From Streptacidiphilus albus JL83 (GTDB lineage: Bacteria; Actinomycetota; Actinomycetes; Streptomycetales; Streptomycetaceae): a stretch of DNA of 64,000 nucleotides. This document shows positions 1 through 64,000 of this stretch, in pieces (positions within the stretch are counted from its first letter, which is position 1; the number at the start of each line of letters is the position of its first letter). The notes under the pieces were generated by a model. That model ran no database searches and was not told the origin of the DNA. It saw only the letters and a program-made list of their open reading frames with translations. A program made the position numbers and the translations under genes. Location: NCBI RefSeq assembly GCF_000744705.1, contig NZ_JQML01000001.1:7512017-7576016 (forward strand), read 5' to 3'.

Positions 1-2145
1 GCGGGCCGGCCGGAGCAGTTGGCGTATGTGATGTACACGTCTGGTTCGACGGGGCGTCCCAAGGGGGTGGCGGTGACGCACCGGGACATCCTGGAGTTGG
101 TGGTGGACGGGATGTTCGGGCCGGGTGCGCACGAGCGGGTGCTGATGGTGGCTCCGTATGCGTTCGATCCCTCGACCTACGAGTTGTGGGTGCCGTTGCT
201 GCACGGTGGGCGGACGGTGGTGACGCCCGAGGGTGATCTGAGTGTGGCGACGCTGGCGCGGTTGATCGCGGAGGAGCGGATCACCGGGCTGCAGGTGACG
301 GCGGGTCTGTTCCGGGTGATGGCGGAGGAGGACCCGGGCTGCTTCGCCGGTGTCCGGGAAGTGATCACCGGTGGTGACGTGATCTCGCCGACCGCCGTCC
401 GCCGGGTCCTGGAACACTGCCCCGACACCCTCGTGCGCTGCGCCTACGGCCCCACCGAGACCACCCTGTTCGCCACCCAGCACCCCTGGACCGCGACCGA
501 CACCGTACCCGCGCCGATCCCGGTCGGGCGTCCGCTGGACGGCATGCGGGCCTATGTCCTGGACGACATGCTTTCGCTGGTGCGGCCGGGTGTGGCCGGG
601 GAGCTGTATCTGGCGGGTGCGGGGCTGGCCCGGGGCTACTTCGGGCGGGCGGACCTGACGGCGGAGCGGTTCGTGGCCGATGCCTTCGGTCCGGCCGGCG
701 GCCGGATGTACCGCACCGGGGACCTGGCCCGCTGGTCCGACGAGGGGCTGCTGGAGTTCGTGGGCCGGGTCGACGACCAGGTCAAGATCCGCGGGTTCCG
801 CATCGAACTCGGCGAGATCGAAGCGGTACTGGGCCGCTTCCCGGGACTGTCGCAGGTGGCGGTGGTGGCCCGCGAGGACCAGCCGGGCGACAAGCGCCTG
901 GTGGCCTACCTCGTCGCCGAGACCGGCACCGACGCCCCGAACACCGTGGACACCGTCGACACCGACGCGCTGCGCGCGCACACCGCCGGCCTGCTGCCGG
1001 AGTACATGGTCCCCACCGCGTTCCTCGTGCTCGACCAACTCCCGCTGACCACCAACGGCAAGGTCGACTACCGGGCCCTGCCCGTCCCGGACATGTCGAC
1101 GACCACCCGGACCGGGCGGGGCCCGCGCACCCCGCGCGAGGAGATCCTGTGCGGCCTGTTCGCCGAGCTCCTGGGCGTGCCCACGGTCGGCATCGACGAC
1201 AGCTTCTTCGAGTTGGGCGGCCACTCCCTGTTGGCGACCCGCCTGGTCAGCCGCATCCGAGCGATCCTGGGTGTGAAGCTCTCGATTCGCAGCCTGCTCA
1301 AGACTCCCACCGTGGCCGCTCTGTCGAACCTGGGCCAGGCGGACAGCGAGGAACAGGACAGCGGACTGGAGCCCGTGCTGAACCTGCGGCCGGTCGGCAG
1401 CCGTCCGCCGCTGTTCTGCGTGCACCCCGGCGGCGGCATGGCCTGGTGCTACGCCGGGCTGCTGCGCTACGCCCCGAAGGAGCACCCGGTGTACGGGCTC
1501 CAGGCCCGTGGACTGGCCGGGGACGAGCCTTTCCCCGCCGATATGGATGAGTTGATCGAGGACTACCTCGGCCGAATCCGAGCGATCCAGCCGTCCGGCC
1601 CGTACGCCCTCCTGGGCTGGTCCTTCGGCGGCAAGGTCGCCCACACCCTGGCGGCCCGCCTCCAGCAGGAGGGCGAGCAGGTGTCCCTGCTGGCCGTGCT
1701 CGATGCCGGCATCGGAGGACACGCCGGCGCGGACAGTACGCGCAGCCAGCGCGATCTCCTGGAACTCGCGTTCGACGGAATCGGAGCCTTCTACGCCGAG
1801 CCGGGTGACGAGCCGATCGAGATGCCGCGAATCCTCGAGATTCTCAAGTCCCATGGCGGAACACTGGCCAGCCTTGAGGAGCGGACTGTCGCCGCTCTCA
1901 TCGACATCACGGAGAACAACCTCAGGATCAGCCGGGCGACAGCCACCGAGCGGTTCGACGGCGACATGCTCTTCTTCGAGGCGGCCGGGCCGGACGGTGC
2001 GGCCACCGGACTTGCGGAGGTCTGGGAGCCGTATGTGAGCGGCCGAATCGAAAAGCACGTCACTCCGTTCAAGCACATGCAACTGATGAGTGCGGACGCA
2101 CTTGCGGACATTGCTCCGGTTCTGGCTCGGGCGCTGAAGAAGTAG
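1..2145 (+). CDS. NRPS A-T-TE protein, 5' end outside window
   Basis: The frame is open from base 1 and enters inside an adenylation domain just before core motif A3 ([11 protein letters not shown]), so the N-terminus is missing. Order: A ([25 protein letters not shown]), carrier domain with LGGHSLL near 1221-1239, then a type I thioesterase with GWSFGG at about 1618. What lies upstream is unseen, so it may be a free-standing A-T-TE or the last module of a longer NRPS. I read the ten-residue specificity code as DPYQIGALFK, related to the codes of modules 1 and 3 of the next NRPS. Free-standing A-T-TE proteins are compatible with activating one amino acid, holding it on the carrier for oxidation and then releasing it, as in NikP1/NikP2 of nikkomycin biosynthesis; that role is inferred here. 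The next gene begins 34 bp downstream, so they are probably cotranscribed. Confidence 0.9.
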   Translation, partial: AGRPEQLAYVMYTSGSTGRPKGVAVTHRDILELVVDGMFGPGAHERVLMVAPYAFDPSTYELWVPLLHGGRTVVTPEGDLSVATLARLIAEERITGLQVTAGLFRVMAEEDPGCFAGVREVITGGDVISPTAVRRVLEHCPDTLVRCAYGPTETTLFATQHPWTATDTVPAPIPVGRPLDGMRAYVLDDMLSLVRPGVAGELYLAGAGLARGYFGRADLTAERFVADAFGPAGGRMYRTGDLARWSDEGLLEFVGRVDDQVKIRGFRIELGEIEAVLGRFPGLSQVAVVAREDQPGDKRLVAYLVAETGTDAPNTVDTVDTDALRAHTAGLLPEYMVPTAFLVLDQLPLTTNGKVDYRALPVPDMSTTTRTGRGPRTPREEILCGLFAELLGVPTVGIDDSFFELGGHSLLATRLVSRIRAILGVKLSIRSLLKTPTVAALSNLGQADSEEQDSGLEPVLNLRPVGSRPPLFCVHPGGGMAWCYAGLLRYAPKEHPVYGLQARGLAGDEPFPADMDELIEDYLGRIRAIQPSGPYALLGWSFGGKVAHTLAARLQQEGEQVSLLAVLDAGIGGHAGADSTRSQRDLLELAFDGIGAFYAEPGDEPIEMPRILEILKSHGGTLASLEERTVAALIDITENNLRISRATATERFDGDMLFFEAAGPDGAATGLAEVWEPYVSGRIEKHVTPFKHMQLMSADALADIAPVLARALKK
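431..509 (+). repeat. 79-bp exact repeat inside A domains (copy 1)
   Basis: The 79 bases at 431-509 are identical to 10435-10513. They encode the stretch across motif A5 (YGPTETT) in the A-T-TE protein and in module 3 of the four-module NRPS. The surrounding sequence is similar but not identical, which suggests recent gene conversion. Confidence 0.9.
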
Positions 2146-2179
2146 TTCTGACGAAATGAAGCAGGCAAGGAGCCATTTG

Positions 2180-3013
2180 ATGTCCGACAATCCGAAGCCC
2201 AACAGGTCGATGCTGCACCGGGGGCGGGTGCTGCGCGTCGAATGGGTGACCCCCGGCATGGCACGGGTCGTGCTCGGCGGTGAGAGCCTGCAAGGGTTCG
2301 CGGCCGGGCAGTACACCGATCACTACGTCAAGTTGATTTTCCCTCTGGAGGAAGTGCAGTACCCCGAGCCGTTCGACATCTCGGCGATTCGCCGGGAGCT
2401 TCCCCGGGAGCAGTGGCCCAAGACCCGGACCTACACGGTCCGCGGCTGGGACCCGGAGGCCGTCGAACTGTCCGTGGACTTCGTCCACCACGGTGAAAGC
2501 GGTCTGGCCGGCCCCTGGGCCGCGAAGGTCAAGCCCGGGGAGGAGATCTACTTCAGCGGTCCCGGCGGCGGCTACTCGCCCAGTGCAGAGGCCGATTGGC
2601 ATCTGTTCATCGGGGACGAGAGCGCCCTGCCCGCGATCGGGGCCTCCCTGGAGGCGTTGCCGTCAGGAGCGGTCGCCAAGGCGTTCATCGAGGTCTCCGG
2701 TCCGGAAGAGGAACAGGAGATCCGGACACCGGCCGATGCCGACATCAGCTGGCTGCACCGCGGGGAGCGTCAGATCGGCGACGCGCTCCAGGAGGCTGTC
2801 TCCGCGTCGGACTTCCCGGCCGGAACGGTGCATGCCTTCGTCCACGGTGAGGCGCACTTCGTGAAGGCGCTGCGGCATCACCTGCGGATAGAGCGCGGGC
2901 TGGCAAGCGATCAGCTGTCCATTTCCGGCTACTGGCGACGCGGGGCGGACGAAGACGGCTGGCAGTCCTCGAAGTCCGAGTGGAACCGTGACGTGGCGGA
3001 CCCGCCGGCGTAG
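2180..3013 (+). CDS. Siderophore-interacting-type FAD/NAD(P)H flavoprotein
   Basis: The 277-aa protein looks like the SIP/ViuB family: an N-terminal ferredoxin-reductase-like FAD barrel with the RTYTVRGWD flavin motif and a C-terminal NAD(P)-binding half (FIGDESALPAIGASLEALP, then HAFVHGEAHFVK). Known members reduce ferric siderophores in the cytoplasm. I chose the ATG at 2180 because AAGGAG lies 8 bases upstream; an ATG at 2156 is also in frame but lacks a ribosome site. It sits between an A-T-TE gene and a large NRPS gene with no siderophore transporter in view. A reductase serving a pathway oxygenase is therefore possible, but that is inference. Family assignment is firm; the role here is open. 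Confidence 0.85.
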   Translation: MSDNPKPNRSMLHRGRVLRVEWVTPGMARVVLGGESLQGFAAGQYTDHYVKLIFPLEEVQYPEPFDISAIRRELPREQWPKTRTYTVRGWDPEAVELSVDFVHHGESGLAGPWAAKVKPGEEIYFSGPGGGYSPSAEADWHLFIGDESALPAIGASLEALPSGAVAKAFIEVSGPEEEQEIRTPADADISWLHRGERQIGDALQEAVSASDFPAGTVHAFVHGEAHFVKALRHHLRIERGLASDQLSISGYWRRGADEDGWQSSKSEWNRDVADPPA

Positions 3014-3146
3014 GTCCTTTCCATGACGTCGGTGGCCTCGTCCGACTCTTCGCGGGCGGCGAGGTCACCGAGGATCCAGTGCACGTTCCCTTTGCCCGGC
3101 CGACCGGAAGTCGCGCGACCCCAATACCGAGAGAGAGTAATTGGCA

Positions 3147-15314
<12,168 letters not shown>

Positions 15315-15382
15315 GCATTCACGGGCGATTCCCGCTGCGGATCGCCGACCTGCTCGACAACTCACAGAAAGGTGTTCCGCCG

Positions 15383-16681
15383 ATGACGACCGAGCTCGCG
15401 ATCGATCTGCCCGCCGTGTCCTCGACCTCCCGTCTCTTCCTGGTGCTTTCCCTGATCATGGTCTGCTGCCATGTCGCGGGCCGCCTCTGCCGGCGGCTGG
15501 GGCAGCCCCCGGTGATCGGCGAGATCCTGACCGGCATAGCGCTGGGCCCTTCACTGCTGGGAGCCGTCTGGCCTTCGGGGCAACGGTGGCTCTTCTCCGC
15601 GGAACTGCTGCCCGTGATCAACGCACTGGCCCAGGTCGGCCTGGTCTTCTTCATGTTCCTGGTCGGGTACGAGTTGAACCTGGGGCAGGTGCGTAGCCGC
15701 GGCAAGGCTGCGGCGCTGGTCAGCAACGTGAGCGTGGCCGTGCCCATGATCGGCGGGATTCTCCTCGCGCTCGTGATGTACGGACGGTTCGCCGACCCCC
15801 GGATCGGGTTCCCGGCGTTCGCGCTCTTCATCGCCCTGTCCATGAGCATCACGGCGTTCCCGGTGCTCGCCCGGATCCTGACGGACCGGAAGATGGACCG
15901 CACCCCCATAGGATCACTCGCCCTCACCTGCGCAGCCGTCGACGACATCACCGCCTGGTGCCTGCTCGCGCTGGCGACAGCGCTGGGACGGCACACCTCC
16001 GCGACCGCAGTGCTCACCACCGTCGCCCTGACCGCCGTGTTCATCTCCGTGATGATGTACGGACTGCGCCCCCTGCTGGCCCGGCTGGCCGAGCGTCAGC
16101 CGGATCGGCCGGGCGGCGGAACGGCCTTCCTGCTCGTGCTCCTCGCCGGGATCCTGCTGGCGTCGTTCGCCACCGACTGGATCGGTATCCACCCGATGTT
16201 CGGGGCTTTCCTGTTCGGCGCCGTCGTTCCGCGCGGTGCCGCACAGACGGCAGCCATGGAACAGGTGCGGGGCGTCACCGTGGTGCTGCTGCTGCCGCTG
16301 TTCTTCGTCTACTCCGGCCTGCAGACCGACTTCCGGCTGATCGGTGCGGATCCTGCCCTGTGGGGCTGGTGCGCCCTCATCACCGCCGTCGCGATCGTCA
16401 CCAAATGGGCCGGGAGCACTGGTGCGGCCCGGCTGACCGGGCTCGGTTGGCAGGAGTCGCTCTCGCTCGGCGCGCTGATGAACTGCCGGGGGCTGACCGA
16501 GCTCGTGGTGCTCGGCGTCGGACTGCAGCTGGGGATCATCACGCCCACGGTGTTCGCCATGCTGGTGGTGATGACGCTGGTCACCACGGTGCTGACGGCG
16601 CCCGGACTCACCCTGATCGACCGCTGGGCCGCCCAGCTGCGAGCCGCTCCCGTGAAGCAGCGGGAAGTCGTCGCCGAATGA
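15383..16681 (+). CDS. Cation/proton antiporter (CPA2/Kef type), copy 1
   Basis: 432-aa integral membrane protein with about a dozen hydrophobic segments and the family opening [20 protein letters not shown]. The acidic transport motif region (AAVDDITAWCLLA) is visible. Family members exchange Na+ or K+ for protons across the cytoplasmic membrane. A Na+/H+ antiporter gene is a recurrent member of glycopeptide antibiotic clusters, where a role in export or tolerance has been suggested but is not settled. I chose the ATG at 15383, preceded by GAAAGG; the frame is open further upstream but that stretch is polar and overlaps no ribosome site. It follows the four-module NRPS by 68 bp in the same direction. 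A paralogue lies at 46989-48344. Confidence 0.9.
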   Translation: MTTELAIDLPAVSSTSRLFLVLSLIMVCCHVAGRLCRRLGQPPVIGEILTGIALGPSLLGAVWPSGQRWLFSAELLPVINALAQVGLVFFMFLVGYELNLGQVRSRGKAAALVSNVSVAVPMIGGILLALVMYGRFADPRIGFPAFALFIALSMSITAFPVLARILTDRKMDRTPIGSLALTCAAVDDITAWCLLALATALGRHTSATAVLTTVALTAVFISVMMYGLRPLLARLAERQPDRPGGGTAFLLVLLAGILLASFATDWIGIHPMFGAFLFGAVVPRGAAQTAAMEQVRGVTVVLLLPLFFVYSGLQTDFRLIGADPALWGWCALITAVAIVTKWAGSTGAARLTGLGWQESLSLGALMNCRGLTELVVLGVGLQLGIITPTVFAMLVVMTLVTTVLTAPGLTLIDRWAAQLRAAPVKQREVVAE

Positions 16682-16766
16682 CCGCCGTGGTCGCGGACGG
16701 GCCCACGCACCTCATCACTCCGCACGAGTACGCCGGGCCGGCAGGCGTGGCCAGAGAGGGCGAGAC

Positions 16767-17513
16767 ATGACCCCCGAAATAGATCAGATCTTCCAGGCGG
16801 TGAAGGACCGGCACGGAGCCGGCTCCATCGCCCGCGTCGAGGAGATGGTGTACGCCAGGCGGCAGGAGCGCCATCCGCTGCAGCAGGACGCCAAGTGGAT
16901 CATGCCGGGGATCTCCCGGACGCCCTGGCACGATCCCTACGGGCACCCCGAGATCGAACCCGTGGTCCGCGCCTTCGAAGCCGGACACGGCGCCGTCAAG
17001 CAGGAGCTCGGGGACGCGTGGTCCGATCGCAAGAGCGCCTTCTCCGACTACGAGCACTATCTGAGCCGCCAGGAGAACTGGCAGGCGCTGTACCTCTTCC
17101 GCGACGGCGGGCCGGTCGAGTCCTCGGCCGCTCTGGTGCCCACCGCGTACAGCATCCTCACTCGCGAGGTCATCGAGCAGGGCAAGCTCTGCCCTCTCCT
17201 GGAGAGCCACTTCTCGACGCTGCTTCCCGGCGCCTCGATCGCCCCGCACTGCGACCTGTGGAACTTCAGCATCAATCTGCACCTCGCGGTCGACATCCCC
17301 GAGGGGTGCGGCATCACGGTGGCCGGCGAGACCCGGCACTGGAAGGAGGGCGAGTGCCTGCTCTTCGACTACTCCTTCGTTCACGAGGCTTGGAACAACG
17401 GCACCAGGCCGCGCACCTGTCTCCTCGTCGACCTGTGGCACCCGGAGACGACCGTCGCCGAGCGTGAGGCCCTCGTCGGCCTCATCACCGAGATCCGCAA
17501 GCTGATGGGCTGA
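16767..17513 (+). CDS. Aspartyl/asparaginyl beta-hydroxylase-type oxygenase
   Basis: 248 aa. The C-terminal half carries the pattern of the Asp/Asn beta-hydroxylase family: PHCDLWNFSINLHL with iron-ligand histidine H161, RHWKEGECLLFDYSFVHEAWN with second histidine H206, and a basic residue near R190 for 2-oxoglutarate. Family enzymes are Fe(II)/2-oxoglutarate dioxygenases that hydroxylate a beta carbon; in NRPS clusters they act on free or carrier-bound amino acids. It begins 86 bp after the antiporter with AGAGGG before the ATG, as the last gene of the plus-strand block. The substrate is not visible from sequence; a residue of the four-module product, or the A-T-TE-bound amino acid of 1-2145, are the natural candidates. 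Confidence 0.85.
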   Translation: MTPEIDQIFQAVKDRHGAGSIARVEEMVYARRQERHPLQQDAKWIMPGISRTPWHDPYGHPEIEPVVRAFEAGHGAVKQELGDAWSDRKSAFSDYEHYLSRQENWQALYLFRDGGPVESSAALVPTAYSILTREVIEQGKLCPLLESHFSTLLPGASIAPHCDLWNFSINLHLAVDIPEGCGITVAGETRHWKEGECLLFDYSFVHEAWNNGTRPRTCLLVDLWHPETTVAEREALVGLITEIRKLMG

Positions 17514-17569
17514 TGGGCTGAGGGCGCGGGGGCTCGCCGGCTCCCTGCCGTGCGGCAGGGGACCGTGTC

Positions 17570-17595
17570 CCTGCTGCGGGGCGCCCCGCGGCAGG
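17570..17595. terminator. Bidirectional hairpin terminator between convergent genes
   Basis: An 11-bp stem (one T-G wobble) with a 4-base GCGC loop lies between the ends of the plus-strand block (17513) and the minus-strand regulator (17645). A second small hairpin, 7-bp stem with GTGC loop, lies at 17543-17560. Neither is followed by a T run, as is common in high-GC actinomycetes. The convergent position supports a terminator role on both strands. Confidence 0.7.
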
Positions 17596-17644
17596 CAGGA
17601 CCTGGCCGAGCCGCCGTACCCGTTGCGCTTCTCCCCGAGGACGG

Positions 17645-18628
17645 CTACACCCACCCCTCGCGGGCGGCCAGCACGCCGGCCTCGAACCGGCTGTGCGCCT
17701 GCAGCCGGGTCATCAGATCGGCGGCGAGCCGGCGGACCGTGCGCACGGAGACGGCGAGGTGGCGGGCGGCGACCTCGTCGGTGCAGCCCTCGGCGAGCAG
17801 TCGCAGCAGTTCGCGCTCCTGGGGGCCGAGGCCGCGGTGGTCCTTCGGCAGCGGCAGGCCCCAGGCGGTGCCGTTCTTCCACACCTCTTCGAAGAGCATC
17901 ACCAGAGCCGCGACGGCGCCCGGGCTGTGCAGGACCAGAGCGCCCTTGAGGGCGTTGCCCGGTTCCAGGGGGACGACCGCGACCTTGCGGTCCACGATGA
18001 TCATGCGCATGGGCAGGACGGGGACGGTGCGGGTCTCACTGCCGAGCGCGGCGAGCCAGCGGACGTAGCCGGTGGTCGCCGCGTCGTTGCGCAGGCTGTC
18101 CTGGTAGATCGAGCGGACGGACACGCCGCGCTCCAGGGCCAACTGGTCGGGCCCCTTGGCCGCGGACATGTCCTCGGGGCGCTGGGCACCGCCGAGGACG
18201 AAGGACAGGCACTCCTCCTTGGTGTTCCCGGCCAGTTCCTCCAGGCGGTCGCGGACCGCGTCGATGCCGTCGAGGCATTCGGCGACCTCGGGCAGGAATT
18301 CCCGGCGTGAGCCGCCGTACTCGGCGGCCAGCACGGCTATGGAGTCCTTGGCCTCCTCCAGCTGCCTCTGGTGCCGGGTCAGGGAAGCGCTCTGGCGTGC
18401 GTGCAGGGCACTGAGGCTCACCCCCGGATCGACCGGGCGGAGGTTGTCCGACCCCGGCCCGGTGGGGCGCAGCAGGTAGAGGCGGGCCAACTGGTCCAGG
18501 GCGGCGCGGACCGCGCTCTCGGTGAGTCCCGAGCGGCTGCACAGCTCCTCGATCCCCTGCTGGGGGGAGTCCAGGAGCGAGCGGTAGACGACTTCGGCAG
18601 CAGGTTCCAGGCCGAGGGCTTCCAACAT
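17645..18628 (-). CDS. LuxR-type transcriptional regulator with TrmB-like N-terminus
   Basis: 327 aa. The C-terminal about 65 residues form a LuxR-type helix-turn-helix (LGPQERELLRLLAEG, then AARHLAVSVRTVRRLAADLM). The N-terminal about 60 residues look like a winged helix (VYRSLLDSPQQGIEELCSRSGLTESAVRAAL pattern), and the middle resembles TrmB/phospholipase-D-like sensor regions of small actinomycete regulators. The ATG at 18628 has AGAGGTGAAG just upstream. It is the only regulator in the window, lies between the two NRPS blocks, converges with the plus-strand block and has a 20-bp palindrome about 120 bp upstream. A cluster-situated regulator is a reasonable inference; whether it activates or represses is not visible. 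No StrR-type regulator, usual in glycopeptide clusters, is seen. Confidence 0.85.
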   Translation of the reverse strand: MLEALGLEPAAEVVYRSLLDSPQQGIEELCSRSGLTESAVRAALDQLARLYLLRPTGPGSDNLRPVDPGVSLSALHARQSASLTRHQRQLEEAKDSIAVLAAEYGGSRREFLPEVAECLDGIDAVRDRLEELAGNTKEECLSFVLGGAQRPEDMSAAKGPDQLALERGVSVRSIYQDSLRNDAATTGYVRWLAALGSETRTVPVLPMRMIIVDRKVAVVPLEPGNALKGALVLHSPGAVAALVMLFEEVWKNGTAWGLPLPKDHRGLGPQERELLRLLAEGCTDEVAARHLAVSVRTVRRLAADLMTRLQAHSRFEAGVLAAREGWV

Positions 18629-19309
18629 GCCTTCACCTCTTTCGTGGCTGGTGCGGAGACAGCGGGGATCAGGCGTCTGCGACGTCCTGTGATCCTGTGC
18701 GGTCGTAGCTGTCCAGCGAGGAGTGAGCCGGCGGTTCCGGGGCTGCGAGGACACCCGCGGGTGTCCTGTCCGTATTCGTCCCCTGTTTGCCTGCAAGCCA
18801 CGTACGCCGTACTGCTCTCCCCCGAGGTCAGTCGAACGCCGAAGTTACCTGTCGGTGTCGAGGTGATCATAGGTCGTGCCAGTAGGGGAGCAAATAGTTT
18901 ATGGAAATTCCGCTAGTGGTACTGGAGTCCCGGATGACGGCATGGGTGACCATGGCTCGGTATAGCGATGCCCGGGGGACATGGACCGGCAAAGGCTGAT
19001 ACGCGCTCTTCATCCGATTCGGCCCGCCAGGGGGCTTGTGTCAGGAATGCGGACCCCCGGTGCGCCGGGCGCGGAGTGGCATCTCGTGGCCAGGCACGAC
19101 ACTGCCACGCGGGAGAACGTTCTGGTCAACGCCCGCTTGAGGGGTGCTCGGGCTTGCCCCATGGTGACAGCGCGGTTCCTGCCAGCTCCAGGTGCTTACC
19201 GGGCGGGGCGTGGGCGGCCAGGCTGTACACATCGCCAGTCGGTCGGACCCCAACGGAGTCGGCTGAGGCGGGAAGCAATCACCCGGCACCCCTCTCGAGG
19301 AGTATCGCC
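18629..19309. other. About 680-bp region without a convincing gene
   Basis: This region separates the minus-strand regulator from the plus-strand small genes. It holds the palindrome at 18748-18767 and a comparatively AT-rich patch around 18860-18915 (AAATAGTTTATGG), which would suit a promoter. Reading frames across it have start codons but no ribosome site and no recognisable protein. I see no tRNA or other stable RNA. Confidence 0.5.
18748..18767. promoter_or_regulatory. 20-bp perfect palindrome upstream of the LuxR-type gene
   Basis: The sequence AGGACACCCG followed by its exact reverse complement CGGGTGTCCT lies 120 bp upstream of the regulator's ATG. Perfect twofold symmetry over 20 bp without a spacer fits an operator for a dimeric DNA-binding protein, possibly the regulator itself. 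A short hairpin in the leader is the alternative. Confidence 0.5.
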
Positions 19310-19474
19310 ATGCCCCGAATCGCACCTTTCATTACTTTTGCCCTGCTTTCTCTGGCCATTCTGGTCGGAGCCTTTGCCACCGTCGGCCCGGGCACCACCG
19401 CGCACACGCGGCCCGCCGCCGACACCGCGCCGTCCGTCGTCGCCTCGCCCGACACCTTCACCTGGGGCCCGTGA
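19310..19474 (+). CDS. Small secreted or membrane-anchored peptide, unknown function
   Basis: A 54-aa open frame with a good ribosome site (GAGGAG, 8 bases before the ATG). Residues 5-25 are a hydrophobic segment (FITFALLSLAILVGAFATV) preceded by one arginine, followed by a Pro/Ala/Thr-rich tail ending DTFTWGP. It could be a signal peptide with a short secreted tail or a single-pass anchor. The next gene starts 16 bp downstream with its own GAGGAG site, so the two look like an operon. I do not recognise the family. Confidence 0.55.
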   Translation: MPRIAPFITFALLSLAILVGAFATVGPGTTAHTRPAADTAPSVVASPDTFTWGP

Positions 19475-19490
19475 TTCGAGGAGGCGCTCC

Positions 19491-19790
19491 GTGCTGGCTG
19501 TACTCATTCGCATGACCCCGGCCCTTGACACCGAGCAGGTGCCGTCCGCGGTGCTGGTGGAGGAGGTCGTGTGGGCAGTGGCCGAACCGGGGGACCGCCT
19601 TGAGCACCTCACGGTGGTCGACGACATGCCGGGCCTGTTCGGCCTCATGGCGTTCATGGCGGCAGGCGACAGGCAACAGGCCATGGTCCAGGCCCGAGGA
19701 CTGATCGACCGGGCCGTGCTGCGCACAGGCGCACTGCGCGGCTGGCGGGTCGTCGAGTGCTCCGCCCTGGACCCGGGAGTGTTGACGTAG
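19491..19790 (+). CDS. Hypothetical protein, 99 aa
   Basis: The GTG at 19491 follows GAGGAGG by 6 bases. The product reads as a small soluble protein (VLIRMTPALDTEQVPSAVLVEEVVWA, then HLTVVDDMPGLFGLMAFM) with a predicted mixed alpha/beta character and no membrane segment. It ends at TAG 19788-19790, 29 bp from the end of the convergent gene at 19820. I do not recognise a family. The codon pattern is that of a real actinomycete gene. Confidence 0.55.
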   Translation: MLAVLIRMTPALDTEQVPSAVLVEEVVWAVAEPGDRLEHLTVVDDMPGLFGLMAFMAAGDRQQAMVQARGLIDRAVLRTGALRGWRVVECSALDPGVLT

Positions 19791-19819
19791 GAGAACCGGG
19801 CGACCCGCGCGGGCCCGGG

Positions 19820-20383
19820 CTACCAGGGGACGTCTCCGCCGGCGGTCGACGTGCGCATCGGCGCGGTGGCGCCACCGCCGCTGCTGGTGGTGGGCGCACT
19901 CCCGCTGGTGGGCGTGGAGGGGACGGGACGGCCGACGGTGGTGCTGGTCCGGGTGCGCTGGACGGTCGGGTGCGCGGTGGACTCGGTACCCGACTGCGTC
20001 GGCACGGCGCGCGGGCCGGCGGGCGCTGCGACCGCCGATCGGGAGGGCTCCTCCTCGCCGCGCCGCTCCAGGCGCAGGACCAGGTTGATTTCCCGAGGCG
20101 AATGCTGGGCCCAGTCGCGGTCCTTGCTGCGGATCACCTGCTGCTCCACCCCGCCCACCGAGGTCCAGCGGCCGACCACCGCGCGGACGTTGTCCCGCCA
20201 GACGCCCTCGCACTGGTGCTGCAGCAGCAGTTCCCAGGACGGCGCGTCCACCTGGTACTGCTCGCCGACCGCGCCCCGCAGGACCACCTCGGCGCCGTTG
20301 CGGATCCGGACGACCGCGCGCTGCGGCCAGTCGGCGTCCACCCCGGTGACGGTGATCAGGCATGACCCTCGGTAGACCTGCAT
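19820..20383 (-). CDS. Hypothetical protein, 187 aa, with low-complexity C-terminus
   Basis: The ATG at 20383 has a strong GGAGGAG site 5 bases upstream. Residues 1-105 look folded (MQVYRGSCLITVTGVDADW, then RAVVRIRNGAEVVLRG) and mostly beta. Residues 110-187 are rich in Thr, Ser, Pro, Gly and Ala, suggesting a disordered tail. It lies downstream of the two-module NRPS on the same strand but is separated from it by a very strong hairpin, so it may be transcribed on its own. No family is recognised. Confidence 0.6.
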   Translation of the reverse strand: MQVYRGSCLITVTGVDADWPQRAVVRIRNGAEVVLRGAVGEQYQVDAPSWELLLQHQCEGVWRDNVRAVVGRWTSVGGVEQQVIRSKDRDWAQHSPREINLVLRLERRGEEEPSRSAVAAPAGPRAVPTQSGTESTAHPTVQRTRTSTTVGRPVPSTPTSGSAPTTSSGGGATAPMRTSTAGGDVPW

Positions 20384-20478
20384 GTCGCTCCTCCATTGGA
20401 CCCTCGGCCGGGAGGTCCCGAGGACCCCTCCTGGTTGACGGACGGAGGGGCGCTCCGGGTTCGATCCGCTCGACCGGG

Positions 20479-20543
20479 CCCGGGCCCGGACCTCCCGGAC
20501 CTCCCGGACCGGAGAGGATCGGGTCCGGGAGGTCCGGCCCGGG
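20479..20543 (-). terminator. Very strong hairpin after the two-module NRPS
   Basis: Directly after the NRPS stop codon, 16 bases at 20522-20537 are the exact reverse complement of 20495-20510 (11-base loop) and also of 20486-20501, because a 9-base unit is repeated in tandem. With the outer copy the stem extends through a further 6 bp after one bulged base. No T run follows. Likely terminator or 3'-stabilising structure of the long minus-strand operon. Confidence 0.75.
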
Positions 20544-20548
20544 CGCCA

Positions 20549-23500
20549 CTAGGCGTTCTGGCTCACCCGCCTCCGCAGTGTCGGCCGCACCTGCTCGACC
20601 GCACCGAGCCGCTCGGCCAGGCCGGCCACCGTCGGGAACTCGAAGAGCAGCCGGACCCCCAGGTCGAGGCCGAGCCCGGACCTGACGCGGTTCACCAGCC
20701 GGGTCGCCAGCAGGGAGTGTCCGCCCAGCTCGAAGAAGTTGTCGTCGATGCCCACCTCGGGGATCCCCAGCAGCTCGGCGAACACGGCGCAGAGCGCCTC
20801 CTCGCGCGGGCTGCGCGGCGCCCGGTGGGTCAGCAGGCCCGCGTAGTCGGGTGCCGGCAGCGCTCTGCGGTCCAACTTCCCGTTGGCGGTGACGGGCAGG
20901 CTGTCGACGGCGACGAAGGCGGCGGGCAGCATGAAGTCCGGCAGCCGGCCGGCCATGTGGCTGCGCAGCTCGGACGGGTGCGGCAGCTCGCTGCCCTCGA
21001 CCGGTACCGCGTAGGCCACCAGGCGTTTCTGTCCGGGCCCGTCCTCCAACGCCAGGACGGCTGCGGCGGCGACCGCCGGGTGCTGGGCGAGTACTGCCTG
21101 GATCTCACCGGGCTCGATCCGGATGCCCCGGATCTTCACCTGGTCGTCGACCCGGCCGAGGAACTCGATGTCCCCGTCCGGCAGCCGGCGCACCAGGTCG
21201 CCCGAGCGGTACATCCGCTCACCCGCGCCGCCGTACGGGTCGGCCACGAAGCGCTCGGCGGTCAGGCCGGCCCGGTTCAGGTAGCCGCGGGCCAGGCACG
21301 CGCCAGTCAGGTACAGCTCGCCCTGGACGCCGACCGGAACCGGGCGCAGCCCGCCGTCCAGGATGTACGTCCTGGTGTTCCAGATCGGTTGGCCGATCGG
21401 GGCGGTGGCCGTCGTCGGCCACCGCGCCGGGTCCGACGGCAGGGTGTAGGCCGTCACCACATGGGTCTCGGAGGGGCCGTAGTGGTTGTGCAGCAGCACG
21501 TCCGGCTGCCGCCGGTGGAACGCCCTGACCTCCTCGGTCAGCTGGAGGGCCTCGCCCGCCTGCATCACGTGGCGCAGTGCCGGGAGCCGGAGGGAGCGGG
21601 CGGCCGCGGCCTCGTACACCGCGTTCAGCACCAGGTCGGGAACGAACAGCTCGCCGATGCCCTGCTCGTCGACCCAGGCGGCCAGCTGCTGCGGGTCGAG
21701 CCGGGTCTCCTCGTCCGGGACGCAGATCGTCCGGCCGCCGAGCAGGGCGGAGAGCACCTCGTGTTCGGAGGCGTCGAAGCTGATGGCGCTGAACTGGGCG
21801 ACCCGCTCCCCCCGGGGGCCCCGGATCGCCTCGGCGTTCCAGCAGAGCAGGTTGACCAGGGCGAGCGAGGTCATCACGACGCCCTTGGGGCGCCCGGTCG
21901 AGCCCGAGGTGTAGATCACGTACGACGGCGTCATCGGCAGCAGCGGGGACACCAGCTCGTACGGCCCGAGCGCGGTCTCCGGCTGCGCCGCCACCTCGGC
22001 GGCTCCCTCGGGCGCGTCCCGCAGCAGGAGGGCGCACGGGGGGTCGGCCGGTGCGAACTCCCGGGTGGTGATCAGCAGCGCGGGCCCGGCGTCCGCCAGG
22101 ATGTAGGCGATCCGGTCGGCCGGGTAGGCGGGGTCGACCGGCAGGTACGCGGCGCCCGCCTTGAGCACGGCGAGCATCGCCACGATCAGGTCCGCGGAGC
22201 GCGGCAGCAGGACGGCGACGTAGCTCTCGGGCCCGATGCCCCGGGCGACCAGCGCGCGGGCCAGCCGGTTCGCCCGGGCGTGCAGCTGCGCGTAGTCGAG
22301 CCGGGTGTCTCCCGAGACGACGGCGCAGCGCCCGGGCGTCGAGACCGCGCGCGCCAGCAGCAGCTCCGGCAGGGTGGCGGACGGCAGCTCCCGTCCGGTG
22401 GCGTTCCACCCGGACAGGACCAGCTCGCGCTCGTCGGCGGTGAGCAGGTCGATCCCGGTGACCGGCCGGTCCGGCGCGGCCACGGCGGCCTGCAGGAGCC
22501 GGAGGAACCGGTCCAGGATCCGCTGCGCGCCGCCCTGGTCGAACAGGTCGGTCGCGTACTCCAGCGTGCCCTCGATCCCGGCGCAGCCGCCGGCCGTGCC
22601 GTTGGCGTCCCGGTACTGCTCGGTGAAGCTGAGCAGCAGGTCGAACTTGGCGGTGCCGGTGTCCGCTTCGGCCACCTCGACCTCCAGGCCGGGCATATCG
22701 AAGCGGTGGCCGCCGACTGCCTGCATCACCAGCATGACCTGGAACAGCGGGTGCCTGGCCAGGCTGCGGGCCGGGTTGACGGCCTCCACCACCTGGTCGA
22801 ACGGCAGGTCCTGATGCGAGAGCGCGGCCAGCACCGTCCTGCCCACCCGGCCGAGCAGTTCGCGGAAGGTGGGTGCGCCCGAGGTGTCGAAGCGCAGCGC
22901 GAGGGTGTTGACCAGGAAGCCGTTGAGATCGGCGAGCGCGTCGTCGGTGCGGCCGGCGGTGGCGCTGCCGGTCGGGATGTCGTCACTGCCGGAGAGCCTG
23001 CTGAGCAGCGCGGCGAGCGCGGCCTGGAGCACCATGAAGACGGTGCTGCCGGTCCGCTGGGCGAGCTGCTCGATCCCCTGGTGCAGCTGCGGGTCGATCC
23101 GCAGGGCGAGCCGCTCGCCCCGGTGGGTGGCCACGGCGGGCCGGGGGCGGTCGTAGGGCAGCGCGAGCTGCTCCGGGGCGTCCGCGAGCGCCCGGCGCCA
23201 GAAGGTCGTCTGTTCGGCGGCCAGGGAGGAGGAGTCGGCCGGATCGCCCAGCAGCTCCCGCTGCCACAGGGTGTAGTCCGCGTACTGCGCCGGCAAGGCC
23301 CGCCACTGCGGTGCCGTGCCCCGGCGCCGCGCCGCGTAGGCGGTGCCCAGGTCGCGTCCCAGCGGGCCCATCGACCAGCCGTCACTGGCGATGTGATGCA
23401 GGGTCAGCAGCAGCACGTGCTGCCTCTGGTCCACGGCGAACAGCTCCGCGCGCAGCGGCAGCTCCGTGGACAGGTCGAACGGCCTGCCTCCCGACTCGCG

Positions 23501-25618
23501 GACCAGGTCCGCGAGTTCACCGGCCAGGACGCTGCGGACCGGCAGCTCGACGGTCACCGCCTCCGCGTCGAGGACCAGTTGCACGGGCTCGCCGTCCACC
23601 TCGCGGAACACCGTCCGCAGAGCTTCGTGCCGGCCGACCAGGTCCCGCAGCGCGGCGCCCAGTGCCGCCCGGTCCAGCTCGCCCGAAAGGCGCAGCAGGA
23701 AGGGCAGGTTGTAGGTCGCCGACGGTCCCTGGAGGCGGTCCAGGAACCAGAGCCGACGCTGCGCGAACGACAGCGGCAGCTGCTGCGGACGCGCCATCGG
23801 GCGCAGCGCGGGACGCGCGGCACCCCGTTCGTCCAGCCGCTGGGCGAGTTCGGCCACCGTGGGGAACCGGAACAGGTCGGCGACCGCCAGCTCCACGCCG
23901 AGGGTCCGGCGAACCCGGCTGACCAGCAGGGTCGCCAGCAGCGACTGGCCGCCGTGCTCGAAGAAGCTGTCGTCGACGGTGACTTCGGGCAGCCCGAGGA
24001 CCTCGGCGAAGGCGGCGCACAGGCGCTCCTCGCGCTCGTTGCGCGGGGCGCGCCCGTGCGGGTCGGCGCCTGCGGCGGGGGCCGGCAGCGCCTTGCGGTC
24101 GAGCTTGCCGTTGGGCGTCAGCGGGAAGGCGTCCAGGGCGACGAACGCTGCCGGGACCAGATGGCTCGGCAGGCGTTCGCCCAGGTAGCCGGTGAGTTCG
24201 GCGGGGTCGGCGCCGCCGGTCGTGTAGCCGACCAGGCGCAGGCCGCCGACGGCTCCGGGCCGGGCCACCACCGCGGCCTGGGTGACCTTCGGGTGCCGCA
24301 GCAGGACGGCCTCGACCTCGCCGGGCTCGACCCGGAAGCCCCGGATCTTCACCTGGTCGTCGATGCGGCCGAGGTACTCCACCTCGCCGTCGGCGTTCCA
24401 GCGGGCGAGGTCGCCCGAGCGGTACATCCGCGAGCCCGCGGGACCGTGCGGATCCGCCACGAAGCGCTGGGCCGTGAGGTCGGGGCGGTTCCAGTAGCCG
24501 CGGGCGACCAGGGCGCCCGCGATGTACAGCTCGCCCCGCTCGCCGGCCGGCACCGGCTGCAGGTCGGCGTCCAGAACGCGGACCTGGACCCCGCTGATCG
24601 TGGAGCCGATCGGGACGGAGGCCGGCCAGTGCGCCGGATCGCCGTCCAGCGACTTGGTGGTGGCGAACGGGGCCTCCGCCGGTCCGTAGACGTTGTGCAG
24701 CCGGAAGGCCGAGCGGGCCGCCGCCGCGCGGATCCGTCCGTCGACGACCAGCGCCTCGCCGCCCTGCAGGATGTCCCGCAGGGACTCCAGGTCACTGCCC
24801 CGGTCCTCGGCGACCGCCAGCACCGTGTCGATGGCGGCGGCGCTGGCGTAGATCTCGTTGATTCCCCGCTCGTCGATCCAGTCGACGAACGCCGCCACGT
24901 CGCGCCGCAGTTCGTCGCTGGGCAGCACCAGCGTGCGGCCGGTCACCAGCGTCGCGAGGATCTCCTGGACGGAGAAGTCGAAGCCGATCGCGGTGAACTG
25001 GGCGGTGCGCCCGCCGGGCACCAGCGGCATGGCGGCCGCGTGCCACTCCAGCAGGTTGACCACGCCGCTGACCGGCATGGCAACGCCCTTGGGGGTCCCG
25101 GTGGAGCCCGAGGTGTAGACGACGTAGGCCGGGTTGGCGCCGCTGAGCGGCGCGACCCGGTCGGCGTCGGCCGGGTCGCCCGCCGGACGGCCCGCCACCG
25201 CCCGCCGCACGCCCGGATCGCCCAGGTCGACCGGGGCGGCCGAGCCCTCGCCCAGCAGCCCGTCGAGGTGGGGGCCGTCGGTGAGCACCCAGCCCGCCCG
25301 CGAGTCCCGGAGCAGGAACCCGAGCCGCTCCCGCGGATAGTCCAGATCCAGCGGCAGATAGGCGGCGCCCGTCTTGAGGACCGCCAGCAGCGCGACGACC
25401 AGGTGCTCCGAGCGCGGCAGGGCCAGGGCGACCACCCGTTCGGGGCCGACGCCCTGCGCGATCAGGTGGTGCGCCAGCCGGTTGGCCCGGCGGTTGAGCT
25501 CGGCGTAGTCGAGGACGGTGTCCTCGAACTCGACGGCGGCTGCGTGCGGGGTGCGCGCGGCCTGCGCCTCGAAGAGGCCGGCGGGTGTGCGCACGGATGC
25601 GGTCGGGGGTGGGTTCAC
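20549..25618 (-). CDS. Two-module NRPS, A-T-C-A-T, without thioesterase
   Basis: 1689 aa. Order: A1 about 1-520, T1 with serine 559 (GGQSLL), C2 about 610-1040 (HHIASDG, intact), A2 about 1060-1580, T2 with serine 1635. It ends shortly after the second carrier, so its chain must pass to another protein; the only NRPS in view that begins with a C domain is 29379-46034. Codes read by eye: A1 DFQYLGVFAK, with an unusual A5 motif (YGPAEAP) and pipecolate-like beginnings; A2 DAHFMAHVVK, close to proline codes of the form DVQxIAHVVK. The GTG start at 25618 overlaps the stop of the cyclodeaminase gene as GTGA, so the two are translationally coupled. This fits the cyclodeaminase making the imino acid loaded here, as lysine cyclodeaminase does for rapamycin and FK506. 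Substrate calls are tentative. Confidence 0.92.
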
Positions 25619-26685
25619 GAGGTGTACTGCCCCACCAGTCGCGCCGAACCGGAGTGCGGCGAGTACGGGTCGATCGCGTTCGAGGGCCGGTACTCCAGGT
25701 CCACCCGGGTGCCGAGGCCCAGCTCGGTGGCGAACTCGACGAACACGTCGAGTGCCAGGTGGTCCTCCAGCGCTATGCCCGTCGAGTCGAACACCGTCAG
25801 CCGGCCGCGGGCATCGGCGACCGAGGCCGGGTCGGCCACCAACTGGGCGAGCGAGGGGCCGAGCTGATCGTGGGTGAGCCGCTGGCACTCGCCCTCGCGC
25901 AGCGCCTGCAGCGGGTGGTCCGGGCAGACCAGGGCGCGCTCCAGCAGGCTCCTGGGCAGTTCGGTCTTGCCGACCAGGTCGGCGCCGATGGCGTTGACGT
26001 GCAGGTGCTCCCGCACGTCGGTGTCCTGGAACACCGGACCCCGGCCGACCTCGATCGAGGTCGCGGTGGTGATGACGTCCGCCTGCCGGGCGATCTCCTC
26101 CGGGGTGGTGGCGCGGACGTCGAGGCCGAGGAAGGCGACCCGCTCGGCGAAGCTCGCCAGGTGCGCGGGGTCGGTGTCCCAGGCGAGCACCCGCTCCACC
26201 GGGAGGGTGAGGCTGAGCGCGTGCAGCTGGGTCACCGCCTGGGCGCCGGTGCCGATCATGCCGACGGTGCGGCTGTCGGGGTGCGCCAGGGCGCGGCTCG
26301 CCAGCGCGGACACCGCGCCGGTGCGGATCGCGGTGAGGACGATGCCGTCGCAGAGCACCGACAGGCAGCCGGTGATGTCGTCGTAGCGGGCGACCGTGCC
26401 GACGATGGTGGGCAGGCCGAAGCGGTCGGGGTTGGCCGGGCTGTACGCGACCGTCTTGATCGTGGTGCTGTCGCCGCCCACGCGGTGCGGCATCCATTCG
26501 ATGATCCCGGGCACCGGGTCGGGGCGCTCGAAGCCGTCCCGCAGCGGGGAGAGCTGGACGGTGCCGCGGTGGACCGCGGTGAAGCCCTCGGAAAGGCGCT
26601 CGATCATGCGGCGCATGAGGGCGTCGCGACCCACCTGCCCGATGATCCGGGCGATGTCGTCCTGCGCGATCAGTAGTGTGTTCAT
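25615..26685 (-). CDS. Ornithine/lysine cyclodeaminase family enzyme
   Basis: 356 aa, the usual length for the ornithine cyclodeaminase/mu-crystallin family. Visible motifs: IKTV with the substrate lysine, the NAD-binding loop IGTGAQA, and [15 protein letters not shown] with the catalytic aspartate. Members convert ornithine to proline or lysine to pipecolate with loss of ammonia; others (SbnB, VioB-like) act in diaminopropionate synthesis. No SbnA-type partner is seen in the window. The stop overlaps the GTG of the NRPS that starts with imino-acid-like A domains, so supply of pipecolate or proline is the favoured inference. The ATG has GAGGGGGAA upstream. It follows a 2-oxoglutarate oxygenase gene, 60 bp away. 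Confidence 0.88.
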
Positions 26686-26745
26686 CGAGTTCCCCCTCGG
26701 GAATTGCTGTGGGCTGTGCTCGACCCGTGCCGTGGTCCTGGGGAT

Positions 26746-27552
26746 TCAGGACCAGACGATCATTTCGCCGGACATGGTGATTCCTGCAAAGAACGAGAGG
26801 GTGATCCGGCGGCCGCCCTCGAAGTCCTGGACCTGGTGGAAGTTCCGGCAGTCGAAGAAGACGCCTTCGCCCGCCGCGGCCAGGACGGTGGCGCGGGGAG
26901 CGGAGTCCACCACTTCCGGCGCCCAGCCGTAGCCGTCGCGGCGGGTGTCGTCGGCCGGGATCCAGCGGTGTCGCCAGACGGTCAGCGCGCCGCCCCGGTC
27001 GGCCACGGTGATGTGGAGGTTGAAGGCGAGCTGGACGATGGGCCGGTCGTCGAAGCGGTCGGGGAACTCCCGCATCACCTCGTCGTAGTGGATCTTCGAA
27101 CCCGTGGTGAACTCCCGCAGGATTCCGACGTGCAGCGGCCGCCCCCCGATGCTGGCCGGCCGCACCGGAATGCCCAGCTCGCGCCGGAGCCGGGCCAGCA
27201 CGACGGCCGTCGGGTCAATGCCGCCGAAGATCTCCAGGGTGGCCTGCCGGGTCCGCTCCGACTTCTCCCAGTAGGCGTCCTCGACGCGTCCCTGGGTGTA
27301 GAAGTCGTACACGGCAGGGCCGAACTTGAGGATCGGCGGGTCGAGCCGCTGCTCGTCGTAGGGCTCGAAGTCGGTCTGTTCGATCCGGGCGACCAGGTCG
27401 GCCAGGTCGCCGGTCAGCAGGCCGGGCCAGCCGACGATGGCGCAGGTGCCGGCGGCGAGCTTCTGCAGGGCCTCGCCGAGCTCGCCGCCCGCGACCTGCA
27501 GCGGTTCGAACAATGCGTTGTCGACGACGCGGGTCGACTCCATCACGGGCAT
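26746..27552 (-). CDS. Fe(II)/2-oxoglutarate-dependent oxygenase
   Basis: 268 aa. The facial triad is visible as H155-Y-D157 and H239 (in NFHQV), with an arginine at 248 or 249 to bind 2-oxoglutarate. The intact HxD argues for hydroxylation rather than halogenation, since non-haem halogenases have HxA/G. It is distinct from the PhyH-type and Asp-beta-hydroxylase-type enzymes elsewhere in the window. It sits between the exporter and the cyclodeaminase, so hydroxylation of pipecolate or proline (as free amino acid) is a plausible job; this is inferred from position. An ATG 9 bases further in (27543) is an alternative start. Frame continuation upstream past 27552 runs antisense-like through the exporter gene and was discarded. 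Confidence 0.85.
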
Positions 27553-27599
27553 GGGTGTCCCTTGGTCCGAGGTCAGTGGAAAACTGCGAGTGCTGTCGG

Positions 27600-28889
27600 T
27601 CAGGCCGAGACGGGTTCCGGCTGCTGCTCCACCTGCGCGGCGGCGAGGGCCGCTTCGATCTCCCGGCTGGGCGCCATGACCGCCGTCAGCGCGGTGACCA
27701 CGAACAGCAGCGCGGCGCCGAAGACGAAGGGCGCGCGCAGTCCCACCGCGCTGCCCAGCCAGCCACCCATGGCGGCGCCGAGCGGCGCCGCTCCCAGCGA
27801 GCCCAGCCGCCGGGTGGCGGACACCCGGCCGGTCAGCTGCGCCGGCACGATGGCCATCGAGACCGAGGGGGCGATGACCATGGTGGCGGACATCGCGGTG
27901 CCGGTGAGGGCGAGTGCCACCGCCCCGAACACGGCGTTGGAGGAGAGCCCCAGGCCGAGCTGGGCGACACCCTCGACGGCGGCGGTGAAGATGAGTGCGC
28001 CGCCCGTGCCGAGCCGGGTGCCGATCGTGCGGGCCAGGCCCGCACCGGCCAGACCGCCGACGGCCTGCGCGGTGAGCAGCACACCGAAGCCGAACTTGCC
28101 GAGGTGCAGGCACTGGTGGGCGAAGAGGACGAGAACCGCCTCGCCGGCCATGAAGGCCACGTTGCCGATCATGAAGCGCAGGGTGGAGCTGAGCAGCACG
28201 CGGTTGCGCAGGACGAAGAGGGCTCCCTCCTTCGCTCCCCGCCACAGCGGGCCCTTCGCGGCGGTGGTGTCCACGGGCTGCTGGGGCAGGGTCCTGATGA
28301 AGAGCGCGCTGCCCACGTACGACAGCGCGTTGAGGACGTAGGGCACGGTGCGGGCGAGCGCGAAGAGCGCGCTGCCGAGCGGGGGGCCGATGAACTGCGA
28401 CAGCGTCGTCTGGGCCCCGAGGTTGCGGGCGAGCGCCCGCTGGATCAGGTCCACGTCGCCGTCGAGCAGCTGCCGCAGGTAGGCCGTCGACGCGGAGTCG
28501 AAGAAGATCTGGGCGGTGCCCAGGGAGAACGCGACGCCGATGAGGACCGGCAGGCTGATGTGCCACAGCAGCGCCGAGAGCGGCAGCAGCATGAGGGCGA
28601 GGGCCCGCACCAGGTCCGCGGTCATCATCGTCCGCCGGCGGTCCCAGCGGTCGACCAGTGCCCCGCCCAGCAGGCCGAACAGCAGCCAGGGGATGACGGC
28701 GGCGGAGGTGACCAGGCTCAGGGTGAACGGGTCCGTGGTCAGGCTGGCCGCCAGCAGCGGCAGCGCGGAGAGGTAGATGCCGTCGCCGAGGTAGGACACC
28801 CCGGACGCCAGCCACAGCCGGGTGAAGCTGGGCGGGAGGGACGCCGCGGTCTCTGCGTCGGTCTTCTTCTTGATCTTCAACCAGGCCAT
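27600..28889 (-). CDS. MFS exporter
   Basis: 429 aa, about 12 hydrophobic segments, with the MFS loop motif between segments 2 and 3 (GGALVDRWDRRRTMM). It resembles the MFS_3/EntS-like group of natural-product exporters. The N-terminus has a short basic stretch (KIKKKTD) before the first segment. It lies between mbtH and the 2-oxoglutarate oxygenase gene in the minus-strand operon, so export of the peptide and self-protection are likely roles. It is the only conventional drug exporter in the window; no ABC transporter is seen. Confidence 0.88.
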   Translation of the reverse strand: MAWLKIKKKTDAETAASLPPSFTRLWLASGVSYLGDGIYLSALPLLAASLTTDPFTLSLVTSAAVIPWLLFGLLGGALVDRWDRRRTMMTADLVRALALMLLPLSALLWHISLPVLIGVAFSLGTAQIFFDSASTAYLRQLLDGDVDLIQRALARNLGAQTTLSQFIGPPLGSALFALARTVPYVLNALSYVGSALFIRTLPQQPVDTTAAKGPLWRGAKEGALFVLRNRVLLSSTLRFMIGNVAFMAGEAVLVLFAHQCLHLGKFGFGVLLTAQAVGGLAGAGLARTIGTRLGTGGALIFTAAVEGVAQLGLGLSSNAVFGAVALALTGTAMSATMVIAPSVSMAIVPAQLTGRVSATRRLGSLGAAPLGAAMGGWLGSAVGLRAPFVFGAALLFVVTALTAVMAPSREIEAALAAAQVEQQPEPVSA

Positions 28890-28989
28890 GGGGGTTCTCT
28901 GTGACTCTCTTCGGGGTGGCTCCGGGCGGGGTTCCGCCGACGGCGACGAAGCGGACGGGCAGGCGGGTGAACCCGCCCCGGGGCCAGGG

Positions 28990-29205
28990 TCAGCGCGCCT
29001 GGTCCATCAGCGCGGCGAGGCTGCGCGGGCGCATGTCGGTCCAGGTCACATTGATGAAGTCGAGGCACTCGGTGCGCGCGGCGGGCCCGTGGGCGGTGCT
29101 CCAGCCGGCGGGCAGCTCGATCTGCTCGGGCCACAGCGAGTGCTGGTTCTCGTCGTTGACCAGCACCAGGTACGTGCCGTCCTCGTTCTCGAACGGGTTC
29201 GTCAT
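28990..29205 (-). CDS. MbtH-like protein
   Basis: 71 aa with the complete family signature: [28 protein letters not shown] and SL near the end. MbtH-like proteins bind adenylation domains and are needed for their folding or activity. It is the only copy in view and would have to serve the A domains of both assembly lines unless others lie outside. It follows the five-module NRPS after a 173-bp gap that holds two hairpins. Confidence 0.95.
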
Positions 29206-29228
29206 GGGGTGTCACTCCTCTTCCGGGC

Positions 29229-29247
29229 GGCCCGGGTCACCCGGGCC
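29229..29247 (-). terminator. Perfect 8-bp hairpin just upstream of mbtH
   Basis: GGCCCGGG and its complement flank a 3-base TCA loop, ending about 24 bp before the mbtH start on the minus strand. With the hairpin at 29280-29304 it forms a pair in the same gap. It could protect a processed mbtH transcript or tune its level. Confidence 0.5.
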
Positions 29248-29279
29248 TGGTTCGTGTGGGTGGTGCGGTGGGCGGGGCC

Positions 29280-29304
29280 GCCCCGGTCGGCGGGCGACCG
29301 GGGC
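29280..29304 (-). terminator. Perfect 10-bp hairpin between the five-module NRPS and mbtH
   Basis: Bases 29280-29289 pair perfectly with 29295-29304 around a 5-base loop, about 75 bp after the NRPS stop. There is no T run, so partial termination, attenuation or mRNA processing is as likely as full termination; the operon continues in the same direction. Confidence 0.6.
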
Positions 29305-29378
29305 AACCCCTGGTAGAACCCTGCGTCAGAGCCGAACCCGCAGGCAACGGGCCTGGTGTCGCAGGAAGTTGCATGACA

Positions 29379-32300
29379 TCAGTTGCCGCCGCGCAGCCGT
29401 TCGGCCAGCACCGACCCGATCCTCGCCAGCGGCGCGACCTGGGTCATCTCGTCGTGGGTGGAGTCCACCGGGTGCACGTCGAGGGCGCCCGCCAGATAGG
29501 GCTCCCACCGCTTCAGGCGGTCGGTGTGGAAGCCGGGCTCGGCGGTGGCGGAGAAGTACAGCACGTCGCCCTGGAACACCCCGAGCTCGGCGCTGCGCAG
29601 GAGGTTGCCGCCGTTCAGGTAGGCCTCGGCGAGCGCCGGGATCGCGCGCTCGCCCAGGCTCTCGGTCAGGATCCCGACCGCGACGGCATGCCGCTCCACG
29701 AACGCCGACAGCTGGGCCAGCGTGTCCGGGTCGTCCTGCTCCAGGCGGATCCCGGAGTCCTCCTCCCGGACCGGGTAGCTGTCCATCATCGACAGCGTCT
29801 CCACCCGCTCGCCCTCCTGCTGGAGCCGGACGGCGATCCCGTGGGCGATGACGCCGCCGAGCGACCAGCCGAGCAGGTGGTACGGGCCGTGCGGCTGGAC
29901 CGAACGGATCCGGTCGACGTAGTCGTCCACCACCTCCCCGTACCCGGCGGAGCTGCCCGGTTCGGTGAAGCTGCGGGCCTGGAGCCCGTAGACCGGGCGG
30001 TCGGGGTCGAGGTGGCGCAGCAGGCCCGCGTACACCCAGCTGATCCCCGAGACGGCGTGGACGCAGAAGAGCGGGGCCCGGGTGCCGCCGGCGCGCAGCG
30101 GCAGCAGGACCGCCAGCGCGTCCTCGCCGTCGGAGTCCGCCAGCTGCCCGGCGAACCCGGCGACCGTCGGGGCGGTGAACAGGGCCCTGATCGAGACCTG
30201 CACGCCGAGCACCTCGCGCACCCGGCTGATCAGCCGGGTGGCCAGCAGCGAGTGGCCGCCCAGCTCGAAGAAGTTGTCGTCGACGCCCACCTGCTCGACC
30301 CCGAGCACCTCGGCGAAGACCGAGCACAGCACCTCCTCGCGCGGCGAACGCGGCAACCGTCCCGCACTCACCGCCGCGAACTCCGGAGCGGGCAGCGCCC
30401 GGCGGTCCAGCTTCCCGTTCAGCGTCAACGGCAGTGCGTCCAGCACCACGAAGGCCGAGGGCACCATGTACTCCGGCACCCGCCCCCGGAGGAATCCGCG
30501 CAGCTCGGCGACGTCCGGCCGGACGCCGGCCCCGACGACGTAGGCGACCAGCCGCTTGTCACCCGGCCGGGCCTCCCGCACCACCGCCACGACCTGGGCC
30601 ACCGAGGCGTGCTCGGCCAGCACCGACTCGATCTCACCGAGCTCGATCCGGTAGCCGCGCACCTTCACCTGGTCGTCCGTCCGGCCGACGAAGTCGAGGA
30701 CGCCCTCGCGGGTCCAGCGCGCCAGGTCGCCCGTCCGGTACATCCGGACGCCGGGCCCGCCGAAGGGATCGGCGACGAACCGCTCCGCCGTCAGATCCGG
30801 CCGCCCGTGGTAGCCGCGGGCCAGCCCCGCACCCGCCAGGTACAGCTCGCCGAGCACGCCGGCCGGCACCGGCCGCAGCCCGGCGTCCAGCACGTAGGCG
30901 CGGACGTTGGACATCGGGCGCCCGATCGGCGGGACACCGTCGGCCTCCCCCTCCACCGCCCACGTGGTGCTGTACACCGTGGCCTCGGTCGGACCGTAGA
31001 TGTTCGCGATCCTCGCCTCCGGCAGGGCGCGCCGGATGCCCTGCACCGAACGGGCCGTCAGCGCCTCGCCGCACAGCGCCACCGTCCCGGCCACCGGCCA
31101 GGTCCCCGCCGCGCCGGCCGCCAGCACCTGCTCCAGCGCCGAGGGCACCGCACTGATCAGACTGCCCGACCAGGCGTCCACCGTTCCGTCCGCCAGCGCC
31201 AGCAGGTCCCTGACCACCTCGATGCTGCCGCCCGACACCAGCGGGGCGAACAGCTCGAACACCGACACGTCGAAGTTCAACGAGGTCGACGCCAGCACCC
31301 GGGAGAGCTCACCCGAGGCGAACTCCCGCGAGGCCCAGGACAGCAGGTTCACCACACTCGCCTGCTCGACCACCACCCCCTTGGGGCGCCCGGTCGAACC
31401 CGAGGTGTAGATCACGTAGGCCGGGCTGCTCGGCGAGAGCGCGGACAGCCGCTCCCGGTCGGACAGGTCCGACCCGTCTCCCACCGTCAGATCCAGCCCG
31501 TCGAGCAGCACCTTGGGCGCATCGACGCCGCCGGGCAGCGCCTCCGCCGCCCCGGCGCTGGTCAGCACCACCGCCGGCTGCGAGTCCCGGAGCAGGTAGC
31601 CGAGGCGGTCGGCGGGGTACGTCAGATCCACCGGCACGTACGCGGCGCCCGACTTCAGCACCGCGAGCAGGGCGACCAGCAGCTCCGCCGAGCGGGGCAG
31701 CGCCACCGCCACGAACCGTTCCGGACCGGCCCCGCAGGCCACCAGCCGCCGCGCCAGCCGGTTCGCCCGCGCGTTCAGCTCCGCGTAACTCAGCCGGACC
31801 TCCCCGCCGACCACGGCGGTCGCCCCGGGCGTCCGTGCCACCTGGGCCTCGAACATCTCCGGCACGGTCACCCCGGCCACCGGTCCTGCGGTGTCGTTCC
31901 AGCCCTCCAGCAGCCGGTGCCGCTCGGCTGCCTCCAGCACCTCGGCGGCGCCGATCGGCCGGTCCGGGTCGGCGGTCAGCGTGTCGAGCAGCCGGACGAA
32001 CCGCTGCGCGAAGTCCTGGACCGTGCTGCGGTCGAACAGGTCGACCGCGAAGTTGACGGCGCCGTCCAGGCTGGTCCCCGGTCCTGCGGCGTCCTGTTCC
32101 ATCAGCACGACCATCAGGTCGAACTTGGCCACGCCGGCGCCGCTCTCCTCGAAGTCCCGCACCTCCAGGCCCGGCATCGCGTACTCGGCCCGCTCGTTGT
32201 TCTGGAACACGAGCATGGTCTGGAACAGCGGGTGGCGGGCCAGCGACCGCGCCGGGTTGAGGAGTTCCACCAGCAGTTCGAACGGCAGGTCCTGGTGGTG

Positions 32301-35300
32301 GAAGGCCGACAGGTCGGTCTCCCGGACCCGCGCCAGCAGCTCCCGGAAGGTCGGGTCGCCCGAGGTGTCGGTGCGCAGCACCAGCGTGTTGATGAACAGG
32401 CCCACCAGGTCGTCCAGCGACTCGTCCAGCCGCCCGGCGGCCGGGGTTCCCAGGGGGATGTCGGTGCCCGCCCCGAGCCGGGTGAGCAGGGTGGCCAGGC
32501 AGGCCTGGGCGATCATGAACGGGGTCACGCCGGCCTGGCGGGCCAGGGCCCGGACCCGGTCGTACAGCTCGGCGTCCACGGAGAACTGCACGGTGTCACC
32601 GCGGTGGTCGGCCGTGGTGGGCCGGGGCCGGTCGGTCGGCAGCGCCAGCTCCTCGGGCAGACCGGCCAGCGTCTCCTTCCAGTAGGCGGTCTGCCGCGCG
32701 AGGATGCTGTCCGGGTTCCCGGCCTCGCCCAGCAGCTCGTGCTGCCACAGGGTGTAGTCCGCGTACTGCACCGGCAGCGGCTCGAAGACCGGCGCCGCGC
32801 CGTCCAGCCGGGCGGCGTAGGCCCGGGCCAGGTCGTCCGCCAGCGGCTTCAGCGACCAGCCGTCGCAGACGATGTGGTGCATCAGCAGCACCAGCACGTG
32901 CTCGTCCGGTCCGGTCGAGAACACCTCGGCGCGCACCGGCAGGTCGACCGCGAGGTCGAACGCGTACCCGCAGGCCCGGGCCACCCGGTCGGACAGCTCC
33001 TCGGCGCCGACCCGGGTCCAGCCCGTGCCGAGCTCCACCCGGTCCACCGGGAGCACGCGCTGGAACGGCTCGCCGTCCTGCGAGCCGAACACGGTCCGCA
33101 GGCTCTCGTGCCGCGCCAGCAGATCGTCCAGCCCCAGCCGCAGCGCCTCGGCGTCCAGCTGCCCGGTCAGCCGCAGCACCAGCGGCACGTTGTACGTGCT
33201 GCTCGGCCCCTCCAGCTCACCGATGAACCAGAGCCGGCGCTGCGCGTAGGAGAGCGGAACCAGTTCGGGGCGCGCGACGGGCACCAGGGCGGCCCTGGTG
33301 CGGCCGCCCGCCCGCTCGATCCGCTCCGCCAGGGCGGCGACCGTGGGCGTCTCGAACACGTCCCGCAGGCCGAGTTCCTCGCCGAGCACCGCCCGCACCC
33401 GGCTGACCAGCCGGGTGGCCAGCAGCGAGTGGCCGCCCAGGTCGAAGAAGCCGTCGTCGATCCCGACCCGCTCCACCCGGAGCACCTCGGCGAACACCGA
33501 GCAGAGCATCTCCTCCCGGGGGGTGCGGGCGGCGCGGAAGCCCGCGCCCGCCGCCGCGTAGTCCGGTTCGGGCAGGGCGCGCCGGTCCAGTTTCCCGTTG
33601 GAGTTGAGCGGCAGCGCGTCGACCGTGACGAAGGCCGAGGGCACCAGCGCGGAGGGCAGGATCTCGGCGGCGTGGCGGCGCAGTTCGGCCGGCTCGGGCA
33701 CGTCGGCCCCGGACTGCGGCACCACGTACACGACCAGCCGCTTGTCCCCGGGGACGTCCTCGCGCACCAGGGCCGCCGCCTTGGCGACCTGCGGGTGCCG
33801 GCCCACCACCGCGTTGATCTCGCCCAGTTCGACCCGGATGCCCCGGATCTTGATCTGGTCGTCGGCCCGGCCGATGAACTCCAGGGTGCCGTCGCGCAGC
33901 CAGCGGACCAGGTCACCGGTCCGGTACATCCGCGCGCCGGGCCCGTCGTACGGGTTGGCCACGAACCGCTGGCCGGTCAGCCCGGCCCGGTTCAGGTAGC
34001 CGCGGGCCAGACCGGCGCCCGCGAGGTAGAGCTCACCGACGATGCCCACCGGCACCGGCTGGAGGTGTTCGTCCAGGACGTGCGTCCGGCAGTTCCGGAT
34101 GGGCCGCCCGATCGGCGCGACGGCGCGCCAGTCGGCCATGGACTGCGCCGGACCCGACAGGCTGAGCGCGGTGATGACATGGGTCTCCGAGGGCCCGTAG
34201 TGGTTGTGCAGGGTCACACCCGGCCGCTCGGCGTGGAACTCCTTGACCTGGTCCGTCAGGTGCAGCGGCTCACCGGCCTGGAAGACCTCCCGCAACTCGG
34301 CGAGCGCCAGGCCCTGTTCGGCCGCGGCCTCGTAGACCGAGCGCACCACCAGGTCGGGGGCGAAGAACTCGTGGATGCCCTCCCGGTCGAGCCAGGCCGC
34401 CAGTTCCGGCGGGCTCAGCCGGGTGTCCTCGGTCGGGATCGCGAGGGTCTTGCCGTTCAGCAGGGCGGAGAGGATCTCCTGCTCGGACGCGTCGAAGCTG
34501 ATCGCGCTGAACTGGGCGACCCGGGTGCCCGGTCCGGCCGGGATCTCCGCCGCGTGCCAGCTCATCAGGTTGAGCAGCACCAGAGCGGGGACCACCACGC
34601 CCTTGGGCCGGCCGGTCGAGCCCGAGGTGTAGATGACGTACGCCGGGCTCTCCGGCCTGAGCGGGGCGAGGCGGTCCCGGTCGGTCAGGTCCCCGTGCGG
34701 CTGCCGCGCCAGGGCGGCGGCGGTGTCGGGCCCGTCCAGAACGAGCAGGTCGTGGCCGTCGAGGCGGTCGGCCAGCCGGTCCACCGTCACCACCAGGGTC
34801 GGCGCGGCGTCCGCCAGGACGAAGCCGATCCGGTCCTCGGGATAGGCCGGGTCGACCGGGAGGTAGGCCGCGCCCGCCTTGAGCACCGCCAGGAAGGCGA
34901 CGATCAGCTGGGCGGAGCGGGGCACGACCACCGCGACGAAGGTCTCGGGACCGACGCCGCGTCGGACCAGCAGCCGGGCCAGCCGGTTCGCGCGGTCGTT
35001 CAGCTCCGCGTAGGTCAGCACCGCGTCCGCGGCCTCCACCGCGACGCCGTCCGGGGTCCGCGCCGCCTGGGCGGCGAACAGGTCCGGCAGGGCGAGGTCG
35101 GTCGACGCGACCTCCTCGCCGCTCCACTCCTGCAGCAGCTGCCGCCGCTCCCCGGCGTTCAGCAGGTCGATCCGGCTGAGCCGTTGCTGCGGGTCGGCGG
35201 CGACGGCCGCCATCAGCCGCAGCAGCCGGGTGATCATCAGCTCGATGGTCTCCCCGTCGTAGAGGTCGGTGGCGTACTCCACCAGGATGTCGATGCCCGC

Positions 35301-38300
35301 CTCGGCACCGTCCGCGCCGGCGGCGGCCATGAGGAGGCTGAAGTCGAACTTGGACGTGTCGCTCTCGACGGCGCCGGCGTCCACCCGCAGACCGGGCAGC
35401 TCCATCCACTCCGTGTCACCCGAGAGCTTCTGCCAGGTCAGCAGCGTCTGGAAGAGCGGGTGCCGGGCCAGCGAGCGGACCGGGTTGACGGCCTCGACCA
35501 CCTGCTCGAAGGGGATGTCCTGGTGGGCGAAGGCCGCGAGATCGGCCTCCCGCACCCGCGCCACCAGCTCGGTGAACGTCGGGTCGCCCGAGACGTCGGC
35601 GCGCAGCACCAGCGTGTTGACGAAGAACCCGACCAGGTGCTCCACGGCTTCGTCGGTACGCCCCGCCATGGCCGTCCCCAGCGGGATGTCGGTGCCCGCG
35701 CCCAGCCGCGACAGCAGCGCCGAGACGGCGGCCTGCACGACCATGAAGGTGGTGGCGTTGGTCGCCCGCGCGAGTCGGCCCAGCCCCTGGTGCACCTCCG
35801 GCTCCACCCGGTACCGCACGCTCGCGCCGCGGTAGCTGGCGACCGCCGGACGCGGCCGGTCCGCGGGCAGCTCCAGCTCCTCGGGCAGGCCGGCCAACGC
35901 CTCCCGCCAGAAGGCGAGCTGGACCCCCGCCAGGCTCTGCGGGTTCGACTCGTCACTGAGCAGGTCCCGCTGCCACAGGGTGTAGTCCGCGTACTGCACC
36001 GGCAGCGGCTCGAAGACCGGCGCCCTGCCGTCCAACCGGGCGGCGTAGGCCTGCGAGAGGTCGAGACCGAACGGGCCGGTCGACCAGCCGTCGGTGGTGA
36101 TGTGGTGGAACACCACGAACAGCGTGTGGTCGTCGGCCGCGACCCGGAACAGCTTGGCCCGGATCGGCAGATCGGCCGCCAGGTCGAAGGGCTGCGCGAA
36201 CTCGGCCTGCATCGCCCCGTCCAGCCCGTCCTCGGTGACCGGGACCACCGGCAGCGCGAGCTCGGCCCGGTCGACGCCGAGCACCAGCTGCACCGGTTCG
36301 CCGTCCACCTCGGGGAAGACCGTGCGCAGGCTCTCGTGCCGGGTCAGCACGTCGTTCAGCGCCGCCCGCAGCACGGCGGCGTTCAGCTCACCGTGCAGTC
36401 GCAGTCCCCACTGGACGTTGTAGGTCGAGGACGGACCCTCCAACCGGTCGAAGAACCACATGCGTCGCTGCGCGGCCGACAGCGGCACCAGACCCGGGCG
36501 CTCGACGGCCTCGATCGCCGGGCGCACCCGGCCGCCCACCTCCAGCGCCCCCACCAGGCCGGCGACGGTCGGTGTCTCGAACACCGCCCGGATCGGCAGC
36601 TCGGCGCCGAGCACCGACCGCACCCGGCTGACCAGCCGGGTGGCCAGCAGCGAGTGGCCGCCCAGGTCGAAGAAGCTGTCGTCGATCCCCACCCGCGCCA
36701 CCCGGAGCAGCTCGGCGAAGACCGAGCAGAGGAGCTCCTCCTGCGGGGTGCGCGCCTGCCGCCCCCCGCCCGCCGCCGCCAGGGCGGGGGCCGGCAGCGC
36801 ACGGCGGTCGAGCTTCCCGTTGGGGGTCAGCGGCAGCGCCTCCAGCGGCACGAAGGCCGTCGGCACCATGTACTCCGGCAGCCGCCGCTGGACGACGTTG
36901 CGCAGCAGCGCGAGGTTCGGCGTGCCGTCGCTGCCGACGACGTACGCGACCAGGCGCTTCTCGCCGGGCTGGTCCTCCCGGACGACCACCGCGACCTGGG
37001 CCACCGAGGCGTGCTCGGCCAGCACCGACTCGATCTCGCCGAGCTCGATCCGGAAGCCGCGCAGCTTCACCTGGTCGTCGGCCCGGCCGAGGTACTCCAG
37101 GTCGCCGTCGGGCGTCCAGCGCACCCGGTCGCCGGTGCGGTACATCCGCTCGCCCGGCCCGCCGAACGGGTCCGCGACGAACCGCTCCGCCGTCAGCCCC
37201 GCCCGGTTCAGGTAGCCCCGGGCCAGGCCGGCCCCCGAGATGTACAGCTCACCGGCCACCCCGGCCGGCACCGGACGCAACCAGGCGTCCAGCACGTGCG
37301 TCCGGGCGTTGTCGATCGGCCGCCCGATCGGCGGCGTGCGGTCCACCTCCCGGTCCGTGGACCAGGCCGTGCTGTACACCGTCGCCTCGGTGGGGCCGTA
37401 GATGTTGGCGACCCGCGCCCCCGGCAGGGCCTGCCGGATGCCCCGCACCGCGTGGGCCGAGAGCGCCTCGCCGGCCAGCACCACGGTGCCGGCCGTGGCC
37501 TGCGTCCGGGTCGCGCCACTGCTCAGGATCTGGTCCAGCGCCGAGGGCACCGCACTGATCAGACTGCCGGACCAGCTCCCCGCGGAGCCGTCGGCCAACG
37601 CCAGCAGGTCACGGACGATCTCGATGCTGCCGCCCGAGACCAGCGGGGCGAACAGCTCGAACACCGACACGTCGAAGTTCAGCGAGGTCGAGGCCAGCAC
37701 CCGGGAGAGCTCCCCGGCGGTGAACTCCCGCACCGCCCAGGAGAGCAGGTTGGCGACGCTCGCGTGGGCGACCACCACGCCCTTGGGACGCCCGGTCGAG
37801 CCGGAGGTGTAGATCACGTAGGCCGGCGTGCCCAGGCACAGCGGTGAGAGCCGCTCGGCGTCGGACAGGTCGGACGCGTCCCCGGCGCCGAGGTCGAGCC
37901 CGTCCAGCAGGATCCGGGGCGCGTCGACGCCCTCGGGCAGCACCCCCGCGACCTCACTGCTGGTCAGCACCACGGTCGGGGCGGCGTCTCCGAGCAGGTA
38001 GGCGATCCGGTCGGCGGGGTAGTTCGGATCCACCGGCACGTACCCGGCGCCCGACTTCAGCACCGCGAGCAGCGCGACCATCAGGTCCGCCGAGCGGGGC
38101 AGCGCCACCGCCACGAACCGCTCCGGGCCGGCCCCCTGCGCGATCAGCAGCCGCGCCAGCCGGTTGGCCCGGGTGTTCAGCTCGGCGTAGGTCGACGCCA
38201 CGCCCTGGAAGACCACGGCGGTCGCCCCGGGTGTCCGCGCCACCTGGGCCTGGAACAGCTCGGGCACGGTGGCCGCGGCCACCGGCCGGGCGGTGTCGTT

Positions 38301-41300
38301 CCAGCCCGTCAGCACCTGGTGCCGCTCGGCCGCCGTCAGGATCTCCAGCTGCCCGATCGGTCGGGTCGGTTCGGCGACGGCCGCGGTGAGGAGCAGCACC
38401 AGCCTGCGCCCGATCAGCTCCACCGTCTCCCGGTCGTACAGGTCGGCGGCGTACTCGAAGGCCGCGGCCATGCCGTCGGCGGCGCCGTCCGCGGTGCGCC
38501 GTTCCCGTAGCGAGAGCAGCAGGTCGAACTTGGAAGTGCTGCCGTCGACCGTCACCAGCTCCGAGGCCAGGCCGGGCAGCCCGATCTCGCCCGCGCCCTG
38601 GTTCTGGAGCACCAGCATCACCTGGAAGAGCGGGTGGCGGGCCAGCGAGCGGGCCGGGTTGACGGCCTCGACCACCTGCTCGAAGGGCACCTCCTGGTGG
38701 GCGAAGGCCGCGAGGTCGGTCTGCCGCACCCGGGCCACCAGCTCGGCGAAGGAGGGGTCGCCCGAGACGTCCGAACGCAGCGTCAGCGAGTTGACGAAGA
38801 AGCCGACCAGCTCCTCCAGGGCCTCGTCGGTGCGCCCCGCCGTCACCGTGCCGAGGGGGATGTCCGTACCGGCGCCGAGCCGGGACAGCAGCGCCGCGAA
38901 GCCCGCCTGGAGCACCATGAACGTGGTCGCGTGCTGCTCCCGGGCCAGGTCGAGCAGCGCCGAGTGGACCGGGGCGGGCAGCTCGAACTCGACCACCCCG
39001 CCCGCGAAACTCGCCACCGCCGGCCGCGAACGGTCGGCCGGCAGCTCCAACTCCTCCGGCAGTCCGGCCAACGCCCCACGCCAGTAGTCCAGTTGCCGGG
39101 CGGCCCGGCTGCCCTCCAGGGTGCTCTCGCCGAGCGAGTCGCGCTGCCAGAGGGTGTAGTCGGCGTACTGCACCGGCAGCGGCCGGTACTCCGGCGCCCG
39201 GCCGTCGCAACGGGCCGCGTAGGCCCGGGCCAGGTCGCGGCCGAGCGGCCCGTCGGACCAGCCGTCGGTGGCGATGTGGTGGAACGCGAGGAACAGGATC
39301 CGCTCGTCCGGGGCCAGTTCGAAGAGGGTGGTGCGGATCGGGAGGTCGGTGGCCAGGTCGAAGGGGCGGGAGCCCTCGGCGCGCAGCGCCTCGTCCAGGG
39401 TGTCCTCGGTGACCGGGACGACCGGCAGTGCGAGCCGGGCCAGGTCGGCGCCGAGCACCAGCTGCACCGGTTCGCCGTCGACCTCGGGGAAGACCGTCCG
39501 CAGGCTCTCGTGCCGGGCCAGGACATCGCCCAGGGCCGCCCGCAGCGCGGAGACGTCCAGGTCGCCGGAGAGCCGCAGGCCCCAGGAGAGGTTGTAGGTC
39601 GCGGAGGGGCCTTCCAGTCGGTCCAGGAACCAGAGTCGGCGCTGGGCGAAGGAGAGGGGGAGGCGGTCGGGGCGTCGGGCGGGCAGCAGTGGTGTGCCGA
39701 GCTCACCGGCGTGGCGCAGTTTCTCGGCCAGGCCTGCCACGGTCGGGGCCTCGAACAGCATCTGGATGGAGGCCTCGACGCCGAGTACCGTGCGGACCCG
39801 GCTGACCAGTCGGGTGGCCAGCAGGGAGTGGCCGCCCAGGGCGAAGAAGTCGTCGTCGAGGCCGACCCGTTCGGTGCCGAGCATTTCGGCGAAGACGGTG
39901 CACAGGATCTCCTCGCGGGCGTCGCGCGGGGGCCGGTAGCCGGTCGTGGCGGTGAACTCCGCCTTGGGCAGTGCCCGTACGTCCAGTTTTCCGTTGGGGG
40001 TCAGTGGCAGGGCCGGCAGGACCACGAACGCGCCGGGGACCATGTACTCGGGCAGCCGCGCGCCCAACCGGGCGCGGACGTCGGCCAGTTCCTGTTCGCC
40101 CCAGTCGGCGCCGGGGGTCGGTACGACGTAGGCCGCCAGGCGCTTCTCGCCTCCGGGCACCGCCAGGGCCAGCACGGCGCACTGGGCCACCCGGGCGTCG
40201 GCGGCCAGGGCCGTCTCGATCTCGCCCAGCTCGATCCGGAAGCCGCGGATCTTGACCTGGGCGTCGGCCCGGCCGACGAAGTCGAGTTCGCCGTTGGGGG
40301 TCCACCGGACCAGGTCGCCGGTGCGGTACATCCGCGAACCCGGCGCCCCGAAGGCGTTCGCCACGAACCGCTCGGCCGTCAGATCCGGGCGACCGTTGTA
40401 GCCGCGGGCCAGACCCGCACCGGCCAGGTAGATCTCGCCGGTGACCCCGGGCGGCACCGGACGCAGCCAGGCATCGAGGACGTAGGCCTGCATGTTGTCC
40501 ATCGCCCGGCCCACCGGGACGGGCCCGGGGGCGAACCCCTCGCCCTTGCGCATCAGCTTGTGCGTCGCGAAGAGGGTCGTCTCCGTCGCGCCGTAGGTGG
40601 TGCGCACATGGGTGTTCGGGCAGTGGTCCAGCACCCGCTGCACCGCGACCGGCGAGATCACGTCACCGCCGGTCAACACCTCCTGCACCGTCGCGAAGAT
40701 CTCCGGCGCCTCCTCCGCCACCACCCGGAACAGACCGGCCGTCAGATCCAGCCCGGTGACCTGGCCCTCCACCAACAGTCGGCGAAGGGTGCTCACCTCA
40801 AGATTGCCCTCCGGCGCCACCACCGTGGTGCCACCGTTCAACAGCGGCACCCAGATCGCGTAGGTCGAGGGATCGAAGGCATACGGCGCCGCCATCAGCA
40901 CCCGCCGATGCGCACCCCCCGCGAACATCCGGTCCATCGCCAGCTCGACCACATCCCGGTGCGTGACCGCCACGCCCTTCGGCAGTCCGGTCGAACCCGA
41001 GGTGTACATCACATACGCCAACTGCTGCGGCTCACTGCGCACTTCCACCGCAGCCGAGGACACCCCCGCCAACGCGGCCTCGTCGTCCACCGTCAGCACC
41101 ACCGCGCACGCCGGCACCTCGCCGGCCGCCTTCGCCCGGTCCACCAGCAGCACCCGCGCCCCGGCCGCGTCCACGATCCACTGCCGACGCTCCGGCGGGT
41201 ACCCGTTGTGCAACGGCACGTACACGCCACCGGCCTTCACGATCGCCAGTGTCGCGACCACGACCTCGACCGTGCGGTCCATCAACACCGCCACCGGGGT

Positions 41301-44300
41301 CTCCGGCCCCACCCCCAGCTCCAGCAGCCGACGCGCCAACCGATTGGAGCGCGCGTCCAACTCCGCGTACGTCAACGCACGCTCGTCAGCGCCGCCGCAG
41401 ACCGCCGGCGCATCGGGCGCACCCGCCACCTGTACCGCGAACAACTCCTGCAGCGAGGAGCCCAGCTGCGGCACCACCACGGCGGTGCTGTTCCACTCGC
41501 TCAGCACCCGGTCCCGCTCGGCGCCCCCGAGGATCTCCAGCAGTCCGATCGGTCGGGTCGGTTCGGCGACGGCCGCGGTGAGGAGCAGCACCAGCCTGCG
41601 CCCGATCAGCTCCACCGTCTCCCGGTCGTACAGGTCGGCGGCGAACTCGATCGCGCCCTTGATGCCCGCAGCGGCTCCGGTTTCGTCCGTCCTGAGGCCG
41701 AACTGGAAGTCCAGGTCGAACTTGGCCGTCCCCGTCCCCGGCGCCACCACCGCGGCCGACCGCACGCCCGGCAGCTCCACCAGCGGACCGCCGGCCTCCT
41801 GCACCGCGAAGGCCACCTGGAAGAGCGGGTGGCGGGCCAGCGAGCGGGCCGGGTTGACGGCCTCGACCACCTGCTCGAAGGGCAGGTCCTGGCGGGCGAA
41901 GGCCGCGAGGTCGGCCTGCCGCACCCGGGCCACCAGCTCGCTGAACGAGGGGTCGCCCGAGACGTCGGACCGCAGCACCAGGGTGTTGACGAAGAAGCCG
42001 ACCAGCTCCGCCAAGGCCTCGTCGGTGCGCCCCGCCGTCACCGTGCCGAGGGGGATGTCCGTACCGGCGCCGAGCCGGGACAGCAGCGCGGCCAGACCGG
42101 CCTGCAGCACCATCAGCATCGAGGCGTGCTGCCCACGGGCCAGCTCCTGCAGCGCCGAGTGGACCGGGGCCGGCAGCTCGAACTCGACCAACCCGCCCGC
42201 GTAACTCGCCACCGCCGGACGGGGGCGGTCCGTCCTGAGCTCCAACTCCTCTGGCAGACCGGCCAGTTCCTCCTGCCAGAAGGTCAACTGCCGCTCCGAG
42301 AGCTGCTCCGCTCCCTCGCGCTGCCACAGCGCGTAGTCGGCGTACTGCACCGGCAGCGGCTGGTACTCCGGCGCGACGCCCGCACGACGGGCCGCGTAGG
42401 CCCGGGCGAGGTCGCGGCCGAGCGGTCCGTCGGACCAGCCGTCGGTGGCGATGTGGTGGAACGCCAGCGCCAACACCCATTGGTCCGGGGCCAGTTCGAA
42501 GAGGGTGGTGCGGATCGGGAGGTCGGTGGCCAGGTCGAAGGGGTGGGAGCCCTCGGCGCGCAGCGCCTCGTCCAGGGTGTCCTCGGTGACCGGGACGACC
42601 GGCAGTGCGAGCCGGGCCAGGTCGGCGCCGAGCACCAGCTGCACCGGTTCGCCGTCCACCTCGGGGAAGACCGTCCGCAGGCTCTCGTGCCGGGCCAGGA
42701 CATCGCCCAGGGCCGCCCGCAGCGCGGAGACATCGAGGTCACCCGAGAGCCGGACCGCGAGCGACAGGTTGTAGGTCGCGGAGGGGCCTTCCAGTCGGTC
42801 CAGGAACCAGAGTCGGCGCTGGGCGAAGGAGAGCGGGAGGTGGTTGGGGCGTCGGGCGGGCAGCAGTGGTGTGCCGAGCTCACCGGCGTGGCGCAGTTTC
42901 TCGGCCAGGCCTGCGACGGTCGGGGCCTCGAACAGCATCTGGATGGAGGCCTCGACGCCGAGTACCGTGCGGATCCGGCTGACCAGTCGGGTGGCCAGCA
43001 GGGAGTGGCCGCCCAGGGCGAAGAAGTCGTCGTCGAGGCCGACCCGTTCGGTGCCGAGCATTTCGGCGAAGACGGTGCACAGGATCTCCTCGCGGGCGTC
43101 GCGCGGGGGCCGGTAGCCGGTCGTGGCGGTGAACTCCGCCTTGGGCAGTGCCCGTGCGTCCAGTTTTCCGTTGGGGGTCAGTGGCAGGGCCGGCAGGACC
43201 ACGAACGCGCCGGGGACCATGTACTCGGGCAGTCGCGCGCCCAACTTGGCGCGGACGTCGGCCAGTTCCTGTTCGCCCCAGTCGGCGCCGGGGGTCGGTA
43301 CGACGTAGGCCGCCAGGCGCTTCTCGCCTCCGGGCACCGCCAGGGCCAGTACCGCGCACTGGGCCACCCGGGCGTCGGCGGCCAGGGCCGTCTCGATCTC
43401 GCCCAGTTCGATCCGGAAGCCGCGGATCTTGACCTGGGCGTCGGCCCGGCCGACGAAGTCGAGTTCGCCGTTGGGGGTCCAGCGGACCAGGTCGCCGGTG
43501 CGGTACATCCGCGAACCCGGCGCCCCGAAGGCGTTCGCCACGAACCGCTCGGCGGTGAGGTCGGCCCGGCCCTGGTAGCCGCGGGCCAGACCCGCGCCGG
43601 CCAGGTAGAGCTCGCCGGACACGCCCACCGGCACCGGGCGCAACCACGCGTCCAGAATGTACATCTGCATGTTGTCCAGCGGCCGTCCCACCGGAATGGT
43701 GCTGCTGAACCGCTCGTCGCGGGACACCATGCGCTGGGTCGCGAAGAGCGTGGTCTCGGTCGGGCCGTACAGGGTGCGGACATTGGTGCCGGGGCAGTGG
43801 TCGAGGACGCGCTGGACGGCGACGGGGGAGATGACGTCGCCGCCGGTGAGGACCTCCCGGACGGTGGCGAAGACCTCGGGGGCCTCTTCGGCGACGACCC
43901 GGAAGAGGCCTGCGGTGAGGTCGAGTCCGGTGACCCGTCCGTCGAGGAGGAGCCGGCGCAGGGTGGCCACTTCGAGGTTGCCCTCGGGGGCGACGACGGT
44001 GGTGCCGCCGTTGAGGAGGGGCACCCAGATGGCGTAGGTCGAGGGGTCGAAGGCGTACGGCGCGGCCATCAGGACGCGCTGGTGGGCGCTGCCGGCGAAC
44101 ATCCGGTCCATGGCGAGTTCGACGACGTCGCGGTGGGTGACGGCGACGCCCTTGGGCAGGCCGGTGGAACCGGAGGTGTACATCACGTAGGCGAGCTGCT
44201 GGGGTTCGCTGTGGATGTGGACGGCGGCGGGGGAGACGCCGTCCAGGAGGGCGTCGTCGTCGACGGTGAGGACGGTGGGGCCGGTGGGGATGGGGCCGGT

Positions 44301-46034
44301 GGCCTTGGCGCGGTCGACGAGGAGGACGGGGGCGGCTGCGGTGTCGGTGATCCACTGGCGGCGCTCGGGCGGGTAGCCGTTGTGCAGGGGGACGTAGACG
44401 CCGCCGGCCTTGACGATGGCGAGGGTGGCGACGACGACCTCGACGGTGCGCTCCATCAGCACGGCGACGGGCGTCTCGGGGCCGACGCCGAGTTCGACCA
44501 GGCGCCGCGCCAGTCGGTTGGAGCGGGCGTCGAGCTGGGCGTAGGTCAGTTCCCGCTCCTCGGCGCCGCCGCAGACGGCGATCGCGTCGGGGGTCTTCGC
44601 GGCCTGCACGGCGAAGAGCTCCTGCAGGCTGGACGCCACCTGCGACACCGCCACCGCGCTGTCGTTCCACGTCTCCAGCAGCTGGTGCCGCTCGGCCTCC
44701 GCCAGGATCTCGACACCGGACACCGGCGTCGCCGGATCCTCGGCCAGCGCGCCCAGGAAGCGCACCAGCCGGTCGGCCAGGGTCTGCACCGTCCCCCGGT
44801 CGTACAGGTCCCCGGCGAACTCGATCATTCCCTCGATGCCGGCGGCGGCGCCGGTGTCGTCCTTCGTCAGGCCGAACTGGAAGTCCAGGTCGAACTTGGC
44901 CATCCCGGTGGCCGGCAGCGCCACCGGGGTGGCGCGCACGCCCGCGAGGTCCAGCGCCGGGCCACCGGTCTCGTGGACGGCGAAGGCCACCTGGAAGAGC
45001 GGGTGCCGGGCCAGCGAGCGGGCCGGGTTGAGCGCCTCCACCACCTGCTCGAACGGCACGTCCTGGTGCTCGAACGCGGCCAGGTCCGTCTGCCGCACCC
45101 GCGCCACCAGCTCGGCGAAGGTCGGGTCGCCGGAGACGTCCGAGCGCAGCACCAGGGTGTTGACGAAGAAGCCGACCAGGTCCTCCAAGGCCTCGTCGGT
45201 GCGTCCGGCCGCGACGGTGCCGAGGGGGATGTCGCTGCCGCCGCCGAGGCGGGACAGCAGTGCGGCGAGACCCGCCTGGAGCACCATCAGCATCGTCGCG
45301 TTGGTCGCCTGGGCGACGGCGGCCAGGCCCCGGTGCGCCCGGGCGTCCAGCCGGAACGGCACGGCGCCGCCGGTGTAGCTGGCCACCGCGGGGCGGGAGC
45401 GGTCGGACGGCAGCTCCAGCTCCTCCGGCAGACCGGTCAGCGCGCCGCGCCAGTAGTCGAGTTGCCGGGCGGCGAGGCTCCCCGGGTCGCTGCTCCCGCC
45501 CAGCAACTCGCGCTGCCACTCGGCGTAGTCGCGGTACTGGACCGGCAGCGGCTCGAACACCGGGGCCAGGCCCCGGGTGCGGGCCGCGTAGGCGAGGGAG
45601 AGGTCGCGTCCGAGCGGTCCGTCGGACCAGCCGTCGGTGGCGATGTGGTGGAAGACCAGGGAGAGGACCCACTCGTCGGCGGCCGGCCGGAACAGGGTGG
45701 CGCGCAGCGGCAGGTCCGCCGTCAGGTCGAACGGGCGGGAGCCCGCGGCCCGCAGCGCCTCCTCCAGCGCGTCCTCGGCGACCGGGACGACCTGCAGCTC
45801 GACCCCGGACCGCTCGGCGCCGAGCACCAGCTGCACCGGCTCGCCGTCGACCTCGGGGAACACCGTCCGCAGGCTCTCGTGCCGCTCGACCACGTCGCCC
45901 AGCGCGGCGCCCAGCGCCGCCACGTCCAGCACCCCCGACAGTCGCACCGCAAGAGACAGGTTGTAGGTCGCGGACGGACCCTCCAACCGGTCCAGGAACC
46001 ACAACCGCCGCTGAGCGAAGGACAGGGAAACCAC
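29379..46034 (-). CDS. Five-module NRPS, (C-A-T)x5-TE
   Basis: About 5551 aa. Carrier serines near residues 1011, 2070, 3128, 4203 and 5262; TE about 5310-5551 with GWSLGG serine near 5391. Each module is C-A-T with no epimerisation or methylation domain. C motifs are HHIATDG (three times), HHITTDG and HHIVCDG, all intact and of the L-to-L type. Codes read by eye, modules 1 to 5: DPYDLGLLFK, DPYDLGTLFK, DVFSVAIVYK, DAQFFAHVIK (proline-like), DVFSACIVYK. Module 2 has YGATETT in place of YGPTETT. Because it opens with a C domain it needs an upstream donor; the two-module NRPS at 20549-25618 fits, giving a seven-residue chain released by this TE. I chose the GTG at 46034 (TTGAGGAG upstream), which begins directly at the C domain; a TTG at 46121 is the longest alternative. 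Confidence 0.95.
39240..40430 (-). repeat. About 1.2-kb near-identical block, module 2 to 3 boundary copy
   Basis: This block is nearly identical to 42417-43607 at an offset of exactly 3177 bases (1059 codons). It covers the A-domain C-terminus, the carrier and the first half of the next C domain. A short patch around 39552-39590 is more diverged. It is either a recent module duplication or the result of conversion. Confidence 0.8.
42417..43607 (-). repeat. About 1.2-kb near-identical block, module 1 to 2 boundary copy
   Basis: Partner of 39240-40430. Repeats of this length and identity could cause misassembly from short reads, so the module count deserves confirmation. Confidence 0.8.
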
Positions 46035-46164
46035 GTGGACTCTCCTCAAGAAACCGACATCGGACCTGGCCGGCAGTCCGGCTACATGAGAACGCTCCGT
46101 CTCAAGTGCCCCCCGGAGCAATGCCGATCGGGAGCAGGAACCTGCACGACAGCGACTTACTGGC

Positions 46165-46992
46165 TCAGCGGGCGCGCCACTGCGGAGCGCGCTTCTCGGC
46201 GAAGGCGAGCGGGCCCTCGACCGCGTCGGAGCTGCGCAGACGCAGCTCCTCCTGCGGGTAGTGCGCGGCGAACGCCTGCTCCAGCGGCAGCGCGGCGGAC
46301 ATCGCGGCGGCCTCCTTGACGGCCCTGACCGAGAGCGGCGCGCACCGCAGCACGTCGGCCACCCAGCCCTCCACGCAGCCGTCCAACTGCTCGGCCGGCA
46401 CCACCTCGTTGACCAGGCCGAGGTCGAAGGCGCGCCGCGCGTCCAGCGGCCGCCCGGTCAGCAGATGACCCATGGCCGTCCGGGTCGGCAGCTGCCGGGT
46501 CAGCCGGAACACCCCGCCCGCCCCCGCCATCAGGCCGAGCTTCGCCTCCGGCAGGGCGAAGACCGCGTCCTCGGCGGCGACGACGATGTCACAGGCCAGG
46601 GCGAGCTCGAACCCGCCGCCCATGGCGTATCCCCGCACCTTGGCGACGACCGGTTTCGTCAGCCCGAACCGCTCCGTCAGCCGTGGCCAGCCCGGTTTCC
46701 CGCGGCTGCCGAAGCTGGACGTGCCGGCGGTGCCGCCGCGGAGCCGGGCGGCGAGCTCCTTGAGGTCCTGGCCGACGCTGAAGGCCCGGGTGCCCGACCC
46801 CGCCAGCACCGCGACCCACAGGTCGTCGTCGGCCTCGAAGTCGTCCCAGATCTCGGCGAGTTCCTCGTGCATCCGCAGGTCCATCGCATTGAGCACCTCG
46901 GGCCGGTCGAGGGTGATCCGGGCCAGGTGGCCCTCCTTCTGGTAGCGGACCCGGGAGTGCCGCGAACTCCCCTGCTCCACTGCGGCGGTCAC
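46165..46992 (-). CDS. dpgD: Enoyl-CoA hydratase/isomerase family protein, DpgD-like
   Basis: 275 aa crotonase fold: oxyanion-hole stretch [27 protein letters not shown], then [14 protein letters not shown] and [21 protein letters not shown]. In glycopeptide producers DpgB and DpgD assist DpgA in forming 3,5-dihydroxyphenylacetyl-CoA from malonyl-CoA by dehydration and aromatisation. The GTG start at 46992 overlaps the antiporter stop as GTGA. Here it is parted from dpgABC by an aminotransferase and an antiporter gene. It is closer to DpgD than DpgB in its full [11 protein letters not shown] motif and length. A 130-bp gap follows before the five-module NRPS and may hold an extra promoter, though I see no clear -35/-10 pair. 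Confidence 0.85.
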
Positions 46993-48344
46993 CGCAGCTC
47001 CACCGGAACGCCCGGGCGCTCCCGGTCCGCCGCGGTCGGCTCGGGGGCCTGCGAGCGCAGCCGATGCGCCGTCAGGCCCAGCCTGAAACCGGCCAGTTGA
47101 CTGGTCACCAGGGAGACCAGGACCAGGACGGTGAAGAAGGGCTTGTTGATCAGACCGGCCTGGTAGGTGACCCCGGCCAGCACCACGCCCAGCGTTCCCC
47201 GCGCGTTCAGGGCGATCGCGAGCGAGCCGGCGAATCCGCGCTCCTCGCCGGCCAGCCGCGCCGCGCCCCAGACGCTGAGCGTCTTGACCCCGCAGGCGGC
47301 CAGCAGGAACCAGCCGAAGAACAGCGGGTCGAAGGACTGGGCGAGGTCGACGTTCATCCCGACCATGGCGAAGAACACCGGGACGAAGAAGGCCAGCGAG
47401 AACTGCCTGATCGCCCCCCAGGCCTGGGCCGCCAGCGCCTCGGTCCCCGGGTCCTCGGTGCCGGCGTCGCCGCGCGCGGCGCAGATGCCGGCTATCAGCG
47501 CGCCGAACACGGAGTTGACGCCGAGGCCGACGCAGCAGGCCACCACCGCGAAGAGGAAGACCAGGCGGAACGCGACCGGGCTGCGCCGCGCCAGGATGTT
47601 GGACCGGTGCACCGCCAACCGGCGGAAGGCGCGCGGTCCCCAGGAGAGCCCGGCCCAGAGGAAGAGCAGGCTGACCGTGACGATGTAGAGCGCCGTCAGC
47701 CCGAGCGAGTGGCTGCCGAAGGACTGCCAGAGCCCCACCGAGCCGCCCGCCCCGGCGTGCCCCATGCCGAGGACCAGGGCGAGGACCACGTACAGCACGA
47801 CGTCCTCGACCACCGCGACCATCAGCACGGTGCGCCCGAACGGGGTGTCCACGATCCCGAGGTCCAGCATGATCCGCGAGATCACCGGAATCGCGGCGAT
47901 GGCCATGGCCATCCCGACGATCAGCGGCGTGGTCACCGAGGAGCCCAGCGGGCCGACGAACCGCCCGCCGTCGGCGACCGCCAGCGCCGCACCGGCCGCG
48001 AACGGCACCAGCAGGCCGGCCGCGGCCACCGCGACGCCGGTCCGCCGCTCCCGTCCGGCCGCCCTGATCCGCAGCTCGGAGCCGGCCAGGAAGATCAGCA
48101 GCAACTGGCCGATCTGGTAGAGCGCGTTGAGGCCGTCGGCGACCGGGCCGGAGGTGGGGAGGACCGCCTGCGCGAGATGGGGTGCGACCAGCCGGAGACA
48201 GGTGGGTCCGAGCAGGATCCCGCCCACGATCTCGCCGATCACCGGTGGCTGCCGCAGCCTGGAGAACAGGAAGCCGCAGCCGTGGGCGACCAGGCAGAGC
48301 AGCCCGAGCGCCGTGATCAGCCGAAGCGTGTCCATTGTCGACAC
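46989..48344 (-). CDS. Cation/proton antiporter (CPA2/Kef type), copy 2
   Basis: 451 aa with about 12 hydrophobic segments. It shares the opening [19 protein letters not shown] with the antiporter at 15383-16681 but differs across most of its length, so they are diverged paralogues rather than a recent copy. [13 protein letters not shown] marks the acidic transport region and [15 protein letters not shown] the conserved C-terminal helix. The GTG at 48344 is preceded by GGAAGGGA; an ATG three codons later is an alternative. Its position inside the Dpg supply operon, coupled to dpgD, suggests a pathway role (export, pH or ion balance, or resistance), not proven by sequence. Confidence 0.88.
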
Positions 48345-48415
48345 TGGTCCGATCCCTTCCGAACGTGTTGGGTCGGCGGGCCGGCTGTCGCCGGACCGCT
48401 GTCATTGCTGGTGGG

Positions 48416-49729
48416 TCAGGCCGTGCGGGCCTGGTGCGCGCCGATGTCGCGGAGGAAGGCAGCCAGCCGGGCAGCGCCCTCGTCGATGCCCTCGGGGTCG
48501 AGGTAGCTGCACGACAGCCGCAGCTCCCGGTCGCCGCCGGGGCCGCGGTAGAACTGGGACATCGGCGTCCAGAGCACGCCGTAGCGGGAGGCGGACACCT
48601 CCAGCAGCGCCTCGTCGACGGTCACCGGGAGGCGCATCCGTACGAAGAAGCCCCCGCTCGGCCGGTTCCAGCTGACGCCCTGCGGCGCCCGGCCGTCCGG
48701 GCACAGGTGGCGCTCCAGCGCCTCCAGCAGCAGGGTGAGGTTGCCCTGGTAGAAGGCGCCGCGCTCGCGCGCCAGTTCGGCGAACGAGCCGCCGTGCTCC
48801 AGCAGCATCCCGCCGATGACGGCCTGGCAGAGGGGCGACGTGTTGACGGTCACCATGCTCTTGAGCGCGGCCAACTCGTCCGCCAGCAGCCGGATCCGGC
48901 CGTCCGCGGTGCGGACCGGCTGGTCGGCGACGACGTAGCCGACCCGGGCCCCGGGGAAGCAGAGCTTCGCGAAGGTCCCGATCTGGACGACCCGGTCGCC
49001 GCCGTCCATCGCCTTGAGCGCGGGCGGGTGCCCGGACGCCACGGACTTGGTGAACCCGTAGGCGTTGTCCTCCAGCAGCAGGAAGTCCTCGCGCTCGGCG
49101 GTCCCCAGCAGCCGCCGGCGGGACGCCCGGTCCATCTCGGTGCCGGACGGGTTGGCGTAGTCGGGGGCCACGTACATGGCCCGCACCCGCCGGCCCCGCG
49201 CCGCCAGCCGGGCGCAGACCGCGTCGAGGGCGTCGAGGTCGGGCCCGTTGTCGGTGTCCGGCACCGCGACCACCTCGATGTCCAGCAACCGGGCGGCGCC
49301 GGTGATCCCGACGAAGCAGGGTTCCGCCACCACCAGCACGTCGGCGGCGTCGCGGAACAGCGCGCGCAGCGTCAGCAGCATGGCCTCCTGGGCCCCGACG
49401 GTGATCACGACGGCCTCCGGCGGCACGTCGACACCGTGGTCGGTGCGCAGGGCCGCGGCCACCAGGTCGTTGATCAGACCGCGGGCCGGGCCGTACTCGT
49501 ACAGCAGGCGGCGGGCGCCGTGCAGGTCGAGGCCGCGGGTGCGGCGCAGGTGCTCCACGAAGACGTCGACGCTCCGGGTGGCGTCGGTGTCCAGCAGGTC
49601 CGCCAGGTGGGGCGCCCCGGGGGCGAACGAGATCGCGTCCGGGAAGCGCGACATGACCTCGTTGAGGAAGCCGATGGAGCCGAGCAGCGGGTCCTGGAGC
49701 GAGTCGTGGAGGGAGCCGGGGGCTAGCAC
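48416..49729 (-). CDS. PLP-dependent HpgT-type aminotransferase, probably for Dpg
   Basis: 437 aa, fold-type I aminotransferase. The PLP lysine lies in [18 protein letters not shown]; other landmarks are [20 protein letters not shown] and LLEDNAYG. It resembles HpgT, which in glycopeptide pathways converts 4-hydroxyphenylglyoxylate to L-Hpg and 3,5-dihydroxyphenylglyoxylate to L-Dpg. Its GTG start at 49729 overlaps the stop of dpgC, the enzyme that makes 3,5-dihydroxyphenylglyoxylate, so a Dpg-specific role is inferred. A paralogue lies beside hmo at 57617-58945. Known glycopeptide clusters usually carry one shared HpgT, so two is notable. Confidence 0.88.
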
Positions 49730-51069
49730 GGCGCGGGCTCCTCACGGGAGGAGAAGCGCCCTGCCTTGGTCACGACGTCGTCCGCGTACAGGCGCTGGGC
49801 CTGCACCAGCGCGAACTCCGCGAGGTAGCGGCGCAGTCCTTCGCGCGGCTCGTCGGCCAGGTTGAGCATCCGGCGGTTGGCCACCACCGCCGGACTGTCC
49901 AGTGAGCGGACGGCCTCCTCCACCGCCGCGTCGAGCTCGTCGGCCGGCACCACCAGGTCGCACACCAGGGACGCCTCGGGGTCGGTGGCCGCGATCCGCC
50001 GCCCGCCCAGGATCACCCTCCGCGACAGCCGCGGCCCGGCCAGCCGGGGCAGCCGCAGATTGCCCAGGCCAGGGACGATGCCCTCCTGCGCGGCCGGCAG
50101 GCTGAAGAACGCGTCGTCGGCGCTGATCACCTGGTCGAAGACGAGCAGCAGCTGCATGCCGCCGCCGATGGCGAACGAGTCCACCGCCGCGCACCAGGGC
50201 TTCTGCACCGTGCGGTGCGGGTACGCGTCGGCGGCGGGGCCGGTCAGGATTCCGTGCATCAGCTTGCTGATGAGACCGAGCTCCCGGCGCAGCAGGAAGT
50301 CCACGAAGGAGATCCCGCCGGAGTGCAGCTCGCGCAGGTTGATCCCGGCGCTGAAGACCCGTCGCCCCCGGTAGCGCGGGTGGGTCATCACCCCGCCGCG
50401 GAGGACGCCGACGCGGGCCCGGTCGTCCAGCAGGACCAGGTCGACGGCCGTCTCCAGGTCGTCGACCAGCCGGTTGTCCTCGGCGTTCAGGCAGTGCTGG
50501 TTGTTGATCGTCAAATGCGCGGCGCCGTCGCGCAGTTCGACGAGGACCGAGCCCAGGTCGAGCCGGTCCTCGCGGCCGAACGCGTCCTGCAGGTCCAGGG
50601 CCCGGGAGGTCGGTCGGAGCATCGAGTCCATCAGATGCCCGCCGGCGTCGGGGGAGGCCAGCAGACCGCGGAAGAAGATGCCCTGGTCGATCTCCAGGCC
50701 CTCCTTCTCCGCCTGCGGCCGGGCCTGCTCAACGGCCATCAGCTCCGGGCCGGGGACCAGCCCCGGGAAGCGCTCGGCAGCGGCGTGGGCGAGCCCGTCC
50801 AGGCGCAGTGGGAGCCGGCGGCCGTCGGTGAGGACGTCGTAGACCTGCTCGGCGTGGTGGTGCATCAGCGTGTTGCGCGCCCGGCGGCAGGACTCGACGG
50901 CCTCGGCCGCGAAGTCCCGCTGCCGCGCGTCGCGCGCGTCCGGCTCGGGCAGCGCCGCGATCGCCTGCCGTGCCAGCGCCACGTACCCGGCCAGGGCCTG
51001 GGCGTCCTCCTCCAGCACGCCGGTGACGGCCGGCAGGGGCTCGGTCCGGGGGACCGGTGGCACGGTCAC
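49723..51069 (-). CDS. dpgC: 3,5-dihydroxyphenylacetyl-CoA 1,2-dioxygenase, DpgC
   Basis: 448 aa, the usual DpgC length: an N-terminal helical region of about 180 residues followed by a crotonase core (GRRVFSAGINLRELHSGGISF, AIGGGMQLLLVFDQVI, LPAAQEGIVPG). DpgC is a cofactor-independent oxygenase that turns 3,5-dihydroxyphenylacetyl-CoA and O2 into 3,5-dihydroxyphenylglyoxylate, the keto acid precursor of Dpg. The GTG start at 51069 overlaps the preceding stop as GTGA; a GTG two codons in is possible. The HpgT-type gene follows with a 7-base overlap. Confidence 0.93.
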   Translation of the reverse strand: MTVPPVPRTEPLPAVTGVLEEDAQALAGYVALARQAIAALPEPDARDARQRDFAAEAVESCRRARNTLMHHHAEQVYDVLTDGRRLPLRLDGLAHAAAERFPGLVPGPELMAVEQARPQAEKEGLEIDQGIFFRGLLASPDAGGHLMDSMLRPTSRALDLQDAFGREDRLDLGSVLVELRDGAAHLTINNQHCLNAEDNRLVDDLETAVDLVLLDDRARVGVLRGGVMTHPRYRGRRVFSAGINLRELHSGGISFVDFLLRRELGLISKLMHGILTGPAADAYPHRTVQKPWCAAVDSFAIGGGMQLLLVFDQVISADDAFFSLPAAQEGIVPGLGNLRLPRLAGPRLSRRVILGGRRIAATDPEASLVCDLVVPADELDAAVEEAVRSLDSPAVVANRRMLNLADEPREGLRRYLAEFALVQAQRLYADDVVTKAGRFSSREEPAPC

Positions 51070-51551
51070 CCCTCCAGTCCGGCGGCCGCGCGGTGGCGCA
51101 GGGAGCGGTCGCAGGCGGCCAGGTGGGTGCCGATGGCGTCCTCGTAGCTGGTCGTCATCGCCTCCAGGACCAGCCGTCGGCAGACGGCCAGCTCGCCGCC
51201 CAGGGACTGCCCCACCTCGCCGGGCACGGCCTCGGCGCGCGCCGGGTCGTCGCTGATCTCGTCGACCAGTCCGAGCGCGTGCGCGTGCTCCACCGCCAGC
51301 GCGTCGCCGCGCAGCAGGAGCCGGCGGGCCTGCGCGGAACCGACCTGGTGGGCCAGCCGGTACAGGGTCATGCCCGGCCACGGCAGGCCGTTGTGGTCCC
51401 GCAGCACCATCCGCAGCCCGGTGCCGGCGATGCGGTAGTCCGCCGCCAGGAAGAGGTCCAGGGCGGCGCCGGAGCACACGCCGTCGGCGGCGACCACGGT
51501 CAGCGCGCCCAGGCGCTCCACCCGGCGCACGGTGCGCTCCCAGCGGGTCAC
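51066..51551 (-). CDS. dpgB: DpgB-like enoyl-CoA hydratase, C-terminal part (frame differs from N-terminal part)
   Basis: 161 aa from the GTG at 51551. It carries the core of a DpgB-like crotonase: WERTVRRVERLGALTVV, DGVCSGAALDLFLAADYRIA, WPGMTLYRLAHQ and LGLVDEISDDP. The strand-forming N-terminal segment expected before WER is found in the other frame at 51548-51778. In this frame the protein continues upstream without a stop (PGIREV before TRWER), which fits a longer original gene. From 51778 to 51066 there are 713 bases, one short of a multiple of three, so one missing base would restore a 237-aa DpgB. Either a sequencing error in the G/C run near 51560, a true mutation, or two genes coupled through the GTGA overlap. 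Confidence 0.8.
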   Translation of the reverse strand: MTRWERTVRRVERLGALTVVAADGVCSGAALDLFLAADYRIAGTGLRMVLRDHNGLPWPGMTLYRLAHQVGSAQARRLLLRGDALAVEHAHALGLVDEISDDPARAEAVPGEVGQSLGGELAVCRRLVLEAMTTSYEDAIGTHLAACDRSLRHRAAAGLEG

Positions 51552-51778
51552 CTCGCGGATCCCCGGCCCACCGGCCGGTTCGAGCCGGGCCCGGAGGCCG
51601 ACAGGCGCAGCACCAGGGCCGGTGTGTGCGGCGCGTCCTCGACCCGGTCGCAGCCGTCGTTGATCAGCGCGACCAGCTCGGCCGGCGGTGCGGCGGTGTC
51701 CAGTTCGACCACCACCGGCGCCTCGCCGTCCAGTACCGCTCCGGAGAATCCGCTGCCCGAGTTCTGCGTGTGTGTCAT
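51548..51778 (-). CDS. DpgB-like N-terminal part
   Basis: 76 aa from an ATG with TGAGGAAG upstream; an ATG at 51796 overlapping the dpgA stop is also possible. The last recognisable DpgB-like residues are PALVLRLSASG; after that the frame drifts into a tail (RPVGRGSAR) and stops at 51548-51550, inside the GTGA shared with the next frame. On its own this is only the first strands of a crotonase fold and would not be an enzyme. It most likely belongs to one gene with 51066-51551. Confidence 0.6.
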   Translation of the reverse strand: MTHTQNSGSGFSGAVLDGEAPVVVELDTAAPPAELVALINDGCDRVEDAPHTPALVLRLSASGPGSNRPVGRGSAR

Positions 51779-51789
51779 CACGGTCTTCC

Positions 51790-52857
51790 TCACCATCGCA
51801 CTAGTGCCGTTTCGATCGTCGAACCGGGGCCCATCGTCATCAGGACCCCGTAGTCACCCGGTCGGGTGACTCCCTCTTCCAGGAGCCGCTGGTACGAGAA
51901 CAGGAACGAGCCGCTCGACAGGTTCCCGTAGTCCCGCAGCACACCGGTGGTGTGGCGCACGTCGTGCGCCGTCAGTCCCAGGTTGACCCGGACCGAGTCG
52001 ATGACCTTCCGCCCGCCGGAGTGCACCAGCCAGTGGGCGATGTCCGAGCGCCGCAGCCCGGTGCCCTCCAGCAGCCTGGAGACCACCTCCTCGGCGTGCG
52101 CCCCGACCACGTAGGGCACGTCCTGGTCCAGGTAGAAGCTGAACTTGCCCTGGTCGTCGTCCCAGTCGTAGCGCATGGCCTCGATCGCGTCGGGCACCAG
52201 CGTGCTGGCGGCCCGCAGCAGGAGCGGACCGGCCGGCCCGCCCGCCGGGGCGCTCCCGCCGGTGCGGACGCTGATCGCCGCGGAGCCGTCGCCGAACAGG
52301 CTGTTGACGACGGCGGTGCGCATGGTGCGGTCGAAGACGTAGGCGGACGAGCAGGACTCGATGCACACCATCACCGCGAGCTGCCCGGGGTGGGCGGCGG
52401 ACCAGCCGGCGACCGCCGCGAAGGCGTTCAGGCCGGCGTTGCAGCCCATCCCGACCACGTCGAGGCGCGAGGTGGTCGGGGAGAGCCCGAGCTCCTTGAT
52501 CACCCGGGCGCTGAAGCCCGGTGTCATCAGCCCGGTCGAGGTGACGCAGCACAGGTAGCGCACGTCCGCCAGGCTCGCCCCCTCGTTGTCGAGGCAGGCC
52601 CGCACCGCGCGGGAGCCCATCTCGATGCCGGTCTCCCGGTGCTTCTGCAGCAGTTGGCCCTGGCTCTCCAACTGCCGGGTGCCGTCCGGCGCCTGTGGCG
52701 GCAGGACCAGGTGGCGGGTCTTGATCCCGCTGTTGAGGAACAGCGAGCTGATCCTCGGGTCCTCGACGCCGAAGACGTCGAGGACGTCCTGCTGGCTGTA
52801 CGAGTGGGGTGGGACAGCGGTGCCGACGGAGGTGATCCTCGGCTGCGCTTCGGTCAT
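51790..52857 (-). CDS. dpgA: Type III polyketide synthase, DpgA
   Basis: 355 aa of the chalcone/stilbene synthase fold. The catalytic triad is visible: Cys139 in VVGMGCNAGLNAF, His279 in HSGGRKVID and Asn312 in DYGNLSSGS. DpgA condenses four malonyl-CoA units to 3,5-dihydroxyphenylacetyl-CoA with help from DpgB and DpgD. It heads a set dpgA-dpgB-dpgC-aminotransferase read in the minus direction, 56 bp after the P450 gene. The substantial 3-isopropyl-like or acyl starter pockets of other type III PKS cannot be judged by eye, but the neighbours make DpgA the clear call. Confidence 0.93.
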   Translation of the reverse strand: MTEAQPRITSVGTAVPPHSYSQQDVLDVFGVEDPRISSLFLNSGIKTRHLVLPPQAPDGTRQLESQGQLLQKHRETGIEMGSRAVRACLDNEGASLADVRYLCCVTSTGLMTPGFSARVIKELGLSPTTSRLDVVGMGCNAGLNAFAAVAGWSAAHPGQLAVMVCIESCSSAYVFDRTMRTAVVNSLFGDGSAAISVRTGGSAPAGGPAGPLLLRAASTLVPDAIEAMRYDWDDDQGKFSFYLDQDVPYVVGAHAEEVVSRLLEGTGLRRSDIAHWLVHSGGRKVIDSVRVNLGLTAHDVRHTTGVLRDYGNLSSGSFLFSYQRLLEEGVTRPGDYGVLMTMGPGSTIETALVRW

Positions 52858-52913
52858 GTGCTCTCCAGCGACGGAATCAGGGGGCTGCCCGTGGGCCCGG
52901 GCGGCCGGGACGG

Positions 52914-54134
52914 TCAGCGGAGCACCAGCGGCAGGCCGCTGTACCCGCGCAGGAACGTCGAGTACAGGGGCTGGGCGGCACCGGTGACCTCGACGGTCCT
53001 GGTCAGCCGGCTCAGGGTGCTGAGCACGGTGCTGATCTCCGCCCGGCCCAGGAAGGCGCCGAAGCAGAAGTGCGGGCCGTGGCCGAAGCCCAGGTGCTTG
53101 TTCGGGGTGCGGCCGGGCACGAACCGGTCGGCGTCGGGGAAGAACCGCTCGTCGCGGTTGGCCGAGATGTTCCACGCCGTCACCACGTCGCCGGCCTTGA
53201 TCTGCGCACCGCCGAACTCCATGTCGTACGCGGCGGTGCGGCCGACGTGCATGACCGGCGAGGTCCACCGGATGACCTCCTCCACCACGGCGGACATCGG
53301 CACCTCGCCGTCCCGCACCAGGGCCCACTGGTCGGGCCGGTTGCCCAGGTTCTCCAGCGCGCCGATCATGGCGAGCCGGCTGGTGTGGTCGCCGGCCAGC
53401 AGGAAGCCGTAAAGGTTGAGGATGATCTCCTGGTCGCTGAGCGGACGGCCGTCCACCCGCGCCTCGACCATCCGGCTGAGCAGGTCGTCCCCGGGGTTGT
53501 CCCGGCGTTCGTCCACCATCTCCGAGCAGTAGATGAGCAGCTCGTTGCGGATCAGCCAGCGCTCCTCGGCGGTCTGGTCGCTGTCCGCCGCGCTCAGCGC
53601 GTACCGGCTCAGCTCCAGCAGCCGCGGGCGGTCCTCCTCGGGGAAGCCCAGCAGGTCGCAGATCACCCACATCGGGATGGCGTCGGCGATCTCGTGGGCG
53701 AAGTCGAAGGACGGGCCGCCCACCCGCTCCGAGACCAGCCGCTCCACATGGGCCTGCAGCCGGTCGACGACCAGTTGCCGGATCCGGGGGGTGAAGGACT
53801 TCATCAGGACCGTGCGGAGTGCCGTGTGGTCGGTGCTGTCCGTCATGACCAGCACCTCGCCGGCGGCCGGATCGCCGTCGGGCTTCTGCAGCGACTCCAG
53901 CATGTTGCCCGGGGCGGAGAGGAAGCCCTTGTCGTCCTTGTACATCGCCATGATGTCGTCGTACCGGGAGAGCACCCAGAACTCCCGGCCCTCGGGCGTG
54001 GCCGGATGGCGGTGGACCGGGTGCTCGTCGCGCAGCCGGCGCCAGACCGCGTCCATGTCGTAGGTCCAGAACGTCTTCGGGTCGGACAGGTCGATCTCGG
54101 CCAGGTCCACGGGAACCTTCAGGGGTTCACTCAC
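52914..54134 (-). CDS. Cytochrome P450, probable beta-hydroxylase of a carrier-bound amino acid
   Basis: 406 aa from a GTG with a strong AGAGAGGAG site 8 bases upstream; a longer start at 54176 overlaps the preceding stop as GTGA and is possible. Motifs: I-helix LLAGDHTSR, EEVIRW (ExxR), and haem loop FGHGPHFCFG with the cysteine ligand near 357. It directly follows an A-T-TE gene. P450s paired with a small A-T NRPS (NovI/NovH, NikQ/NikP1, OxyD/BpsD) hydroxylate the beta carbon of the tethered amino acid, and the TE then releases it; the same arrangement is inferred here. The isolated position argues against the clustered crosslinking Oxy P450s of glycopeptides. Confidence 0.88.
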   Translation of the reverse strand: MSEPLKVPVDLAEIDLSDPKTFWTYDMDAVWRRLRDEHPVHRHPATPEGREFWVLSRYDDIMAMYKDDKGFLSAPGNMLESLQKPDGDPAAGEVLVMTDSTDHTALRTVLMKSFTPRIRQLVVDRLQAHVERLVSERVGGPSFDFAHEIADAIPMWVICDLLGFPEEDRPRLLELSRYALSAADSDQTAEERWLIRNELLIYCSEMVDERRDNPGDDLLSRMVEARVDGRPLSDQEIILNLYGFLLAGDHTSRLAMIGALENLGNRPDQWALVRDGEVPMSAVVEEVIRWTSPVMHVGRTAAYDMEFGGAQIKAGDVVTAWNISANRDERFFPDADRFVPGRTPNKHLGFGHGPHFCFGAFLGRAEISTVLSTLSRLTRTVEVTGAAQPLYSTFLRGYSGLPLVLR

Positions 54135-54172
54135 GGGTTCACTCCTCTCTGCTTGTTCGAGCGCGAGGTCGG

Positions 54173-56722
<2,550 letters not shown>

Positions 56723-56740
56723 CAGTTGCTCCGATTCTCG

Positions 56741-57550
56741 TTACAGCGTGTTCGTGGCGACGGCGGTGAGCGGGGTGGTGTCCCGGCAGACCAGGAAGTC
56801 CGGCCGCTGCGGGCGCAGCGGGGCGTTGCTGACCGCGTTGTAGGTCACCAGCAGGAGGGCCCGGGGGTCGTCGGAGAGGTTGTTGGAGGAGGAGTGGACG
56901 ATGGTCGGGTGGAAGGCGTAGAGCGTGCCCGCCGGCCCGACGGCCGTCGCGGTGCCGTACGCGCGCGCCAGCTCCTCGGCCCGCTCGGCGGGGACGGTGT
57001 GCTCCAGGTCCGCGGAGACGTGGTTGTGCCAGTCGCCGCTCTCGGCCCGGACGGCCGCCGGGTCGTCGTCGACCAGGCCGAGCCGGTGGCTGCCCGGGAT
57101 GACGACCAGCGGGCCGTTCAGCTCGTGGACGTCGTCCAGGAAGACCGCGATGTTGACGGCCCGGTCCTCGGGCATCCCGTCCTCGCGGCTCCAGAAGGCG
57201 TAGTCCTGGTGCCAGGGCCAGGCCGCGCCCTCCCGCGGCTGCTTCATGTTGACCTTGAACTGGTAGACGTAGACCGGCTCGCCGAGCACCTCCTCGGCCA
57301 GCTCCAGCAGCGCGGGCAGCCGGACCAGCCGCGCACACGCCTCGTCGAACAGGTGGCTGCCGTGGATGGCCCGGACCGTGTCGGTGCCCTGCTCGTGCAC
57401 GACCTCGGGCCGCCGCAGGGCGCTGAGGGACGCGACGGCCGCCTGCAGCCGGTCGATCACCTCCGGGTCCAGGGACTGCGGCGACTGGAACCAGCCGTCG
57501 CGCTCGTAGCTGCTCTTGGTACCGGCTTCCGCCGGCATGGTGCCGATCAC
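56741..57550 (-). CDS. PhyH-type Fe(II)/2-oxoglutarate dioxygenase
   Basis: 269 aa. Iron ligands are H114-Q-D116 (in WPWHQDYAFW) and H219 (in IVHSSSNN), with R230 for 2-oxoglutarate. The REDGMP and DDVHELNGPLVVIPGSH stretches resemble ectoine-hydroxylase-like PhyH proteins, a group that hydroxylates free amino acids or related small molecules. The intact HxD argues against halogenation. The GTG at 57550 has AGAGGAG upstream. It lies between hpgT and the A-T-TE gene, 18 bp before the latter, so it may act on the same amino acid. Substrate unknown. Confidence 0.85.
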   Translation of the reverse strand: MIGTMPAEAGTKSSYERDGWFQSPQSLDPEVIDRLQAAVASLSALRRPEVVHEQGTDTVRAIHGSHLFDEACARLVRLPALLELAEEVLGEPVYVYQFKVNMKQPREGAAWPWHQDYAFWSREDGMPEDRAVNIAVFLDDVHELNGPLVVIPGSHRLGLVDDDPAAVRAESGDWHNHVSADLEHTVPAERAEELARAYGTATAVGPAGTLYAFHPTIVHSSSNNLSDDPRALLLVTYNAVSNAPLRPQRPDFLVCRDTTPLTAVATNTL

Positions 57551-57616
57551 GGCGTCTCCTCTTGTCGGGCTCGGGTTGTCATGGGTTCACGGCCTCGCGG
57601 TTCACGGCCCTGCGGT

Positions 57617-58945
57617 TCACGGCCCTGCGCCGAGGCGGTCCGCGACCAGCGCCGCCAGTCGGTCCAGGCCGAGGTCGATCTGGACCGGGGTCACACTGCT
57701 GATCGAGAGCCGGAGCTGGTGCTCGCCGCCGGGGCCGTCGTAGAAGTGCCGCATGGGCGTCCAGAGCACGCCGTGGCTCCGGGCCGAGTACTCCAGCAGC
57801 TGGTCGTCCACGGCGAAGGGCAGCGTCAGGACCACGAAGAACCCGCCCACCGGGGCGTTCCAGCGCACCGCGGCGGCCGGCGGACCGCCGGCCGGGAACC
57901 TGCGGGCCAGCCCGTCGAGGAGCTGCCGCAGATTGCGCGCGTACCGCTGCTGCTCCTGGACCGTGGCGGCGGCCAGACTGCACTCCTGCTGGACGAGCCT
58001 GCCGCCGACCACGGCCTGGGCGATCGGCGAGGTGTTCACCGTCAGCATGCTCTTGATCTTCGCGAGCTGGTCCGCCAGCAGACCCGGCTCGCCGCTGCGG
58101 TCGGCCACCCGCTGGTCGGCCACCACGTAGCCCACCCGGGCGCCCGGCAGCACCGTCTTGGCGAACGAGCCCAGGTAGACGACCCGGCGGTGCCGGTCCA
58201 GGGCCTTGAGGGTGGGGACCCGGTCCCGGCCGCTGCGGAACAGGCCGTAGGGGTTGTCCTCCAGCAGCAGCAGGTCCTCGCGGTGGGCGAGGTCCAGCAG
58301 CCGCTGGCGCACCGCGCGGTCCATGCTCAGGCCGGTGGGGTTGGCGAAGTCCGGCATGACGTAGAGGGCGCGCGGGCGCAGTCCCTCGCGGCGGGCCCGC
58401 CGCAGCACGGCCAGGAGGTCGTCGAGGTCCACCCCGTCGTCCCCGCTCGCGACCGGCAGCACCGGCAGGTCCACCAGCCGCGCCGCGCCGGTGAGGCCGA
58501 CATAGGTCGGCGCGACCGCGAGCACGACGTCCTCGGGGCCGCGGCGCAGCGCCCGCAGCACCAGGTAGATGGCCTCCTGGCAGCCCACGGTGACCACGAC
58601 GGCCTCGGGATCGACCTCGATGCCCTCGTCGACGGCGAGGTTGCGGGCCACCAGGTGGTGCACGACGCCCTTGGTCCGCCCGTACTGGAAGAGCGTGCGG
58701 CGGACCTGCGCCGGCGACATCCCGCGCTCGTCGGCCAGGTGGTCGGCGAAGGCGCGCAGCGCGCGGTGGATGTCGTCGGTGTCGAAGAACTCCTCGGCCG
58801 GGCGGCCCGCCGCGAACGGGACGGCCTGCGGGTAGCGGTCGGCGATCTCGTTCAGCAGGTTCATCGAGGACAGCGCCGGGTCCTCCAGCGAGCCGTGCAG
58901 GCTCGCGGTGTCGAGGTCGGCGGCGAGCCGGGTGTCAGTGGCCAC
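57617..58945 (-). CDS. hpgT: 4-hydroxyphenylglycine aminotransferase, HpgT
   Basis: 442 aa PLP enzyme, fold type I. PLP lysine in [18 protein letters not shown]; other landmarks FQYGRTKGV, YVMPDFANPTG and LLEDNPYG. HpgT transfers an amino group to 4-hydroxyphenylglyoxylate to give L-Hpg. The GTG start at 58945 overlaps the end of hmo by 11 bases, so Hmo's product would be its natural substrate. The other HpgT-type gene at 48416-49729 sits beside dpgC. Both share a distinctive SLxDP start and C-terminal GVLWTPM stretch, so they are diverged copies of one ancestor. Confidence 0.92.
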   Translation of the reverse strand: MATDTRLAADLDTASLHGSLEDPALSSMNLLNEIADRYPQAVPFAAGRPAEEFFDTDDIHRALRAFADHLADERGMSPAQVRRTLFQYGRTKGVVHHLVARNLAVDEGIEVDPEAVVVTVGCQEAIYLVLRALRRGPEDVVLAVAPTYVGLTGAARLVDLPVLPVASGDDGVDLDDLLAVLRRARREGLRPRALYVMPDFANPTGLSMDRAVRQRLLDLAHREDLLLLEDNPYGLFRSGRDRVPTLKALDRHRRVVYLGSFAKTVLPGARVGYVVADQRVADRSGEPGLLADQLAKIKSMLTVNTSPIAQAVVGGRLVQQECSLAAATVQEQQRYARNLRQLLDGLARRFPAGGPPAAAVRWNAPVGGFFVVLTLPFAVDDQLLEYSARSHGVLWTPMRHFYDGPGGEHQLRLSISSVTPVQIDLGLDRLAALVADRLGAGP

Positions 58946-60082
58946 GTCGGCCCGCCCCTCGGCGGTCGACGCCGCGGGGACCGGTGATCGTGCGCAGCCG
59001 GCCGGCCTCGCGCGGGTCCGCGCAGCCGGCCAGGGTCAGGCAGTCGGCGAACTCGCGGTGCAGCAGCGACAGCACCTGCTCCACCCCGGCCGCGCCGTCC
59101 AGCGCCAGACCCCACAGCACCGGTCGGCCGACCAGCACGCCGGAGGCGCCCAGGGCGAGCGCCCGGAGGATGTCGGTGCCGCTGCGCACGCCGCTGTCCA
59201 GCAGCACCTCGCAGCCCTCCGGCACGGCCTCGACCACCTCGGGCAGCACGGTCGCGCTCGCCGGAGCGCCGTCCAGCTGCCGCCCGCCGTGGTTGGACAC
59301 CACCACCGCCTCGGCTCCGCAGGCGGCGGCGCGGGCCGCGTCCGCGCCGCCGAGGACGCCCTTGACGATCAGCGGCAGCGAGGTCTGTCCGCGCAGCCAT
59401 TCGAGGTCGCTCCAGCTGACCGCCGGGTCGAACACCGCCCGGCTGTGGTCGGCGATCGCCGAGCCGCCGGGCACCCGGCCGTGGGCCTGGGAGGGCGAAC
59501 CGCCCAGGTTCGCGGCGCGGACACCGCTCGGCAGGGTGAACTCGTTGCGCAGGTCCCGCAGTCGGCGGCCCATGATGGGCACGTCCACGGTGACCACCAG
59601 GGCCCGGCAGCCGCAGCTCTCGGCGCGCCGGACCAGGTCGAGCAGCTCGCCCCGGTCGGCGAGCCAGTACAGCTGGAACCAGAGCGCGGCTCCGGTGCGC
59701 GCCACCTCCTCCAGGGCCGTGCTGCTGAGCATGCCGACGGTGAACGGCACGTCCGCCGCGCGGGCGGCGGCAGCCGTGGCCGACTCACCGCCGCTGTGCA
59801 GCAGTTGCTGGTAGGCCATCGGCGCGATGGCGACCGGCAGCGCGGCGTCGCTCGCCACCAGCCGGGTACGGGTGCTGGGCGTCCCCACCCCGCGCAGGAC
59901 GCCGGGCACCACGGCGATGTCGTCCAGCGCCGCGCGGTTGGCCGCCAGCGTCCGTTCGCCGCCGCTCCCGCCCTGGACGAAGTCCCAGACGTCGCCCGGG
60001 ACCAGGGCCGGGCCAGGCGCTCCACGTCGGCCAGGCACACCGGCGGCGCGGGGGCCGGCCGGCGGAGGTCGGTGACGCTCAT
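58935..60082 (-). CDS. hmo: 4-hydroxymandelate oxidase, Hmo (apparent frameshift near 60005)
   Basis: FMN-dependent alpha-hydroxy-acid oxidase. The main frame (58935-60038) holds VPGDVWDFVQGG, ANRAALDDI, the FMN stretch LWFQLYWLADRG, LIVKGVLGG, VVSNHGGRQLDG with the catalytic histidine, and LLDSGVRSGTDILRALALGA. The expected N-terminus, CLADVERLAR, is encoded in another frame starting at an ATG that overlaps the hmaS stop (TGATG) at 60082. The total of 1148 bases is one short of a multiple of three; one extra G where CCGG follows CTGGC would join both parts into 382 aa. The frame also opens at a GTG at 60038 without a ribosome site, so a shortened enzyme is possible. Hmo oxidises 4-hydroxymandelate to 4-hydroxyphenylglyoxylate. 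Confidence 0.85.
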
Positions 60083-61167
60083 CAGCGCGCCCCCGCGACG
60101 GCGCGCTGCGACTCGACGGCCTCGTAGAGCGCCTTGATGTTCCCGGAGCCGAAGGTCCGGGCCCCGAGGCGCTCGATCAGCTCCAGGAAGAGCGTGCCGC
60201 GGCTGTGCACCGACCTGGTGAAGATCTGGAAGAGCTGCCCGTCGTGGTCCTGGTCCATCAGGATGTTGTGGGCGCGCAGCTCCGCCACGGAGTGCCGCCG
60301 GGCCGTCATCCGCTCGCCCAGCGCGTCGTAGTAGGCGCCGGGGGAGCGCAGGAACTCCACGCCGGCCGACGCCATGCCGCCGACCGAGCGCACGATGTCG
60401 CCGGTGTTCCAGGCGATGTGCTGGACGCCGGGGCCGTCGTGCTTGCGCAGGAAGTCGTCGATCTGGCCGGGGTCGTGGGACGGGTCCGGCTCGATCAGGG
60501 TGAGCGTCACCTCGCCGGACCGGCTCTGCACCACCTTGGAGATCATCGACTGCCTGCCGACCAGGATCTGCTCGGCGAAGACCATCCGGAACCCGAGGAC
60601 CCGCTGGTAGAACGCGACGGTCGGTTCGAGGGTGCCGGCCTCCAGGCAGACCGCGAAGTGGTCCACCGCGGTCAGCCCGGTGTCCCGGGCCGGCGCCCGG
60701 TGGGGCACCGGACGCAGGCCGGGCAGAGCCGTCGGCGCGATGCCGCGGGCCCGCTGGACGAAGGTGTGCGCGACGTCGCCGAAGCCCACGATCGACGCGG
60801 TGACCACGCCGTCGCGGGTGGCCGGCGGCGCCACCGGGGTCGCGCCGAGCCCGACCGCGGCCTCGAAGGCGCCGGCGGCGTCGGGCACCCGCAGCCCGAT
60901 GTCGGCCACGCCGTCGCCGTGCCGCTCGACGTAGCGTGCGGCCGGGTGGTCCGCGGCCAGGCCCTGGGTGAGCACCACCCGGATCCGGTCCCGGCCGAGC
61001 GCGACCGAGCGGGCCCCCACCCGCCCGGCCTCGGCCTCGTTGTCGGCCTCGACGACGAGGCCGTAGCTGTCGAGGAGCCAGTCCGTGGTCGCCCGGAAGT
61101 CCTCGACGTACAGTTCGACGTGGTCCACGCCCATGTCGTCGGGCGAATCCCCGTGTGCCGTGGTCAT
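60082..61167 (-). CDS. hmaS: 4-hydroxymandelate synthase, HmaS
   Basis: 361 aa, two vicinal-oxygen-chelate halves. Iron ligands: H170 (VDHFAVCLE), H250 (GVQHIAWNT) and E329 (LFLELIERLGA). HmaS and 4-hydroxyphenylpyruvate dioxygenase are homologues; the C-terminal RGTLFLELIERLGAR, where dioxygenases usually have an F-rich FFEIIQR form, and the adjacent hmo and hpgT genes favour HmaS. It converts 4-hydroxyphenylpyruvate and O2 to 4-hydroxymandelate, the first step to Hpg. Its stop overlaps the start of hmo. Confidence 0.93.
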   Translation of the reverse strand: MTTAHGDSPDDMGVDHVELYVEDFRATTDWLLDSYGLVVEADNEAEAGRVGARSVALGRDRIRVVLTQGLAADHPAARYVERHGDGVADIGLRVPDAAGAFEAAVGLGATPVAPPATRDGVVTASIVGFGDVAHTFVQRARGIAPTALPGLRPVPHRAPARDTGLTAVDHFAVCLEAGTLEPTVAFYQRVLGFRMVFAEQILVGRQSMISKVVQSRSGEVTLTLIEPDPSHDPGQIDDFLRKHDGPGVQHIAWNTGDIVRSVGGMASAGVEFLRSPGAYYDALGERMTARRHSVAELRAHNILMDQDHDGQLFQIFTRSVHSRGTLFLELIERLGARTFGSGNIKALYEAVESQRAVAGAR

Positions 61168-61225
61168 CTGCGGTCTCCTCGTTCTTCGGCGGCGGTCGGG
61201 CGGTGGGTCGGATGCAGGGTGCTGG

Positions 61226-62746
61226 TCACTCGGCGGGGCGGGCCCAGCTCAGGCCGTCCGGGGAGGGCACCAGACCGCCGTCGAAGAGCGGGCGCTCGCT
61301 GTCGTACTCGCTGCCGAAGGCCGCCTTGGCCTGCATCTCCACGCTCTGGTCCATCAGGTCGCCGATGAGCTCGGACTTGTAGAGCGGCAGCGCGTCCTCG
61401 CCGCCGCTGGAGTTCACCGCGCCCACGCCCTGCTCCAGCGCCGACGCGGTCCGCTCGAACCGCTGCCGGGTGGAGTCGGCGTCGACGAACGCGGACTCCC
61501 CGGAGGAGACGCCGCCGACCAGTTCGACGAAGCACTGCAGGTCCGACTCGGAGGTCGCGGCGACCTTCTTCGCCTGCCAGTAGTACGAGTCCGCGTCCTT
61601 GTGGGTGTCGTAGAAGGCGACCAGGAACTCGTAGAAGACGCCGTACTCGCGCCGGTAGCGCTGCTCGAACTCGGTGAAGCAGACGTCCTCGTCGAGCTCG
61701 CCGGCCAGCACGCTGTTGATGGAGCGGGCCGCCAGCAGCGCGCTGTAGGTGGCCAGGTGGACGCCGGAGGAGAAGACCGGGTCGATGAAGCAGGCGGCGT
61801 CCCCGATCAGCACCATGCCGGGCCGCCAGAAGCTGGTGTTCAGGTACGAGTAGTCCTTGCGCACCCGCACCTCGCCGTAGACGCCCTCGGTGACGCGCGG
61901 CACGCCCTCGAGCATCTTGCCGATCCGCGGGGCCTTGGTGATCAGACGCTCCAGCGCCTGCACCGGATCCCCCTGGACGGCGGCGGCCGACTCCCGGCTC
62001 ACCACCGCGCCGACGCTGGTCAGGCCGGGTGCCAGCGGGATGTACCAGAACCACCCGTCGCTGAACGCCTCGCAGAAGATGTTGCCGCTGCGGGGCTCGG
62101 GCAGCCGCTCGCCGCCCTCGAAGTAGCCGAACAGGGCGACGTTCTGGAAGAACTCCGAGTACACCCGCTCGCCGCCGACGGCCTTGTTGATGCGGCTCCT
62201 GTTGCCGGAGGCGTCGACGACGAACTGCGCCCGTGCGATCCGGGCCGTCCCCTCGGCGTCGGTGTACTCCACGCCGTTGACCCGGTCGCCCTCCTCCAGG
62301 ACGCGGGTGACGGAGCACTCCTCCCGGACGTCCACGCCCAGCTTGCCCGCGTGCCGCAGCAGGATCTCGTCGAACTTCATCCGCTCGACCTGGTAGGCCC
62401 GCGACGTCGGCCCGGCCAGCCGGGGCGAGAGCGCGAACACGAAGGACCACGGCTCGGGGCTGCTGCCCCAGCGGAACGTGCCGCCCAGCTTGGGGGTGAA
62501 CCCCATGGCCTCGATCTCGTCCGCCACGCCGAGCAGGCCGCACACTCCGTGCACCGTGGCCGGCAGCAGCGACTCGCCGATCTGATAGCGGGGGAACCGC
62601 TCCTTCTCCAGCAGCAGCACCCGGTGGCCCTGTTTGGCCACCAGGCCCGCCAGGGCGGACCCGCCGGGGCCACCGCCTACCACCACAACGTCGAAGGTCT
62701 CCTCAACGGGCGTGCTCACGTCGTCCTGCTCCTGTCGCTCGGTCAT
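61226..62746 (-). CDS. Flavin-dependent halogenase, copy 1
   Basis: 506 aa. FAD-binding VVVVGGGPGGSALAG near 20-34, then FPRYQIGESLLPATVHG, the halogenase hallmark GWFWYIP at 231-237, and GDAACFIDPVFSSGVHLA. These match halogenases acting on phenolic residues or carrier-bound substrates in NRPS pathways (BhaA, ComH and PltA types) rather than free-tryptophan enzymes. Chlorination of Hpg or Dpg units is therefore likely. The ATG at 62746 was used; a GTG a few codons in, after CAGGAG, is an alternative. The gene upstream is a second, similar halogenase. FADH2 must come from a flavin reductase not identified here; the flavoprotein at 2180-3013 is one unproven candidate. Confidence 0.93.
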   Translation of the reverse strand: MTERQEQDDVSTPVEETFDVVVVGGGPGGSALAGLVAKQGHRVLLLEKERFPRYQIGESLLPATVHGVCGLLGVADEIEAMGFTPKLGGTFRWGSSPEPWSFVFALSPRLAGPTSRAYQVERMKFDEILLRHAGKLGVDVREECSVTRVLEEGDRVNGVEYTDAEGTARIARAQFVVDASGNRSRINKAVGGERVYSEFFQNVALFGYFEGGERLPEPRSGNIFCEAFSDGWFWYIPLAPGLTSVGAVVSRESAAAVQGDPVQALERLITKAPRIGKMLEGVPRVTEGVYGEVRVRKDYSYLNTSFWRPGMVLIGDAACFIDPVFSSGVHLATYSALLAARSINSVLAGELDEDVCFTEFEQRYRREYGVFYEFLVAFYDTHKDADSYYWQAKKVAATSESDLQCFVELVGGVSSGESAFVDADSTRQRFERTASALEQGVGAVNSSGGEDALPLYKSELIGDLMDQSVEMQAKAAFGSEYDSERPLFDGGLVPSPDGLSWARPAE

Positions 62747-62781
62747 CTCGGTCACTCTCGTTTGCGGGGTCCGGCGCCGTT

Positions 62782-64000
62782 TCAGGCGCCGACGACCGAC
62801 CAGTGGAGCCCGTCCGCGGAGGGCACGAGGCTCCCGTTCGGGGCGTCGAGCTCGTCGTCGTCCAGGTCGGCGCCGAACTCGGCCTGCAGCTGGATCCGCG
62901 CGCCCTCCTCCAGGACGGACTCGACCAGCGACGAGCCGAACATGTCGCGGTCCGCGTCGGCGGGGTCCGCGGGGTTGTCGATGAGATCGGCGAACTCCCG
63001 GAAGGCCGACTCCCGTTCGCCGCTGTACGCGGCCGCGTCGATAAGTCCGTGCTCGCCCGAGGCGGCGCCGCCGACCAGGTCGACGAAGGACTCCAGCTGC
63101 GATCCGGCGCCCTGGGTGATCTTCTTGGCCGACCAGAAGTACGAGCCCTCGTCCCGGTGCATGTCGTAGAAGGCCAGCAGGAACTCGTGGAAGACGCCGT
63201 ACTCCTTGCGGTACCGGGTCTCGTACTCGGCGAAGCAGGTCTCCTCGGCGACGGTCCCGGCCAGCACCGTGTTGATCGACCGTGCGGCCAGCAGGGCGCT
63301 GTAGGTGGCCAGGTGGACGCCGGAGGAGAAGACCGGGTCGATGAAGCAGGCGGCGTCGCCGACCAGGACCATCCCGGGCCGCCAGAAGCGGTCCTGGGTG
63401 TACGAGTAGTCCTTGCGGATCCGGACCTCGCCGTAGGGGCCGCTCTGCACCGGGGTCGCGTCCGCCAGGAAGTCGGCGATCAGCGGGCACTGCTCGACGA
63501 AGCCGTCCAGGGCCTGCCGGCGGTCCTTGTCGATCCGGTCCAGGGAGTCGCGGCGCAGGACCGCGCCGACACTGGTGAGCCCCTCGGTGAGCGGGATGTA
63601 CCAGAACCAGCCGAGCTCGAAGGCGGCGCAGAGGATGTTGCCCTGGTTGGGGGCGGGCAGCCGCTTGCCTCCCTCGAAGTACCCGAACAGCGCCAGGTTC
63701 TGGAAGAAGGGGGAGTACTCCCGGGTGGATCCGACGGCGCCGCGGATCCGGCTCTTGTTGCCGGAGGCGTCGATGACGAAGCGGGCGCCGACGGTGACCC
63801 GGTCGCCCTGCGCGTCGTCGTAGACCAGCCCGCTGACCCGGCCGTCCCGCTCGACGACGTCCACCACCGAGCACTGCTCACGGACCTCGACCCCCTTGCG
63901 GCGGGCGTTGTCGAGCAGGATCTGGTCGAACGTCATCCGCTCGACCTGGTAGGCCATCGAGGTCGGGCCCGAGAAGGTGTCCGACGCGGCGAAGGAGAAC
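62782..64000 (-). CDS. Flavin-dependent halogenase, copy 2 (5' end outside window)
   Basis: About 405 C-terminal residues are visible; the start and the FAD-binding GxGxxG lie beyond 64000. Visible landmarks: MAYQVERMTFDQILL, DASGNKSRI, GWFWYIPLTEGL and GDAACFIDPVFSSGVHLATYSALLAARSIN. It closely matches the neighbouring halogenase along the visible length, most strongly over the last shared stretch, so the pair is a tandem duplication that has diverged. Two enzymes could act on different residues or positions. Stop at 62782, 36 bp before the next start. Confidence 0.93.
   Translation of the reverse strand, partial: FSFAASDTFSGPTSMAYQVERMTFDQILLDNARRKGVEVREQCSVVDVVERDGRVSGLVYDDAQGDRVTVGARFVIDASGNKSRIRGAVGSTREYSPFFQNLALFGYFEGGKRLPAPNQGNILCAAFELGWFWYIPLTEGLTSVGAVLRRDSLDRIDKDRRQALDGFVEQCPLIADFLADATPVQSGPYGEVRIRKDYSYTQDRFWRPGMVLVGDAACFIDPVFSSGVHLATYSALLAARSINTVLAGTVAEETCFAEYETRYRKEYGVFHEFLLAFYDMHRDEGSYFWSAKKITQGAGSQLESFVDLVGGAASGEHGLIDAAAYSGERESAFREFADLIDNPADPADADRDMFGSSLVESVLEEGARIQLQAEFGADLDDDELDAPNGSLVPSADGLHWSVVGA

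Follow-up and report, generated by a model that had tools for sequence, protein, structure and literature searches.

Does the 4-hydroxymandelate oxidase gene of Streptacidiphilus albus JL83 lack a base in the organism, or only in its genome sequence? The gene, hmo, lies between hmaS and hpgT in the window (the whole stretch of DNA analysed, 64,000 nucleotides, positions 7,512,017–7,576,016 of a single 9,915,093-base contig), and cannot be read there in one frame from start to stop. In the living strain, HmaS would form 4-hydroxymandelate, Hmo would oxidise it to 4-hydroxyphenylglyoxylate, and HpgT would convert this into 4-hydroxyphenylglycine (Hpg) for the nonribosomal peptide synthetases (NRPSs), as in the known Hpg pathway.

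The reading frame of hmo lacks one base in the assembly

From its ATG at 60082 to its TGA at 58935, hmo comprised 1148 bases; with one more, the length would be divisible by three. The ATG frame encoded MSVTDLRRPAPAPPVCLADVERLAR, followed by sequence unlike the family and by a stop at 59369. The second frame, open from a GTG at 60038, encoded 367 amino acids, with a match to FMN_dh (PF01070) that began at residue 13 and covered profile positions 5 to 344 of 350 (E = 1.1e-120). In the assembly, the N-terminal helix and the FMN_dh barrel of the protein stand in different frames.

Comparison with the intact paralogue of the same genome (L002) joined the two parts. PVCLADVERLA of the window gene resembled PVCLDDVERLA of the paralogue, VPGDVWDFVQGG resembled VPADVWDFVQGG, and the spacing became equal after one base was added; across the break point the paralogue reads PVCLDDVERLAASRVPADVWDFVQGG. 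The DNA alignment of the window gene and four homologues showed a single one-base gap, after CTGGCC, and the codon position richest in G+C shifted phase near the break (120-base windows). Codon-position arithmetic placed the missing base, one only, in a G/C-only stretch (Table 1). In the first affected column, 46 of 82 aligned sequences had R and 28 had A; as both are common, homology does not fix the exact place of the base within the G/C run. Elsewhere hmo was without lesion, the second frame remaining open over 1101 bases. Both halves of hmo match one family with the correct spacing, which makes coincidence an implausible alternative; the frame break in the sequence record is confirmed.

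Most of what a sequence-only reading had proposed for this gene agreed with these results. The name hmo was borne out by the FMN_dh match and by the 4-hydroxymandelate oxidases found as best solved relatives; the frame break by the 1148-base length, the homology in two frames and the alignment gap; and the start coupled to hmaS by the ATGA that the hmo ATG shares with the hmaS stop. The restored length of 382 amino acids and the GTG at 60038 were both correct. The break itself had been put near 60005, a few bases from the interval obtained here.

Table 1. Features of the hmo region and of the intact cassettes of the same genome (window coordinates unless the genome is named).
Feature	Coordinates	Strand	Basis or remark
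hmo (4-hydroxymandelate oxidase), one base out of frame in the assembly	58935–60082	-	1148 bp; FMN_dh
Stretch with one base missing relative to homologues	60008–60013	-	Alignments; codon arithmetic
5' part of hmo, ATG frame, N-terminal helix (PVCLADVERLA)	60011–60082	-	Sequence comparison
Remainder of hmo, second frame, nearly complete FMN_dh domain	58935–60008	-	FMN_dh match
GTG able to open the 367-aa version	60036–60038	-	No ribosome-binding-like sequence upstream, by eye
hmaS, 4-hydroxymandelate synthase	60082–61167	-	Assigned by operon context; stop overlaps hmo ATG
hpgT, aminotransferase	57617–58945	-	Aminotran_1_2; name from context; overlaps hmo stop
Second aminotransferase, ECH-like gene, two small genes, type III polyketide synthase	48416–52857	-	Probable dihydroxyphenylglycine (Dpg) genes
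Another ECH-like gene	46165–46992		
NRPS, five adenylation domains, one open frame	29379–46034	-	Same cluster
Intact hmaS-hmo cassette (L003)	Genome, about 7503366–7505560	+	Hmo 64% identical to window copy
Intact hmaS-hmo cassette (L002), with hpgT	Genome, 7631423–7633656 (with hpgT, 7630108–7633656)	-	Hmo 74% identical to window copy

Relatives of Hmo and conservation of the frame

Eighty-two related loci were compared: the best 80 of 309 from the scan of named genomes, and two from other genomes of the genus. Two of the entries (L020 and L022) were one gene of S. anmyonensis NBRC 103185, so that 81 loci were distinct, and hmaS did not adjoin every one of them. All 82 read through in a single frame with the helix in frame; in 77 the match to the paralogue ran in one frame and began no later than residue 24, and in the remaining five the extension was in frame by reading. 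Solved 4-hydroxymandelate oxidases (PDB 5zzp, 6ai7, 5zzx and others) also have the helix in their chain sequences; they were the best solved relatives of the window Hmo and had in common with it the FMN_dh domain and the conserved motifs LYWL, GRRLRD and SNHGGRQLDG. Unlike in these enzymes of actinomycete Hpg pathways, the frame of the window gene, as assembled, is broken behind the N-terminal helix.

The closest relatives found were the Hmo proteins of L002 and of S. anmyonensis (L020 = L022), 73–76% identical to that of the window. Their genes belong to the same operon as in the window, with the order hmaS-hmo-hpgT common to all three; the hmo start overlaps or adjoins the hmaS stop, and both genes are unbroken. 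A phylogeny of 29 Hmo-like proteins, hand-chosen from 84, placed the window Hmo on a longer branch (0.22) as sister to a clade that groups L002 with S. anmyonensis and Streptomyces sp. H27-H1 (100/99); the L003 protein fell in a separate Streptomyces clade. No orthologue of the window hmo was found in 13 other genomes of the genus at E 1e-100, among the best 80 of 309 loci or in plasmid records, collections that may lack records very close to the genome of the window. In the open-access literature, no paper was found that joins hydroxymandelate oxidase with a frameshift, or Streptacidiphilus with hydroxyphenylglycine.

Selection on hmo

Downstream of the break, pN/pS of hmo was 0.44 against L002, 0.43 against L020 and 0.55 against L003. 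The corresponding values for hmaS were 0.62, 0.68 and 0.55, and those for hpgT were 0.48 against both L002 and L020. Between L002 and L020 the values were lower: 0.34 for hmo, 0.49 for hmaS and 0.31 for hpgT. The window hmo showed no rise of its own, because hmaS and hpgT rise alike over the L002–L020 values. An old pseudogene was rejected, as hmo had no further stops or frameshifts and its pN/pS did not exceed that of hmaS and hpgT; the pattern speaks against such an origin, and would be the same for a sequence error and for a very recent mutation.

The Hpg/Dpg cluster and the other hmo copies

The neighbouring hmaS product was classed in NCBIfam as 4-hydroxyphenylpyruvate dioxygenase, a related enzyme (TIGR01263, 342 bits, cut-off 277). 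The genes between 46165 and 52857 probably serve the supply of Dpg, as assigned from the known pathway; as these probable Dpg genes share the cluster with those for Hpg, they suggest a peptide containing both residues.

The same genome carries two further hmaS-hmo cassettes outside the window, both intact and about 65 and 59 kb from the window hmo, which gives three within about 130 kb: two in sister clades, and L003 in the separate Streptomyces clade. As two unbroken hmo genes exist elsewhere in the genome, the cell could have Hmo activity even if the window copy were inactive. This weakens the proposal of the sequence-only reading that Hpg supply may be impaired: even with a real deletion, loss of Hpg would not be the obvious outcome, to judge from the gene content. 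With three cassettes, loss of any single hmo may leave Hpg.

NRPS, P450 and MbtH-like genes were present near each cassette (the MbtH-like gene of the window was assigned by Pfam, the other two by look). Tandem FAD-dependent halogenase genes stood upstream of the window hmaS (61226–62755, assigned by Pfam, and 62782–64275, by likeness only), and another followed the L003 cassette (genome 7505624–7507132, Pfam). An ornithine cyclodeaminase-like gene was located at 25618–26685 of the window, and PALP and ATP-grasp genes beyond it (genome 7646724–7649032); these genes may supply diaminopropionate, by a likeness to SbnA/SbnB.

Other one-base deletions in the assembly

A 400-kb block of the same genome (4.4–4.8 Mb) was surveyed by homology, with the proteins of two reference genomes (G011 and G012). 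Two single-base deletions were detected, identical with both references (166 orthologues for G011, 183 for G012). One affected ispF (4467759–4468124), single copy in this genome, whose match ended at position 122 of the 155 of the profile, while those of all 13 other genomes of the genus spanned positions 2–154. The other lay in a gene for a conserved 100-aa protein (about 4558556–4558851). The ispF gene is regarded as essential. HMG-CoA reductase was not found in the genome, which makes it unlikely that the mevalonate pathway compensates for a loss of ispF. The ispF deletion is probably an assembly error in a gene held essential. Because single bases appear to be missing from the genome record, even within ispF, genes that look like pseudogenes in it should be checked.

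Over the 183 orthologues (58,545 amino acids), two deletions amount to a rate of about 11 per Mb of coding sequence, at which the 190 kb of coding sequence surrounding the window would be expected to contain about two. A third flag with the G012 reference (g58; three flagged vs. two with G011) was judged to be two adjacent genes. A wider 800-kb survey flagged four of 211 orthologues of the window's genome, the case added there being a gene that appears shorter in G012.

With G011 as the subject, 1/166 (judged adjacent genes) and 0/176 were flagged; with G012, 1/185 and 2/174, i.e. one true one-base deletion detected twice and one case judged to be adjacent genes. The affected gene of G012, also a Streptacidiphilus, encodes a 473-aa protein, aminotransferase-like by look (about 7470216–7471687), and is one base short relative to both relatives. 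Because G012 has such a lesion too, one-base lesions are not peculiar to the genome of the window.

A detector of frame switches based on codon usage was run over 620 kb of the genome. Across the 220 kb surrounding the window it found no breaks among 33 frame switches, and hmo itself was not flagged; its sensitivity was 140/300, with 0/18 for simulated breaks no more than 90 bases from a gene start. Four control blocks of 100 kb gave six candidates among 73 switches. On reading, none of these was a clear one-base lesion: they comprised leaders of low complexity, a linker rich in alanine (counted twice) and adjacent genes, plus an ambiguous one at 6021494.

Published long-read assemblies

The S. 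albus JL83T genome is described, in the excerpted part of its publication, as 9.91 Mb in one contig, from PacBio RS reads assembled with HGAP, and short-read correction is unmentioned in that part (PMC7601586). An independent draft of the same type strain (NBRC 100918T, BBPL00000000) was obtained by MiSeq and 454 GS FLX+ sequencing (PMC4290990). For the S. leeuwenhoekii C34 chromosome, sequenced by PacBio only, 2,934 inserted bases were reportedly needed on correction; the differences were mostly an omitted C or G in runs of at least three, and frameshifts resulted (PMC4487206). Likewise, three Streptomyces PacBio HGAP2 assemblies are reported to have 70, 295 and 335 sites differing from the Illumina-corrected sequences, the vast majority of the corrections being single-base insertions, in homopolymers (PMC6923854).

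The hmo break resembles these cases in the single missing G or C and the apparent frameshift, which there included biosynthetic genes. The published omissions were verified with Illumina data, whereas we infer the one in hmo. It probably shares the cause of the other single-base deletions of its genome.

Origin of the break

The break in hmo is best explained as a one-base omission in the assembly, most likely absent from the organism, with a probability that we put at roughly 0.8. A base would have been lost from the G/C-only stretch of a long-read assembly, and the living strain would produce a normal Hmo of 382 amino acids, translated from the ATG at 60082 by coupling to the hmaS stop. This explanation is favoured because a one-base deletion also affects ispF in this assembly, and because PacBio-only actinomycete assemblies are documented to omit G or C; the idea of a one-base sequence error, already part of the sequence-only reading, gains from the same two facts. 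The lack of a second lesion in hmo, its pN/pS no higher than that of hmaS, the unbroken frame of the 82 related loci and the deletion rate of the surveyed block also speak for it. Several observations were counted against it. The 220 kb around the window did not appear error-ridden to the detector, and a non-essential gene with paralogues would tolerate real loss. The pN/pS of the window hmo against L002 (0.44) exceeded that between L002 and L020 (0.34), with hmaS and hpgT rising likewise. The G012 lesion also counted, as did two published items: a rifR-like gene of S. leeuwenhoekii has three frameshifts, confirmed as real by Sanger sequencing (PMC4551226), and the pseudogene count of JL83T was not raised (366 vs. 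453 in S. anmyonensis, a MiSeq draft; PMC7601586).

The main rival is a real, recent one-base deletion that inactivated the window hmo; Hpg for the cluster would then come from either or both of the remaining Hmo enzymes in the genome. The two intact cassettes, whose Hmo proteins share 64% and 74% identity with that of the window, would make such a loss tolerable, and frameshifted genes of biosynthetic clusters can be real, as the rifR-like gene shows (PMC4551226). We nevertheless consider it unlikely, since a one-base omission is a known error of such assemblies, and one hits ispF here; hmo has no second lesion and a pN/pS not above its neighbours, though a very recent mutation would look alike. 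A fuller version, in which one of three Hpg clusters lost its Hmo and uses that of a neighbouring cluster, tying the peptide pathways together metabolically, seems slightly less likely still.

The deletion might also be real and the gene functional, if ribosomes ending hmaS or passing the ATG reinitiated at the GTG at 60038 and made a 367-aa Hmo with an altered N-terminus. That frame is open and keeps the FMN_dh match from profile position 5, so that the reliance on this GTG envisaged in the sequence-only reading is possible in principle, but unsupported: by reading, no Shine-Dalgarno-like sequence precedes the codon, and the conserved helix would be dropped. A stretch rich in Gly, Pro and Arg would make up the first 12 residues and replace a helix that the 82 related loci encode in frame and that the solved 4-hydroxymandelate oxidase chains contain, which makes this course very improbable. 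Programmed -1 ribosomal frameshifting, which would join both frames, has the direction of the frame change in its favour. It was rejected as having a negligible chance: no X-XXY-YYZ slippery heptamer was seen by eye at the break, RNA folding nearby was no better than in shuffled sequence (z 0.05, one 101-base stretch), and the 82 related loci need no shift.

If the break were taken as real, the Hpg/Dpg cluster would be wrongly written off, or hmo misannotated as a pseudogene. The finding itself is ordinary; its value lies in the ispF control, the warning on the assembly and the triple Hpg cassette.

Sequence context of the deletions

The three deletion sites of the window's genome (hmo, ispF and the gene for the 100-aa protein) were all in G/C-only stretches readable as palindromes of at least 8 bases. 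With n = 3, a link between palindromes and deletions is suggestive only; random sites were readable as such palindromes in 17.8% of cases at a length of at least 8 bases and in 6.2% at a length of at least 10.
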